A stretch of 50,432 bases of DNA from a virus. Below are positions 1 through 50,432 of this stretch, one piece after another. The position numbers and the translations under genes were made by a program. The notes under the pieces are model-generated. The model saw only the letters and a program-made list of their open reading frames with translations. It did no database searches and was not told the origin of the DNA. Each line of letters starts with the position of its first letter. Positions within the stretch are counted from its first letter, which is position 1. The stretch is taken from positions 1 to 50,432 of the IMG/VR virus record IMGVR_UViG_3300047388_000082; one strand, written 5' to 3'.

Positions 1-45
1 ATAGATGTGGGCGAGCTCGTCGTCGTGGTGCCAGGCGAGCTCGTA
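1..45. repeat. Terminal direct repeat (matches 50388-50432)
   Basis: Bases 1-45 match the last 45 bases of the window except for one base (G at 19, T at 50406). This is what a circular or circularly permuted genome looks like when opened with a short overlap. The mismatch changes Asp to Glu in the HTH protein that spans the junction, so it may be real strain variation or a consensus error. Confidence 0.85.
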
Positions 46-240
46 GCCCAGCTTGCACAGGATGATGTCGGCGGTGTCGAACCACATCGACTCGCGCTCT
101 CCCACCATGATGGCGTGGATCGTGCGGACGTTGACACCAGTCACGTGCATGACATCCATATACGTTCTCTCGTCGTCGAGTGAGAGCCAAGCAGCGATGT
201 ACCGCTTGACGATCCTCGTCGGAACGAAGGGTCCGTGCAA
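1..240 (-). CDS. Small HTH DNA-binding protein, runs across the circular junction
   Basis: The gene starts at a TTG at 238-240 behind a GGGAGGAG ribosome site and is open to base 1. Joined to the other end of the window it continues to a TGA at 50376-50378, giving an 83-residue protein. Residues about 35-65 (VTGVNVRTIHAIMVGE followed by FDTADIILCKLG) have the layout of a small helix-turn-helix followed by a recognition-helix extension, as in many actinophage DNA-binding proteins. It converges on an ImmA-like HExxH peptidase gene and their 3' ends overlap. A repressor or regulator of lysogeny is an inference from that neighbourhood and from the nearby attP. The family is not recognised with certainty. 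Confidence 0.65.
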   Translation of the reverse strand, partial: MHGPFVPTRIVKRYIAAWLSLDDERTYMDVMHVTGVNVRTIHAIMVGERESMWFDTADIILCKLGYELAWHHDDELAHIY

Positions 241-387
241 GGGCTCCTCCCATTTGTTCTGTTTTTGTTCTCATCGGGAGGTAAACGGACGACATCAGAG
301 GACACGAGTGAGAGCTATCTACCCCCTGAAATGTCCATTCGGACTGCGTTCTCGTGTCGTCCCGTTACCCTAGGTTCCTAGGTTCGC
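241..387. other. Gap upstream of the junction HTH gene
   Basis: There is no gene here. The stretch probably carries the promoter of the leftward HTH gene, and it contains the tandem CCTAGGTT pair. I could not assign a confident -35/-10 pair. Confidence 0.4.
369..384. repeat. Tandem 8-bp repeat beside attP
   Basis: CCTAGGTT occurs twice head to tail, ending three bases before the tRNA-like attP segment. Each unit contains CTAG, a rare tetramer in high-GC phages. It could be an integrase or excisionase arm site or an operator; nothing in the sequence decides this. Confidence 0.4.
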
Positions 388-434
388 CTTCACTCGTAAT
401 GAAGGGGTCCGGGGTTCGATTCCCCGCGTCGGCT
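388..434 (+). other. attP: attP core candidate: 3' part of tRNA-Thr(CGU)
   Basis: This stretch folds as a perfect anticodon arm (stem 388-392/400-404, loop with anticodon CGT at 395-397), variable region, complete T arm (stem 410-414/422-426, loop TTCGATT) and the 3' acceptor strand CGTCGGC (427-433). No D arm or 5' acceptor strand lies upstream, so it is not a working tRNA. Phages that integrate into tRNA genes carry exactly such a 3' segment to restore the gene. The integrase gene lies 390 bp away. The inferred bacterial site is a tRNA-Thr(CGU) gene whose acceptor begins GCCGACG. Confidence 0.8.
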
Positions 435-716
435 CTAGGATTCTAGACTCGGCCCATCGGGATTTGTTCTGTTTGTGTTCTCCCTCGTTACTCCGGAGAG
501 GTTGCGGGGGTACACCAACCCGAGTTCAACCTCGGTCACGTGGATGCTGTGATAGTCGTGGTGCCACGACCCGTGCCCGTAGGTGTAGGTCATTCCCTCT
601 GCTGCCTTCTTGAGGCCGGGGATCTCGTCGTAGTTGGCGGTGACTCCGATGAGGTGGCCTTCGCCACACCCGCAGTAGTAATCACCACACTCACCATGTA
701 GTACCCAGACCTTCAT
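435..716 (-). CDS. Hypothetical protein, 93 aa, Cys/His-rich
   Basis: The ATG start at 716 overlaps the stop of the upstream gene (ATGA), so the two are likely co-translated. The N-terminal third has closely spaced Cys residues (GECGDYYCGCGEGH), and the middle has a His-rich stretch (GHGSWHHDYHSIH), suggesting metal binding. The protein ends in SLES, where the Ser-Leu codons are one copy of the AGTCTAG motif. It is the last gene before attP. No family is recognised. Confidence 0.7.
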   Translation of the reverse strand: MKVWVLHGECGDYYCGCGEGHLIGVTANYDEIPGLKKAAEGMTYTYGHGSWHHDYHSIHVTEVELGLVYPRNLSGVTRENTNRTNPDGPSLES

Positions 717-916
717 CTGATCGGCTCGAGCGTTCGGTAAATAGTGCGAGGAGGGACATCAAGCTCCACGACTACCTCCACGTGGTCGTATCCAGCCTCC
801 CGGTTCTCTGCGGCAGCACGCTTCTCAGCCCACTCCTTGTCCGCTGGACCGCACGTCAGGTAGATCTTCTCGGGCCGTCTTGATGAGTCCTTCTGCGTCG
901 ATAGTTTCTGCGTCAC
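713..916 (-). CDS. Hypothetical protein, 67 aa, overlapping the integrase 3' end
   Basis: A GTG at 916 preceded by GAGGAG gives a 67-residue product whose first 92 bases lie inside the integrase gene in another frame. The C-terminal half (YDHVEVVVELDVPPRTIYRTL) has normal coding character. The stop overlaps the start of the next gene. The start is uncertain because no ATG is available downstream. Function unknown. Confidence 0.55.
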   Translation of the reverse strand: MTQKLSTQKDSSRRPEKIYLTCGPADKEWAEKRAAAENREAGYDHVEVVVELDVPPRTIYRTLEPIR

Positions 917-1931
917 GTAGCTCCTCGATGATGTTGACGTAGGTTGAGAGGAGCGTTTGGACCGTGTGGCCCATCTGCTCCGCAATGACTGCAGGGTTAC
1001 GCCCCTCAGCAAAGAGAAGAGAGGCGAACGTGTGTCGAAGATCATAAGGCCTTACACCGTCTGGGGCGGCTTCGGCCCAGCTTCGATTGCGCCAGTTACG
1101 GTAGTCCGTGTCCTTCCAGGGCTTCCCATCCCTTCGCGGGAATACCAGGCCGTCTCGCTTACCGGATGCCAGCTTCCATCCTCGTGCATCTCCCAGAGCG
1201 GGCCCGTAAGGCCTAACGACGCGACCATTCCCGGTCTTAGTCGGTCCCGTAGATCCAAAACTGACAGAGGCCCGGACACTGATGGTCTGGAGGCCGATGT
1301 CCTCCCACTCAAGTGCAAGAGCTTCACCAGGCCGTAGGCCCGCATACGCCAGAAGAGAAACCAGTGTGGCATCTCTTGGGGCCAGCTGAGCACGGACTGC
1401 TTCAACTTCGGCAGGAGTGAGAGGATGGGGCCTAGACTTTCTAGATCGGGCAGGTTTCTTCACCACCTTCGTAGGATTGATTCTCAGGCGCCGCCACTCC
1501 ACGGCCCGCTCGAGGACACCTTGGAGGAACGAGAGCGTCTTACGGGCTGTCTCATCCCCGTTAGCGTCGATGATGCGGTCGCGCATGTCGGCCACCAGAT
1601 CGGGTGTGATGCGGCGGAGCGTGGTCGTCCCCAGGGCCGGCTTCACGAAGCGAGCCTCCAGATCCTTGTACGCCCTGCGAGTGCTCTCGGCCAAGAAGCG
1701 GTTGCCATGGCGCTCCCACCACTCGGCCAAGAACTCGTTCAGTGTCTCTTGCCCAGCATCCAGCTCGGCGAGATCGCCCCGCCTCTTGGCGAGGTTCACC
1801 ATGGACTCGAACGCAACCGCGTCCTTGCGAAGGTCGAAGGTCTTGTTGCGATAGTTGCCTCGGGCTGAGGAGTCGTAGTAGTGCACGAGGTAGACCGTTC
1901 CCTTCTTGCGGTTGTGTCTCTGGATGCTCAT
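825..1931 (-). CDS. int: Tyrosine recombinase integrase
   Basis: This 368-residue site-specific recombinase is expected to integrate the phage circle into the host chromosome. Residues 60-155 form the SAM-like core-binding domain and about 170-345 the catalytic domain. Visible catalytic residues are Arg200 (AYAGLRPGEAL), the box YDLRH at 296-300 (Tyr where many relatives have His), His322 and the nucleophile Tyr331 (LSTYVN). The ATG at 1931 was chosen because it follows an AGGAGG; the longer open frame overlaps the upstream gene. Its position near a tRNA-derived attP and an excisionase-like gene supports temperate growth. Confidence 0.93.
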   Translation of the reverse strand: MSIQRHNRKKGTVYLVHYYDSSARGNYRNKTFDLRKDAVAFESMVNLAKRRGDLAELDAGQETLNEFLAEWWERHGNRFLAESTRRAYKDLEARFVKPALGTTTLRRITPDLVADMRDRIIDANGDETARKTLSFLQGVLERAVEWRRLRINPTKVVKKPARSRKSRPHPLTPAEVEAVRAQLAPRDATLVSLLAYAGLRPGEALALEWEDIGLQTISVRASVSFGSTGPTKTGNGRVVRPYGPALGDARGWKLASGKRDGLVFPRRDGKPWKDTDYRNWRNRSWAEAAPDGVRPYDLRHTFASLLFAEGRNPAVIAEQMGHTVQTLLSTYVNIIEELRDAETIDAEGLIKTAREDLPDVRSSGQGVG

Positions 1932-1938
1932 GTTCCTC

Positions 1939-2154
1939 CTAGTAGATGTGGTAGTCGGAGGTAAGTACGGCGATCCCGTCGTTGATACCGGAGATCGCAC
2001 CGGCCAGTTCTTTGCGTGATTCGATGTCTTCCTTCATGAGGGCGTTCGTTACCTCCATGATCCTGCGGTTCTCGTCGATCCGTTCGTCGAGCCGCTCCAT
2101 CCGCTTCTCGTAGTCCGAGAGCTTCTCCTGGAGCAGACGCACAGCCACGTTCAT
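1939..2154 (-). CDS. Small coiled-coil protein, 71 aa
   Basis: The ATG overlaps the stop of the preceding gene. Residues 5-55 are a charged heptad-like helix (LLQEKLSDYEKRMERLDERI), so the protein is probably a dimeric coiled coil. It sits directly upstream of the integrase in the same unit. No function can be assigned. Confidence 0.65.
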   Translation of the reverse strand: MNVAVRLLQEKLSDYEKRMERLDERIDENRRIMEVTNALMKEDIESRKELAGAISGINDGIAVLTSDYHIY

Positions 2155-2420
2155 TTGTCCCTCAGTTCACGGACTGTGCGGAACTCGGGGAAAGTCAGGT
2201 CCCCGTCAGCAGCCGCCAGGAGGGCGGCGTTCTCCCACCCGATCGGCATGCGGTCATGCTTGTGAGAGAACTGCGAGTGCATCCGGCCATAGGCCAACCC
2301 ACGAGCTCGAGCTGCCTGCTCGTAGCTCTCGTGTCCCTCACAGGGTGAGAGGTGGTTGAAGGCGAACACCGTGCAGCCACACGGCAGTGTCTTGTTCCCG
2401 AGGTGGCCGTAGCCAGTCAA
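2151..2420 (-). CDS. Hypothetical protein, 89 aa, Cys/His pairs at N terminus
   Basis: It starts at a TTG that overlaps the TGA of the upstream gene. Residues 14-31 contain CGC, then FNHLSPCEGH, a possible zinc site. The rest is helical and charged (SYEQAARARGLAYGRM). It belongs to the tightly overlapped integrase operon. No family is recognised. Confidence 0.65.
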   Translation of the reverse strand: MTGYGHLGNKTLPCGCTVFAFNHLSPCEGHESYEQAARARGLAYGRMHSQFSHKHDRMPIGWENAALLAAADGDLTFPEFRTVRELRDK

Positions 2421-2596
2421 AACCCGAGCTCGGCCTCGACGACCTCATAGAGAGGACCGATCCCGTAAGCCCCTTGAAGGAGCCCTAGACACTCCTCGAC
2501 ACCAGCGTCGATCTTGGTGCCGTCATTCAGAAGATCCATCCGCTGTTCCACGAGTCCGTGGTTGCGGAGGATCTCGATCAGATCGCGTACCGTCAT
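2417..2596 (-). CDS. Hypothetical protein, 59 aa
   Basis: The ATG overlaps the stop of the excisionase-like gene (ATGA), and the TGA overlaps the TTG start of the next gene. This continuous chain of overlaps is the main support for it. The product (starting MTVRDLIEILRNHGLVEQ) is a short acidic helical protein. It carries an AGTCTAG variant (TGTCTAG) in frame as Cys-Leu. Function unknown. Confidence 0.6.
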   Translation of the reverse strand: MTVRDLIEILRNHGLVEQRMDLLNDGTKIDAGVEECLGLLQGAYGIGPLYEVVEAELGF

Positions 2597-2766
2597 GCAA
2601 CCCTCGCTTTCGTGATGTAGGCGTCCAGGTCCGCCGCCTTGATGCGGTAGCGACCCCGGAACTGATAGGCCCGGAGAGTGCCGGCCTGGATCTCGTTGTA
2701 CACAGCCCTTGTGGAGAGGCCCAGCAACGTGGCGACCTCAGAGGGCGATACGAAGCCTAGACTCAT
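2593..2766 (-). CDS. xis: Excisionase-like winged HTH protein, 57 aa
   Basis: The ATG at 2766 follows AAGGAGGA. The protein reads MSLGFVSPSEVATLLGLS, then TRAVYNEIQAGTL and FRGRYRIKAADLDAYI, the full layout of the helix-turn-helix 17/excisionase (BldC/MerR-like) family: HTH, beta wing with a conserved Arg-Tyr, then a closing helix. Such proteins bend attachment-site DNA and direct the integrase to excision. It lies 0.7 kb upstream of int in the same operon. Its second and third codons are an AGTCTAG motif. Confidence 0.8.
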   Translation of the reverse strand: MSLGFVSPSEVATLLGLSTRAVYNEIQAGTLRAYQFRGRYRIKAADLDAYITKARVA

Positions 2767-3019
2767 CTTCCTCCTTGTCGAGGTTTACGGACACGAGCTC
2801 GTGGGGAAACACGATGTGACGCAGATCGCGCAATGCTGAACTGGCGTCACTCGCTTCCCTCTGTGCCGTGAATCCGATTGTCCCATCACCCGCAGTGATG
2901 GCTGTATCTATGAAACCGAAGTTCGTCAAACGTGCCCCAAGTACCCGGAGCTCCTCGACCAGATCCACGTATGGACCGAGCGTCATTAGCACCGAGATGG
3001 TGAAGAGGTCAACTTCCAA
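2738..3019 (-). CDS. Hypothetical protein, 93 aa
   Basis: It begins at a TTG after an AGGGA-like site and overlaps the excisionase-like gene by 29 bases. The middle alternates beta-like segments (TNFGFIDTAITAGDGTIGFTAQ) with helices. An AGTCTAG at the overlap is read here as Glu-Ser-Arg, while the next gene reads it as Ser-Leu. No family is recognised; the start is tentative. Confidence 0.55.
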   Translation of the reverse strand: MEVDLFTISVLMTLGPYVDLVEELRVLGARLTNFGFIDTAITAGDGTIGFTAQREASDASSALRDLRHIVFPHELVSVNLDKEEDESRLRIAL

Positions 3020-3206
3020 AGGTCCCTTCGTACTGCGTAGTGGGGTTCACCGGGGGAACCGGATCGTGATCGGCGTTCGTAATTCGCCCGAGGTGATACG
3101 ACGCAGGAAAGGTCGTCCCTTGAGAGCTTCGGCACCTTAGCGGAAGCTAAGAGCGTCTGCTGTACGAATTAGAACTCTTACACAGGTTCCCCCGGAAGGG
3201 GTAGGC
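3020..3206. promoter_or_regulatory. Gap upstream of the xis-int unit
   Basis: There is no gene here. A perfect 6-bp hairpin with a GGAA loop (CTTAGC/GCTAAG, 3136-3151) and GC hairpins near 3045-3062 and 3190-3205 suggest a terminator for the replication unit and/or a promoter region for xis-int. No T tract or certain promoter was identified. Confidence 0.4.
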
Positions 3207-3398
3207 CTACAACACTCCGCGCTGACGGAGCTGCGACCGTAGGTTCTGTTCCCAGCGCCCACGGCCGGGAGTCAAGGGCAAGGATGCGATGGTGCCCCCA
3301 CCGTTCTTGCCCTTCACTAGGATGTGCGTTCTCCCCTGCTCAACGGAATGCCCGTTGGCCTCGATCTCCCTGATGATTTTCTTGATGTCTCTGTGCAT
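3207..3398 (-). CDS. HicA-like small RNA-binding protein, 63 aa
   Basis: The order IKKIIREIEANGH, then GRTHILVKGKNGG, then SLPLTPGRG and a final helix matches the double-stranded-RNA-binding fold of HicA/YcfA proteins (helix, strand with a Gly-x-His, two strands, helix). HicA toxins cleave mRNA and depend on that His. No HicB-like partner lies next to it, so it may be a lone HicA-fold protein rather than a toxin-antitoxin pair. The ATG at 3398 is used; a TTG lies two codons upstream. No clear ribosome site is visible. Confidence 0.55.
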   Translation of the reverse strand: MHRDIKKIIREIEANGHSVEQGRTHILVKGKNGGGTIASLPLTPGRGRWEQNLRSQLRQRGVL

Positions 3399-3474
3399 CG
3401 GCAATGCTGCACTCGGTTAGGACAGGGGGTCCCGAGACAGACGTCGTTCCTTTCTACTGATGGAGGTTTCTGGT

Positions 3475-4506
3475 TTAAGCCCCCGCTAGCGTCCAGCCTG
3501 GCGAAGTCACGTTCAAGTGACCGTGTTTGAGCCAGCTGTAGCCTTGCACCCACGTCGGGAAGGTAGTGGTCCGCTGGAGGTAAGCAGTCTTGTTCCTGTC
3601 GAACAAGCCTCCTCCTTCCGCCACGATCTTCTGCCCGTCCACGCCGTATCCTACGGCACAATGATGTGAATGGGCGGTTATGACGTTGGCATTGACCTTC
3701 GACGCGATCTTTCGAGCTGAGGTCAGCGGCACGCTGTTGTAGCTCTGAGGATGACAGACGTACCAGGGCGTACTTCCCTCAAACCCGTCCTCGATCCACA
3801 TATGGTCAAGGTTCGTGAAGACCATCCGGTCGACGGCCTCCGCTCCTAGACTGCCGAAGACCATCTTCATGGCCTCCTTGAACTGCATGGCAAAGCCCAG
3901 GGCCCTATGCAACCTAGCGTCATGGTTGCCCCAAATGTAGTAGATCGTGTCGAACGTTTCAAGCAGCACGTTCATGACGGCCATACCCTCGCGGAGTTCC
4001 CGCTCTAGGCCTGCGTTCTGCTGCTTGGGGTCGTACTGCGAGAGACTGTCGAAGTTGAAGAAGTCTCCCGAGATGAGGAGGGCGCTCAAGTCGTTCTCCC
4101 TCGCTGTCCGGATCATCGAGTTGACGAGGTTTGGATCGTACAACGGGATGTGCCAGTCAGCCGTGATCATGAGATCGCCTGTGTGAACCAGCGGCTTGTC
4201 GAGGACGAACTCGAAGCTGTCCCCGATCTCGATGGGCGTCGCCTGCCATTCGTATTCGATCGAGGCGAGGGCGCGGCGAACCGTGCTCTCATTGACCCCG
4301 AACCGAAGACCGATCTGGCGATTGGACTCGCCGGCATCTGCCCAGCGTGCGTAGATCTCAGGGGCGATCTTGCGTGTTGAAGTTGCTATCGTCTCGCTCC
4401 ATTCAGGTAGGTGGTCAGTGTCTCCAGTCCGGATCGGTACCGTCGTGACACAGCCATTGCGCTCACGCCGAGAAGAACCCCGGCAGTGCGTGTGGCGATT
4501 CCACAC
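3475..4506 (-). CDS. Calcineurin-like metallophosphoesterase with N-terminal HTH
   Basis: Residues 45-82 (RWADAGESNRQIGLRFGVNE, then a recognition helix) form a helix-turn-helix. Residues 110-300 hold the metallophosphoesterase metal ligands: Asp117-x-His119, GD at 147-148, GNH at 193-195, His252 and His279-x-His281. The family hydrolyses phosphodiesters or phosphomonoesters with two metal ions; DNA or nucleotide substrates are likely in phages. The only usable start lies inside the sigma-like gene, giving a 121-base overlap, so the first 40 residues are uncertain. One AGTCTAG is read Ser-Leu. Confidence 0.85.
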   Translation of the reverse strand: MWNRHTHCRGSSRRERNGCVTTVPIRTGDTDHLPEWSETIATSTRKIAPEIYARWADAGESNRQIGLRFGVNESTVRRALASIEYEWQATPIEIGDSFEFVLDKPLVHTGDLMITADWHIPLYDPNLVNSMIRTARENDLSALLISGDFFNFDSLSQYDPKQQNAGLERELREGMAVMNVLLETFDTIYYIWGNHDARLHRALGFAMQFKEAMKMVFGSLGAEAVDRMVFTNLDHMWIEDGFEGSTPWYVCHPQSYNSVPLTSARKIASKVNANVITAHSHHCAVGYGVDGQKIVAEGGGLFDRNKTAYLQRTTTFPTWVQGYSWLKHGHLNVTSPGWTLAGA

Positions 4507-4700
4507 ATTCCACAGAGGAGCACGGCTTCGAGCTCCTTGCGGTTGAGTCGCTTGAGCGCAGTGTCTATGTCAGCGAGCACGAGAAGCGCGTAGAGGGAGC
4601 CACCAGGCACGGTGTCCTTCCTCTCACGACGCTCCTCGTACTCCTCGATCCAATCTCGGACTTCGGTGAGCCGGTAGTTAGCCTTCAACCGGGGCGCCAT
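4386..4700 (-). CDS. Sigma factor region 4-like protein (half of a split sigma factor)
   Basis: In this 104-residue protein residues 48-100 (ALKRLNRKELEAVLLCGMCG, then LLGVSAMAVSRRYRSGLETL) have the form of sigma-70 region 4: an LNxxELEAVLL helix and an HTH that reads the -35 element. The region 2-like half is the gene immediately upstream, and the two overlap by 23 bases in different frames. Together they would make a sigma of about 186 residues, the size of an ECF sigma. The inferred role is a phage sigma or antitermination-type regulator of late genes. Confidence 0.65.
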   Translation of the reverse strand: MAPRLKANYRLTEVRDWIEEYEERRERKDTVPGGSLYALLVLADIDTALKRLNRKELEAVLLCGMCGIATRTAGVLLGVSAMAVSRRYRSGLETLTTYLNGARR

Positions 4701-4926
4701 GTGTCATCCCCTGGTTGCGGCACTTCCGGACCCATGTCCTCATCGCGTTTCTCATGCCGGTGCCCGAAGGCTCCTTGCCGTTGAGCAACTGCTTGCAGAC
4801 GTACTCGGATGCTTCCTGCACCAGGTCGTCGTACTCAGCGTTGCCCTGTCCGCGAAAGCGGGAGGCGATTGCATGTACGCGTGGGAGATACTGTTCCACC
4901 CTCTCGTTTGAGAGGGCTACTGCCAC
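4678..4926 (-). CDS. Sigma factor region 2-like protein (half of a split sigma factor)
   Basis: Residues 8-50 (VEQYLPRVHAIASRFRGQGN, then EYDDLVQEASEYVCKQLL) match sigma-70 region 2: the aromatic/basic helix followed by the DLVQE core-binding motif. The protein is only 82 residues and ends before any region 4, which is supplied by the overlapping downstream gene. The GTG start directly follows the SSB stop codon. Two-gene sigma factors are known (SigO/RsoA in Bacillus), so this may be a working pair; a frameshifted fusion is the alternative. Confidence 0.65.
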   Translation of the reverse strand: MAVALSNERVEQYLPRVHAIASRFRGQGNAEYDDLVQEASEYVCKQLLNGKEPSGTGMRNAMRTWVRKCRNQGMTHGAPVEG

Positions 4927-5295
4927 CTAGAAGAGCGGTGCGTCGTCGGCCTTGGCTGCGGACTTCTGGGTGACCCCGCGAGTGTCGACCTTCTTGGCTC
5001 CCTTGGTGATAATCAGGGCATACGCCGTCAGGTTGAAGTACTCACGCGGGCTACCGTCAGCCGCCTGGCCTAGACTCTGGGTGAACTTCCCGTCAGCTGC
5101 GACGAAATCACCCTGCTTGATCGGCGTCTCGGCGAGGGCCTCAGCGAACTCAGGCCACACGGACACCTTCACGAGCTTCTGCGAGCCAACCGCGCGAATC
5201 GTGAACTCAGTCACGATCTGGCCGTTGACATCCTTCTCCTCGGCATCGCCGAACTGCACGAAGCCGGCTGCACTTGCATATGTGACGTCAGACAA
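4927..5295 (-). CDS. ssb: Single-stranded DNA-binding protein
   Basis: In this 122-residue OB-fold-type protein beta strands (GFVQFGDAEEK, EFTIRAVGSQKLVKVSVWPEF, GDFVAADGKFTQ) are followed by a flexible tail ending DDAPLF, the acidic-Pro-Phe tip that SSBs use to recruit replication and repair enzymes. It lies in the replication operon next to the endonuclease VII-like gene, whose end overlaps its start by 8 bases. One AGTCTAG is read Ser-Leu. Confidence 0.75.
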   Translation of the reverse strand: MSDVTYASAAGFVQFGDAEEKDVNGQIVTEFTIRAVGSQKLVKVSVWPEFAEALAETPIKQGDFVAADGKFTQSLGQAADGSPREYFNLTAYALIITKGAKKVDTRGVTQKSAAKADDAPLF

Positions 5296-5521
5296 CTATG
5301 TCCTCCTGTTCAGGTGTGTAGGGCACGGGCCCCTTTTCCAAGTACTCGGCTGCCTTACGGAGCCATCTCTCTGAGATCCACGAGACGAGCGTTCGGTTGC
5401 ACCTGTGACACAGGAGTCCCCGGACGTACATCTTGTAGTGGTCGTGATCCATGTCCAGCTTGCGGCGCTCGGACGGTGGACGGCCGCAGATTGCGCAGCC
5501 TCCGTCCTGATCAGCAAGCAT
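5288..5521 (-). CDS. Endonuclease VII-like HNH nuclease
   Basis: The sequence CAICGRPP, LDMDHDH, VRGLLCHRCN is the zinc-bound beta-beta-alpha metal fold of the T4 endonuclease VII family: two CxxC pairs and the DHDH active site. These enzymes resolve branched DNA before packaging. The first ATG (5521) cuts into the usual domain, because the in-frame codons just upstream encode the family's leading helix (HAEFLKGYRQFYDL). No ATG, GTG or TTG is available in that extension. Translation may therefore begin at a rare start codon or be coupled to the upstream gene. Confidence 0.8.
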   Translation of the reverse strand: MLADQDGGCAICGRPPSERRKLDMDHDHYKMYVRGLLCHRCNRTLVSWISERWLRKAAEYLEKGPVPYTPEQEDIVV

Positions 5522-5573
5522 CAGGTCATAGAACTGACGGTATCCCTTGAGAAACTCCGCATGCTTGGTCGGC

Positions 5574-6023
5574 CTACGCCTCGGGCGCGGAATCGAACAT
5601 GCTCGGCTCTAGACTTTCAGCCGCTCCATCGATAACGATTTCCCTGATCCACCAGCCACCAGAGACCTCCACGAAGGCCATGCACTCGTAGAACTTCTCA
5701 TTGAGGAAGACCACAGTCTCGTCGTCGACGAACTTGTAGCCGTTCTCGAGGAGCTCGGCGTGCGTGACCCACAGGCGGTCATTGACGTCACGGTAGATCT
5801 TGGCCTGACTATCGGCCCGATGCGGGTAAGGAGACGGAGGCCCACCGGCCTCGTTCATCTTGTCGTGCATCGCGACAAGCTGCGTCCAGTCCTCATCCGG
5901 AGCCACCTTGTTGTTCGCCCAGGTGTCCTCCTCGCAGTCAGCCACTCGGCAGACAGCGACGAACGGCGGGTAGTTGATCCCGCACATAGAGCACCTGCGT
6001 GACTTGATCGTGTGCTCGTTCAT
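5574..6023 (-). CDS. Hypothetical protein with N-terminal zinc ribbon, 149 aa
   Basis: The ATG at 6023 overlaps the stop of the 29-residue membrane peptide gene. Residues 11-31 (CSMCGINYPPFVAVCRVADC) form a zinc ribbon. The rest is mixed alpha/beta with a Trp-rich segment (VEVSGGWWIREIVIDG). It shares an operon with the primase-helicase and endonuclease VII-like genes. It carries one AGTCTAG read Ser-Leu near the C terminus. No family is recognised. Confidence 0.7.
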   Translation of the reverse strand: MNEHTIKSRRCSMCGINYPPFVAVCRVADCEEDTWANNKVAPDEDWTQLVAMHDKMNEAGGPPSPYPHRADSQAKIYRDVNDRLWVTHAELLENGYKFVDDETVVFLNEKFYECMAFVEVSGGWWIREIVIDGAAESLEPSMFDSAPEA

Positions 6024-6109
6024 ACCCAACTCCACACCAGGGCTACAAGAATCCCAATGCCGATCGCGGGAATGATGAGTGCCATGAGGCAGTCGATAGC
6101 GACTCCCAT
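6020..6109 (-). CDS. 29-residue single-pass membrane peptide
   Basis: The start and stop each overlap a neighbour by a few bases (TGATG and ATGA), which argues for a real gene. The product is almost entirely one hydrophobic helix (MALIIPAIGIGILVALVW). It should insert in the membrane. Its role is unknown; its place among replication genes is unusual for a holin. Confidence 0.55.
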   Translation of the reverse strand: MGVAIDCLMALIIPAIGIGILVALVWSWV

Positions 6110-6255
6110 CAGCCCTCCGTCCGGCGCCACTTGCGACACACGATGTAGACGCGGCCGTCAGTGACCTCGGCATGGAACGGCTTCCAGTTCTCCGGGAGTG
6201 CGATGTGCTCGCCTATCTTGTGAATGAACACCTGCACCTCGTGATAGCCGGTCAT
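6109..6255 (-). CDS. Hypothetical protein, 48 aa
   Basis: The ATG overlaps the primase-helicase TGA (ATGA). The small protein (MTGYHEVQVFIHKIGEHIAL ending CRKWRRTEG) alternates beta-like stretches and ends basic. Support comes from the overlap chain and good codon use. Function unknown. Confidence 0.6.
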   Translation of the reverse strand: MTGYHEVQVFIHKIGEHIALPENWKPFHAEVTDGRVYIVCRKWRRTEG

Positions 6256-7565
6256 CAGAAGAGCACCTCCGGAGCGAGCCCGCCTACGAGGCGAACCCCA
6301 TCCTCGGTGTCCTTGATGGTCACGTTGATCACGTCACCCACAGGCTTGCGGCGGGACTTGTAGACGGCCATCGAGAGCTGGCAGATGCCAACACCCCGGA
6401 CGTCGAAGCCCCAGTCCACGCCTGCGCCAATGTCGCCTGACCCTGCCGTCCTCTTGAAGGAGGAGTTGGAGTCACCCTTGTTGGCGTGGTGGATCATGAT
6501 CACCGCAGCCCCGGTCTCCCGAGCCAGCGGCTTAATCGAGTCGTTGAACAACTTGTTCATCTCACCGGCCGAGTTCTCGTCGCCTGTGTGGATGCGTCTC
6601 ATTGCGTCGATGACGATGAGGGTGGGCTCGAACTCGAGCGCCTCTTCGATGAGCTCGTCCACGTTGCGATCCAGCCGGATGTTTTCGTTGTTGATGTAGC
6701 GGATGTTCTTGGCGTCCTCGGTGGTCATGCCCAGCTTGATCAGCCGGTCGTAGACCAGATCCTCGGGGTTCTCCTCGTCGATGTAGAGCACGCGGCCCTG
6801 CTCGAGCACCTTCTGCCCGATCCAGTCGCCACGGCCCTGAGCGATCGAGAGGGCCAGGTCCATCGTGAGCCAGGACTTACCGAGGTTGGGATCGCCCATA
6901 AGCAGGTGGACATCCCCTCGGCACATCAGCCCCTCTACCAACCAGCGGACGGGCGGCGGCTCTGCCGTCAGATCGAGAAGCTTGAAGCGGCTCTCGCTGA
7001 TGCCCTTGTGCTGAGTGAGGAGGCGGAGTGTGTCCAGGTCGTAGGTGTCGAAGAACTCACAGACGTCCTTGACGTCACGGGGGAGACGAATGCGTTGTGC
7101 CTTCCCTCGAAGGCTTGCCCGGATTTCCCGGTACGCATTGTCCACCCGGCCGACGACGTTGTAGTCCTTGTCGTTGTCCAGGATGACGAACACACGGTCG
7201 GTCTGGAGGAACGCGGATGACATCTCGTCACGCCACGACTCAATCCCGGACAGGCCCAGCACGCCTACACCATCTGCGCCGGCCTCCTGCCACAACCGCA
7301 TCGTGTCCGTCTCTCCTTCCACCAGGAAGCACACGGGCTTGTTCGCGTCCTGGCTGTTGAAGAGGTCGGGCTTCTGACCAGCGGTGAAGAAGAACTCTCT
7401 CTCGCCGTGTGGAATCCCCTTCCGCACCTTCTCACCGTTCGTGTACGGGAGGACGACAGCGCCATCCGTTCGCACACTCACGTTGAAGTGGGTAAGGGTC
7501 TCCGGTGTGATGCTCCTCTCTTTGAGGAACCACTCTGCCACGGCGGGCATGAGTTCCGACACCAC
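6255..7565 (-). CDS. Primase-helicase (Toprim plus RecA-like ATPase)
   Basis: This 436-residue replication protein has two domains. Residues 75-150 are a Toprim domain with EGETD (83-87) and LDNDKD (129-134), the acidic metal sites used for primer synthesis. Residues 205-430 are a RecA/RepA-like ATPase with Walker A GDPNLGKS (224-231), Walker B LIVIDA (316-321) and IMIHHANK near 357. There is no N-terminal zinc finger, so priming activity is less sure than helicase activity. The GTG start shares a base with the upstream TAG. It would work with the split polymerase and SSB at the phage fork. Confidence 0.9.
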   Translation of the reverse strand: MVSELMPAVAEWFLKERSITPETLTHFNVSVRTDGAVVLPYTNGEKVRKGIPHGEREFFFTAGQKPDLFNSQDANKPVCFLVEGETDTMRLWQEAGADGVGVLGLSGIESWRDEMSSAFLQTDRVFVILDNDKDYNVVGRVDNAYREIRASLRGKAQRIRLPRDVKDVCEFFDTYDLDTLRLLTQHKGISESRFKLLDLTAEPPPVRWLVEGLMCRGDVHLLMGDPNLGKSWLTMDLALSIAQGRGDWIGQKVLEQGRVLYIDEENPEDLVYDRLIKLGMTTEDAKNIRYINNENIRLDRNVDELIEEALEFEPTLIVIDAMRRIHTGDENSAGEMNKLFNDSIKPLARETGAAVIMIHHANKGDSNSSFKRTAGSGDIGAGVDWGFDVRGVGICQLSMAVYKSRRKPVGDVINVTIKDTEDGVRLVGGLAPEVLF

Positions 7566-7798
7566 TAAATTGCCGTGCCTAGACTGCCGTTCTCGTTGAA
7601 GATCTCAACAAGATCGCTGATCGTGTTGATGAACTTCTCCTGCTCACGAATCAGAACACGAAGTCTTTTGTTCGAGTCCTTGAGATCTTCGTTCGCTCGC
7701 TTGAGTCGAACGAGCACCTCGAAAGGCGTCTCGAGCTCGTGCACTTCGTGATAACGAATCGTACGACACAGTTTGCACTGCGGCTCATACTCGCTCAT
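7565..7798 (-). CDS. Coiled-coil protein with CxxC N terminus, 77 aa
   Basis: The N-terminal CKLC is followed by a long helix with heptad spacing (EVLVRLKRANEDLKDSNKRL). The stop overlaps the primase-helicase GTG. It ends NGSLGTAI, where Ser-Leu is an AGTCTAG copy. It is perhaps a dimeric accessory of the helicase; that is only inferred from position. Confidence 0.65.
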   Translation of the reverse strand: MSEYEPQCKLCRTIRYHEVHELETPFEVLVRLKRANEDLKDSNKRLRVLIREQEKFINTISDLVEIFNENGSLGTAI

Positions 7799-8227
7799 TC
7801 ATACCCCCAGTCTGTTCAGTTGTCGGAGGGTCCTGGGCCAGTCCCCGTCGAAGCGGATGGCCTTGTCGTCGATGTATGCGACTGCGCTGAGCTTGCCCTC
7901 ACGGACGTGGGGGTAGCCAACGAAGATGTCGACCTCCTGCAGGTTCGCGTCGTCCAGCATACGCCGGATGTACGCGATCTCTCCCTCGGGGAGTTTGGGG
8001 TCGAGCTTCTCGTTCCAGTCGTAGAAGGAGACACCTACGATGCGGGTGCTCCAGATCATGACCGTGTACTTCTCGGCGAGCCTTGCCAGGGCCTTCTTAG
8101 CTCCAGGGAGCCAGTCACCCTGCTTCGGCCAGACGCCTTCCACACACGTGCCGTCCCAATCGACGGCTAGTACCGGCTTCCTCGCGATGGGATCCCTTTC
8201 TCTTGGAGCTCGAGCACGGGCTTCCAC
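7799..8227 (-). CDS. HAD-family hydrolase (phosphatase)
   Basis: The motif AVDWDGTCVE carries the DxDxT nucleophile/acid pair of haloacid dehalogenase hydrolases. WSTRIVG supplies the Ser/Thr-Arg of motif II, and AYIDDKAIRFDGDW the acidic motif IV. Relatives in phages are 3'-phosphatases or nucleotide phosphatases. The start is ambiguous: GTG at 8227 is given, an ATG exists at 8323, and an unusual ATC at 8188 with an AAAGGG site would put Met just before the first strand. The 5' part overlaps a zinc-ribbon gene in another frame. Confidence 0.75.
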   Translation of the reverse strand: MEARARAPRERDPIARKPVLAVDWDGTCVEGVWPKQGDWLPGAKKALARLAEKYTVMIWSTRIVGVSFYDWNEKLDPKLPEGEIAYIRRMLDDANLQEVDIFVGYPHVREGKLSAVAYIDDKAIRFDGDWPRTLRQLNRLGV

Positions 8228-8340
8228 TTCGTTCCGTCGTCGGGCAAGAATGTCGGATCGCACAGAGTGCAGATCTTCCAGTGACCGTACGGAACCATGT
8301 TCGGATTCCCGCATCTCAAGCATGTGTCACGGAGTACCAA
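8167..8340 (-). CDS. Zinc-ribbon protein, 57 aa, nested over the HAD gene start
   Basis: A TTG at 8340 follows AAGGA with five bases of spacing. The product has CLRCGNP and ICTLCDP, two CxxC knuckles 17 residues apart. This is a clean zinc ribbon, which a chance frame would be unlikely to give. It overlaps the end of the upstream gene by 14 bases and the HAD gene's leading region. Function unknown; nucleic-acid or protein binding is typical of such ribbons. Confidence 0.65.
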   Translation of the reverse strand: MVLRDTCLRCGNPNMVPYGHWKICTLCDPTFLPDDGTKWKPVLELQEKGIPSRGSRY

Positions 8341-8725
8341 GGCGATCCTTGACGTACTCCGCCCCGTTGAGGTTGAAGATGATCGCTGCAGCGTGGTCCT
8401 CGTCAGTGTCTCCCCTGAGCCACTGTTCCGAGTGTCGGGAGAAAGACTCCCTGAACCGCTCCAGCTCTTCCTGACCTGCGGCCAACATCCAGTTGCGCGG
8501 GTTGTGTTCCCACGCTCCCTTAGACAGGTGAACAGCCCAACGCTCGTACATCGGACCGTCCCTCGTCAGCAGGTAGTTGATCTTCCCCGTCGCCGAGCTC
8601 CGCTGCATGCCACCGTTGAACTTGACCAAGACCGCCTGGTTAGCAACCCAATCCCGCTCAGCTTGCTTTTCTTCCTCGGTCCATTCCGAGTACCTTTTCC
8701 CCCACGGTGAATTGAGGGTGTTCAT
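8327..8725 (-). CDS. dATP/dGTP diphosphohydrolase-like protein (DUF5664 type)
   Basis: Residues 55-130 contain MYERWAVHLSKGAWEHNPRNW, then a helix RFRESFSRHSEQW and GDTDEDHAAAIIFNLNG. This is the layout of the all-alpha phage family annotated as dGTP diphosphohydrolase N-terminal (PF18909/DUF5664), with RH and E/D-D-H metal and base contacts. Members degrade dNTPs and occur in phages with unusual nucleotide pools. No PurZ-like gene is present here, so I do not infer 2-aminoadenine DNA. The ATG is four bases into the upstream stop overlap. Confidence 0.6.
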   Translation of the reverse strand: MNTLNSPWGKRYSEWTEEEKQAERDWVANQAVLVKFNGGMQRSSATGKINYLLTRDGPMYERWAVHLSKGAWEHNPRNWMLAAGQEELERFRESFSRHSEQWLRGDTDEDHAAAIIFNLNGAEYVKDRLGTP

Positions 8726-9021
8726 CGAATGAACTCGCCGGCATACGCGGCGATCGACGGGCAGTAGTGCTCCGTGCTTGAGTCACCCGCCATCTCAGCG
8801 ATCCGACCGAGTGCGGTGCGGAACAACTTGCAAGTGTCGAGCGAGTCATTTGCGAGCTTGGCGTAGCACATGGTGACCTCGCCTACGTCCTCCGCTTCGT
8901 AGTCCGTCGCACACGTGCATTCATGCGCGAACCCGTACGTTTCGATCCAGAGGTCTCGGTTTTCGTTCATCCTCTGCGTTGACAGCCTCAGCTGTTCCAG
9001 CGTCTCCGAGTCTACCGGCAT
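8722..9021 (-). CDS. Hypothetical protein, 99 aa
   Basis: The ATG at 9021 follows AAGGAG with good spacing and lies inside the polymerase C-terminal gene, overlapping it by 101 bases in another frame. The product begins MPVDSETLEQLRLSTQRMNE and has a Cys cluster (ECTCATDYE). It looks helical. No family is recognised. Confidence 0.6.
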   Translation of the reverse strand: MPVDSETLEQLRLSTQRMNENRDLWIETYGFAHECTCATDYEAEDVGEVTMCYAKLANDSLDTCKLFRTALGRIAEMAGDSSTEHYCPSIAAYAGEFIR

Positions 9022-9820
9022 AAGTCTCCTTTTCAGCCCAGTTGGTTGTCGTCCACTCCATGTCAGCCTCGATCGGGACGAGCTCGCTGACCGGCGCGTA
9101 GTCCATGAGGATGGGGAGCTGCTCCTGTAGATAGGGCAGCTCGTCCATAACCGCGTCGATGGCGAACTCGTCGTGCACGTAGTTGACAAGGTGGGACTGC
9201 ATCTTCATGGCCTTGAGATGCGCATGGATCTTCACCATGGCAACGCGAGCAAGATCCCCGCCTGTGCCTTGGATGATGTAGTTCAACGCCTTGTGGAGCT
9301 CGAGCACACCTGTCTTCTCGTTCCGTGGCTCGAGGTGCCTACCGAACAGCGTCGTCAGGTAGCCACGCTCATCCCATCGGCGTTGGATTGCGCCCGGTCC
9401 CTCGCCCTGACGGAAGCCGCCGTTGCGGAAGGGTGGGTTGTTGAGCAGCTTGATCGACGGCCAGGTCGCGAAGAACTGCGCCTGCTGAGCCTGGGCAACT
9501 TTTAGGGGGATGCCTAGATTCGCAGCAGCCTTGCCTGCGCCGCCGCCGTAGATGGTCAGGAAGTTCCAGGTCTTGCCAATGTCCCGCTCATCGTCAGTGA
9601 TCACACTCTTGCCGAGGATGGCCTTGGCGGTTTCCTCATGCAGGTCGTCCCCGCGTCGGAACACTTCTGCCATGCCCTCGTCGCCAATGGTGTGGGCGAT
9701 GTAGAACGCGAGCAGCCTGTACTCCAGCTGCTTGTAGTCGAAGAAGAGCAGAGCATCCTGCTTGGGCACAAAGGCCCGCTTGATGACCTTATCTCCCTTC
9801 GGGATGTTCTGGAAGTTCAC
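8921..9820 (-). CDS. polA: DNA polymerase I, C-terminal part (fingers/palm) of a split enzyme
   Basis: The protein starts MNFQNIP, the conserved strand that normally follows the TGRxSS motif inside family A polymerases. It then has motif A DYKQLEYRL (Asp28), motif B with Arg79, Lys83 and Tyr91-Gly92, and motif C VHDE (215-218). All polymerase catalytic residues are therefore here, while thumb and exonuclease lie in a separate gene 556 bp upstream. The GTG start overlaps the TAG of the gene before it. The last 45 residues lie beyond the usual family end and overlap another gene. Confidence 0.92.
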   Translation of the reverse strand: MNFQNIPKGDKVIKRAFVPKQDALLFFDYKQLEYRLLAFYIAHTIGDEGMAEVFRRGDDLHEETAKAILGKSVITDDERDIGKTWNFLTIYGGGAGKAAANLGIPLKVAQAQQAQFFATWPSIKLLNNPPFRNGGFRQGEGPGAIQRRWDERGYLTTLFGRHLEPRNEKTGVLELHKALNYIIQGTGGDLARVAMVKIHAHLKAMKMQSHLVNYVHDEFAIDAVMDELPYLQEQLPILMDYAPVSELVPIEADMEWTTTNWAEKETYAGRLGDAGTAEAVNAEDERKPRPLDRNVRVRA

Positions 9821-10077
9821 TAACGAGCGGCGATCAGCTGAAAGATCGCGACGTCCAACTCACAAGCCAACTGCTTGGCCTCATCAAGCGTCAGGTCTTT
9901 CACGAAGTCCTTGTAGCCACCTCCGTAAGACCGATCGTCGAAGATCGCCTTCGGGAACGTCAGCTTGATCTTCTTCGTGTGAACACTCGCGACCCCCACG
10001 GCAGAACGCGATGGCTCTGTTAGCGGAATCGCTCCCTTCATCGAGAGCTCCTTCTTCTTTTTCTTCTTGAGGCCCAT
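9820..10077 (-). CDS. Hypothetical protein between the two polymerase genes, 85 aa
   Basis: The ATG overlaps the TAA of the upstream gene and the TAG overlaps the GTG of the polymerase C part. The N terminus is strongly basic (MGLKKKKKKELSMKG), followed by beta strands (KKIKLTFPKAIFDDRSYGGG) and a helix (LDEAKQLACELDVAIFQL). It has no homing-endonuclease motif. It may bind DNA or the polymerase; this is inference from its location only. Confidence 0.7.
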   Translation of the reverse strand: MGLKKKKKKELSMKGAIPLTEPSRSAVGVASVHTKKIKLTFPKAIFDDRSYGGGYKDFVKDLTLDEAKQLACELDVAIFQLIAAR

Positions 10078-10376
10078 TACGGCCGCACGTTCTTGAGGCT
10101 GCTGGCAAAGGTCGGCCGCTTCTCCAACGTGGAGACACGGGCGTCCAGATCGTTCGCAGCGTCAACCAGCTCGGAGATCCCGAGGTAGAGCATCTCCAGG
10201 ATGTCGGCTAGACTCGGCTCCTCGACTTCCGAAGCCTGCTCAGCTAGATCGAGCGCCTCGTAGGCGTCGTCGAGCTCCTGTACTGCAGGTGCCTCGTAGT
10301 CAGTCACGTCGCCGGGGTCAGCGTCCACCAGGCTCAACGTGCGGACAGGCGTGTTGTCGATCGGTGTTTCGTCCAC
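10077..10376 (-). CDS. Acidic coiled-coil protein between the two polymerase genes, 99 aa
   Basis: The GTG start shares a base with the TAG of the polymerase N part. The protein is very acidic (LVDADPGDVTDYEAPAVQEL) and ends in a helix with heptad character (ISELVDAANDLDARVSTLEK). One AGTCTAG is read Ser-Leu. It could tether the split polymerase halves; no homology supports this. Confidence 0.7.
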   Translation of the reverse strand: MDETPIDNTPVRTLSLVDADPGDVTDYEAPAVQELDDAYEALDLAEQASEVEEPSLADILEMLYLGISELVDAANDLDARVSTLEKRPTFASSLKNVRP

Positions 10377-11380
10377 TATCCCTCACTCTCTCCGGACGAC
10401 ATGCGCCCGGTCTTGGTTCCGTGTTGGCGGAAGTTCGGATGGATGATCCCGTCCTCCTGCTCATTCAGCATCGGCTGCAGGTAGGTGCCGTGCATCTTTC
10501 GTGTTGAGCGTAGGTGCAGGATCTCTCGGGCTAGGTCGTGGTCGACCTGAGACAACGTGTCCTTGTCTGTTCCTTCGAGGGTGATGCCCTCTTCCTCGAA
10601 CCTCGCAAGGATCTGCTGCCAACTACCGGGGTTGAACTCCTCCGTTGTTAGATCGCGGATACGGAGCTCGGTGCGCACGGCTTCTTTTCCGTACGCCTTG
10701 GCGGTGGCGGAGAGGTAGTCCATATCCAACGCCATGCCAGCACCCTCCATGTCTAGGAGGGCCAGGGTGACCAGCTTCTCGTGGGCATACAAAGCCACTA
10801 GTTCCGGCCAGTCCTGCAGCTTCGGGTGGAAGAGGTCAAAGAGTCCGAGGGTCAGGATCACGTCCTGGATCGCGTAGGGGATGACGACCTCACGTGGAAG
10901 CACGTGGTAGCCGTCCTCCTTCCGCAGCTTGAGCTTGCGTCGTACTGCGGCAAGCTCCTCGTCCTCCGTAGTCTCAACCCCGAGGTGTGTGCGGGCCAGA
11001 CTCTTGAGTCCCTTCTTCTGGTGCGCGTCTAGCAGGTGAGCCAACGTCTCCGTATCTTCAAGCCGATCGGCGGTGATCGCCTCTCGATCCAAGATGCCGG
11101 CCTGCACGAGCTTCTGTAGGTCGAACTTGATGTTGTGTCCGATCCACGTAGGCGTTGCTTGCAGGATCGCGCTCACCATCCACGAGCTGTCGTAGTCCAC
11201 CAGCTCGAAGTAGTGCCCTACTACGTCCCCGTCATCGCGGTCCCACGCGATCGTCGTACAGAAAGGAGTGTCGAAGTAGCCCAGTCCAGTGGTCTCTGTA
11301 TCGACCGCAATGATGTTGGGTTGGTCATTCAACCAGGCGTCGAACCCGGTCTCAGCTAAGGCCTGCAGCGAGCAGTCCAC
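10376..11380 (-). CDS. polA: DNA polymerase I, N-terminal part (3'-5' exonuclease and thumb) of a split enzyme
   Basis: In this 334-residue protein the exonuclease motifs are intact: Exo I Asp27-x-Glu29 (VDTETTG), Exo II GHNIKFD (81-87) and Exo III Tyr169-x3-Asp173. A thumb-like helical region follows, and the frame ends just after HGTKTGRMSS, the motif that precedes NxQNIP in intact polymerases. The remaining domain is encoded by a separate gene downstream. The GTG at 11380 was chosen because GAGGAG lies seven bases before it. Together the halves (334 plus 299 residues) match Klenow-type enzymes in size. Confidence 0.92.
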   Translation of the reverse strand: MDCSLQALAETGFDAWLNDQPNIIAVDTETTGLGYFDTPFCTTIAWDRDDGDVVGHYFELVDYDSSWMVSAILQATPTWIGHNIKFDLQKLVQAGILDREAITADRLEDTETLAHLLDAHQKKGLKSLARTHLGVETTEDEELAAVRRKLKLRKEDGYHVLPREVVIPYAIQDVILTLGLFDLFHPKLQDWPELVALYAHEKLVTLALLDMEGAGMALDMDYLSATAKAYGKEAVRTELRIRDLTTEEFNPGSWQQILARFEEEGITLEGTDKDTLSQVDHDLAREILHLRSTRKMHGTYLQPMLNEQEDGIIHPNFRQHGTKTGRMSSGESEG

Positions 11381-12017
11381 GGAAGAACTCCTCGTCTCCG
11401 GTCTTGAGGTCATCCAGCGTGACGGAGTAGGCATCCGCAATAGCTTGCGGGTCAGCCTCTACTCCACCGTCGATGGCGAGCTGCGTAACACGTGCCTTGA
11501 GGTCCGCAAGCGGATCGGCGTTGCGGCCGTCGTGCTCCGGTGCCTCCTTGTCGTACAGGCAGAGTCCGAACTGGTCCCCGAGCGATGCGAATGCACGCTT
11601 GAGGGCGTCGGTCACGGCCTCCTTGCTGGCGAGCTCGTGCGGGGTAATGCGGCTCATGTTGTACTCCTGAGCATCCCCGTAGCCCACGTCGCTGTAGGTG
11701 GCGTACCCTCTGGTGTCCCGGAAGATCGAACCATCCAGGGGATACGGTCCTACAGACACTTCGACGATGGCCCTGTATCCAACGCGCACCCCGGTCTTAC
11801 CGTTGGAGTTGGTGAACTCCTCTTCACCTAGACAAGACAGATCCGCCACCCGATACCCCCAGCCTCCATAGCCGAAGATCTCGTTCGCACGTTGCTTGAC
11901 GTCCCAGCCCTCCAGGTAGGAGAACTCTTTACCTCCGCCGCCCGACCTCTTGCTGACACGCTGCGGATCCAGCGGAGCGTCGAGTGCTTCGGAGATACCT
12001 TGATCAAATGCTGACAA
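11352..12017 (-). CDS. Rad52-like single-strand annealing protein
   Basis: Residues 33-60 (YLEGWDVKQRANEIFGYGGW) and 135-165 (KEAVTDALKRAFASLGDQFG followed by LCLYDK) are the diagnostic segments of phage Rad52/22-type annealing proteins. They form rings on single-stranded DNA and promote strand annealing in recombination-dependent replication. The TTG at 12017 is preceded by AAGGAGG with six bases between. It overlaps the nuclease gene upstream, making a nuclease plus annealase pair like lambda exo-beta. Confidence 0.88.
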   Translation of the reverse strand: MSAFDQGISEALDAPLDPQRVSKRSGGGGKEFSYLEGWDVKQRANEIFGYGGWGYRVADLSCLGEEEFTNSNGKTGVRVGYRAIVEVSVGPYPLDGSIFRDTRGYATYSDVGYGDAQEYNMSRITPHELASKEAVTDALKRAFASLGDQFGLCLYDKEAPEHDGRNADPLADLKARVTQLAIDGGVEADPQAIADAYSVTLDDLKTGDEEFFRGLLAAGLS

Positions 12018-12963
12018 TCGTCACCTCCTTGCTGCGGTAGTCCTTCTCGCTCGGAGTGATGAGCGCGAGCTCCTCCGAGTCCTTGTAGGGCACATACTCC
12101 TGGTCGAGGTTGTAGTGCCCAATCTTGTTGATGCCCTGCGAGCTGCACGCACACAGCGTGTCGTCGTAGGGGCAGTACTGCGCTGACCAGTGCGGGTAGA
12201 GCTTGAGGTCGAAGACCTTGGTCTTGTCATTCCAGCTCAACTTCTGCTCACGCGGCATGATCGGGGCGAGCTCGGGCGTCACGAAGCACGCCTCAGCCGT
12301 GTAGCTCCCGCTCAAGAACGCCTGGCCCGTGTCCGGGTGGCCCCAGACTAGACTCTCGAGGTACCGAGCCGTTGCCATCCATCTCGCATCCATCTGGCCG
12401 TAGACGGACTCCCTAGACAGGGGAGTGCATTCCGCCTCGATGGGTGCCGTGACGTCGCTGCCACCACTGGAAGTGGGCAGGTAGAACACGGAGAACCCGT
12501 TGACCAGCGGGAAGCCGGCGTCGTAAAACGCATACCAGTACGCCGAGCACTGCCACATGTGCTCCGTCTTGGCACCATCCCTCGCGATCCACCGGAGACC
12601 TTCTCCCCGCATGGTCTTGAGGTCGCCCAGCACGAAGCCACCCTTGTCAGCGTCCCAGAAGATCAGGTCTGCTGTCCCGCTCCAACCCACATTCATCCAG
12701 CGGTTGAGCTTGACCTCCTGCATGAACGGGATGCCCTGGTCGACCAAGGTCGAGAAGAGGCGGCGATGCCACATGGTCCCGTTCTCCATCGCCATGGACT
12801 CAGCGATTCCGCGAGTCACACTTTCAGGCGCCCCCGCCAGACGTAGCTGCGTATGACGCAGGGGGCCGATCAGATCCGAACTTGCGTGGAGTAGCCCATC
12901 CTCCGGTCGTCTGGAAGATGCGATCTCTTTCTCCACTATGGAAGCTAGATCTACTGGAAGCAT
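12004..12963 (-). CDS. Cas4/RecB-like PD-(D/E)XK exonuclease
   Basis: The RecB-family motifs are visible: His66 (MWHRRL), Asp99 (GTADLIFW), Asp114-x-Lys116 (GDLKT) and motif QxxxY at Gln138. A Cys cluster near the C terminus (CPYDDTLCAC, residues 264-273) resembles the iron-sulphur anchor of Cas4/AddB nucleases, though I see only three of the usual four Cys close together. It should resect DNA ends for the adjacent Rad52-like protein. The ATG overlaps the XRE gene stop. Confidence 0.85.
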   Translation of the reverse strand: MLPVDLASIVEKEIASSRRPEDGLLHASSDLIGPLRHTQLRLAGAPESVTRGIAESMAMENGTMWHRRLFSTLVDQGIPFMQEVKLNRWMNVGWSGTADLIFWDADKGGFVLGDLKTMRGEGLRWIARDGAKTEHMWQCSAYWYAFYDAGFPLVNGFSVFYLPTSSGGSDVTAPIEAECTPLSRESVYGQMDARWMATARYLESLVWGHPDTGQAFLSGSYTAEACFVTPELAPIMPREQKLSWNDKTKVFDLKLYPHWSAQYCPYDDTLCACSSQGINKIGHYNLDQEYVPYKDSEELALITPSEKDYRSKEVTIVSI

Positions 12964-13172
12964 TACTCCTTTCTTAGTACCTCAAGTGAGTATCCAAGGA
13001 CTCTCACGATGTGAACTAGTGTCCCGATAGATGGGTTCTTCTCTCCACTCTCGATCCTGGAGATCATCGGTTGTCCCACTCTGGACTTAGCTCCTAGCTC
13101 CTTTTGCGACAGTCCTGCTTCTTCTCGTAACTCCCTTACGACTGATCCCACGTTGCGGAGTGTCAGTTTCAT
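12963..13172 (-). CDS. XRE-family HTH regulator, 69 aa
   Basis: This is a single Cro/C1-type HTH: VVRELREEAGLSQKELGAKS, then RVGQPMISRIESGEKNPSIG and a final helix. It is the size of a minimal DNA-binding domain. It is embedded at the head of the nuclease-annealase-polymerase unit and co-transcribed with it, so an autoregulatory or Cro-like role is plausible. It is one of two candidate repressors in the genome, with the HTH gene at the junction. Confidence 0.85.
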   Translation of the reverse strand: MKLTLRNVGSVVRELREEAGLSQKELGAKSRVGQPMISRIESGEKNPSIGTLVHIVRVLGYSLEVLRKE

Positions 13173-13419
13173 TCGTCTCCTTCGGAGGCCATGGAGTGCT
13201 CCCGGTCGGATCGTGCCCGACCTTCGCGCAGGCTCTCACATACACCGGCCACATCAGCTTTGGACGCTTGGGCTTAGGCGTTCTGCAGAGCCAGCACTCC
13301 TCTAGACTTCCGTTGACGACGATTCGACACTCCTTCTTGGCGCAGTACCAGGTCTTAGGTGTGGGCGGATGAAGAAGGATTCTCAGATCCGCTTTGGTCG
13401 GCTTAGCTGTCCGGGCCAT
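13087..13419 (-). CDS. Zinc-binding hypothetical protein, 110 aa
   Basis: Residues 23-46 hold CAKKEC then CWLC, a zinc ribbon, with Ser-Leu from an AGTCTAG between the pairs. The C-terminal 35 residues are basic and overlap the XRE gene by 86 bases in another frame. The ATG overlaps the end of the upstream gene. No named family is recognised. Confidence 0.65.
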   Translation of the reverse strand: MARTAKPTKADLRILLHPPTPKTWYCAKKECRIVVNGSLEECWLCRTPKPKRPKLMWPVYVRACAKVGHDPTGSTPWPPKETNETDTPQRGISRKGVTRRSRTVAKGARS

Positions 13420-13594
13420 TCGGGTCCAGTTCTGCCTTCATGTACCCAGGTTGTTTCGCGAGCCAACGCATCAGGTTAGTGATGGGCTGGCCGATGAACT
13501 TACGGACGATGGGCGGCGCATCAACTATCACGTCGTCCTCGTCTATGGCTACGGACACACTCATGCGTTCCGTGGATAGCCACCACCAGCGCAT
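13403..13594 (-). CDS. Hypothetical protein, 63 aa
   Basis: The ATG follows AAGGGAG. It appears to be the first gene of the replication-recombination unit, after a gap holding a hairpin. The N terminus is Trp-rich (MRWWWLSTERM), followed by beta-like and helical segments. Function unknown. Confidence 0.65.
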   Translation of the reverse strand: MRWWWLSTERMSVSVAIDEDDVIVDAPPIVRKFIGQPITNLMRWLAKQPGYMKAELDPNGPDS

Positions 13595-13769
13595 AGCACT
13601 CCCTTCGTCTCGTCTTTACCCCTGTACGGGCGGCCTTCGCCGGACTCCAGCCGTCACCTGTCCTGGTGTCGGTGCTCCGTGACTTCGGCCCTCACGGGAG
13701 GCTATGGTGCTACCTCCCTTACAACGAACCGCCCCCCGAGAATATTCCCGAGGGGCATCCTCAGCGAAG
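13595..13769. promoter_or_regulatory. Gap between the two left-arm units
   Basis: There is no gene here. The gap holds an imperfect GC-rich hairpin (13731-13756) just past the DUF6197-like gene and probably the promoter for leftward replication genes. No certain -10/-35 was seen. Confidence 0.45.
13731..13756 (-). terminator. GC hairpin after the amidoligase unit
   Basis: GCCCC and GGGGC flank an inner GAATATTC palindrome. The hairpin lies 14 bases past the stop of the last gene of the upstream unit. No T tract follows, so intrinsic termination is uncertain. Confidence 0.4.
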
Positions 13770-14435
13770 CTACGCGGTGAGCGCAGCCGTGACGGCCCCG
13801 ACGCCTCCGCGCATCCCGTCCGGAATGCGATTGGGTGCGAGCTCGACCGCGATGTCGAACACGGCGATCAGTTCTTCCTTGCTCTCACAGCGGGAGTCGT
13901 TCCAGTCCTCCACGCTGTCGAACTGGTAGCCCTGTCCACTCTGGCTGGCGTACTCCTCGAAGGACACAGGATCACCCAGCTCCTCCTCGGGGCCCGAGTA
14001 GAGAGCGCGGTCATCCAGATACCACTTGTAGTCATCTTCGAGAGAATCCCGCTCCCACTCAGTGAGACCACGATTAGCCTCGAACTGCATGATCGCCTCT
14101 TCCACATACGGGCGGACCACGTTCATCTCGGTCGTGTCGAGGAGGAACTGTCCCGAGTCAGCCTCGTCGTAGTTGCCGACGATCTTGATGGGGCACTCGA
14201 TCCCCTTACTCAGGAGGGCGAGCTCGAGGAAGCCTAGAGCACAGGCAGACTTGACCGCCTGGACAGTCGGGATCTCCTTCCCGTCCACGACGATGGTGCT
14301 GGTACCGAAGTTGCCATTAGCTCCGCCTGCGCGGCCACCAGTGGCGTTCTCTCCGAGGTGGTGGAACGTGTGCCTGACCCACTCCTTCTCGTCGATCAGG
14401 GAGCGGGCAATACGAAGGATGCCTTTTGGAGTCAT
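13770..14435 (-). CDS. DUF6197-like hypothetical protein, 221 aa
   Basis: The ATG follows AAAGGA. Conserved-looking points are MTPKGILRIARSLIDEKEWV at the start, ACALGFLELALLSKG in the middle, and a C-terminal WNDSRCESKEELIAVFDIAV, the pattern of the DUF6197 family found in actinobacteria and their phages. It lies directly beside the ATP-grasp ligase gene and may be part of the ligation module. It could also be a separate host-interaction protein. No catalytic role is known. Confidence 0.65.
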   Translation of the reverse strand: MTPKGILRIARSLIDEKEWVRHTFHHLGENATGGRAGGANGNFGTSTIVVDGKEIPTVQAVKSACALGFLELALLSKGIECPIKIVGNYDEADSGQFLLDTTEMNVVRPYVEEAIMQFEANRGLTEWERDSLEDDYKWYLDDRALYSGPEEELGDPVSFEEYASQSGQGYQFDSVEDWNDSRCESKEELIAVFDIAVELAPNRIPDGMRGGVGAVTAALTA

Positions 14436-14446
14436 GTGATTCCTTT

Positions 14447-15268
14447 CTAGAACTCGATGAGGTTGTCGGTGTCGTCCTCGGTGTCGCCGTCATCCGTAGA
14501 TGTCAAGCGATCGAGGACGTTGAAGTTCACGTCCAAGCATGTACCAGGACGCTCGGTCTCGATCAGGCGGGCGATCCCGCCCAGCATGGCGGCGGCTGAC
14601 CTAGGGGCCAAGGCCGGCGCGGTGTTCACTTCCAGCACGTAGGTGTGGCCGTCGTCTCCTACAACGAGATCGACAGCCCCGAAGTGCAGCCCGTGAGCCT
14701 TGACCGCTGCTATGGCCAGGGACTCCTGGAACGCGTTGAGACGCGTCCTGGGAGACACGAAGGTGTGTCCGTGCTCGTAGTTGCGAATCCAAGGCGTGTA
14801 CACCGTGTCATCCGTCAGAACCTTCTCTGACACACGGACGCACTCATCCCCGACCACACGAGCCCGGTACTCACGGGCGACAGGAACGTACTCCACGAAG
14901 AAGTCCGCCGATGGGTACATGGCGGCGTCTCCAAGCTGCATACACAGACCGATGTCCTGGCCCCGCGTATGGTTGATGCTGCGGGACAAGAAGGGCGCAC
15001 GCAGGTTCCCAGGTACCTCCGAGAAGCGAGGGACAACAATCCCCCGCTGTGACATACGGAGAAAGCTGTTCAGCTTGTGGGTAGCCCGCTCAATGGCGTT
15101 CGCTGGGTTGATGGTCAGCTCAGCCTGGTACGGGACACTTCCTGTTGCTCCCCAGCGGATCAAGACGTCTTGCCTATCGCTGGGTACTTCCGTGCCGTGG
15201 GGGATGCCCAGCGCCTCGCCGAGCACCTCCCCAGTAGGCCGCGTGGTGCGGTGGTAGAGGAAGAACAT
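14447..15268 (-). CDS. ATP-grasp carboxylate-amine ligase
   Basis: This 273-residue protein has ATP-grasp features: a lone RWG at 38-40, an HKLNSFLRMSQRGIVVP helix, the lid-type strand FFVEYVPVAREYRARVVGDE, and the metal-binding segment GLHFGAVDLVVGDDGHTYVLEVNTAP with its Glu-x-Asn. Family members activate a carboxylate as acyl phosphate and join it to an amine. It heads a compact set with a glutamine amidotransferase and two amidoligases, so it probably acts in one pathway making or attaching a peptide-like compound. The tail is highly acidic. Confidence 0.85.
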   Translation of the reverse strand: MFFLYHRTTRPTGEVLGEALGIPHGTEVPSDRQDVLIRWGATGSVPYQAELTINPANAIERATHKLNSFLRMSQRGIVVPRFSEVPGNLRAPFLSRSINHTRGQDIGLCMQLGDAAMYPSADFFVEYVPVAREYRARVVGDECVRVSEKVLTDDTVYTPWIRNYEHGHTFVSPRTRLNAFQESLAIAAVKAHGLHFGAVDLVVGDDGHTYVLEVNTAPALAPRSAAAMLGGIARLIETERPGTCLDVNFNVLDRLTSTDDGDTEDDTDNLIEF

Positions 15269-15426
15269 CAGCAGCTACACCGTTCAGGTGAGCAGGCAGG
15301 GCAACGGCTGTGAATTGCTTCGCTCCTGTATTCCAGGATCGTCTGCTGCTGCTCTGCGATGACGGCTTCGAGCTTGGTGACCTTCTCCTCACAGTCGCAC
15401 CCGAACTCCGGATGACAGAAGGCCAT
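15268..15426 (-). CDS. Cys-rich small protein, 52 aa
   Basis: The ATG overlaps the amidotransferase TAA. Cys clusters at both ends (CHPEFGCDC and CPACSPERCSC) flank a helix (VTKLEAVIAEQQQTILEYRS). A zinc-binding hairpin is likely. It is wedged between ATP-grasp and amidotransferase genes; it might be a structural partner or even a substrate peptide, but there is no proof. Confidence 0.6.
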   Translation of the reverse strand: MAFCHPEFGCDCEEKVTKLEAVIAEQQQTILEYRSEAIHSRCPACSPERCSC

Positions 15427-16865
15427 TAGTGGAACACCTGCCTCATCTTGGACAAGAACCCGCCGAGGCCCTCGCCTTCGAGCTCGTCCTCCCAGGCATT
15501 GACCTCCTTCTCGATGTCGGCGTAAGCCGTGTCGCACTCCTCTCTGGCCTCAGACAGCCAGGGGTCGTTGTTGATGACGAACACCTCTGCACGGAACAGC
15601 ACCCACTCGACGAAGCCCACGTTGTAGGTCGTCTTCTCAGCCACCTTGGCGAGGATGAAGTTGTGCCTCTCCATGTTGTCGCTTTGCAGCGCATCGTTGA
15701 GCACTGTTGCCATATCCGCGTCGGGATACTCGCTCCCCGCCACCAGTGCGAGCTGCGGCTTCGGACGCGGAGTACCAATCACGTTCGCGGCCGGTGCCAT
15801 GCAGTCGGGACAGAACATCAGCGACTCGTAGACCTCTTCCAGCTCCGTGTATGACGTCCAATCCCCGCAGGAGTCACACTGGATGTAAGAGTCGATCAGG
15901 TCGGTATCCTCTGACACCACTTCCATGAACTCGGCACAACCGCAGCGCGGTCCTGCACTGTAGGAAGCGCCTGTGTCATCAGAGGTCTTCTTGCGGGACA
16001 GGCACTCACCGTCGTAGTACTGGGTGGCGTGCCAGAACCGAGAGTGACCACACTCACACACGGCGTTGCGCTCCGAGGGTGAGAGGACGGTGTTGCAGGA
16101 CGCTCCCGTCCACTGGCTCCCGGTGTTGTAGTAGGTGCGCTCCTTGACCTTGAACTCAAGCAGCTCCCACTCGTCACCAGTGACGTAGACGATCTGACCC
16201 GCCTTGAACTCCTGGAACTTGTCGTTGCTCGGCGGAGTGCCGAACACCTTGGCCCATGCGTTCTGGATGGCGCCCATCTCAGAGGCCCACACCAGGAAGT
16301 TGGCGTTCTCGTGGAAGATCAGGGGCGAGCTTTCACCCTTGGCGAGCACGAGCATGTCGGGGAAGGCCACCGGGTTTATGGCCGCGACGGCGAAGCCGCC
16401 CTCGAGCTCTTGCAGCGCCAGGTGCACCTTGTCGATCCCGTGCTTCTGAATCAGCGCCGGGATGATCTCGGAGTCAACCTGCCCTAGACGAGCGATCCCC
16501 GTCTCTGCGAACAGTTCGTGATCGTTGCTGATGTGACCGTTGTGGGTCACGAAGGTCGTACCGGAGAGGACAGGGTGATTGTTGACGTTCTCCTCAGGAC
16601 GCCCCTGCGTCGCGTAGCGGGTGTGGAGGATGACTGACCGGATGTCGTCACCCTGGATCTTCGGCCGGATCTTGATAAAGTCCGACGCTTTCAGCGGCTC
16701 CTTCGACAGGGCCACCTTCTTGCCACCGACAGATGCGTAGGCCACGCCTGTGGAATCCGTACCTCGGTGCTCGATTGACAACAGCAGCTCATCGACGAAA
16801 CGATTGAGCTGACGCCCGTCTAGACTTCCGGGCTTCTTGATGTGGATACCAGCGATTCCGCACAT
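15426..16865 (-). CDS. Class II (Ntn) glutamine amidotransferase with Cys-rich insert
   Basis: The start MCGIAGI gives the catalytic Cys2 after Met removal. HTRYATQGRP, NNHPV, THNGHISN and the Asp-Ser-Glu (VDSEII) are the glutamine-binding signature of the PurF/GlmS glutaminase fold, covering residues 1-235. It releases ammonia from glutamine for a partner ligase. Residues about 300-400 add several Cys/His pairs (CECGHSRFWH, CGC, CDSCGDW, CPDC), probably zinc ribbons, followed by a helical tail. The ATG is set by TAATG overlap with amidoligase 1. Length is 479 residues, well over a bare glutaminase. Confidence 0.9.
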   Translation of the reverse strand: MCGIAGIHIKKPGSLDGRQLNRFVDELLLSIEHRGTDSTGVAYASVGGKKVALSKEPLKASDFIKIRPKIQGDDIRSVILHTRYATQGRPEENVNNHPVLSGTTFVTHNGHISNDHELFAETGIARLGQVDSEIIPALIQKHGIDKVHLALQELEGGFAVAAINPVAFPDMLVLAKGESSPLIFHENANFLVWASEMGAIQNAWAKVFGTPPSNDKFQEFKAGQIVYVTGDEWELLEFKVKERTYYNTGSQWTGASCNTVLSPSERNAVCECGHSRFWHATQYYDGECLSRKKTSDDTGASYSAGPRCGCAEFMEVVSEDTDLIDSYIQCDSCGDWTSYTELEEVYESLMFCPDCMAPAANVIGTPRPKPQLALVAGSEYPDADMATVLNDALQSDNMERHNFILAKVAEKTTYNVGFVEWVLFRAEVFVINNDPWLSEAREECDTAYADIEKEVNAWEDELEGEGLGGFLSKMRQVFH

Positions 16866-18634
16866 TAGGCGATTGCCACCTCCTCGGTGGTTGTGATGTT
16901 GAGTGCACGAATGAAGTCCTCGCCAACGGCGTTGACCTCGCTGTTCTCGATGCAGTAGATGAGGTTGAGCCTCTCGCCCTTGGTGAGCGGGAGCTCGTTG
17001 AAGATGAAGCTCAGACCGTCCTGCCATCCCAAGATGAGGGCAGCCTGTGCCTCGTCGTTGATGTCGTCGAAGTGCTTGTTGACGAACGCGTGATCGTCGA
17101 ACTTGTCAGCGTCGACCTCTTGCTCCGACGTGGCCCAGGCGACCATCGCCTGACAGAGGGCCATGTACGCGTGGATCTTGTGCATGTTGGCCGACGTGTT
17201 GAACACGCGGAACTCGAACGTGCACTTCCCTAGACGACACTCGCACTCGTCCCACGAGTCGTAGCGGACAGCACCACAGGTGCAGTTGCGAGTGAAGCTG
17301 CTGATGTAGTTCTGGAACGAGAGGGCGTTGTACCGATCCATCTCGTTGTCCATTTGCCGGCCGAAGGCCAGCTTGGTCTTGGCTCCTTTGGGCGTGGGCT
17401 GGCAGTAGTGCAGCCCGTTTGTGACCGCCCTATGCATGGGCCACTTGGCGGCACCGAGGCGGAAGATCAGATCCTCCATGAAGCCCCAGATGACCCCCAG
17501 ACGCCATGCGTGCGCGATCCCGGCCTTCTCTGCCCCGACGTGGATATGCAGCCCACACCGGAGGTCGAGCCAAACCTCCTTCGACTTGATCTGTGCCTGG
17601 ATGATCTGCAACGCCTGCCGAAGCTGGCGGATGTCCGTGCGGTTGGCGATGTTCAGCGGCGGGGAGACAAGCTCCCAGTCCACCGAGCTATCGCGCTCGA
17701 GCGACCAGAAGCGGGAATCCGAACCCATGCTGGTCTGCTCGTGATAGCTACCGAGCTCTGCGTGCGGGGTGAGTCCTCGCGCGAAGAGGGCTGCGCCTAG
17801 ACTGCGCCAGCTTCCCCCGCCTTCGATCTCGATACCGACACGCCGGACGTTCTCACGTCCTGGGATGAGCGGGATGATGAGGTCGGCTTCGAGGACGTTG
17901 GTTTCTTCCTCGACCTCGCGGTTCTCTATCGAGGGCAGCTCAGCGTTTCTGTTCGGGTAGCAGTCCTCGCAGTACCCATCTTCGAGGTAGCTCGTCTCGT
18001 AGTCGCATCCGGTACAGCGACCAGGAATACAGTCCTCACACACCGCTCCGCCGTGGTAGTCGGAGTAGATGGTGAGTTCCCGCACAGTGCCCTCAGAACA
18101 AGAAGCACAACGGACGCGCTCCCCGCCTGCATGTGCAGCACAGAAGCGATGCGGGTACGCAGTTGGAGCTGCACACTCGACACAGCTCACGGTGTGAACC
18201 GGACAGACAATCCACTCCTCATCCGTGAAGAGAGGCGATCCCTCAGTTCCGTACCTACCGCACCAGTAGCAACCGAGGCTTGGCGCGTCCCAAGGAGTGT
18301 CTTGATCGGCGCTGAGGTTGCTGAACACCACCCTGTTCGGCGGCGGTGCAGGGCTAGGTGGTGTTGGTGTGTTGTTCGAGTTCAGATACGAGCTGAGTAT
18401 CTCGCTGTAGTTGGCGATCTGGTGGGTCGGGGCGTCATCGTTCTCTACCCAGCCCTCAGGCTGAGGTTGCGGTTGCCTGTACCGCTGCTCACAGTCGATG
18501 CACCCCGGCTGTCCGCAGTCGGCGTCACCGGGTCTTTCTCCAATGTGCGATTCGCTATGCCCCTCCCACAGCGTGCAGAGAGGCTGCGAGCAAGGCCCAG
18601 GAGGGACTTGCTGTTCGTCCGTAGTTTCAGGCAT
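16865..18634 (-). CDS. Amidoligase 1 with large N-terminal zinc-ribbon array
   Basis: The C-terminal half (about 260-560) has the glutamine-synthetase/GCS2-like amidoligase motifs: RRVGIEIEGGG, WELVSPPL, CGLHIHVGA, and FEFRVFNTSANMHKIHAYMA. The family joins amines to carboxylates using ATP. The first 235 residues carry many CxxC pairs (CYWCG, CPVH, CVEC, CASC, CEDC, CTGC, CEDC), a tandem treble-clef or ribbon array unusual in length, after a Pro-rich linker. The gene feeds directly into the amidotransferase by TAATG. Substrate unknown: cell-wall or protein side-chain ligation are family-level guesses. Confidence 0.85.
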   Translation of the reverse strand: MPETTDEQQVPPGPCSQPLCTLWEGHSESHIGERPGDADCGQPGCIDCEQRYRQPQPQPEGWVENDDAPTHQIANYSEILSSYLNSNNTPTPPSPAPPPNRVVFSNLSADQDTPWDAPSLGCYWCGRYGTEGSPLFTDEEWIVCPVHTVSCVECAAPTAYPHRFCAAHAGGERVRCASCSEGTVRELTIYSDYHGGAVCEDCIPGRCTGCDYETSYLEDGYCEDCYPNRNAELPSIENREVEEETNVLEADLIIPLIPGRENVRRVGIEIEGGGSWRSLGAALFARGLTPHAELGSYHEQTSMGSDSRFWSLERDSSVDWELVSPPLNIANRTDIRQLRQALQIIQAQIKSKEVWLDLRCGLHIHVGAEKAGIAHAWRLGVIWGFMEDLIFRLGAAKWPMHRAVTNGLHYCQPTPKGAKTKLAFGRQMDNEMDRYNALSFQNYISSFTRNCTCGAVRYDSWDECECRLGKCTFEFRVFNTSANMHKIHAYMALCQAMVAWATSEQEVDADKFDDHAFVNKHFDDINDEAQAALILGWQDGLSFIFNELPLTKGERLNLIYCIENSEVNAVGEDFIRALNITTTEEVAIA

Positions 18635-18642
18635 TCATCCTC

Positions 18643-18783
18643 CTAGTGGATGCCAAGCAGTTGAGGTACGAGGTTGAGCACCGGGACTTTCTCCCAGATG
18701 GCGTGCTCCAGCGGAAAAGCCACGCTGTTGGCGATGCACCAGACGCAGATGCGCCGGCACTTGTGATTACCACCCGCTGCCAT
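18643..18783 (-). CDS. Small CxxxC/CxxC protein, 46 aa
   Basis: The ATG lies inside the end of amidoligase 2. The sequence (HKCRRICVWCIANSVAFPLE) has three Cys and a mildly hydrophobic C-terminal helix. It sits between the two amidoligases. Function unknown; coding status rests on position and composition. Confidence 0.5.
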   Translation of the reverse strand: MAAGGNHKCRRICVWCIANSVAFPLEHAIWEKVPVLNLVPQLLGIH

Positions 18784-19588
18784 TGCAGTCCTCGCAGCAG
18801 TAGCCGTCGTCGCCGTCACCGTAGTAGTCGTCATCCCCGGCGTACTCATGTCCTTCCGGGAAGACAGGGTTCGCCACCTTGTCCATCAGGACTAGACTGG
18901 CGACCTTCGCGGTCTTGGTACGTGAGAGCAGCTGGGCGCTATCGGCACAGGTCAGGATCGTCTTGCGCTTCTTGACCGTCTCCAGGAACGCCTGCCCGAA
19001 GTACACCCAGGCGGCTGCGTGGTTGAAGTTGAGCGTGCCCTCGTGCTGACGAATCTCGATCGTGCCGTGTTCGTCAAGGGACGAGATATTCAGAGCAGCG
19101 AACCGCTCTGAGAAGTACTTGGGCTTGTTCTTGTAGGCGTCGTCACCGTCTCTGTAGATGGAGCCTGACTTGATCTGGGCGATCTTGTGCTCGTTCCAGT
19201 AGTCCGCGTAGCAGGCCCAGTAGTTCCCCCGCCTGTACTCGGACACGAACTTGCTGATGTGCTCACGGTTGGCGCTCCACGTCTCCACCAACTTCATGGT
19301 GAGGTCGTCATCGTCGACGAACTCAGGAGCGTCGTGGTGGACGTGCAGGCCGTCCTCGGCGGTCACAGTGGCGTCGTTATCGACAAGCAGCTCCATGACC
19401 TTCTTGAGCTCGAGCAGGCCCTTGGCCCCCCGCAGGATGGGGGACGGAATCTCTGTGCCACTACCGTCCTGATGGATGTACATGTCTGCCCAGGACTTGA
19501 AGCCGTTGTCCCTGAGCAACTCCTTCGCACGCACAGGGCCACCAGGAAGGTCACACTCGATCTCGACTCCGAATGCTCTAGCGCGCAT
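18767..19588 (-). CDS. Amidoligase 2
   Basis: This is a 273-residue compact amidoligase: FGVEIECDL (6-14), GTEIPSPIL (44-52), GLHVHHD (80-86) and GTIEIRQHEGTLNFNHAAAW near 175-195 form the GS/GCS-like active site. The C terminus is acidic and ends in YCCEDCNGSGW, a DnaJ-type zinc knuckle. It is distinct in sequence from amidoligase 1, so the pathway may make two successive amide bonds or use a heteromer. One AGTCTAG is read Ser-Leu. Confidence 0.85.
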   Translation of the reverse strand: MRARAFGVEIECDLPGGPVRAKELLRDNGFKSWADMYIHQDGSGTEIPSPILRGAKGLLELKKVMELLVDNDATVTAEDGLHVHHDAPEFVDDDDLTMKLVETWSANREHISKFVSEYRRGNYWACYADYWNEHKIAQIKSGSIYRDGDDAYKNKPKYFSERFAALNISSLDEHGTIEIRQHEGTLNFNHAAAWVYFGQAFLETVKKRKTILTCADSAQLLSRTKTAKVASLVLMDKVANPVFPEGHEYAGDDDYYGDGDDGYCCEDCNGSGW

Positions 19589-19745
19589 TCTTGGCCCCCC
19601 GGATCAGGGTGGCAACGAGATCGTCCACGCCTAGACTGCGCGTGGTAGAGGCCGGCAAGAGCGCACCAACTGGGGTGCCGTGCTGCTGATGCTTCGGCGC
19701 GAGCTTGGCGTTCCGCTCGACCGGAAGCGACAAACGAATCTGCAT
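19578..19745 (-). CDS. Hypothetical protein, 55 aa
   Basis: The ATG at 19745 follows AAGGAGGG. The protein starts MQIRLSLPVERNAKLAPKHQ, and overlaps the amidoligase 2 start. A Ser-Leu from AGTCTAG lies in TTRSLGVDD. It is a first-gene candidate for an amidoligase subunit transcript after the tRNA-like element. Family unknown. Confidence 0.6.
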   Translation of the reverse strand: MQIRLSLPVERNAKLAPKHQQHGTPVGALLPASTTRSLGVDDLVATLIRGAKNAR

Positions 19746-19796
19746 AAGAGATTCGCCCTCCTTCGGGTTGTTGATGAACCGCCGTACTTGCAGCGG

Positions 19797-19906
19797 ATGG
19801 ACCACGCGGGGATCGAACCCGCCCGAATGTCTGCCCCGCGCTCTTGGGAAGCGCTAAGGCGCTGAGAGCGACATTGGCCCTACCAGGGAGGCCCCGAGTG
19901 GGGAGC
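19797..19906 (-). ncRNA. tRNA-like structured element
   Basis: On the minus strand the 3' end forms a perfect T arm (GCGGG, TTCGATC, CCCGC) and an acceptor-like GTGGTCC strand. Upstream lie a TGGTA-containing arm, and a long rod built from AATGTC/GACATT, GCTCT/AGAGC and AGCGC/GCGCT pairs around TTCCCAA. A canonical D arm and anticodon arm cannot be drawn, so I do not call a tRNA. It may be a decayed tRNA-Gly(CCC), or a tRNA-mimic RNA. Just beyond it is a perfect 7-bp hairpin (GGGGAGC/GCTCCCC). Confidence 0.45.
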
Positions 19907-19924
19907 TAGGCTCCCCGTGGTACG

Positions 19925-20005
19925 TCAAGGCTTGGCGAGAGGAATCACCACTAGTACGCCTAGACTCACGACAGCTTCAAGGACGTGAATCGCATTCTGG
20001 ATCAT
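19925..20005 (-). CDS. 26-residue hydrophobic peptide
   Basis: The ATG overlaps the end of the upstream gene. The product (MIQNAIHVLEAVVSLGVLVV then IPLAKP) is one hydrophobic helix. The in-frame Ser-Leu AGTCTAG, read as in established genes, supports coding. The ribosome site is weak. Function unknown. Confidence 0.35.
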   Translation of the reverse strand: MIQNAIHVLEAVVSLGVLVVIPLAKP

Positions 20006-20240
20006 CGAACGCCCAGTCCTCCTCTCCCCACTTCGCCCAGTCGTAAGGAGCGTCTGCCGCACCTAGACTCGCGGGTGCGGCGTCAAGGAGCACGCGCTCC
20101 AAATCTGCCGTCCCGTAGTGCGCTTCTAGACTGACGCGGACGTCACACTCGTCACACGCACCAGTCCTCTCGCCTCCCAAGCCACGCGCACAGTAGGCGC
20201 AGTAGCCGGGATCGAACTCGCCCTGATCTAGACTCTCCAT
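19977..20240 (-). CDS. Acidic zinc-ribbon protein, 87 aa
   Basis: The ATG at 20240 gives MESLDQGEFDPGYCAYCARG, with CAYC and CDEC forming a ribbon, then an acidic Trp-rich tail (YDWAKWGEEDWAFDD). Three AGTCTAG copies fall within its 264 bases, all in the Ser-Leu frame. It belongs to a run of small overlapping genes. Function unknown. Confidence 0.65.
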   Translation of the reverse strand: MESLDQGEFDPGYCAYCARGLGGERTGACDECDVRVSLEAHYGTADLERVLLDAAPASLGAADAPYDWAKWGEEDWAFDDPECDSRP

Positions 20241-20410
20241 TCGACTACCTCCACATTGTCGAGACGTGCAAGACGGAGCACGTCGGTGAGGGACATCGTG
20301 CTGGCACACACGGGGATGACGATGGGGTCATCACCAGGAACAGGAAGCTCGATCCATTCGACCATGATGTCCTCGCGGGATTCACGAAGACACACGCGAA
20401 TCTTGCCCAT
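20228..20410 (-). CDS. Hypothetical protein, 60 aa
   Basis: The ATG overlaps the TAA of the preceding gene. The product is MGKIRVCLRESREDIMVEWI with a later helix (SLTDVLRLARLDNVEVVEW), compatible with a beta-grasp-like small fold. Its stop codon TAG is itself part of an AGTCTAG, whose other frame encodes residues 3-4 of the next gene. Confidence 0.6.
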   Translation of the reverse strand: MGKIRVCLRESREDIMVEWIELPVPGDDPIVIPVCASTMSLTDVLRLARLDNVEVVEWRV

Positions 20411-20574
20411 TACGACCACCTCACCATCAGGCCATCATCCCCAGCAACGTGGGTGGCGTAGTGGCCTTTGTTCTTGAGGCAGCGATTGCCAAACTTGTCG
20501 TACTTGTTGCACTGAGCACGACCGACCGTGATTGGCCTATGAAAGCGCACGATGCGGTTTCTCAGCCTAAGCAC
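20410..20574 (-). CDS. Basic Cys/His protein, 54 aa
   Basis: The GTG shares a base with the upstream TAG, and the TAA overlaps the next ATG; this double coupling supports it. The product has CNKYDKFGNRCLKNKGHYATH, a C-x8-C-x5-H-x3-H zinc-finger-like spacing, in a basic protein. Probably zinc-binding; role unknown. Confidence 0.6.
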   Translation of the reverse strand: MLRLRNRIVRFHRPITVGRAQCNKYDKFGNRCLKNKGHYATHVAGDDGLMVRWS

Positions 20575-20765
20575 TAGCAGGCCACACAGTCAGGGTTGTC
20601 ACACGTCACAGAGCCGTTGTACGGCTCCATGCAGTACGAGAGGCAACAGCCCTCCACAGAGCGAAGGTCGTGCGGGGTCGGAGTCTCGCGCATGATGCGG
20701 TCGAGCTCGCGATCGTATGCGGGCTCATCACCCGCCGTGTCTAGACTGACCATTCTGTAGGTCAT
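20574..20765 (-). CDS. Cys-rich small protein, 63 aa
   Basis: The ATG follows AAAGGAAG. It ends with a Cys cluster (GCCLSYC then CDNPDCVAC), a possible metal site at the extreme C terminus. One AGTCTAG is read Ser-Leu (MVSLDT). Function unknown. Confidence 0.6.
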   Translation of the reverse strand: MTYRMVSLDTAGDEPAYDRELDRIMRETPTPHDLRSVEGCCLSYCMEPYNGSVTCDNPDCVAC

Positions 20766-20790
20766 CGTACTTCCTTTCGAGTCGGGTTGG

Positions 20791-21420
20791 TTAGCCACAC
20801 GAGCCGTGGTACTGCGCGGGCAGGCTGTTGTGCCACCGCTGCGCCCAATCTTGGAGGGCTGCGAGGGCAGGGTTGGGGACTGTCGTGGTGACAGCCACGA
20901 GGGTGCTGAACCGAACCTTGCGAACCACCTTGACCACACGCTTGTACGTGGTCAGTGGGACGGTGGCGGCGTAGCCGAAGAACTGGACTGCGTACTGCTT
21001 GACCAGCCCAAGGGCTGTGCAGTCTGTGATCGCTTCGTCGCTGATTCCACGCTGGTGCACTGACTCGTGGATGAGCGTCTTGATGGCGATGGAGGCGTAG
21101 ACGACACCAACGTCGTAACCAGCGTCCAGTGCCTCGAGCGCGTCACAGGCACGTGGCCCGATGTAGACCACAGGCGTGCCGATGTTCGTGAACCCGTCAG
21201 TGTCCACGGTGACTCCGTGCTGCCCTTCTAGACTCACCCATTCGAGGTCTGAGTCCACACAGTCCACCGTGACGTTGTGACCAGCGACCATCGAGGCCAC
21301 ATGATCCAGGTACGCATAGTCGGTACCACCGACAGCGGGCTGCGTACTCCTTGTGAACATCGCCGTCACCGCAAACACCACGGTGGAGAGGATGAACAAG
21401 ATGGTGAGCTTGCGAAGCAT
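20791..21420 (-). CDS. Exported or membrane-anchored HExxH metalloprotein
   Basis: Residues 1-22 (MLRKLTILFILSTVVFAVTA) are a signal peptide or anchor. Residues 116-134 read LIHESVHQRGISDEAITDC, with HExxH zinc ligands His118, Glu119 and His122 and a nearby acidic third ligand (Glu129 or Asp133), as in gluzincin-like peptidases. It should act outside the membrane. Its place beside amidoligase genes could mean processing of a surface or peptide product; that is speculative. Length 209 residues. Confidence 0.7.
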   Translation of the reverse strand: MLRKLTILFILSTVVFAVTAMFTRSTQPAVGGTDYAYLDHVASMVAGHNVTVDCVDSDLEWVSLEGQHGVTVDTDGFTNIGTPVVYIGPRACDALEALDAGYDVGVVYASIAIKTLIHESVHQRGISDEAITDCTALGLVKQYAVQFFGYAATVPLTTYKRVVKVVRKVRFSTLVAVTTTVPNPALAALQDWAQRWHNSLPAQYHGSCG

Positions 21421-21629
21421 TACGCTCCCTTCGCGGTGTTGAAAACGGTTGACCGAACCTGGTACCCGAACAGAGCCAAGACCTGCTCGCCAATGTCCTG
21501 CGCGGTGTTGAGCTTCCCATCGCTCACGATCACGACAGGGGTTGATCCCATCACGTTAGACACGCGCAGAATGGTGTCTTGGTACTCGATGAAATCGTTG
21601 AGGGTTGCGGTTGCAAGCTCGATGGACAT
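21420..21629 (-). CDS. Hypothetical protein, 69 aa
   Basis: The ATG at 21629 follows AGGAGGG; the TAA overlaps the next gene's ATG. It has alternating beta strands (TILRVSNVMGSTPVVIVSDG) and a final helix. No motif is recognised. Confidence 0.65.
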   Translation of the reverse strand: MSIELATATLNDFIEYQDTILRVSNVMGSTPVVIVSDGKLNTAQDIGEQVLALFGYQVRSTVFNTAKGA

Positions 21630-21751
21630 AGCTATCCCTCCTAGGGATGTGTGGTTGAAAGGGAGCACGGGTTGGAGACGCTGCGTCTAAAGCGTGGATG
21701 GCCCGTGCAAGGCCGAAGGCCGCGACTGTGAGCGCACCTCCGACCGTGTGA

Positions 21752-22252
21752 CTAGCGGTACTCGCCGATCAGGTCGATCGCGTCGCCGCGAGTCTCAACC
21801 GTCTCGTCGCCGATCTGGATGGTGACGAAGATCTCTTCGTCAAGATCCTGTGCGATCTGGATGAGCGCACCGAGCTGGCGAGGAGTGATGTACGCCTCAA
21901 CATCGGCCACCTTGACAGCAGCTTTGGCCTCAGTCAGCTTCGCTGCCTGCTCCGTGAGCGCCTTGGCCTGCTCCAGGAGAGCCTGCACGTCATCGTCGAC
22001 GCGAGGCACCGTGGTCGATGCCCGAGTTGCACTCACCTTCGGTGCGCCTAGACCTTCGACAGCCGGCCCAAACATGGTGCAGTAGAGGTTGAACTTGGAC
22101 TTCGAGTTCAGCGGCTCGAACTCGCTCCACAACTCCTGAACAGGAGCGAGGCCCGACTTGGCAGACGCCGAAGCGAACTGCTTGAAACCAGCCTTCATTC
22201 CGTCTTCGACGGCCGTGAGGACGTGGGACGGGGTGCGGGTGATGCTGGACAC
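21752..22252 (-). CDS. Hypothetical protein with coiled-coil linker, 166 aa
   Basis: The GTG follows AAAGGAGGAAG. The N-terminal helix-rich part (VLTAVEDGMKAGFKQFASAS) is followed by an Ala/Leu-rich coiled coil (VQALLEQAKALTEQAAKLTE) and a C-terminal alpha/beta part. It is one of the first genes of the left arm, so probably early-expressed. Function unknown. Confidence 0.7.
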   Translation of the reverse strand: MSSITRTPSHVLTAVEDGMKAGFKQFASASAKSGLAPVQELWSEFEPLNSKSKFNLYCTMFGPAVEGLGAPKVSATRASTTVPRVDDDVQALLEQAKALTEQAAKLTEAKAAVKVADVEAYITPRQLGALIQIAQDLDEEIFVTIQIGDETVETRGDAIDLIGEYR

Positions 22253-22319
22253 AACTTCCTCCTTTGGAGGTACAGCCTGTTGCTTGTGGTCGGCACAAGC
22301 ACCGTTCAGTGCGACTCCC

Positions 22320-22562
22320 TTACAGGGAGAGACAGGACAGGCAGCGATTGACTCGCCGACCGTCCCTCGAAACTGTCACAACGGTGGAACCGTCCTGGGG
22401 GCACGTGGCCCGACCAGCCGAGCGCGTCATCCACACCTTGGGCTCGTTAGATGCCCGAGGGTGCATGGGATCTTCGATCCGGTAGAAGCGCGGTGAAGCG
22501 AACTCGCAGTCAAGCTCGGCGACACGAGGAGTGCCGACGCCTTGCATCCTGATTCTGGGCAC
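22320..22562 (-). CDS. Hypothetical protein, 80 aa, first gene of the left arm
   Basis: A GTG at 22562 is preceded by AAGGGAG. The product (MPRIRMQGVGTPRVAELDCE onward) ends TVVTVSRDGRRVNRCLSCLSL, with an upstream Cys (ATCPQDG), suggesting a zinc ribbon. It starts 30 bases past the T-loop hairpin of the candidate structured RNA, so that RNA would lie in its leader or be processed from it. Confidence 0.6.
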   Translation of the reverse strand: MPRIRMQGVGTPRVAELDCEFASPRFYRIEDPMHPRASNEPKVWMTRSAGRATCPQDGSTVVTVSRDGRRVNRCLSCLSL

Positions 22563-22590
22563 AGTGCTCCCTTCGTCGTGGGTGGGTGGA

Positions 22591-23210
22591 AGCAGACGGG
22601 AGGGAATCGAACCCTCACACTTTCGCTCCAGCCGTCCGCATTGAGGCTCGTACTCGGGCGGGGATACCATCCCCCCGCATGTAGCCGCTTTTCTGATCGG
22701 GGCGCCCTTACACCTTCGGTGTAGAGCTGCACTTGCCGACCCTTGGCCCCGCCGTGTCTGGGGCATCGTGCGTCTACGCGGTTCGCCTTGCGTGCTCGTC
22801 CGTTGCGTGTGGATCTCTCGTCGATGCCATCACAGCTTTGCTGTGTCAACGCCTCCACCTAGTCACATCACGTAGTCACTACGTGACCCCGGTTACAGGG
22901 CACTCCAGCACGGTCGTTACACCGAAGGTGTGTGAGCCTGATCTGCCTGCGGGCCAGCATCTTGACCATGCGAGTGATCGCATAGCTTCGCCACGCCTCT
23001 GGACAGGGGCCATATCCACGCCAGGGGGTTTCACCCAAGCGGGTGAGCAGTTGAGCGACTGCTCGGGTTGGCGCACTCGTCGCCTGGCACGCTCATGCCT
23101 GATGACTGCGCTGCCTGTGACCGCACCATGCGGGGGTCACGTGAAGCGTTATGCCGGGTGGCCCGTCAGTAGCGGGTGACTCGGCACCGGACTGCTCCGG
23201 CCGACACAAC
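22591..23210 (-). ncRNA. Candidate large structured RNA, about 620 nt, hairpin-dense
   Basis: No open frame here has coding character. I count at least ten near-perfect hairpins: T-loop stem 22591-22634, 22658-22678, 22709-22723, 22831-22845, 22868-22886 (8 bp), 22919-22931, 23032-23045, 23045-23064, 23117-23140 and 23187-23200. Read on the minus strand the loops and joints are A-rich (GAAA, AAA, GAA), as in real folded RNA. The 3' end is a minihelix: GCGGACGG pairs CCGTCTGC, stacked without a gap on a GAGGG/CCCTC stem with loop TTCGATT, the geometry of a tRNA acceptor-T arm. GOLLD or ROOL-type phage RNAs are the nearest known concept; I cannot match a family. Confidence 0.5.
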
Positions 23211-23307
23211 TTAGGGATGCCCGGCAGGAATGTCAAGCGAAATCTTCAAATCGTCTCGCAAACCCGCATGGTTGAGCCAAATATCCGTCCCGATATCTCG
23301 CATTAGC

Positions 23308-23752
23308 GTGCATGACCCAGGTGCATGACCGGCGCGTCACGGGCACTTGCAGGTCAGTCGTGAAACGACCGCGAGCTCGGGCAGGGCTGCGAGGGGTGGA
23401 ACCCCGGTGAGCGCATGCTGGCGGGCGCTGACGTAGGCAAGGTGCGCGCAAGGCGCCCATACGCGAGAGGCGAAAATGGGCCGGAAATGGGCTTCCAAAA
23501 GGGGTCGAAATGGGCTCGATAAACTCGTCGCCGTTTATGCCGTAACGGTGCAACCATGTTTATCGTGTTAAGCCGCATTTCCCTAGTGTTGATGCGGCAT
23601 AGCGGTGCAGTAGGGCAGGCTAGCGCCGCACCAGGGCTGGCATGGGTGGGGGTGTGCATGATGCGGGGTCACATGCGCCGCACTAGTGGGTGCATGTGGG
23701 TGTGTATGTGAGGGCTACGCCCTATGCATGCGCGCCCATATGTATGTGCATG
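23308..23752 (+). repeat. GTGCATG repeats, five copies
   Basis: GTGCATG occurs at 23308, 23321, 23654, 23690 and 23746 on the plus strand, the first two within longer GTGCATGACC units 13 bp apart. Clustered direct repeats in the only large non-coding region fit iterons or operator sites. Confidence 0.5.
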
Positions 23753-23771
23753 TAACGCGCATGGAATGGGC
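23472..23771 (+). repeat. GAAATGGGC-type repeats
   Basis: GAAAATGGGC (23472-23481), GAAATGGGC (23484-23492) and GAAATGGGC (23507-23515) lie close together, and a degenerate GAATGGGC is at 23764-23771. All share one orientation. Iteron-like. Confidence 0.45.
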
Positions 23772-23965
23772 GATTGAGGCGATTGTATGCAGAGTGTGTG
23801 AGTATGCCTCTATGAGGCATCATCTGGCTCGTCTGCCCTCATAAGGGGAAAACGTTAAGCCCCGTTTAGGGGTACTAAGTGTGAGTGTGTGAGACACCAT
23901 CTACATCAAATGTCCCCTCATGAAGGGTCTCGATATAGCAAAATTAGACCTCTGTAGTTCTTCTG

Positions 23966-23985
23966 TACTTAAGTACTTAGTACTA
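23966..23985. promoter_or_regulatory. Overlapping palindromes, operator candidate
   Basis: GTACTTAAGTAC is a perfect 12-bp palindrome and overlaps AAGTACTT and a second AGTACT. Dyad sites in an AT-rich divergent intergenic region are typical repressor-binding places. Confidence 0.4.
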
Positions 23986-24085
23986 CGAACGTTCTGACCC
24001 CTCTACAAGAATGACTATAGGAGCCAAATCCCTCCAGAGGGGGAAGAACTTCGGCGCTGGGACCAGAAATAGCGTTACAAAACCA

Positions 24086-24124
24086 CCTCTACTTGCCTTG
24101 TTATAGGTAGAGGCCCATTTTTGG
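24086..24124 (+). terminator. Terminator or attenuator hairpin in the right-arm leader
   Basis: CCTCTAC (24086-24092) pairs GTAGAGG (24107-24113) across a 14-base loop, followed by ATTTTT. It lies about 245 bp before the first right-arm gene, so it may attenuate rightward transcription. Confidence 0.5.
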
Positions 24125-24368
24125 GACTCCCTACTTCGGGGAGGCACCGCTAAGGAGCAATCAGCCAGCGGTCTCCCTCCCCTACCACCTTGCGACGCTA
24201 GAGCTCGAGCGGCGCGAGACCGGATGAAGCCCCTGGGCTCTTGTGTAGAGAAGGTTGTCTGCGAACAGCTGGACCGTTTAGCGGCGGTTTGGTCTGCGTC
24301 AAAGACTTCCTCCCTCGCTCTTGAGTCTGGGGGCCTCTCGCCGGCTTTACACCCAATTTGGAGGTGAC

Positions 24369-24683
24369 ATGGCGAAGTTTGAACAGGGGATCGTGGTCCT
24401 GCACGCACCTCTGGGCCATGTGAACCAGACGGTCAACGTTACGGCCGCTCCCCTCAACGCTCTACCAGCACTAGATCGCATCCGCCGGGTGGTAATCCGG
24501 ACGGTTGACCAGCCAATCTGCTGGCGGGACGACGGTACTGCACCCACGAACACCACGGGGATGTACCTAGCCGCCGGGGACACGTTGGTCTACGACGGAA
24601 CCCGCGCCGATCAGCTCCAACTCATCCGCGCAATCACTGCCACTACCGACGCTGACGTTCGGTTGGCCTACTTCGGAGTCTAG
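24369..24683 (+). CDS. Hypothetical virion-arm protein, 104 aa
   Basis: This is the first gene of the right arm; its ATG follows GGAGGTGAC. It has beta-rich segments (GIVVLHAPLGHVNQTVNVTA) and ends RLAYFGV with the stop codon inside an AGTCTAG. It is probably a small structural or decoration protein, judged from the following surface-protein genes. No family is recognised. Confidence 0.65.
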   Translation: MAKFEQGIVVLHAPLGHVNQTVNVTAAPLNALPALDRIRRVVIRTVDQPICWRDDGTAPTNTTGMYLAAGDTLVYDGTRADQLQLIRAITATTDADVRLAYFGV

Positions 24684-24692
24684 AAAGGAACC

Positions 24693-25133
24693 ATGACCGA
24701 AATCAAAGACAGTCTAGGGCTCAAGGGTGAGATCACCCTGACCCTGCGCGGACCGGACGGCAAGCTCAAGCAGGTCGTCAAGGCCAATACGGTCACTTCC
24801 GCAGGCAAGGCCGGCGCAGCTGACCAGATCCTCGCTTCTCCCACCCTGGCTAAGCCGGGTTGGATGGCGGTTGGTACTGGCTCGCCCGCAGCGACCCTCC
24901 TCGGGACCGAGATCGACCGCAACGCGCTCACTTCCAAGACTAGGAGCACGAACGTTGTGACCTTCGTCGGGGACTGGGCAGCGGGAGACGCTACTGGCGC
25001 CATTACGGAGGCTGGAGTCTTCGATGTGGTCACCGCCAACACCGTCAACATGTGGCTCAGCGCCTCCTTCGCCGTGATCAACAAGGGCGCGTCCGACACG
25101 CTGAACATCAGCTGGACGCTGACCTTCCCGTAG
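24693..25133 (+). CDS. Putative structural protein, 146 aa
   Basis: The ATG follows AAAGGAACC. The sequence begins MTEIKDSLGLKGEITLTLRG and is beta-rich with Gly/Thr/Ala-rich turns (GWMAVGTGSPAATLLGTEID), as in small phage tail or fibre-associated proteins that start with a strand pair and a conserved VGTG segment. It is the first of three surface-type genes. Exact role unknown. Confidence 0.6.
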   Translation: MTEIKDSLGLKGEITLTLRGPDGKLKQVVKANTVTSAGKAGAADQILASPTLAKPGWMAVGTGSPAATLLGTEIDRNALTSKTRSTNVVTFVGDWAAGDATGAITEAGVFDVVTANTVNMWLSASFAVINKGASDTLNISWTLTFP

Positions 25134-25136
25134 GCC

Positions 25137-25739
25137 ATGGCGGGCGAAACCCAGAACTACCACGAGACTCGAGACCCGTTCTTCCAGTCGACCGACTTCT
25201 CCTCGGTATCGCCGCTCACCACGTCGATCAGCCTGGTACCGATCCTCCGAGTCCCCGCTACGAGCCTGATGTTCCCGATTGGCTACTGGTTGAAGCCAGG
25301 ACGGCGCTGGCAGATCCAGATGGGCCTCAAGGTCACGACCGCCGTAACACCCGGCAACTGGACCTTCGAGATCCGTCACCAGACGGGCACTCCCTCGGAC
25401 GCGGGTGGAACGATCCTCGCAACCTCGGCGGCGACGGCCTTCACTGCCTCGAAGTCGAATATCACCTGCATCCTCACCGCCGTCATCGAGACGCGCGGCG
25501 ACGCATCGACCTTCGTTCCGACCGCAACCCCGCTGTATGCGTACGGCCAGTTCAGCGCGGACGGTACTGGCGCGATCGTCACGTCACCGGGTAACCCGAT
25601 CATGATTCCGGCTTCATCTGCAGCAGCAGTCAACGTCGACGGAACACTCGCCGGGTCTATCCACATCGATGCGAAGCGGTCTGGTTCCACTGCAGAGACG
25701 GTCGTTGTCCAGGACTTGCAAGTCAGCGCACTGACCTAG
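25137..25739 (+). CDS. Putative beta-sandwich surface protein, 200 aa
   Basis: It starts at an ATG four bases past the previous stop. Predominantly beta composition with Thr/Ser/Ala-rich strands (RRWQIQMGLKVTTAVTPGNW, NITCILTAVIETRG) suggests a jelly-roll or carbohydrate-binding-like fold. It sits between a fibre-type protein and a repeat adhesin. No named domain is recognised. Confidence 0.6.
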   Translation: MAGETQNYHETRDPFFQSTDFSSVSPLTTSISLVPILRVPATSLMFPIGYWLKPGRRWQIQMGLKVTTAVTPGNWTFEIRHQTGTPSDAGGTILATSAATAFTASKSNITCILTAVIETRGDASTFVPTATPLYAYGQFSADGTGAIVTSPGNPIMIPASSAAAVNVDGTLAGSIHIDAKRSGSTAETVVVQDLQVSALT

Positions 25740-25750
25740 GACTCGCCGAT

Positions 25751-27502
25751 ATGGCGATTACGAACGTCCAGCACCCCTCGTTCTCAACCACCTCTCCCTG
25801 CGCCGTTCCAATCGCATCTACAGCAGCAGGCAACGTGCTTACCGCCGACGTGTACTGGAACAGCGCCACCCTCACGATGGCGGTTTCAGACAACAAAGGG
25901 AACACCTGGACACCGCTTGGGAGCCCGAAGGTAGGCAGTGGCGCACTTGCCTCATGGAGCTTGCAGTCATTCGTCTGTCTTGCTCCAGCGGCAGCAACCA
26001 CGACCGTAACTGCAACCGAGAGCGCATCCGGCACCAACAACACCGCAATGGTCGTCCGCGAGTGGACGGGATTCGTCTCAACGAAATCAGTTGACGGTTC
26101 TCCGGTCTACACAAATGTGAACGGAGCGGCGCCAACAGCAGGGCCATTCTCCACGTCGATCCCGACCGCCCTGATCGTTGCCGCCGACCTGACTGCAAAC
26201 AGCATGACCGCGATCATGTCCGCCCCATTCACCGACCAGAGTGGCGCGAGCGGCGACCCTGCCTGGGGCTCCAACTCCTACGGGTTCGAGGTTGTGTCAG
26301 TCACACAGTCTGGAATCTCGGCCACGTTCCACTGCGTTTCCGGAGACAACATCACGTCGATCTACGCGATCGGTGATGGTGGTAGTGCTGCACCTTCGCC
26401 CCCTCAGAAGTTTCGACCGCTGATGCTGGGTCTGACGATGATGTCACCCGCTGTGCGGTCTGGGCTCTGGCTTCCGGCGACACTGCAGTACGGCGGTCTC
26501 GTCGCAGGTACAGCCTGGACGAACCCGCTCTCGGACTCGATCACCATGACGGACGCAATTATCAACAATGTCGGGTTGAAGAAGTCGGACTCTGAGACGC
26601 TCACGGACTCGTTCGCCCGTACATGGGTGGCGTTCAAGACCTTTGCGGACTCGACCACGCTGACCGATGCCATCATCAAGAACTTCGGCAAGGTTCAGGC
26701 GGATACAGAGACCCTGACGGACTCGATCGTCAAGAACGTAGCCTCCAAACGGGCTGACTCGATCACCATGACCGACACACTGGCTAAGAACTTCGGCCTG
26801 AGTCGGGGCGATTCGGTCACCTGCACAGACTCACTTGGTCATACCTGGGTGATTGCCCGGTCTTTCTCGGACTCGATCACCGCAACGGATGCCATCGGCA
26901 ACAACGTGAGTCTAGGCAAGGCGGATACGGTCACCCTGACCGACCTCCTTACCACGACCTCCGGGAAGCAGATCCTCCTCTCGGACACCATCTCCCTCAC
27001 CGACGCGATCGTGAAGAACATCGGGTCAGTAAGGGCAGACACCGTGTCCCTGGCGGACGTCTTCTCCCGCTCGGCTGTCTTCCAGCGGTCGCTGACGGAC
27101 ACCGTGACCATGAGCGATGCCCTTGCTAAGGCGATGGGGATCAGCAAGACCGATTCGGTCTCCCTCACCGATGCGCTCGGCAAGGGCACTGGCAAGGTTG
27201 TAGCGGACTCGACGACCCTCACCGACGCAGTTGCGAAGGCTGTTGGGCTCACCAAGTCCGATTCCGTGACCATCACGGAGGCTCTCGCCAAGAATGCGGC
27301 CCACAAGCTGGCCGACGCAGTAACCCTTACCGACGTTGCGACACCAGTTCTGTCGGGGGCTGGCAACAACTGGACCCTGAATCTGGCTGATGCCATCACC
27401 CTGGCGGATGCCCTGACCCGCACCCTCTCTAACCAGGGGGCCGGCACAGGCACCACTGGACGAGCTCGCAACATCTTCCTCTCCCGTTTCGGGATCTACT
27501 AG
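25751..27502 (+). CDS. Repeat-containing adhesin-like protein, 583 aa
   Basis: Residues 1-220 are beta-rich (NVQHPSFSTTSPCAVPIAST, later TMAVSDNKGNTW), like an Ig/lectin-like head. Residues about 260-565 hold some 16 tandem repeats of roughly 18-23 residues built on Asp-Ser-x-Thr-x-Thr-Asp-Ala (DSITMTDAI, DTVTLTDLL, DAITLADAL). Such repeats form extended stalks. It is likely a receptor-binding or virion surface fibre. One AGTCTAG (NNVSLGKAD) sits inside the repeats. The long opposite-strand frames here are shadows of the repeat. Confidence 0.7.
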   Translation: MAITNVQHPSFSTTSPCAVPIASTAAGNVLTADVYWNSATLTMAVSDNKGNTWTPLGSPKVGSGALASWSLQSFVCLAPAAATTTVTATESASGTNNTAMVVREWTGFVSTKSVDGSPVYTNVNGAAPTAGPFSTSIPTALIVAADLTANSMTAIMSAPFTDQSGASGDPAWGSNSYGFEVVSVTQSGISATFHCVSGDNITSIYAIGDGGSAAPSPPQKFRPLMLGLTMMSPAVRSGLWLPATLQYGGLVAGTAWTNPLSDSITMTDAIINNVGLKKSDSETLTDSFARTWVAFKTFADSTTLTDAIIKNFGKVQADTETLTDSIVKNVASKRADSITMTDTLAKNFGLSRGDSVTCTDSLGHTWVIARSFSDSITATDAIGNNVSLGKADTVTLTDLLTTTSGKQILLSDTISLTDAIVKNIGSVRADTVSLADVFSRSAVFQRSLTDTVTMSDALAKAMGISKTDSVSLTDALGKGTGKVVADSTTLTDAVAKAVGLTKSDSVTITEALAKNAAHKLADAVTLTDVATPVLSGAGNNWTLNLADAITLADALTRTLSNQGAGTGTTGRARNIFLSRFGIY

Positions 27503-27513
27503 AAGGAGCGCCT

Positions 27514-27699
27514 ATGCCTAGTCCGTACAAGAGTGTTCCCGGCGACCAGACCCGGAACGCAGACGGGGCAGAGATCCACACCGTCACGGCCGCTACTGCC
27601 ACAGTTGGCGGCGGTCAGGCGGCACTCGCCACCGTTGCTGGCTACATCATCATCGAGGTCGCTGGGGTGCCGAAGAAGGTTCCCTACTTCAACGTCTGA
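27514..27699 (+). CDS. Small hypothetical protein, 61 aa
   Basis: The ATG follows AAGGAGCG. The product (MPSPYKSVPGDQTRNADGAE and on to VAGVPKKVPYFNV) is beta-rich with a Gly/Ala middle. It overlaps the next gene by TGATG. It is possibly a small virion component. No family is recognised. Confidence 0.6.
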   Translation: MPSPYKSVPGDQTRNADGAEIHTVTAATATVGGGQAALATVAGYIIIEVAGVPKKVPYFNV

Positions 27700-27863
27700 T
27701 GGCGAACGCAATCATCAAGGGCGGTACGCGCTCACGGGTGCGTACCGTCCGGCAGGCCCACAAGAAGTGGCACTGTGAATGCGGGCTCGAGCTGAACCGC
27801 TTCACAACGCATCCCGGTTATCGCGGCAAGTGCGATGACTGTGGAAGAAAGCGGCCCACCTGA
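27699..27863 (+). CDS. Basic zinc-ribbon protein, 54 aa
   Basis: The ATG overlaps the previous TGA. The basic N terminus (TRSRVRTVRQAHKKW) leads to CECG and CDDCG, a zinc ribbon. It likely binds nucleic acid; it may assist packaging, since terminase follows. That role is inference only. Confidence 0.6.
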   Translation: MANAIIKGGTRSRVRTVRQAHKKWHCECGLELNRFTTHPGYRGKCDDCGRKRPT

Positions 27864-28021
27864 TGGACTGGTCTGGGCTCTACCTCGAGTGCGACAAGTG
27901 CCAGGGTCAGTACATCAAGGGCACACCGCACATCTGCAACATCAACGACCGAAGCGTCGCTGAACTTGCTCTGGAGCACTACCTAATTGGTCGAGGAGGT
28001 TTCACCATTGAGCACCACTGA
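27863..28021 (+). CDS. Hypothetical protein, 52 aa, Cys pairs
   Basis: The ATG overlaps the previous TGA by one base. It contains CDKC then PHIC and His residues at the end, a possible metal site, and a helix (RSVAELALEHYL). It overlaps the next gene start. Function unknown. Confidence 0.55.
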   Translation: MDWSGLYLECDKCQGQYIKGTPHICNINDRSVAELALEHYLIGRGGFTIEHH

Positions 28022-28178
28022 TTACGTGACTGAGATGGCTCCTGGATACACCGTCGACAGCAGGTCGATCTCACCAGGTCAACTCTTCGTGGACTACAAG
28101 GGCGAGTTGAGTGTTGCGATCAAGGTCGACTCTCGCGGAATGGTCTACCACTACCGCAAGGCCAAGGACACAGACTAA
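28008..28178 (+). CDS. Hypothetical protein, 56 aa
   Basis: The TTG at 28008 is placed eight bases after AGGAGG. The sequence begins MSTTDYVTEMAPGYTVDSRS and contains beta-strand pairs (LSVAIKVDSRGMVYHY). It precedes the terminase gene by 20 bases. No family is recognised. Confidence 0.55.
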   Translation: MSTTDYVTEMAPGYTVDSRSISPGQLFVDYKGELSVAIKVDSRGMVYHYRKAKDTD

Positions 28179-28198
28179 ACAACTAAGGAGAGTGATCA

Positions 28199-29692
28199 AT
28201 GCCGGGGTTCCACTACTCGGCAGGGATCACTCTCTCTGCAGACGAGATTGGGGAACGGATAGCCCCATGCGCCACCAAGTTCGCGTGGTTCATGAAGAAC
28301 GGCTACTCCCCTCACTACTGGCAGTCGCTCTTCCACTCGGGCTGGAAGGCGGATGACCCCGACCAGGGACTCTGCCGGTTCCGTCACCTAGTTGCAGGAC
28401 GCCGTGGCGGCAAAACGATGTCGGCGGCCTGGGAGCTGGCGTACTACGTGCTGCACCCGGAGGAGTTTCACTGGGATGCGCACCGCGTCAAGTCTTCGAG
28501 GCCGCTGCACGTCTGGGTCGTAACGAAAGATTTCCCGACGGGTCACCCGGCCCTAGTGTGGTTCCGCGAGGTGCTGGCAGCAGCCGGCGCTGAGCACGGA
28601 CATGAGTACCGAGAGAACAAAGGCAACCACTGGTTCGAGTTCGACAACGGTTCCTTCGTTCACTTCCGATCAGCAGAAGACCCCGAGTCTCTGCGAGGTG
28701 CGGGTAACGACATCATCTGGATGGACGAAGCCGCCTTCATCCCGAGCAAGCGTGCTTGGGAAGTAAGCAGGCCGTCCCTCTCCGACCGTCTGGGTCAGTT
28801 GTGGACTACCACGACCCCTGACGGAAAGAACTGGCTCTACAAGGAGTTCTGGAACGAACAGAAGATCCAGGACCCGAAGGAGCTCCGTGTCGAGTACCGC
28901 TCGATCGACAACCCAGCTTTCCCGCAGCAGGAGTGGGAGGACTTGCTCGTCTCCTACCATCCGATGCTGTTCCGCCAGGAGTACATGGCCGCTTTCGATT
29001 CGATGGCGGGCCGTGAGCTCCACGGCGACTGGCTCAAGTACTACCACTCGGAAGACCTTCCTCGGAACCCCGAGACGAAGCAGCTCGACCTCGACGTCTA
29101 CTTCGGGATCGACCCTGCCATCTCTCTGGCTGACGACGCCGACCGTTTCGCTATCTCGGTCATAGGCGTCACCAAGGACAAGTCACAGGCTTACCTGCTC
29201 GACCTCTTTGCCGATCGCATCTCCTTCCCGGAGCAGATCGAGAAGATCGAGGAGCTCGCCGTCCAGTGGCGCCCAATGCTCATCGGGGTCGAGGCCGTGG
29301 CTTACCAGCTCGCCCTCTCCCAGCAGGCACTTCGGATCCCCGGCTTCCTGCCGATCATCCCCATGCTGGCACCGGGCAAGAAACACATCCGGATCCTCTC
29401 GATGGCCCCCCTGTTCAGGACCGGGCGCATCAAGATCCAGAAGTCCCACTACGACTTCATCAACGAGTGGATCGACTACGACAGCACCAGGTCGAACCCA
29501 GACGATGACTGTCTAGACGCGACGGAGATCGCGCTCCGCATGGCCGGAGCCCTCCTTCCTGGTGACTTCTCCAAACAGAGTGACGAGTGGACCCCTGCCG
29601 GCTCGATGGACGAGCTCGCACGTCGCCTCGCGCCAAGGCCCATGTCCGACGAGGACTGGGGCGTAGACGAGCATCTAGGTGCCGACTTCTAG
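28199..29692 (+). CDS. terL: Terminase large subunit
   Basis: This is a 497-residue DNA-packaging motor. The ATPase domain has Walker A AGRRGGKT (66-73) and Walker B IIWMDEA (172-178), followed by the coupling TTTPDGKN. The C-terminal RNase H-like nuclease domain starts FGIDPAISLADDADR near residue 302, with later Asp (DDDCLDATE) completing the metal site. It cuts concatemers and pumps DNA through the portal. The portal gene lies 1 kb downstream and the likely small subunit after it, an arrangement seen in podovirus-like phages. Confidence 0.95.
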   Translation: MPGFHYSAGITLSADEIGERIAPCATKFAWFMKNGYSPHYWQSLFHSGWKADDPDQGLCRFRHLVAGRRGGKTMSAAWELAYYVLHPEEFHWDAHRVKSSRPLHVWVVTKDFPTGHPALVWFREVLAAAGAEHGHEYRENKGNHWFEFDNGSFVHFRSAEDPESLRGAGNDIIWMDEAAFIPSKRAWEVSRPSLSDRLGQLWTTTTPDGKNWLYKEFWNEQKIQDPKELRVEYRSIDNPAFPQQEWEDLLVSYHPMLFRQEYMAAFDSMAGRELHGDWLKYYHSEDLPRNPETKQLDLDVYFGIDPAISLADDADRFAISVIGVTKDKSQAYLLDLFADRISFPEQIEKIEELAVQWRPMLIGVEAVAYQLALSQQALRIPGFLPIIPMLAPGKKHIRILSMAPLFRTGRIKIQKSHYDFINEWIDYDSTRSNPDDDCLDATEIALRMAGALLPGDFSKQSDEWTPAGSMDELARRLAPRPMSDEDWGVDEHLGADF

Positions 29693-29702
29693 AAAGGAAC
29701 AC

Positions 29703-30125
29703 ATGCAGCACTACGAAGACCGCAGTTCCATGCAGGCACCAGGCCTGTGCTTCGTCTGCGAGACCGCCCCTCAGGCTGGCGTCGTGGACACTCTCCAGAA
29801 CTTCACGCCGGGGTTCCCCTCGAACCTCGACGGACGCAAGTACATCTGTGACGGCTGCGCTGCTGCGGCTGCTCAGGCTTGCGGCTTCTACTCGACCACT
29901 GAGGTCCAGGACGCTGAGGCTTCGGCCGAGGCTGCGACTGGCTCGCTCAACGCGGTCATCGACCACGTGACGAATGCGGTTGAGGCCTTCACCCGCGAGA
30001 CCCTTGAGGCTGTTGGCGCATCCAGTGCTCCGACTGTCCAGCCTGAGGTTGCTCCGGAGCCGGTCGTCGAGGCGCCTGTGGTTGAGGCTCCCGTCGCTGA
30101 GGCTCCTGTAGATCCGGCGGCGTAG
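29703..30125 (+). CDS. Zinc-binding protein with Pro/Val/Glu repeat tail, 140 aa
   Basis: The ATG follows AAAGGAACAC. Residues 17-20 (CFVC) and 50-53 (CDGC) form a zinc site. The Ala-rich helix is followed by a low-complexity tail of PVVEAPVVEAPVAEAP repeats, probably flexible. It sits between terminase and portal. Role unknown. Confidence 0.65.
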   Translation: MQHYEDRSSMQAPGLCFVCETAPQAGVVDTLQNFTPGFPSNLDGRKYICDGCAAAAAQACGFYSTTEVQDAEASAEAATGSLNAVIDHVTNAVEAFTRETLEAVGASSAPTVQPEVAPEPVVEAPVVEAPVAEAPVDPAA

Positions 30126-30127
30126 TC

Positions 30128-30463
30128 ATGGAGCCCGAGGCCTACGAGTTCATTCTCGGCTTCGGTAGCGCAACGACAACTGATACGAGCGCGCCCGTAC
30201 GTAAGGGGAAGAAACACCCCATCGGGTTCGCTCCGGCGAAGGGAGCCGATTGTTCGGTAGCGGACTCAAGTTCGAGCTCCTCGAAGCGCGGCTCGAAAAC
30301 AAGCGCCTCGAAGACAAGATCGAAGCGAAAGACAAAGACGCCGACTGGCAAACCCTCACGTACAAGCGAGGGGAAGACGCCTGGCGGAAAGACAACGACA
30401 GGTTCGCTCGGGAACTCGAGGCGACAAAGAACGCGCTCTCGAACGCTCAGGCCCAGGTCGTAG
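30128..30463 (+). CDS. Hypothetical protein, 111 aa, Ser/Lys-rich, overlapping the next gene
   Basis: The ATG lies two bases past the previous stop. The first 40 residues (MEPEAYEFILGFGSATTTD and on) look coding; the remainder is Ser/Lys/Arg/Thr-rich and overlaps the coiled-coil gene for 213 bases, so it may be a shadow kept open by bias. It might be a basic DNA-binding tail. Low certainty over its true extent. Confidence 0.4.
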   Translation: MEPEAYEFILGFGSATTTDTSAPVRKGKKHPIGFAPAKGADCSVADSSSSSSKRGSKTSASKTRSKRKTKTPTGKPSRTSEGKTPGGKTTTGSLGNSRRQRTRSRTLRPRS

Positions 30464-30696
30464 AGCTCGACAAGAAGAACGCTGTCCTGCTGGAGCGGTT
30501 GGACATTCTCGCCAACCACTTCCCGACGCAGACCACCCAGGCCTTCAACTCCCCCGAGGAGCTCGAGGACGCGGAGTGGGCGCTGCGCAACGGACAGATC
30601 GACGCAAGCGAGTTCGAGGAGATCCTCGCATCAGCGGGGGCCCTCAACGCAGAGATTGCTTTCGACACCTCTGCGATCCCACGAATCGGAAGCTAA
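30250..30696 (+). CDS. Coiled-coil protein, 148 aa
   Basis: The TTG start follows AAGGGAG. Residues 8-95 are a long coiled coil (LLEARLENKRLEDKIEAKDK through VVELDKKNAVLLERLD), then an acidic C-terminal part. It lies directly before the portal gene. It could be a head-assembly or portal-associated factor; no family is recognised. Confidence 0.65.
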   Translation: MFGSGLKFELLEARLENKRLEDKIEAKDKDADWQTLTYKRGEDAWRKDNDRFARELEATKNALSNAQAQVVELDKKNAVLLERLDILANHFPTQTTQAFNSPEELEDAEWALRNGQIDASEFEEILASAGALNAEIAFDTSAIPRIGS

Positions 30697-30710
30697 GGAG
30701 GTGACGCGCT

Positions 30711-33188
30711 TTGTCGGAAATGGCTCAAGCAGCCGCTACCAACGCGGGTAACAAGCCCGCTTCCCAGTTGAAGACCGCGAGCGACCTCGTAGCCAAGATC
30801 GACAAGCTCCGGCAATCGCGTCAGACCCTCGACAACCAGTGGAAGCTGAACCTGGCCTTCTACAAGGGCCGGCAGTACAGCTACTTCAACCGGACCTCCC
30901 GCCAGATCCAGACGCTCCCGACCGATGACGGGGATAAGCCACGCTACCGCGTAAGGCTCGTCTCCAACCAGATCATCACGGGGTCGCACTCACTCCTTTC
31001 CAAGTTCACCAAGACCAAGCCGGTCATCACGGCGACTCCTGGCTCGGGTTCACAGTCCGACGTCAAGGCAGCCCAGATGGCGGAGCGGCTCATGGAGTTC
31101 TGGTGGGACGAGTTCCGCCTCGACGACAAGCTCGAGGAGGCGCTGCTCTGGTCGATCATCACCGGGCAGGGCTACTGGAAGGTCTCGTGGGACCCCAACG
31201 CCAACAAGCAGATGAGGTTCCTGCTCGACCCGCAGGGCAACCCGGTCATCGACGACTCCATGAAGACGGAGTTCATGGCCCAGTTGAAAGAGGCGGGCAT
31301 CGAGGCCCAGGAGAAGGTCGTCAACCTCGGTGACATCCGAGTGGAGGCGATCTCCCCGTTCGACGTTTACCTCGACCCGACTGCTAAGCACTTCGAGGAT
31401 TGCAAGTACGTCATCTGCGTTCACAGTCTAGAACCGGATGAGATCAAGGCACGGTGGGGCGTTGACGTCACCTCCGATGCGCTGGTCTCCGAGCCGGACG
31501 CTTCGGTCCCCTATGAGACCGGACAGCAGGGCGAGAAGACAGTCCGCAAGGTCTACATCGGCTACTTCCTTCCGACCGCCTCGAACAAGAACGGGCGGTA
31601 CGTGGTCTTCGTCAAGGATCCGAATCAGATCCTCGAGGACAAGAAGTGGGCGGACGTCTACCCCATCAACAAGCTGCCGATCGTCAAGTTCCCCGGTCTT
31701 CGTAACCCCGGTCAGATCTATGACGGGTCTTTCGTGGAGCAGGCGATCCCTCTCCAGAAGGAGCTCAACCGCACGCTCTCACAGATCGTGGAGTGGAAGA
31801 ACCTGACCATCAGGCCGCGCGTGTGGGCACCGACAGGATCTCTCCGGACCCGCATCACGAGCGAGCCGGGAATCGTCTACGAGTACAACCCGATCGCAGG
31901 ACTCAAGCCTGAGGTCGAACAGCCTAAGCCGATCCCGCCCTACATCTTCGAGCACTTGACGGAGATCAGCGGCCGGATTAAGGAGATCTTCGCACTGACG
32001 GAAGTCTCCGAAGGCACCGTGCCCCCGAACGTTGAGGCGGGCATCGCGATCGACCTTCTGCAGGAGTTGAGTGCAGACAGGTTGGCTCCGACGATCAAGC
32101 TGATCGAGAAGAGTCTAGCGGCGGCGGGGCAGTTGATGCTCTCGCTCGCACAGACCTACTACATCGAACCTCGCTTCCTCAAGATCAGAGGATCAGGCGG
32201 GGCGACACAGGTACAGAAGTTCACGCAGGCTGACATCGAGGGTGGCACATCCATCAGCGTGGAGACCGGCTCAGGCCTCCCGCGCACTCGAGCTGGTCGG
32301 CAGGCGCAGATCATGAACTTCATCGACAAGGGAATCATCCCGCCGGACAAGGCGTGGAAGTACATCGACATCGCGGACCTCAAGGGACTTGCGGCGCAGT
32401 ATGCGGCCGACGAGGACCAGGCGTACCGCGAGATCGAGAAGCTGATTACAGGCGAGCCCGTCAACCCGATGGCCGTCGCCGACGCTGAGCAGGCATTGCA
32501 GCAAGGGAAGAATCCGGATACCGGGCAGCCGCTCGGACCGCAGGACAACCCGCAGCAGATCCTCCAGAAGGCGTCACTGCAACCGCTGATCGGTGAGAAC
32601 TACGACGTTCACCTCGACGTCCTGTCCTTCTTCATGAAGGGCGTGGAGTTCGAGGCGCTGGACATTCAGATCAAGCAGGCGATGATCCAGCACTGGGAGC
32701 TCACGCTCCAGGCGAAGTTGGCACTGCCCGGTCCTCTTGAGGCTGGCAAGGTCAACACGAACGTTCAGATCAAGGCGACGATGGGTCCGACAGTGGCTTC
32801 CAAGCTGCTCACCCGTCAGGGCATCATGGTTACTCCGGAGGAGGCTTCCGAGCCGCCGCTTGAGACCTGGGTGTCTGACAGTGTGGACGACCCCGATGCA
32901 GATGCGACTGGTCCGGGCGAGGAAGGTAACAACCTCGCCCAGGCCGCTCAGGTCATGCTCAAGGCGCAGACTGACCAGGCGACTGCTTCATTGGCTGCAC
33001 AGCAGAACAAGCAGCAGCACGAGCAGAGTCTAGATGTAACTGCCCAGAAGGCAGGACAGGACGCTCAGCTCCATCAACAGAAGATGGCTCACGCTGAGGA
33101 GCTGCATCAGCAGTCGCTAGCCCTTGCCGCGAAGAAGACGAAAGAGTCTTCCTTCAAACCCCAGCCGAAGAAAACAGGAGCGAAGTAA
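30711..33188 (+). CDS. Portal protein (podovirus/P22-like size)
   Basis: This 825-residue protein starts at a TTG after AAGGAGGTG. The N-terminal region (KIDKLRQSRQTLDNQWKLNL, YFNRTSRQIQTLP, VRLVSNQI) and later IVKFPGLRNPGQIYDGSFVE with LQKELNRTLSQIVEWKNLTI are typical of large portal proteins that form the dodecameric DNA entry ring. The C terminus is a Gln/Ala/Lys-rich helix and tail (AAQQNKQQHEQSLD), resembling the barrel helix of P22-type portals. Three AGTCTAG copies are present. It follows terminase and precedes scaffold and capsid genes. Confidence 0.9.
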   Translation: MSEMAQAAATNAGNKPASQLKTASDLVAKIDKLRQSRQTLDNQWKLNLAFYKGRQYSYFNRTSRQIQTLPTDDGDKPRYRVRLVSNQIITGSHSLLSKFTKTKPVITATPGSGSQSDVKAAQMAERLMEFWWDEFRLDDKLEEALLWSIITGQGYWKVSWDPNANKQMRFLLDPQGNPVIDDSMKTEFMAQLKEAGIEAQEKVVNLGDIRVEAISPFDVYLDPTAKHFEDCKYVICVHSLEPDEIKARWGVDVTSDALVSEPDASVPYETGQQGEKTVRKVYIGYFLPTASNKNGRYVVFVKDPNQILEDKKWADVYPINKLPIVKFPGLRNPGQIYDGSFVEQAIPLQKELNRTLSQIVEWKNLTIRPRVWAPTGSLRTRITSEPGIVYEYNPIAGLKPEVEQPKPIPPYIFEHLTEISGRIKEIFALTEVSEGTVPPNVEAGIAIDLLQELSADRLAPTIKLIEKSLAAAGQLMLSLAQTYYIEPRFLKIRGSGGATQVQKFTQADIEGGTSISVETGSGLPRTRAGRQAQIMNFIDKGIIPPDKAWKYIDIADLKGLAAQYAADEDQAYREIEKLITGEPVNPMAVADAEQALQQGKNPDTGQPLGPQDNPQQILQKASLQPLIGENYDVHLDVLSFFMKGVEFEALDIQIKQAMIQHWELTLQAKLALPGPLEAGKVNTNVQIKATMGPTVASKLLTRQGIMVTPEEASEPPLETWVSDSVDDPDADATGPGEEGNNLAQAAQVMLKAQTDQATASLAAQQNKQQHEQSLDVTAQKAGQDAQLHQQKMAHAEELHQQSLALAAKKTKESSFKPQPKKTGAK

Positions 33189-33331
33189 TGCCAGACAGAT
33201 CGGCACTTCTCCGCACCCTTCTGATCCAAAGTAAGAAGGCGCAGGAAGAAAGAGATGCCAAGAAGTACGGAGTCATGACCTCTCCTCGTTTGCCGAGGAA
33301 GCCTGGCTTCGGTACTAGCGGAAAGTCGTAA
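33188..33331 (+). CDS. Small basic protein, 47 aa
   Basis: The ATG overlaps the portal stop (TAATG), and the stop abuts the GTG of the next gene. The product (MPDRSALLRTLLIQSKKAQE onward) is basic and helical with a Gly-rich end. It is supported mainly by its tight fit between genes. Function unknown. Confidence 0.55.
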   Translation: MPDRSALLRTLLIQSKKAQEERDAKKYGVMTSPRLPRKPGFGTSGKS

Positions 33332-33865
33332 GTGGCACAGCGCCGGGTCTACACAGATGCGGACAAGGCCCGTATCAAGATCCTCCTCGACGCTAACGCG
33401 GGCAACATCAAGAGGACGGCACGTGAGACGGGCGTTGCAATAGCCACCATCCGCTCTTGGCGCGACAAGTGGGAAAAGGAGGGCCTTCCGGCAGCAGTCG
33501 CGGAGGTCCTTCCCGCTGTCCAAGCAGAGATTGCTGAGAACATCAACCGAGTCCGAGACAAGCTCCTCATCATCATCGAGGAGAAGGCTGACCGCCGCGA
33601 CATCAACACCCGCGACGCGATCATGGGCTTCGGCGTTCTCACAGACAAGTCCCGCCTTATCGAAGGTAAGGCGACCTCCCGAACGGAGCACGAAGGTGCT
33701 GCTGGGAGTCTTCCCGTGGAACAGGTCCGCGAACTCTTCGCCGGATTTGCCCAGGGGATTGTTGAGGCGGCTGTCCAACGTGATGCCGCAATCTCCTCTG
33801 CCACAGAGGAAGAAACCATAGACGCTGAGTGGAGTGAACAAGCCATCCCGGCACTCACCCCTTAG
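33332..33865 (+). CDS. terS: Putative terminase small subunit
   Basis: In this 177-residue protein residues 8-50 (TDADKARIKILLDANAGNIK, then ARETGVAIATIRSWRDKW) are a helix-turn-helix of the kind used by small terminases to bind the packaging site. A helical region that could oligomerise follows (AEIAENINRVRDKLLIIIEE). The acidic C terminus may contact the large subunit. Its placement after the portal rather than before terL is unusual but occurs. A phage transcription factor is the alternative. Confidence 0.65.
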   Translation: MAQRRVYTDADKARIKILLDANAGNIKRTARETGVAIATIRSWRDKWEKEGLPAAVAEVLPAVQAEIAENINRVRDKLLIIIEEKADRRDINTRDAIMGFGVLTDKSRLIEGKATSRTEHEGAAGSLPVEQVRELFAGFAQGIVEAAVQRDAAISSATEEETIDAEWSEQAIPALTP

Positions 33866-33885
33866 CTCGTTCAAGGAGGAACACC

Positions 33886-34755
33886 TTGTCAGAAATGACA
33901 TTCGACGACGCGTCGGCAGCACTTTCGGCGGCAGCGAACGCACCCGAGCCTGGGTCCGCTCCTGCTCCGGAAACAAGCACGCCGGCACCCGTCACCCCTG
34001 AGGTTGATGCAGGAACAACCGAGACACCGGACTCCTTCACAAACATCGACCCGAACCTGCTGCCCCCGGAGCTGCAAGCGCAGTACCGGAACATGCAGGC
34101 TGACTTCACCCGCAAGTCGCAGGAGATCGCAGAGACTCGAAAGGCCTTCGATGGTCTCGATCCTGAGCGGGCACGTCAAAGCGTTGAGTTCATCAACGCG
34201 CTCGAGACGGATCCCAACTTCGTTCTCTCCGTGCACGGCCAGTTGACTGAGGCACTGCAGGCTGCGGGCTACTCGCCCGAGCAGGCTGCCCAGGTTGCAG
34301 CTGAGACCATCACGGAAGAGGCGCCGAGTCTAGGCGCTGATGAGGACTACGTGGATCCGGCTATCTCGGGTCTGTCAGCGGAGCTGAACGAGCTCAAGGC
34401 TTGGAAGGAACAGCAGGAGGCGGAGCGGTACGAGCAGAACCTCGCTTCCCACCTGCAGCGGCAGGAGATGGGTATCCGCGCAGCGGACCCCACGCTCTCT
34501 GAACCGGAGATCGACCGCATCTACGAGCTCGCGTTTGCTCACGGCGGCAACCTCGAAGCGGCACACAAGTCGTACTCGGCTTGGAAGTCGGACGTGGTTG
34601 GCGCGTACGTGAACGCCAAGAGCACGCAGGCCAGCGGTGCCGGAGTCCCCGACTCAACAGGGTTCTCCAACGACACTCCCCCGCGTTTCGCAAGTCTTGA
34701 TGAGGCGGACAAGGCTGCTAAGCAGCACCTCGCCAACATTCTCGCCGGCTCCTAG
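33886..34755 (+). CDS. Scaffolding protein
   Basis: The TTG start follows AAGGAGGAACACC. The 289-residue protein is acidic, with a Pro/Thr-rich N terminus, then long helices (LQAQYRNMQADFTRKSQEIA, ELNELKAWKEQQEAERYEQN) and lies directly before the major capsid gene, the classic position and composition of scaffolds. It should direct procapsid assembly and leave before maturation. One AGTCTAG is read Ser-Leu. Confidence 0.8.
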   Translation: MSEMTFDDASAALSAAANAPEPGSAPAPETSTPAPVTPEVDAGTTETPDSFTNIDPNLLPPELQAQYRNMQADFTRKSQEIAETRKAFDGLDPERARQSVEFINALETDPNFVLSVHGQLTEALQAAGYSPEQAAQVAAETITEEAPSLGADEDYVDPAISGLSAELNELKAWKEQQEAERYEQNLASHLQRQEMGIRAADPTLSEPEIDRIYELAFAHGGNLEAAHKSYSAWKSDVVGAYVNAKSTQASGAGVPDSTGFSNDTPPRFASLDEADKAAKQHLANILAGS

Positions 34756-34781
34756 ATCTCATCTACCTCTAGGGAGCTGAA

Positions 34782-36011
34782 ATGGCTGTAGGGGCGTCAA
34801 TCGCCACCCTCGGCAGCATCCTCAAGGAGTTCTACCTCCCGCCTGTCGTGGAGCAGCTGAACAACGAGCTGCTTCTCTTCACGCGGCTGGAGAAGTCCAG
34901 TGAAGAGCTGCGGGGAATCGAGGCATACGTGCCTCTCCACACCACGCGTTCGGGCGGAATTGGTCCGGCTGCTGATGGTGTTGCACTTCCGGCTGCAGGG
35001 TCGCAGGCCTACAACAAGGCCGTCTACGACCTCAAGCCGCAGTACGGCCGTCTGCGCGTGACGGGTCTCGCAATGGAGAAGACCGCGAAGGACAGCGGTG
35101 CATTCCTGCAGGCCCTCAAGGGCGAGATCGACGGACTTCGGTCCGACCTTCGTCGCGACCTTGCTCGCCAGACCTACGGTGATGGCACCGGCAACATCGC
35201 CCAGTGCGGTGTGACGTCGGCGGCCAACATCGTCGTCCTGAACAACAAGGAAGCGATCCGCAAGGGCTGGATCTACATCGGCATGGTGGTCGACATCGGT
35301 ACCGTCGCTGACGGTCGCGCAATCGCGACTGCACGCAACGTGACCGACGTCTCGGTCGCCAACACCACGATCACGATCGACGGTGCAGTGGTTACGACCA
35401 CGGGTTCGCACTTCGTCTCGCGTTCGGGTGCCGAGCTCGCGACTACGGGTGGCGCTGTCGCTGCCGGTGAAATCGGTGGGCTCCAGCTGCTCGTTTCGGC
35501 TGCTGCCAACACGGTCGGCGGGATCAACGCCGCTGGTGCTGGTAACGGCTTCTGGGACAACCTGCGCGACACCACCACGTCGACCCTGACGTCGGACGCG
35601 CTGGTCCAGAACATGAACCAGGTCAACATCGCAGGTGGCGATCTCTCTCTGATGATCTCCTCCTACGGTATGCAGCGCAAGCTGTTCGGGCTGCTGCAGT
35701 CGCAGGTCCGGTACGTCGATCCGATGACGATCGAGGGTGGCTTCAAGACCCTTGACTTCAACGGCAAGCCGTTCACCGCTGACCGCGATGCCCCGTTCGG
35801 CAAGATCTACCTGCTGGACGAGAGCAAGATCAAGGTCTTCCGCAACCAGGACTGGCACTTCCTGGAGGAGGACGGCGACGTGCTCAAGTGGGTTGTCGGC
35901 TTCGACGCATGGGAGGCTGTGCTCGCGCAGTACGTGAACTTCGGTATCACGAGGCGCAACACGCAGCTGGTCATGACGAACCTGGCCGGTGACGACCCGA
36001 ACGGCTTCTAA
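34782..36011 (+). CDS. Major capsid protein
   Basis: This 409-residue protein is likely of HK97 fold. The N-terminal arm (ILKEFYLPPVVEQLNNELLL), E-loop-like RSGGIGPAADGVALPAAGSQ, spine helix (KEAIRKGWIYIG region) and C-terminal IKVFRNQDWHFLEEDGDVLK follow the order of coats in podovirus-like actinophages. It is preceded by the scaffold gene and followed by a strong hairpin terminator, consistent with high expression. It has no AGTCTAG at all, notable for such a long gene. Confidence 0.85.
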   Translation: MAVGASIATLGSILKEFYLPPVVEQLNNELLLFTRLEKSSEELRGIEAYVPLHTTRSGGIGPAADGVALPAAGSQAYNKAVYDLKPQYGRLRVTGLAMEKTAKDSGAFLQALKGEIDGLRSDLRRDLARQTYGDGTGNIAQCGVTSAANIVVLNNKEAIRKGWIYIGMVVDIGTVADGRAIATARNVTDVSVANTTITIDGAVVTTTGSHFVSRSGAELATTGGAVAAGEIGGLQLLVSAAANTVGGINAAGAGNGFWDNLRDTTTSTLTSDALVQNMNQVNIAGGDLSLMISSYGMQRKLFGLLQSQVRYVDPMTIEGGFKTLDFNGKPFTADRDAPFGKIYLLDESKIKVFRNQDWHFLEEDGDVLKWVVGFDAWEAVLAQYVNFGITRRNTQLVMTNLAGDDPNGF

Positions 36012-36039
36012 GCCTAGCTTAGAGATCGCTCAAGCCTCT

Positions 36040-36062
36040 GGGGGCGTGGCTCAAACGCCCCC
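36040..36062 (+). terminator. Hairpin after the major capsid gene
   Basis: GGGGGCGT pairs perfectly with ACGCCCCC around a 7-base loop, 28 bases past the capsid stop. Only scattered Ts follow, so it may be a partial terminator or mRNA stabiliser lowering downstream expression relative to capsid. Confidence 0.6.
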
Positions 36063-36083
36063 ACTCATCTTCTAAGGAGGGAA

Positions 36084-36524
36084 ATGCCAGCTGGTATCAG
36101 CAACATCTGGCTCCCTGGTCGTGGACTCACCGACCTTGCGGAGCGCAGGGCGGACGAGTTCGCACAGGAGTACGACGAGAACCTCCGCTTCGGACGCAAC
36201 GGGGACACAGGTCAGTACTGCGTCTTCCTGATCAGGCGCGGGCACGATCCGCTGCCGATCCTGGGCTTCGATGAAGTCCCGTCCAACGACTACCTCGCTC
36301 GCAGGCTCTACCAGGCTGACGCCCAGAGGCGCGGCGAAGAGATCCTCGACGAGATGAATCGCTCCAACGAAAGTCTAGAGAACGCCGGTTTGACCGACGC
36401 GGATGACGCTGCCGGGACGCTGGCCGAAGGATTCGAGTGGCTGATGCGCACTCAAGGACAGACCTCGCACAAGCGCGAGTACATGGGCAACCGACGCAAG
36501 AACCAGATGGGAGGCTATTCGTGA
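36084..36524 (+). CDS. Hypothetical head-associated protein, 146 aa
   Basis: The ATG follows AAGGAGGG. It begins MPAGISNIWLPGRGLTDLAE, is charged and helical, and ends with a basic segment (KREYMGNRRKNQMGGYS). Its position between capsid and adaptor genes suggests head completion or connector function. One AGTCTAG lies at ESLENAG. Confidence 0.65.
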   Translation: MPAGISNIWLPGRGLTDLAERRADEFAQEYDENLRFGRNGDTGQYCVFLIRRGHDPLPILGFDEVPSNDYLARRLYQADAQRRGEEILDEMNRSNESLENAGLTDADDAAGTLAEGFEWLMRTQGQTSHKREYMGNRRKNQMGGYS

Positions 36525-36985
36525 TCGATCCTCGTATGCAGAAGTTGATCTCGGCCCTCTCAGGCGGGCGCGGAGGGGTTGGCGGTGTCAAGGGTGGTGT
36601 AGGCGGACGTGGTGGCGCTGGAGTTGGTAGCGGCCTGGGTTCGTATGGCGCTTCCTCTTCCCCGTACGGAGCAGGCGGCATGTTCTCAGCGCCCATCTCC
36701 TTCAACCCGTTCGGCGCACAGAGTGCTGCTGGCTTCCAGGGTTTGCTCGGTCCCTCACAGGGTGGCGGCGATGCCGCTGCTGCTGTAGCTACTCCCCCGA
36801 GTGTTGGCGGTGACCAGGCCCAGCCTGACGCCCCCGCAGCTCCTACCTTCTACGGTTCTGCAGGCGACGCGCAGCCGGCTTCTCCTTGGATGAGCCCGCC
36901 CGCAGCATCGCAGTCTGGTGGAGTACCGGGTCAGTCACCGCAGGACATCCTTGGTCGCATCCTGTCTATGGGTCGCCAGCTCTAA
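36521..36985 (+). CDS. Gly/Ala/Pro-rich low-complexity virion protein, 154 aa
   Basis: The GTG overlaps the previous TGA. After a short helix, residues 12-45 are nearly all Gly with Arg/Val/Ser (GGRGGVGGVKGGVGGRGGAG), and the rest is Ala/Pro/Ser-rich. Likely disordered. It overlaps the adaptor gene (TAATG). Function unknown. Confidence 0.65.
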   Translation: MIDPRMQKLISALSGGRGGVGGVKGGVGGRGGAGVGSGLGSYGASSSPYGAGGMFSAPISFNPFGAQSAAGFQGLLGPSQGGGDAAAAVATPPSVGGDQAQPDAPAAPTFYGSAGDAQPASPWMSPPAASQSGGVPGQSPQDILGRILSMGRQL

Positions 36986-37644
36986 TGGCGTCTCCCGCAG
37001 ACATCCTCTCGGAGATCGACGACCACGGGTTCGCCGACACGAGCTCGACCCGCAAGATGGGCGTCCTCAACGACACCATCGCGGACGTCTGCTCGAGGGA
37101 GCCTTGGCCTTTCCTGGAGAAGGAAGTGCTTCTAGCCTTCGACGGCCTCGTCGCTGCTCCGACCAACCTCCCCGCTGACTTCTCGAAAGTCCTCGGGATG
37201 CAGGACACGATCGCTAACCAGCCTGTTGCATTCGAGCGGTGGGAGATCGTCCGGAAGCGGTACGGGACCAACGTCACGAGTCTAGGCGTAGGCGGACCAA
37301 TCTACTACTACTTCACGGCAGGTCGCCCGCGCATCTATCCGGTGCCGTCTGTCACGCAGACGATCCAGATGGAGTACGTCAGTTACCACCCGACGGTTCT
37401 CCAGTCTGACCCGGAGGCATCGATCCTCATCCCCGCCCGCCACTCACGTGTGCTGGTGCTGGGGGCGCTCTACAAGCTCTACAGCATGGAAGACGATCCC
37501 GAGCTCTCGCAGGTCTTCGAGGCCGAGTACGAGAAGCGGATCGGAATGATGCGCGAGGACTTGATCCGCGTGCAGTACGACAGTCCCGATCACATCTACG
37601 TGACCGACGAGGACTACTACGACGACATGCCCTGGCTCTACTAG
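36985..37644 (+). CDS. Head-tail adaptor (T7 gp11 / P22 gp4-like)
   Basis: This 219-residue protein begins MASPADILSEIDDHGFADTS with KMGVLNDTIADVCSREPWPF, then YFTAGRPRIYPVPSVTQTIQ and a C-terminal helical pair (RVLVLGALYKLYSMEDDPEL). The order resembles tail-tubular A/adaptor proteins that bind under the portal. It is followed by a large protein in the place of tail-tubular B. One AGTCTAG (TSLGVGG). Confidence 0.7.
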   Translation: MASPADILSEIDDHGFADTSSTRKMGVLNDTIADVCSREPWPFLEKEVLLAFDGLVAAPTNLPADFSKVLGMQDTIANQPVAFERWEIVRKRYGTNVTSLGVGGPIYYYFTAGRPRIYPVPSVTQTIQMEYVSYHPTVLQSDPEASILIPARHSRVLVLGALYKLYSMEDDPELSQVFEAEYEKRIGMMREDLIRVQYDSPDHIYVTDEDYYDDMPWLY

Positions 37645-37654
37645 GAGGTGACAC

Positions 37655-39817
37655 TTGCCGATTCTGACTGACACGTTTGAAGGAACACCTGGCGGAATGA
37701 ATCTGGCAGTCGCCTCCCAGGAGCTCGATGACACTGAGTGTGAGTACGCGCAGGACATCCTCTTCAACAAGATCGGGACGCTCTACATGCGCGGCCCTGT
37801 GCAGGCCATCTCGGCTGTAGCTACTACGCCGAAGCCCGCCACTGGTCTCGTCCAGACGCTCGACCCGAACGGCACCAGTCGCTTCGCAGTCCTCTACGGA
37901 GACACTGGCTCGTCGGTCTTCGGTGCGCTCGACTCTGGTCTTGCCACCATCACGGCGCTGGGCTGGAACGGCACGCTGCCGACTGGCCCGCCCTCGAACC
38001 CCTACTACATCGTGGACTCCAAGTCCGCGCTGAATGGTGGGAGCTGGGTCGGCACGAGCTCGCAGTACGACGCCAATGCTCCGGTGCAGAGTCTAGCCCT
38101 GTGGAAGGGCGGCAACAAAGCCGACTACAGCACGGGCACGATCTCAGTCACTAGAGGAGGCACCGTTGTCACAGGCGCCGGAACTACCTGGACTGGAAAC
38201 GTGGTGGCTGGCGAGTTCCTCTTCGCAACCACGGACGACGGCTACACCCTCACCTTTGTCGGAACAGTGCAGTCGGTCGACTCCAGCACGCAGATCACGC
38301 TGGTCGATCCTTCACCTTATCCGGCTACTGCCAAGGCCTACAAGTGCACGAGTCTCCGGGGTTTCTGTCCTCGTGTGGGTGTGGGGAAGATCACCTGCTC
38401 GACAGGCTCAGCGACCGTAAACGGCGGCGCTACCAAGTTCTCCACGCAGAAGCTCAACACCAACACGTGGAACATCTACAAGGCGGCGGACTGGACGTGG
38501 GTCGGGAAGGTAAGCGCAGTCACCTCCGACATCCAGCTGACACTCGCTGCCAACGCGGCTGTCGCCATGAACAACGAGGCGTACATCGCGCTCCAGGCGG
38601 ACGGCGACTGGTCGATCAATTCCCAGGCCGTAGCCAACAAGAAGATGGGCTTCCTCAACGCGACCTACGCGGGAAGGCAATGGTACGCGAACCTCGGACA
38701 GAAGTTCGCCTACACCACGACGGTGTGGTTCTCGGACCCCAACGATCCCGAGGTCGTCGACCTCTCGACCTACAACGGTAACTTCCTCCCGATCGGTTCC
38801 TCGACGGGGGCGAACACCCCGATCAAGGCGATCATGCCTTCCTTCAACGCCCTGCTGGTCATCAAGGACAACGAGACCTACGGCATCTACGGAACCTCAC
38901 CCTCCAACTTCTCACCGAAGAAGATCGAGGACGACGGGACGCTCGGCGGTATGTCCGTGCAGTCCTACGGAGGTGGAGTCGTGTGGGCCGGTAGGAACGG
39001 CATCTACTTCTACGACGGAGTGAAGTCGAACAACCTCACGAAGGACAAGCTCGGCGCGTACTACAAGAACGCGATCAAGTCCTTCGACCCCACCAAGTAC
39101 CGGCTGTGGTCGATGCTGATCCGGAACCACTACTTCCTCTTCTTGGAGTCAGTGGCTCCCACGTATGCAGTCGTCAAGGGCTCGGTCTCCGTGACCCCGA
39201 CCCGCTACTGCATCACGGTCGATCTCGACTCGGGTGCTGTCTCGACACACACCAACGTGAACCTTCGTGGCTCAATCGTCCTCCCTGCTTCGACGGGGCA
39301 GACGACCTGGTACATCGTCAACAACACGACGACTGGATTCATCTGCGACGCCGGTACTCTCTTCGATTCAACTGGACGAGACGCGATCACTTGCGACGGT
39401 GGCACGGCTGGTCCTGATCCGTACTGGGTCTCGAAGAAGTACAAGGCGGGAGACTCGCTTCGCAAAAAGCTCTTCAAGCAGATAGCCGCTGAGTACCTCG
39501 CAGCTGGTGGAGCTCTCAAGCTGGACACGGTGGTCGGGCTGAACAACGTCGGGGCTACGAGCCTCACGCAGTTCCCCGCCACGGTCTACACGTGGGATCA
39601 ACTCCCGGCAGTAGCCGTGAACTGGGACACACTCGCTTCCCTCTATCCGACCTGGGACCAGATCGTCCAGAGCGTGTTCAAGCCGAAGAGGATCAAGTTC
39701 CTCAAGCGGACACAGCACTTGGCGTTCCGGATCTACGCGGCGGATACCAACCTGACGCAGATGGTGATCGGGCCCTTCCAGCTCGGCTACAAGCTGCAGT
39801 CGATCGGAAGGATCTAG
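37655..39817 (+). CDS. Tail nozzle/stopper protein (tail tubular B-like)
   Basis: This 720-residue protein starts at a TTG after AGGAGGTG. The beginning (GTPGGMNLAVASQELDDTEC, AQDILFNKIGTLYMRGPV) and internal VWFSDPNDPEV, IKAIMPSFNALLVIKDNETY, NGIYFYDGVKS are the hallmarks of beta-propeller-like tail nozzle proteins in short-tailed phages. It is expected to cap the tail under the adaptor. One AGTCTAG (VQSLALWKGG). Confidence 0.7.
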   Translation: MPILTDTFEGTPGGMNLAVASQELDDTECEYAQDILFNKIGTLYMRGPVQAISAVATTPKPATGLVQTLDPNGTSRFAVLYGDTGSSVFGALDSGLATITALGWNGTLPTGPPSNPYYIVDSKSALNGGSWVGTSSQYDANAPVQSLALWKGGNKADYSTGTISVTRGGTVVTGAGTTWTGNVVAGEFLFATTDDGYTLTFVGTVQSVDSSTQITLVDPSPYPATAKAYKCTSLRGFCPRVGVGKITCSTGSATVNGGATKFSTQKLNTNTWNIYKAADWTWVGKVSAVTSDIQLTLAANAAVAMNNEAYIALQADGDWSINSQAVANKKMGFLNATYAGRQWYANLGQKFAYTTTVWFSDPNDPEVVDLSTYNGNFLPIGSSTGANTPIKAIMPSFNALLVIKDNETYGIYGTSPSNFSPKKIEDDGTLGGMSVQSYGGGVVWAGRNGIYFYDGVKSNNLTKDKLGAYYKNAIKSFDPTKYRLWSMLIRNHYFLFLESVAPTYAVVKGSVSVTPTRYCITVDLDSGAVSTHTNVNLRGSIVLPASTGQTTWYIVNNTTTGFICDAGTLFDSTGRDAITCDGGTAGPDPYWVSKKYKAGDSLRKKLFKQIAAEYLAAGGALKLDTVVGLNNVGATSLTQFPATVYTWDQLPAVAVNWDTLASLYPTWDQIVQSVFKPKRIKFLKRTQHLAFRIYAADTNLTQMVIGPFQLGYKLQSIGRI

Positions 39818-40101
39818 TGGCTGCGCAGTCTATCGGCGACTGGAACACAACTGATCTAACGAAGTTCGTACAAGCCCTGACTCGAGAAGACGAGACGGTA
39901 GGGAACCTCGGAAGAGGAACTGACTCCTTCACCGTCGCCAACAAGTTGGTGGTGGCGAATGAGTTCCAGATCCTCCAGTACGCAAGCACCGTGGGAGCGG
40001 CGGGCGCAGCTTCGGCTCTGCCTGCCACTCCTTACCAGTACTTGAAAGTCACGGCCCCTGATGGGTCGGTCAAGCAATTCCCAATCTACAACACGGCCTA
40101 A
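39817..40101 (+). CDS. Small structural protein, 94 aa
   Basis: The GTG overlaps the previous TAG. It begins MAAQSIGDWNTTDLTKFVQA, followed by beta-rich Gly/Ala segments and a PYQYLKVTAPDGSVKQFPIY end. This looks like a short virion or fibre-attachment protein. No family is recognised. Confidence 0.6.
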   Translation: MAAQSIGDWNTTDLTKFVQALTREDETVGNLGRGTDSFTVANKLVVANEFQILQYASTVGAAGAASALPATPYQYLKVTAPDGSVKQFPIYNTA

Positions 40102-40116
40102 TGGAGGTGAGCGACC

Positions 40117-40929
40117 TTGGCAGTTGACGCAACTGGAACACCGACTAGCCCCGATTCAATCCCGACGTACAACACGGCGGCGGACGCTCCTTCCGGCAAG
40201 GGTCTGAACAACATCGTGGCTGCGCTGCAGACTGCGCTGTCGGCACGGATCCCGAAGACGCTCACCACGACAACTGGTGACCTCATCTATGCCTCAGCTC
40301 CGAACACGCCTGCTCGTCTAGGCGTCGGATCTAACGGCCAGGCCCTTGTGGTCGCTGGTGGTGTCCCCTCGTGGGGCGCAGCTGGAGCGGTTACCTCGAA
40401 GTACACGACACTCATCGACGTCGTGAACACGGCATCTGCGACGGACATTCTCCAGGCGGCTGGGTATTCCGTGCCCGGAAACACCCTTGGTGCGAGCGGC
40501 ACGCTGCGGTTCAAGATCGCGGGTGACTGGCGCAACAACACGGGTGGAACCGTCCAGGCTCCGGGGATCAAGTTGATCTTCGGTGGTACGACACTCTTCG
40601 ATTCAGGCCTCGGTGCCAACTCGATGGCGACGAACGCCCTCTTCTCCCCGTGGGTCATCGAGGGGATCGTTCAGAACATGGGCGCGACGAACTCGCAGTG
40701 GGCACACATCTGGGGCTACCTGGGTGGCAACCCGGCTGCTGTTACTGGCCTCGGTCGTCCGTTCTGGGACGCGGGGGCGGGAATCACGGAAGTCCTACTT
40801 GGATCAACATCGGCGGCAGCGGCGCTCGACACCACACTGGCGAAGACACTCCAGGTGCAGGTCTCCCTCGCTACTGCGAGCGTGAACCACGAGTTCCGGG
40901 CTAGGTACTCGATTGTCGAGGTCTTCTAA
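40117..40929 (+). CDS. Tail fibre-like protein, 270 aa
   Basis: The TTG follows GGAGGTGAGCGACC. A short helical N terminus (GKGLNNIVAALQTALSARIP) precedes the segment DLIYASAPNTPARLGVGSNG, a repeat unit common in phage fibre and decoration proteins. The C-terminal 160 residues form a beta-sandwich (STLRFKIAGDW-type strands). Likely a receptor-binding or side-fibre protein. An AGTCTAG variant (CGTCTAG) lies in ARLGVG. Confidence 0.65.
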   Translation: MAVDATGTPTSPDSIPTYNTAADAPSGKGLNNIVAALQTALSARIPKTLTTTTGDLIYASAPNTPARLGVGSNGQALVVAGGVPSWGAAGAVTSKYTTLIDVVNTASATDILQAAGYSVPGNTLGASGTLRFKIAGDWRNNTGGTVQAPGIKLIFGGTTLFDSGLGANSMATNALFSPWVIEGIVQNMGATNSQWAHIWGYLGGNPAAVTGLGRPFWDAGAGITEVLLGSTSAAAALDTTLAKTLQVQVSLATASVNHEFRARYSIVEVF

Positions 40930-41673
40930 GTGCCAGTTCAAGGGCAGGACGACAGGACGTTCAGCAACGCTGGTTCAGCGGTCAACGCGTCCAGCGGTGG
41001 CTCCTCTACCGGAGGCGACCAGACACCCGACACCTCGAACACGATCCCGGACTACGGGAACATCTACGGGGATCGGAGCGCAGAAGCCAACAGGGCCTTC
41101 GAGACCGCCAAGACGAACATCGCTGCGAAGCGGAGCTCGATCTTCAACCAGTACGGCTACAACGAGGACGGCACGGTCAACGGCAACAACCCGCTTGGTC
41201 TCTACCAGCAGGATCGCCGGAACGACGCCCTCGAGCTCCAGGGTGCACAGGACACTGCGCTGGATCGTGGCCTCGGACTGCAAGGTCTAGGCGCTCAGGT
41301 TGCAGACGCCCCCCGCTACGGCGAGGACGTCAACGCGGCCAACATGATCAGCAACTACACCAACTCGATCCACGGCACGGACATGGACCTGCAGAACGCA
41401 ATCGCGACGCACAGTGGTGCGCTCCTCGATGCGCGGCAGGCCGAGCTCGACAACGCCATCGCTAACGGATGGATGCCGGACGGAGCGGTTGATGATGGTG
41501 GCGGAGTCAAGGCTCCTCAGCAGGCGTCGGCACCTTCGGCGAATGCCAAGTCCACGGCGAAGCGTCTCGCGGCCGCCAACAAGGGACAAGCACCGAACAA
41601 CAAGTCCGGCCCGCTCGGGATCGGAAAACCAGCGCCAGCTAAGAAGCCGGCACCTTACCTAGGGAGACACTGA
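40930..41673 (+). CDS. Hypothetical internal virion protein, 247 aa
   Basis: The GTG directly follows the previous stop. The first 50 residues are Ser/Gly-rich; a central helical region (AFETAKTNIAAKRSSIFNQY, ALELQGAQDTALDRGLGLQG) and a Lys/Ala/Pro-rich tail follow. It stands before the large internal proteins, resembling small ejection proteins. An AGTCTAG variant (GGTCTAG) occurs. Confidence 0.6.
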   Translation: MPVQGQDDRTFSNAGSAVNASSGGSSTGGDQTPDTSNTIPDYGNIYGDRSAEANRAFETAKTNIAAKRSSIFNQYGYNEDGTVNGNNPLGLYQQDRRNDALELQGAQDTALDRGLGLQGLGAQVADAPRYGEDVNAANMISNYTNSIHGTDMDLQNAIATHSGALLDARQAELDNAIANGWMPDGAVDDGGGVKAPQQASAPSANAKSTAKRLAAANKGQAPNNKSGPLGIGKPAPAKKPAPYLGRH

Positions 41674-43076
41674 TGCCGGCACCGCCTAGTCCAGGCATTC
41701 CGAGGTCTGTGAGCTACCCCGGTGTTACGTATCCCACGGGCGCTGACCACTCGATGGATGTTCCGCAACCGGCTCCTATGAACAGAGGCACCCCGATCCC
41801 TGTCCCTCAGACGGTGGCGCAGAAGCAGGCGCTCCTTCTCAAGTACGGGTTCCACGTGGCTCAGGACGGAGTAGCAGGCCCTCAGACCAGCACTGCCTGG
41901 AACGCCTTCATCAAGGGCATTCACGGCAACGCTTGGAACGAGGCGTGGTCGAAGAACCACAATGCACGAACACCTGCCCCGACTCCTCCGCACGACACGA
42001 CGGGCGTCAATCCTCCGGGAACGACTCCTCCGCCTGGTCGCACACCGGCTGGAACCACGCCCTCACCTGATGGCACCGACATCTTCGATCTCTCGGGGAT
42101 GGAGCACATGATCAACCCGGAGGCTTCTGCGCACGCTGCGGCGAACGCGCAGTACGACCCCCAGATCAACACGCTCACTCGAGCTCAGGCTGCCGCTGCT
42201 GTCCAGCAGAAGGCTGACCAGGGCAACCTGGCGAGTTGGTACAAGTCGCTGATCGGAGAGACGGGCGATGCCCACGACTCCGACCTCGCTGACTACCAGG
42301 CCCTTATGGGTACGGCAGGGGACGTCACCAAGGGTGCTGTCGACAGTCTAGGCGGTTCGGCTTCGGCCGCTGCTGCACAGGCAGGCGCACTCGGGCAGAT
42401 CGGCTCCAACGAGCTCGGCGGCATCAGCCTGGCGAACCTCGGGGACATGAACGCCCGCAAGGTGAACTACGGCAAGGAAGGCGTCGGCCAGCGGATCCTT
42501 AGCAGGCAGGCCTTCGACACGGCTACCAGGGACAACGCCGGCAAGGTCGCTGACCTGCAGGGCGCCAAGGGTAACGCCTTCGTCGGAGATCGCGACGCCG
42601 CCTACAACACGCTCGCCTCCCAGCAGAAGAACCTCATGAACGCCAAGATCGCGCAGGCTCTCGCTGGACCGCAGTTGAAGGCTGCAGAGTTGGGCAACAA
42701 GGCGACTCAGCAGAACATCGACATCAACGCGTGGCGGCAGAAGATGGGCATCAAGCTCGCGGCCCAGGGCGGCAACGCTGGCTCCGTTCCAGAGTTCACG
42801 AAGCAGAATCCTGGTGACCTGACCAAGCTCGGCTACACGTTGCTCCAGGGGTCACTTGGGCCGAAGGGCAACTTCAATGCAAGTCCGGTCGACATCTACC
42901 AGAAGATGAGCGCAACGCTCTCCTCACTCTCCTACGGGAAGTGGGACCCCTCGGTGAACCCTGCGGCTAAGGCGTTCCTAATCAGTACGGTCAACGCGCA
43001 TCTCGCAGCGTGGAACCGCCAGAACCCGCAGAACAAGTTCGCCATCAAGGGCGGAGCGATCGTCCACACAAAGTAA
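41673..43076 (+). CDS. Internal virion protein with peptidoglycan-binding-like segment, 467 aa
   Basis: Residues 45-80 (VAQKQALLLKYGFHVAQDGV then AGPQTSTAWNAFIKG) match the helical peptidoglycan-binding domain repeat that follows many cell-wall enzymes. A Pro-rich linker and long Ala/Gln-rich helices (AAAAVQQKADQGNLASWYKS) follow. Probably ejected or wall-contacting. Overlaps the previous stop by ATG. One AGTCTAG. Confidence 0.7.
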   Translation: MPAPPSPGIPRSVSYPGVTYPTGADHSMDVPQPAPMNRGTPIPVPQTVAQKQALLLKYGFHVAQDGVAGPQTSTAWNAFIKGIHGNAWNEAWSKNHNARTPAPTPPHDTTGVNPPGTTPPPGRTPAGTTPSPDGTDIFDLSGMEHMINPEASAHAAANAQYDPQINTLTRAQAAAAVQQKADQGNLASWYKSLIGETGDAHDSDLADYQALMGTAGDVTKGAVDSLGGSASAAAAQAGALGQIGSNELGGISLANLGDMNARKVNYGKEGVGQRILSRQAFDTATRDNAGKVADLQGAKGNAFVGDRDAAYNTLASQQKNLMNAKIAQALAGPQLKAAELGNKATQQNIDINAWRQKMGIKLAAQGGNAGSVPEFTKQNPGDLTKLGYTLLQGSLGPKGNFNASPVDIYQKMSATLSSLSYGKWDPSVNPAAKAFLISTVNAHLAAWNRQNPQNKFAIKGGAIVHTK

Positions 43077-43087
43077 GGAGGTGAGTA

Positions 43088-46000
43088 GTGGCGTCAAGTA
43101 GTTTCTCTCCGATTCAGCCGTTCCAGTTCACGGCAACGGTCCCTAGGAGTGCGAGCCCGTTTGACTACAAGGCGCCACCGCTTCCTTCTGCACCGAGTGG
43201 TCCTACTCTGAACCAGATGTTGGCTCGGATCACTGCCGCTCACTCCAAACCTCACCGCTCCTTCCTCGGGAATGTGGAGCACGGAGCGAAACTGGCTATC
43301 GACCCGGTGGCCTGGACGTTCGACAAGCTCGAGCGCCCCGCCTATGCCGTCGCTAACGCGGCGGACAAGGGTCTCCAGTACCACCACGTTGACCTCGGTG
43401 CTGCACTACACGGCGCACGCGAGGGATTCATGGGTCGCGAGAAGACCAACTTCGGCGCGATCATGGCTCACCGTGGGATCCTCAACAACCACAAGTATCT
43501 CCGTGGCGCTCTCGGCCTAGCCGCTGACGTCGCGACTGACCCACTCTCCTACACAGGGGCCGGCGTTGCCCGCAAGGCTGCGACAGAGGCTCTGGACAGT
43601 GCTAGCAAGGTTGTCCTTCAAGAGGGAACCGGCTACACAGCCAAGGAGTCTGAGCGTGCAGCTCGCATCGCCAAACTCTCTGATGCACATAAGACTCTGA
43701 GTGCGGGCGGTGAGCAGTTCCAACACCGCGCTGCCCTGGCGAAGTTGGGCGTCGAGCTCAACAGCAAGGTTGCTAGCGGTCAGGCACTTACCGAGGTCGA
43801 TCGCGCTGGTATGAACGTCGCGCGGAACACGGCCAAGGCAGAGATGAAGGCTTTCGACAAGAAGTACTTGAAGATCCGGATCGGTCCCAACTCACGGGGC
43901 GGCATGCGGACCCCTGTCCCGCTGGTAAGCAAGAAGGTCGGCGAGATGGGCATCCCTGGTCTCTCGAAGGTCGCATCAAGTCTCGGCAAGGCATTCAAGC
44001 CTGGCTATGAGGATCCGATCCTTCATGCCCAGCTGCTCGGACGTCGGCACCAAGGTGAGCGTCTTGCCAAGGATTACTTCGGCTTTATCCGTCACAGGTT
44101 CAAGGGACTGGAGAAGCTCAAGCCTGAGGACCAGCGTGCTGTCCTTCACTTCTTCGAGAAGCCGAAAGGCGGCGCTAAGGCTGTCATTCGGAAAGGCGAC
44201 CACTACGTTCTCAATCCGAAGCACATTGAGCGGGCCCGTAAGGCGGGATTCTCGGAAGCGCAACTCGAGTTCGTCCAGGCGATGCATGACACGGCGGAGC
44301 ATTTCGCTGGCAAGCATGCTGAGTACGGTCTCGACATCGCCCACCTCGGGGCGCAAGGAAAACTGTACGTCCCACACATCGTCCAGAAAACTGGCGAGGG
44401 GCTGACGGACGCCCAGCGCAATCTCCTGTCTAAACGCGGGTTTGTCAAAAACCGTGCTCATGACTTGTCGGTCGCCGAGCTCCATGCCCTTCACGAAGGT
44501 GGACGGCTTCCACACGACATCGAGACCAACCCCTTCAATCTCCTGACGATCCATGCTAGGTCGGTGGCTAACCAGCACGCGGATCAGCTGATGGTCAATT
44601 ACATGCGTGATGCCGTAGGTGTCCCAACTAGACTCGTGGACAAGGAAGCTCTCGCAAAGGCGCAGATGACTCGTGCCTCTCTCGAGCACCAGATCGCAGC
44701 GCACCCCGCATTCGACGAGGTAGCACACACGAAGGCGATCAAGGACCTCAAGGTTGCGCACGAGGCTCGCGTCCACCACGAATACAGTGAGACGCTTGCC
44801 CGGAACAACGCCGCGATCAAGGACCACCTCGAGAACCGAGAGTGGAAGCAAACCACACTTGCAACGGTCAAACGTATCAGTCAAAGATCGGTAGCCGCGC
44901 AGGCGAAGTTGTCCGAGGATGTTAAGGCGATCCGCGAAGAGCGGAACCCTGGCCTCCTCAAGGATCTGAACCCGCTCAAGGCCTCGAAGGTCGAGCAGGG
45001 GAAGAACCTTTCCACGCTGGAGAAGCGTCTCTCTACCGCCATGAGGGCGGAGAAGGACGTGATGAAGGGGAGCAAGAACCCCGCCGTCAACTCCGAGACC
45101 ATGCGGACGATCGAGAACAAGACCCTGCGCGACGAGCACGGACACAAGTACGCGTTCCCACACCAGGTGGCCGACAGTCTAGAGCGGCTGCACAAGGTGA
45201 TGGACGGCGACGAGGCAACCCTCAACGCCTTCTCCAACGGGTACCGCAAGTGGCTCGGGAAGTGGAAGGTTGCGGTGACGACGGTGAACCCGTCCTACGG
45301 CGTCCGCAACACCCTCTCGGACTACTGGAACATGTACCTGTCCGGAGTCCCGCTCCACGCCATGCCCGTCTACGGGGCCAAGGCTGCACACCTCATGTCG
45401 CTCGCGGCTAAGGGCGACAAGCTGGCGGTCTCCAAGATGCTCGACGCCTACGACTCAGGCATCCTCTCGGGCCTCTTCTCAGGCGACATCAAGCAGGTAG
45501 CGAACTACCTCGAGCAGGGGAGCACCGTCAAGACCCTGGCTCAGAAGGGGCGGTTCATCAAGGCTGCCTCGAAGATGTCACAGGAGATCAACGCGCACCG
45601 TGAGAACTGGGGCCGGCTCACACACTACCTCTACCGGCTCGACCAAGGCAAGAGCGTGTCGGATGCGGCTGACCTGGTAAAGGAAGCCCACTTCGACTAC
45701 GAGGACCTGACGCCCTTCGAGCAGAAGCGGATGAAGGTGATCGCACCGTTCTACACGTGGTCACGGAAGAACATCCCGTTCCAGATCAAGGCGCTCGTGG
45801 AGCACCCCGGTCAGATGGCCGCCTTCCCGCAGTTCGGGTCGGAGGCTGCACAGGCCAGCGGTGCCAAGCCTGGGGACATCGTTCCGCCCTACATGGAGCA
45901 GAACATGGCCCTCAAGTTCGGCGGGAAGTACTTCAACCCAATGATCGGCATCACGGACCTACAGAACGCAGTCCACCCGATGCAGCTGGCGAGCAACCTC

Positions 46001-46519
46001 CTGTCGCCTGCGATCAAGACCCCGCTCGAGCTGATGGCGAACAAGAACCTCCTGACGGGACTGCCCATCAAGGACCCGACCTCCTACGCGAGGAACCCGG
46101 TCAACGACAAGCTGGCAGGACTGCTCAAGCTCATCCCCGGTAGCAACGTTGGAGAGACGGGGCGGAAGAACGCTGCAGGGAAAGAGGTGCACGGACTGGG
46201 CGCTGACCCGATCCTCACCTACCTCCTGGGGCAGACGCCGCTCACGAACAACATCTTCAACAAGGGCGGAAAGATCCACAACGCCCAGCATCCGGCAGAC
46301 ACGAACAAGGCTCTGCTCTCCGAGCTGACTGGCATCAACGGTACGACCGTCGACCAGAACCAGCAGAAGGAGTTCGAGTCGATCGCCTTCCAGGATCAGA
46401 TGAAGGCGCTCATGAAGAACCTGCGAGCTGAGGGACTGATCCCGGCTACCACAGCCCACAACTCAGCGCAGCAGAAGATGATCCAGGAAATCCTATTCCG
46501 AGCACTCAGAGGAGGCTAG
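43088..46519 (+). CDS. Large internal virion protein, 1143 aa
   Basis: The GTG follows AAGGAGGTGAG. It is a mostly helical protein of the length and position of podovirus internal core/ejection proteins (T7 gp15/gp16 class). Segments include a basic N half (RHQGERLAKDYFGFIRHRFK), coiled-coil region around residues 510-640, and a C-terminal part (RMKVIAPFYTWSRKNIPFQI) with aromatic residues that could contact membrane. It contains the genome's only antisense AGTCTAG (44628) as well as a sense one (45176). Confidence 0.7.
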   Translation: MASSSFSPIQPFQFTATVPRSASPFDYKAPPLPSAPSGPTLNQMLARITAAHSKPHRSFLGNVEHGAKLAIDPVAWTFDKLERPAYAVANAADKGLQYHHVDLGAALHGAREGFMGREKTNFGAIMAHRGILNNHKYLRGALGLAADVATDPLSYTGAGVARKAATEALDSASKVVLQEGTGYTAKESERAARIAKLSDAHKTLSAGGEQFQHRAALAKLGVELNSKVASGQALTEVDRAGMNVARNTAKAEMKAFDKKYLKIRIGPNSRGGMRTPVPLVSKKVGEMGIPGLSKVASSLGKAFKPGYEDPILHAQLLGRRHQGERLAKDYFGFIRHRFKGLEKLKPEDQRAVLHFFEKPKGGAKAVIRKGDHYVLNPKHIERARKAGFSEAQLEFVQAMHDTAEHFAGKHAEYGLDIAHLGAQGKLYVPHIVQKTGEGLTDAQRNLLSKRGFVKNRAHDLSVAELHALHEGGRLPHDIETNPFNLLTIHARSVANQHADQLMVNYMRDAVGVPTRLVDKEALAKAQMTRASLEHQIAAHPAFDEVAHTKAIKDLKVAHEARVHHEYSETLARNNAAIKDHLENREWKQTTLATVKRISQRSVAAQAKLSEDVKAIREERNPGLLKDLNPLKASKVEQGKNLSTLEKRLSTAMRAEKDVMKGSKNPAVNSETMRTIENKTLRDEHGHKYAFPHQVADSLERLHKVMDGDEATLNAFSNGYRKWLGKWKVAVTTVNPSYGVRNTLSDYWNMYLSGVPLHAMPVYGAKAAHLMSLAAKGDKLAVSKMLDAYDSGILSGLFSGDIKQVANYLEQGSTVKTLAQKGRFIKAASKMSQEINAHRENWGRLTHYLYRLDQGKSVSDAADLVKEAHFDYEDLTPFEQKRMKVIAPFYTWSRKNIPFQIKALVEHPGQMAAFPQFGSEAAQASGAKPGDIVPPYMEQNMALKFGGKYFNPMIGITDLQNAVHPMQLASNLLSPAIKTPLELMANKNLLTGLPIKDPTSYARNPVNDKLAGLLKLIPGSNVGETGRKNAAGKEVHGLGADPILTYLLGQTPLTNNIFNKGGKIHNAQHPADTNKALLSELTGINGTTVDQNQQKEFESIAFQDQMKALMKNLRAEGLIPATTAHNSAQQKMIQEILFRALRGG

Positions 46520-47500
46520 ATGGCGACACCAGCGCAGCTCGCGTACCTGCATGCGCAGGCACAAGCGCGTGGTCTTGATCCATCAGCCCTCGATGCAGTG
46601 GGTGGGATGGAGGGCTACTCCGGCAGGATCGGGGACGGCGGACATGCGTTCGGTCCGTTCCAGATGAACAACGCCGGAGGAGTCCTCACTGGACAGTTCC
46701 AAGGGATGACGCCCGAGCAGGAGAACGCGTGGGCGTGGTCCAACCAGGGCATGAGCAACGCGCTCGATCGGATCGCCAAGGTTGCTAAGGGCCTGACGGG
46801 ACGAGCTGCGGTAGATGCCATCGTCAACAACTTTGAACGACCCGCCAACCCAGGGGCGGAACGAGCTGGGGCATACGCCAGACTAGGCGGAGCCGTTGGG
46901 CCGACCCCATCGCCACCCGCCGGCTCAACGCCTGGTCTGACCTCCCCTCAGACAGGTGTAGCAGGTGTCTCGGGCGCACTCAACCCCGGCCAGCGCAGTC
47001 TGCTGCAGGCCCTCAAGATCAACGGGATGGACTCCAGCGTCGTGAAGATGCTGGGTCAGCGTCTAGGGGCTCAGGCTGGAAGTCTAGGCACGCAGGCACC
47101 GGCCAAGGTCACACCGTCAGACACGCAGGGCGCTGACATGGGCAACAGCCTCGTCCGCACCGCCATGACCCAGATGGGCAAGCCCTATCAGTGGGGCGGC
47201 GGCACCAAGCTCGGACAAGCGACGGACTGCTCGGGCCTGATCGTTCAGGTCTACGGGGCTCACGGCGTCAATGTCCCGCGCACGACCTACGCGCAGTGGA
47301 AGGCAGGTACGCCGGTCAACCCCAATGCGCTACAGCCAGGGGATGCCGTCTACTTCCACCCAGGTCCTAGTGGCCCTGAGCACGTTGGCATGTTCATCGG
47401 AGGCGGGAAGTTCATCGAAGACCCGCACACCGGATCCGTAGTCCACATCGAAAACCTCGCGAGTTACCCAGGCTTTATGGGCGCTCGCCGATTCAAGTAA
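46520..47500 (+). CDS. Virion peptidoglycan hydrolase: lysozyme-like plus NlpC/P60
   Basis: This is a 326-residue two-domain protein. Residues 1-120 contain VGGMEGYSGRIGD then AFGPFQMNNAGG, the layout of soluble lytic transglycosylase/lysozyme-like domains with Glu31 as likely acid. Residues 215-326 form an NlpC/P60 cysteine peptidase: KPYQWGGGTKLGQATDCSGL with the catalytic Cys near 237, LQPGDAVYFHPG, and PEHVGMFIGGGKFIE with the catalytic His. It probably opens the wall at infection. It follows the internal proteins and starts one base after the preceding stop. Confidence 0.88.
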   Translation: MATPAQLAYLHAQAQARGLDPSALDAVGGMEGYSGRIGDGGHAFGPFQMNNAGGVLTGQFQGMTPEQENAWAWSNQGMSNALDRIAKVAKGLTGRAAVDAIVNNFERPANPGAERAGAYARLGGAVGPTPSPPAGSTPGLTSPQTGVAGVSGALNPGQRSLLQALKINGMDSSVVKMLGQRLGAQAGSLGTQAPAKVTPSDTQGADMGNSLVRTAMTQMGKPYQWGGGTKLGQATDCSGLIVQVYGAHGVNVPRTTYAQWKAGTPVNPNALQPGDAVYFHPGPSGPEHVGMFIGGGKFIEDPHTGSVVHIENLASYPGFMGARRFK

Positions 47501-47509
47501 GGAGGCGCG

Positions 47510-47911
47510 TTGGGATTTCTTCTGAACGACAGTCCGAATGGTCCTGGTTTCCACCCCGAACTCCCGGCGGCTCCTGAGCCAGGTCTTCCTGGGATGGTTC
47601 ATCCAGGCCTGATCCCTCACGAGGGACTAGCCAGTGCGATCAGCGCAATCACCGGAGCCCTCGGCTTCCACGGTGACTCATTCCGGCAGCGGCTACTGGA
47701 CCAGCAGGTGAGAGGCACAGTCGCCCCCACCAAGAACGTCCTCGGGCCCGAAGCTGTCCAGGCCATGTACCAGCAGATCCCACAGCGGACCGCTGGTGAG
47801 AACCACTCCAACCTGCTCGGACTCTTCCAGAGGGCAGGACACCAGCTCCCGCTGAACCCCCAGCATCAGCCCCAACTCAACCCGTTTCAGGGTGGGGGGT
47901 CCCAATACTGA
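47510..47911 (+). CDS. Hypothetical protein, 133 aa, Pro/Gln-rich
   Basis: The TTG follows AAGGAGGCG. It has a Pro-rich start (GPGFHPELPAAPEPGLPGMV) and a Gln/Asn/Pro-rich end, with one helix between (LASAISAITGALGFHGDSFR). Position links it to lysis or virion. No family is recognised. Confidence 0.6.
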   Translation: MGFLLNDSPNGPGFHPELPAAPEPGLPGMVHPGLIPHEGLASAISAITGALGFHGDSFRQRLLDQQVRGTVAPTKNVLGPEAVQAMYQQIPQRTAGENHSNLLGLFQRAGHQLPLNPQHQPQLNPFQGGGSQY

Positions 47912-47912
47912 C

Positions 47913-48152
47913 ATGTCCATCGACGACAACTTTCTCACCATGCGCGACGTAGTGCTCGAGATTCGCGCTGACGTAAAAGACCTCAAAGCCACTGCGGCTT
48001 CCAAGACCGACATTGAGGACCACGAGACACGTATCCGTGGCCTAGAGCAAGCGGGTTTCCGCCTCTCCGGTGCTTGGTCCACAGTTGGTGTCCTCGGGGG
48101 TGTGCTTGCCGGCATTGCTGGCCTGGCCCTCGGCCTTCTCTCTTTCTTCTAG
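47913..48152 (+). CDS. Holin candidate, XhlA-like (coiled coil plus one membrane helix)
   Basis: This 79-residue protein has a helical N half (VVLEIRADVKDLKATAASKT) and a C-terminal membrane helix (TVGVLGGVLAGIAGLALGLL). The order matches XhlA-type haemolysin/holin proteins. It is followed at once by a second membrane protein and the endolysin, a normal lysis cassette. The ATG at 47913 follows the previous stop; a GTG at 47892 would add seven residues. Confidence 0.7.
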   Translation: MSIDDNFLTMRDVVLEIRADVKDLKATAASKTDIEDHETRIRGLEQAGFRLSGAWSTVGVLGGVLAGIAGLALGLLSFF

Positions 48153-48159
48153 GAGGAAC

Positions 48160-48330
48160 ATGAAAGTCAAGCTCGCCAAGGTCGTCCACGCGGTTACCGC
48201 CGCTGTCACGTCCCCCACTGCTGTCACCAAGGAGAAGTCCCTCGCGGTCTTCATCGGCGTCCGGATCGCCCTGAGTCTAGGCGCGTCCGCTGCCCTGGTT
48301 GAGGCCGTCGCCAAGATCATCGGTTCGTAA
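48160..48330 (+). CDS. Second small membrane protein, holin candidate, 56 aa
   Basis: The ATG follows AGGAGGAAC. A positively charged start (MKVKLAKVVHAVTAAVTSPT) is followed by a hydrophobic helix (LAVFIGVRIALSLGASAALV). One AGTCTAG is read Ser-Leu inside the helix. It may act with the XhlA-like protein as a holin pair. No homology is certain. Confidence 0.6.
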   Translation: MKVKLAKVVHAVTAAVTSPTAVTKEKSLAVFIGVRIALSLGASAALVEAVAKIIGS

Positions 48331-48331
48331 C

Positions 48332-48976
48332 TTGGGCGCCATTCGCGGGCGTCTCAAGACGCTCATGACGGAGACGGTCGCGGACGCCCACAACTGGACG
48401 TACCTCGCCGTACGACCCCTCCCGCTGCCCGCTACGTGGCATCCGGGACAGAAGGTCGTCTCCGACTGCTCCTGGGGAGCTCGCCTGCTGCACAAGTGGG
48501 CCGGTGGACCCGACCCCATGCACAACGGCTGGGCCCCTTGGGGCAACAGCTCGACCATCGCGGCCACCAACCGGCACGCCGACTCCCCCAGTGAACTCCG
48601 GGTGGGCGATTTCGTGACCTTCGGTCCTGGCGGAGACGAGCATGCCACCACGGTCTACACGCCGGCCTCTGACCCGGTGCTGTGGAGCGACGGGCATCAG
48701 GGAGCGCCGAACTTCTACCGGCTCTCTCAGGATCCCCGCGAGCACCAGCTCCGCTTTAGCGATCTCCCTGACGAGGCACCCGTGCCCCTGACTCCTGCGC
48801 AGAAGTTGCGCGCGAAGACGGGCTACTGGTCGTGGCTCGCCTGGAAGCTCGGTGAGGGCGACTGGGCGCACTACAAGCCTGCTGATCCGCTGGTCAGGCC
48901 CAACGTGCCCAAGCTCATCCCGATGACCTGGTGGAGGCGCTGGATCCAGTACAACCTGAACCGCAAGAAGGCGTAA
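48332..48976 (+). CDS. Endolysin, cysteine peptidase (NlpC/P60-like)
   Basis: The segment KVVSDCSWGARLLHKWAGGP gives the catalytic Cys. SELRVGDFVTFGPGGDEHAT gives the conserved Gly-Asp and the catalytic His. It lacks a signal peptide, so it depends on a holin, consistent with the two membrane genes upstream. The C-terminal 80 residues, rich in Trp (GYWSWLAWKLGEGDWAHYKP), may bind the wall. The TTG at 48332 is used; the ribosome site is weak. An ATG at 48365 is the alternative. Confidence 0.8.
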   Translation: MGAIRGRLKTLMTETVADAHNWTYLAVRPLPLPATWHPGQKVVSDCSWGARLLHKWAGGPDPMHNGWAPWGNSSTIAATNRHADSPSELRVGDFVTFGPGGDEHATTVYTPASDPVLWSDGHQGAPNFYRLSQDPREHQLRFSDLPDEAPVPLTPAQKLRAKTGYWSWLAWKLGEGDWAHYKPADPLVRPNVPKLIPMTWWRRWIQYNLNRKKA

Positions 48977-49887
48977 TGGGCCTCTTCAAAAGCATCCTCA
49001 AGGATGTCTCGCTGGCCCAGAACCCGATCGGCAATCTCAAGACACTCAAGAACACGCTGCACGATGCGGAGGGGCTGGTTAACCCCATGAACTACTACCG
49101 CACCGGCAAGGAAGCCGTCACCAATCCTGTTGGCCTCGCCAAGGGAATCGGGAACAGCTACCTCGACTTGGGGCGGCATCCGCTCCGGGCTCTGCAGCAC
49201 CCGCTATCGACGGGACTGATGATTGCTCCGGGTGTGGGCCAGCTTGGCAAGCTCGGAATCCTGGGTAAGGCTGGTGAGGCGGCAGATGTCGTCGCTCCCG
49301 CAGCTTCCAGGGAGGAGCTGTTCCGGAGAGCGGCCACTCGAGCTCGTGGGCCGGCGCATACCACGCCTGGTGTCCACACGTTCTCGACCACCGATGGTCA
49401 GGCCTCCGCAGTCCGGCAGAGTCTAGACACCCCGACCCAGTGGGGCGTCAACCCCGCTAAGGGCGAAGCTGCTTCGGCAGCGGCGGTCAGGGCTGGTCTC
49501 GACAAGCCGACCCAGTGGCGCATCAATAAGGAACCCGAGTCCACACACTGGACTAAGGATCCGGCGCACAAGGGGTACGAGGAAGATCCCATCCTGAATG
49601 GGCACGACCTCGGTGATCTCCATCCGGGCATCGAGCACAATGAGAACCCGTTCGACTTCGCAGGTCAGTCCCAGAACATCTTCTCTCCGAAGCCCCGCAA
49701 CCCAGCGGGCGCCAGTCTAGAGAGAGGGAATCTGGTTCCCTTCCATCTCCCGAAGCACAACCCGATGGAAGAGGGTAAGCCGATCGACCCGAAGGACCTG
49801 GTTCGCAGGATCCTCGCTGATCGGATCGGCACGCAGTACACAGGCGGCAGGAAGCGCGGCCGTCCTGGGTACGACAACATGAACTAA
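48976..49887 (+). CDS. Hypothetical virion-arm protein, 303 aa
   Basis: The ATG overlaps the endolysin TAA. The N half is helical (MGLFKSILKDVSLAQNPIGN, PLSTGLMIAPGVGQLGKLGI) like the start of internal virion proteins. The middle has a repeat (SLDTPTQWGVN and GLDKPTQWRIN). Basic Gly-rich end. Two AGTCTAG copies. It is last in the arm, before the terminator. Function unknown. Confidence 0.6.
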   Translation: MGLFKSILKDVSLAQNPIGNLKTLKNTLHDAEGLVNPMNYYRTGKEAVTNPVGLAKGIGNSYLDLGRHPLRALQHPLSTGLMIAPGVGQLGKLGILGKAGEAADVVAPAASREELFRRAATRARGPAHTTPGVHTFSTTDGQASAVRQSLDTPTQWGVNPAKGEAASAAAVRAGLDKPTQWRINKEPESTHWTKDPAHKGYEEDPILNGHDLGDLHPGIEHNENPFDFAGQSQNIFSPKPRNPAGASLERGNLVPFHLPKHNPMEEGKPIDPKDLVRRILADRIGTQYTGGRKRGRPGYDNMN

Positions 49888-49944
49888 CCCCCCGTCCCGC
49901 TTCGGTGGTACGGTCGCTGGTCAATATGACGACCACGCGGAACA

Positions 49945-49994
49945 AGCCCCCTCGGGCGTCCCATTAGGGATACTCGAGGGGGCTCTTTTATTTT
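49945..49994 (+). terminator. Strong intrinsic terminator of the right arm
   Basis: AGCCCCCTCG (49945-49954) pairs perfectly over 10 bp with CGAGGGGGCT (49975-49984), with a smaller inner GTCCC/GGGAT stem, followed by CTTTTATTTT. This is a classic rho-independent terminator closing the late transcript. Confidence 0.92.
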
Positions 49995-50391
49995 GCCTCA
50001 ACGCGAACTAGATGACCACATCGCCGCTCTATGCGACGAGCACAGCGTTACCCGGATTGTCCGTCCGGGTCGTGGTCGTTGCCGTGCTTCGATTCGGGTG
50101 ATTCGCCATCCCCCGATCCACGAGGAGATGGCCTATTTCGTGGCTCTGCACGAGGTAGGCCACGCAGTGCTCGGAGTACCGCCTCAACTATCTCGGCTGG
50201 AACGTGAGGCGTGGTGCTGGAACTGGGCTCTTGATCAGGCTTTGATCTGGCCCGACTACTCCACCCGCCAGCGGATAGCCGCTTGCTTAGTGCGCTACCT
50301 CTTCCGTGCAGTCGAGCGCGGATGGCGTGTCCCAACCGCCGAATCAGACTTCTGGCGTCTGCTCCGTTGGTGGGATCAGGCAGCGGCATAG
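49993..50391 (+). CDS. ImmA-like HExxH zinc peptidase, 132 aa
   Basis: Residues 51-60 read ALHEVGHAVL, the zinc-binding HExxH (His53, Glu54, His57), with Glu70 or Glu72 in LEREAW as third ligand, as in ImmA/IrrE (Peptidase M78) proteins. ImmA proteins cleave phage repressors to induce lysogens. Its 3' end overlaps the converging HTH gene, a likely partner. The TTG start lies in the terminator's T tract with no clear ribosome site, so the true start may differ. Confidence 0.7.
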   Translation: MPQRELDDHIAALCDEHSVTRIVRPGRGRCRASIRVIRHPPIHEEMAYFVALHEVGHAVLGVPPQLSRLEREAWCWNWALDQALIWPDYSTRQRIAACLVRYLFRAVERGWRVPTAESDFWRLLRWWDQAAA

Positions 50392-50432
50392 ATGTGGGCG
50401 AGCTCTTCGTCGTGGTGCCAGGCGAGCTCGTA
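50376..50432 (-). CDS. 3' end of the HTH gene crossing the junction (partial)
   Basis: The minus-strand frame runs from the window's end to TGA at 50376-50378 and encodes the last residues (ELAHIYAAA). Joining it to base 1-240 gives the complete 83-residue protein. It overlaps the last 16 bases of the convergent HExxH peptidase gene. Confidence 0.65.
   Translation of the reverse strand, partial: YELAWHHDEELAHIYAAA

Follow-up and report, generated by a model that had tools for sequence, protein, structure and literature searches.

A divergent amidoligase, glutamine amidotransferase and ATP-grasp cassette in the early gene region of an uncultured phage

Phages such as phiEco32, RIO-1/PSA-HP1, the LUZ24-like phages and the PA11/CW02 Zobellviridae carry an Amidoligase_2, a class II glutamine amidotransferase (GAT) and a RimK-like ATP-grasp ligase as neighbouring early genes beside their replication genes. 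This canonical module further includes a COOH-NH2 ligase, and it often has a gamma-glutamyl cyclotransferase and a class I GAT as well. It is present on hundreds of viral contigs and has been labelled as peptidoglycan-modifying or superinfection-blocking for over a decade, the peptidoglycan-modifying reading being a prediction (PMC5498523, PMC11945000, PMC10580990). We found no activity, substrate, phenotype or tested product in the papers on this module that we examined, and its published cell-wall and superinfection roles are predictions. Here we describe an amide-bond enzyme cassette with the same three neighbouring enzyme types on the minus strand (19588 to 14447) of an uncultured phage, within a window of 50,432 nucleotides (the whole stretch of DNA that was analysed). 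It represents a divergent form of the phage 'peptidoglycan modification module'. The host is probably an actinobacterium, and a near-identity DNA search with the window gave no match among cultured phages.

Gene content and conserved residues of the cassette

Family matches confirm the original prediction that four enzyme types lie side by side at 14447-19588, all on the minus strand, where the gene order is AmlA, a 46-aa ORF, AmlB, GAT, a 52-aa ORF and ATP-grasp. Stop-to-start overlaps chain the last four of these: AmlB and GAT share TAATG, and the 52-aa ORF overlaps the GAT stop and the ATP-grasp start via TAATG and TGATG. Loss of catalytic residues, which had been named as grounds for rejecting the prediction, did not occur and the motifs are intact in all four enzymes.

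AmlA (18767..19588, minus strand, 273 aa; PF12224, E=9.7e-17) is a GS-fold ligase whose AF2 model (pLDDT 78) matches glutamine synthetases (Z 13.0, rmsd 3.2 over 178 aa) and whose residues E9, E11, H82, H84, E178 and R180 are conserved in 50 homologues. AmlB (16865..18634, minus strand, 589 aa) combines a Cys-rich N-terminus with an Amidoligase_2 domain at residues 264-498 (PF12224, E=6.9e-17). Both proteins retain the GS-type E-x-E, H-x-H and E-x-R motifs and each scores 62 bits against the family cut-off of 22. The AmlB model has a core pLDDT of about 90 and an N-terminus of low confidence; its neighbours are YbdK, plant glutamate-cysteine ligase (GCL), Dop and GS (Z 12-13.5), with PafA also among the Foldseek matches. 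Sequence identity in the structure alignments of AmlA and AmlB with YbdK, GCL, GS and PafA/Dop-type enzymes was 7-17%, and substrate assignment by structure search was dropped because the Z scores for GS, GCL, YbdK and Dop fell within about 1-2 of each other. Tandem duplication as the origin of AmlA and AmlB was ruled out by their placement in separate clades of the tree.

Two cysteine-rich segments characterize AmlB. Residues 122-226 (17957..18271, minus strand) form a CxxC-rich, putative zinc-finger region, read from the sequence and modelled at low pLDDT, that is absent from the homologues in loci L087, L110 and L010. Residues 451-466 (17237..17284, minus strand) form a C-x-C-G-A...C-x-C knuckle just N-terminal to the catalytic E474-x-R476, of which C453, G454, A455, C464 and C466 are invariant in A4; the same pattern occurs in L087, L089 and L110. 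AmlB falls in its own clade (support 0.991) and, among the relatives found, a knuckle of this type directly before E-x-R is limited to uncultured phages. One further phage that carries the sub-type gave no match for a capsid, terminase or primase. A genome scan with AmlB detected only distant Clostridia amidoligases and did not find a host.

The GAT (15426..16865, minus strand, 479 aa; PF13522, E=1.4e-15, above the family cut-off; 2.6e-17 against PDB 1xff) is a class II enzyme consisting of a GlmS-like glutaminase domain and a Cys-rich C-terminal extension. Its start is the ATG at 16865, which yields MCGIAG with Cys2, and not the upstream ATG at 17027; Cys2, Arg83, Asn109-Gly110 and Asp131 are all intact. 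We infer use of glutamine-derived ammonia from the GlmS-like domain and the adjacency to an amidoligase. There were no GAT-amidoligase fusions among the surveyed ORFs, and hence it is adjacency alone that points to ammonia channelling. Zinc binding is a probable role for the Cys-rich segments of both AmlB and GAT, which would keep the complex together or retain its substrate; the zinc-binding reading is drawn solely from cysteine spacing.

The ATP-grasp ligase (14447..15268, minus strand, 273 aa; PHROG_2599, E=2e-26) is RimK-like with an acidic C-terminal tail, and its E-x-N and basic residues are intact. The family profile matches the RimK structure 5zct at 1.5e-17, and the nearest structures are RimK followed by cyanophycin synthase and D-Ala-D-Ala ligase. 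Matches to the NCBIfam models MptN (1.6e-12) and rimK_fam (4e-11) were both under their cut-offs, and TIGR00768 gave 42.7 bits against a curated cut-off of 143.4. Assignment to the R2K ATP-grasp clade was rejected, as R2K_3 scored 23.8 bits (cut-off 26.3) and RimK matches more members.

The original prediction omitted the two small ORFs and the Cys-rich parts of AmlB and GAT. The 46-aa Cys-rich (CxxC) ORF (18643..18783, minus strand) lies between AmlA and AmlB, and its stop overlaps an AGGAGG before AmlB. It is 42% identical to the ORF at the same position in L006, and an HMM built from this pair detects a third member in L009 (1.7e-7); all three phages carry AmlA. The 52-aa Cys-rich ORF (15268..15426, minus strand), putatively coding from its stop/start overlaps, has no homologue that we could find, and the Cys-containing ORFs between GAT and ATP-grasp in L008 and L009 are not similar, such that no conserved small peptide was found at this position.

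The cassette lies within an early/replication gene cluster, adjoining replication genes, and not in a lysogeny locus, so the proposed role during lysogeny finds no support. Membership of the next gene downstream of ATP-grasp, encoding a DUF6197 protein (13770..14435, minus strand; PF19698, 2.2e-6), is doubtful. Searches for RNA families and tRNAs found none, PADLOC defence-system models did not match the four enzymes, and DNA base hypermodification was set aside as a search of the larger window proteins recognised no such genes.

Recurrence of the module in related loci

Viral-contig scans with single-protein queries gave no relatives, whereas alignment queries did. A single IMG/VR scan gave at least 483 relatives of the ATP-grasp. 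In an IMG/VR survey, 55 loci had flanks of at least 6 kb in both directions around the ATP-grasp relative; of these, 53 had a GAT and 42 an Amidoligase_2 within 6.5 kb, and 200 of the 204 module genes were on the same strand. The grouping of these enzymes is thus more than chance, and the cassette is translationally coupled and recurrent. An ATP-grasp BLASTP relative occurred in 79 of the surveyed loci. Amidoligase followed by GAT was the commonest ordered pair (57 times), and an amidoligase adjoined a cyclotransferase 34 times, which is indicative of gamma-glutamyl chemistry. In the trees, the AmlB and GAT clades match, as does the ATP-grasp clade more weakly (0.66), and hence the cassette holds together.

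The view that the genes form an amide-bond set of the kind predicted by comparative genomics stands, but to call the set complete was too strong. The COOH-NH2 ligase (PF14395) is absent from the window by Pfam and by a phage-built HMM; as a positive control, four canonical loci do give a match to it by Pfam. A phage-built HMM for gamma-glutamyl cyclotransferase matches about 30 loci but nothing in the window, where a class I GAT was also not found. Because the COOH-NH2 ligase and cyclotransferase are absent, the identity of the canonical module's product is not transferable to this cassette.

Possible functions of the cassette

We consider glutamine-dependent amide ligation to be the probable biochemistry and, on balance, favour an early-region operon for amide (isopeptide) bonds, with wall precursors as the leading candidate target. 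Glutamine synthetase and glutamate-cysteine ligase activate a carboxylate as an acyl phosphate; AmlB and AmlA would activate a glutamate-type carboxylate in this form before condensing it with ammonia or an amine. Encoded directly after AmlB, the GAT would cleave glutamine and supply AmlB with the ammonia, and the RimK-like ATP-grasp would then couple an amino acid, through an alpha linkage, to a free carboxylate. The target is the least certain step; the leading candidate, as proposed for the canonical phage module, is the stem peptide of the host's peptidoglycan precursors, and a wall altered in this way would act against other phages or for lysis. Nothing in the window sequence links the cassette specifically to the cell wall, and the host wall is only a tentative choice of target.

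RimK adds glutamate to ribosomal protein S6 and PafA acts with Pup. The ligases may instead tag a protein of the host or the phage with glutamate or a peptide, redirecting host functions early in infection, an unlikely reading to which the closeness of RimK to the ATP-grasp, the matches of AmlB to the depupylase Dop and to PafA, the adjoining replication genes and the host-protein modification proposed for phage R2K ATP-grasps (Burroughs 2015) all lend weight. However, the GS-fold likeness extends to every GS-type ligase and is not specific to PafA/Dop, the R2K_3 match is under its cut-off, and no Pup-like tag ending in Glu/Gln was found. We judge it rather improbable that the product is a free gamma-glutamyl or peptide-like metabolite (a signal, cofactor or inhibitor) that leaves macromolecules unmodified: the YbdK/GCL-like fold fits this reading, as do the cyclotransferases and class I GATs found in related modules, families that in known pathways have small gamma-glutamyl compounds as substrates. 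But neither enzyme was found in the window, and the annotated neighbouring genes included no recognised transporter, carrier protein or resistance gene.

The small ORFs raise the very improbable alternative of a graspetide-like ribosomal peptide, in which the 46- or 52-aa ORF is the substrate of the ATP-grasp and amidoligases. Conservation of the 46-aa ORF in three phages with AmlA, coupling of the 52-aa ORF to the ATP-grasp, and weak, below cut-off matches of the ATP-grasp to graspetide maturases would agree with this. Yet the 46-aa ORF was not found in L008, L010 and L089 despite their AmlB, GAT and ATP-grasp, the 52-aa ORF is without a homologue, and no repeated core motif was seen in either ORF by eye. 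A similarly long shot is that the AmlB sub-type forms a phage conjugation system in its own right, passed between unrelated phages, whose zinc-knuckle GS-fold ligase, glutaminase and ATP-grasp act on a dedicated 46-aa CxxC peptide encoded beside AmlA to give a modified peptide or tag.

Comparison with known systems

The minimal, rearranged version of the module in the window narrows its core to amidoligase, GAT and ATP-grasp, suggests amidoligase plus GAT as the working unit, and supplies conserved residues as targets for mutation. Arthrobacter phages (Laroyevirus, Ottawa) encode an amidoligase similar to AmlA (28-32%) and, after it, a GAT at about 30-35%, but these pairs, unlike the window, lack an adjoining ATP-grasp or AmlB and have a cyclotransferase gene upstream. 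Among solved structures and named families, the RimK and MptN alpha-L-glutamate ligases are the best matches for the ATP-grasp, which differs in scoring under their family cut-offs, in its operon context and in its acidic tail. GlmS shares the class II GAT domain and N-terminal Cys with the window GAT, which is without the synthase (sugar isomerase) domains and has its own Cys-rich extension. AmlA and AmlB share a predicted fold and active-site layout with YbdK carboxylate-amine ligases, glutamate-cysteine ligase, GS and PafA/Dop, all of which differ from AmlB in the Cys-knuckle before E-x-R. In contrast to the canonical module, the window has a second amidoligase of a separate clade and Cys-rich additions. 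The kind of cassette is already known, and what is new is a sub-type, marked by the AmlB clade and its knuckle in a setting where searches for a COOH-NH2 ligase, class I GAT and cyclotransferase gave nothing.

Architecture, residues and predicted folds of the cassette

The cassette lies on the minus strand of the window, ahead of the replication genes. In gene order it comprises the Amidoligase_2 ligase AmlA (18767-19588), a 46-aa ORF (18643-18783), the second Amidoligase_2 ligase AmlB (16865-18634), a class II glutamine amidotransferase (GAT; 15426-16865), a 52-aa ORF (15268-15426) and an ATP-grasp ligase (14447-15268). One-base overlaps join AmlB to the GAT (TAATG), the GAT to the 52-aa ORF (TAATG) and the 52-aa ORF to the ATP-grasp gene (TGATG), and AGGAGG is found shortly upstream of AmlB.

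Against PF12224 (cut-off 22), AmlA and AmlB each score 62 bits; the GAT scores 57.9 bits against PF13522. The ATP-grasp is divergent and falls under the Pfam cut-offs, yet it matches phage family PHROG_2599 at E=2e-26, and a 34-member ATP-grasp profile matched RimK structures at 1.5e-17. Across 50 Amidoligase_2 sequences, AmlA residues E46, H82, H84, E178 and R180 do not vary, and E9 and E11 are almost invariant; the AmlB equivalents of this active-site set are E269, E271, E321, H363, H365, E474 and R476. This set corresponds to the metal-binding Glu/His residues and E-x-R motif of glutamine synthetase. The GAT keeps Cys2, Arg83, Asn109-Gly110 and Asp131 as in GlmS, and the two alignment rows without Cys2 (O4 and L008) are of sequences that started downstream of it. 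The ATP-grasp retains E133-x-R135, D200, E213 and N215. The original prediction was of an amide-bond-forming module; the key residues of all four enzymes are kept on alignment, and therefore the loss of catalytic residues that it had named as its refutation does not apply. The cassette is real, intact and biologically coherent, though its kind is known.

Predicted structures show a glutamine synthetase-type fold for both amidoligases. The AlphaFold2 model of AmlA has a pLDDT of 78 overall and >90 in the core, while that of AmlB, built from 13 sequences, has a core pLDDT of about 90 and an N-terminus <50. Foldseek placed YbdK nearest to the two models, then glutamine synthetases, gamma-glutamylmethylamide synthetase and the Pup enzymes Dop and PafA. 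With VIA-align, AmlA matched Streptomyces coelicolor glutamine synthetase (Z 13.0, rmsd 3.2, 178 residues) and AmlB matched the YbdK-type ligase 1tt4 (Z 13.5, rmsd 4.0, 246 residues) and Dop and plant glutamate-cysteine ligase (Z 12.8), scores that are ties within about one unit and inform on fold, not substrate.

The window phage and the distribution of the module

The window, an IMG/VR virus record of 50.4 kb, encodes a tyrosine integrase, a family-A DNA polymerase in two pieces, a primase-helicase, a terminase, a portal, a capsid and an internal-virion-like protein. An actinobacterial host is likely, because the capsid is about 30% identical to those of Arthrobacter, Microbacterium and Cellulosimicrobium phages. 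The polymerase halves (10376-11440 and 8921-9820, minus strand) cover successive parts of PHROG_17 and are separated by two small ORFs, a split layout found also in L008, L009 and L010. The PHROG name phosphoheptose isomerase for 7799-8323 (minus strand), which has a weak NCBIfam match to HAD phosphatases, may be misleading. The ORFs at 8327-8725 and 3475-4506 (both minus strand) encode, respectively, a dATP/dGTP diphosphohydrolase N-terminal domain (PF18909) and a metallophosphoesterase fused to an HTH domain. The window and two related phages encode, close to the cassette, a small protein predicted to be exported or membrane-anchored (window 20791-21420, minus strand; L010 11636-12226; L089 6799-7299), with an HExxH-like motif followed by the acidic/Cys motif DEAxTDC; it matches no family and is possibly a metallopeptidase.

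An alignment-based scan of IMG/VR detected at least 483 relatives of the ATP-grasp, and the analysis covered the 80 best loci. Genes were tallied with HMMs of six families, built on annotated phages with one iteration. Among the 55 loci in which the ATP-grasp is flanked by 6 kb or more on each side, a GAT was present in 53, a COOH-NH2 ligase in 44, Amidoligase_2 in 42, a class I GAT in 29 and a cyclotransferase in 17, and 200 of 204 module genes shared the ATP-grasp's strand; these loci were chosen by ATP-grasp similarity and many are from related phages, making the counts non-independent. Among ordered neighbours in all loci, an amidoligase was followed by a GAT 57 times, by an ATP-grasp 39 times and by a cyclotransferase 28 times. 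A second scan, with AmlA relatives as the query, found many phages with an amidoligase and either a GAT or a cyclotransferase, without an ATP-grasp nearby. Amidoligase_2 adjoining a gamma-glutamyl cyclotransferase, without GAT or ATP-grasp (L110-L189), is common in other phages and is possibly a separate two-gene system. The 61-kb virus record L007, perhaps haloarchaeal, has acidic proteins and, at 5500-12500, an ATP-grasp 45% identical to that of the window, two class II GATs and glutamine synthetase-like ORFs. Distant Amidoligase_2 proteins occur in Clostridia MAG contigs (L102-L109), one with two adjacent copies.

Proposed mechanism and target

The best-supported reading of the cassette is glutamine-dependent amide ligation, in which AmlA and AmlB would convert a glutamate-type carboxylate to an acyl phosphate, ammonia would come from the GAT and the ATP-grasp would attach an amino acid. 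Gamma-glutamyl bonds are suggested as the product because a cyclotransferase frequently neighbours relatives. We infer a cell-wall target solely from the proposals of others: RIO-1-like phages carry a seven-gene peptidoglycan cassette meant to prevent superinfection (PMC5498523), an idea that PMC10580990 traces to Iyer 2009 on phiEco32, and an altered wall could ease lysis (PMC11945000). A limited literature search found no experiments on the peptidoglycan, superinfection or lysis proposals.

The AmlB sub-type

The window, L006, L008, L009, L010 and L089 form a small sub-type without the COOH-NH2 ligase. AmlB-type ligases from nine loci form a single clade (support 0.991) and AmlA-type ligases a separate one (0.952); the two are thus old paralogues by phylogeny, and a recent tandem duplication is ruled out. 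AmlB-type members share a knuckle, C-x-C-G-A...C-x-C, directly preceding the catalytic E-x-R, with variant spacing in L010; the L093 sequence ends before this position. N-terminal CxxC clusters are present in the window, L006, L008, L009 and L089 and absent from L010, L087 and L110. Short-pattern scans, which can miss members, found none of the clade in cultured phages or GTDB genomes.

In L006 an ORF in matching position shares 42% identity with the 46-aa ORF, and a third copy lies downstream of the ATP-grasp in L009 (1.7e-7; two-sequence HMM, 41,323 ORFs). All three phages have AmlA, and L008, L010 and L089 have neither; L110 and L124 carry AmlA, with no copy of the ORF found. The 46-aa product could be a small zinc protein, a partner or a substrate. 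No relatives of the 52-aa ORF were found.

The window capsid and primase are common to L008, L009 and L010, and its terminase to L089, L093 and L124. The 102-kb L006 record, possibly a fragment in which absence is suggestive only, has no match to any of the three, yet its AmlB is sister to that of the window (support 0.97) and its GAT and ATP-grasp are closely related to the window's, a pattern suggesting that the cassette has moved from phage to phage. Set beside the peptidoglycan modification module of the phiEco32, RIO-1, LUZ24 and PA11 phage groups, the new element is the rearrangement of this sub-type, together with its knuckle-bearing AmlB clade and its small conserved ORF.
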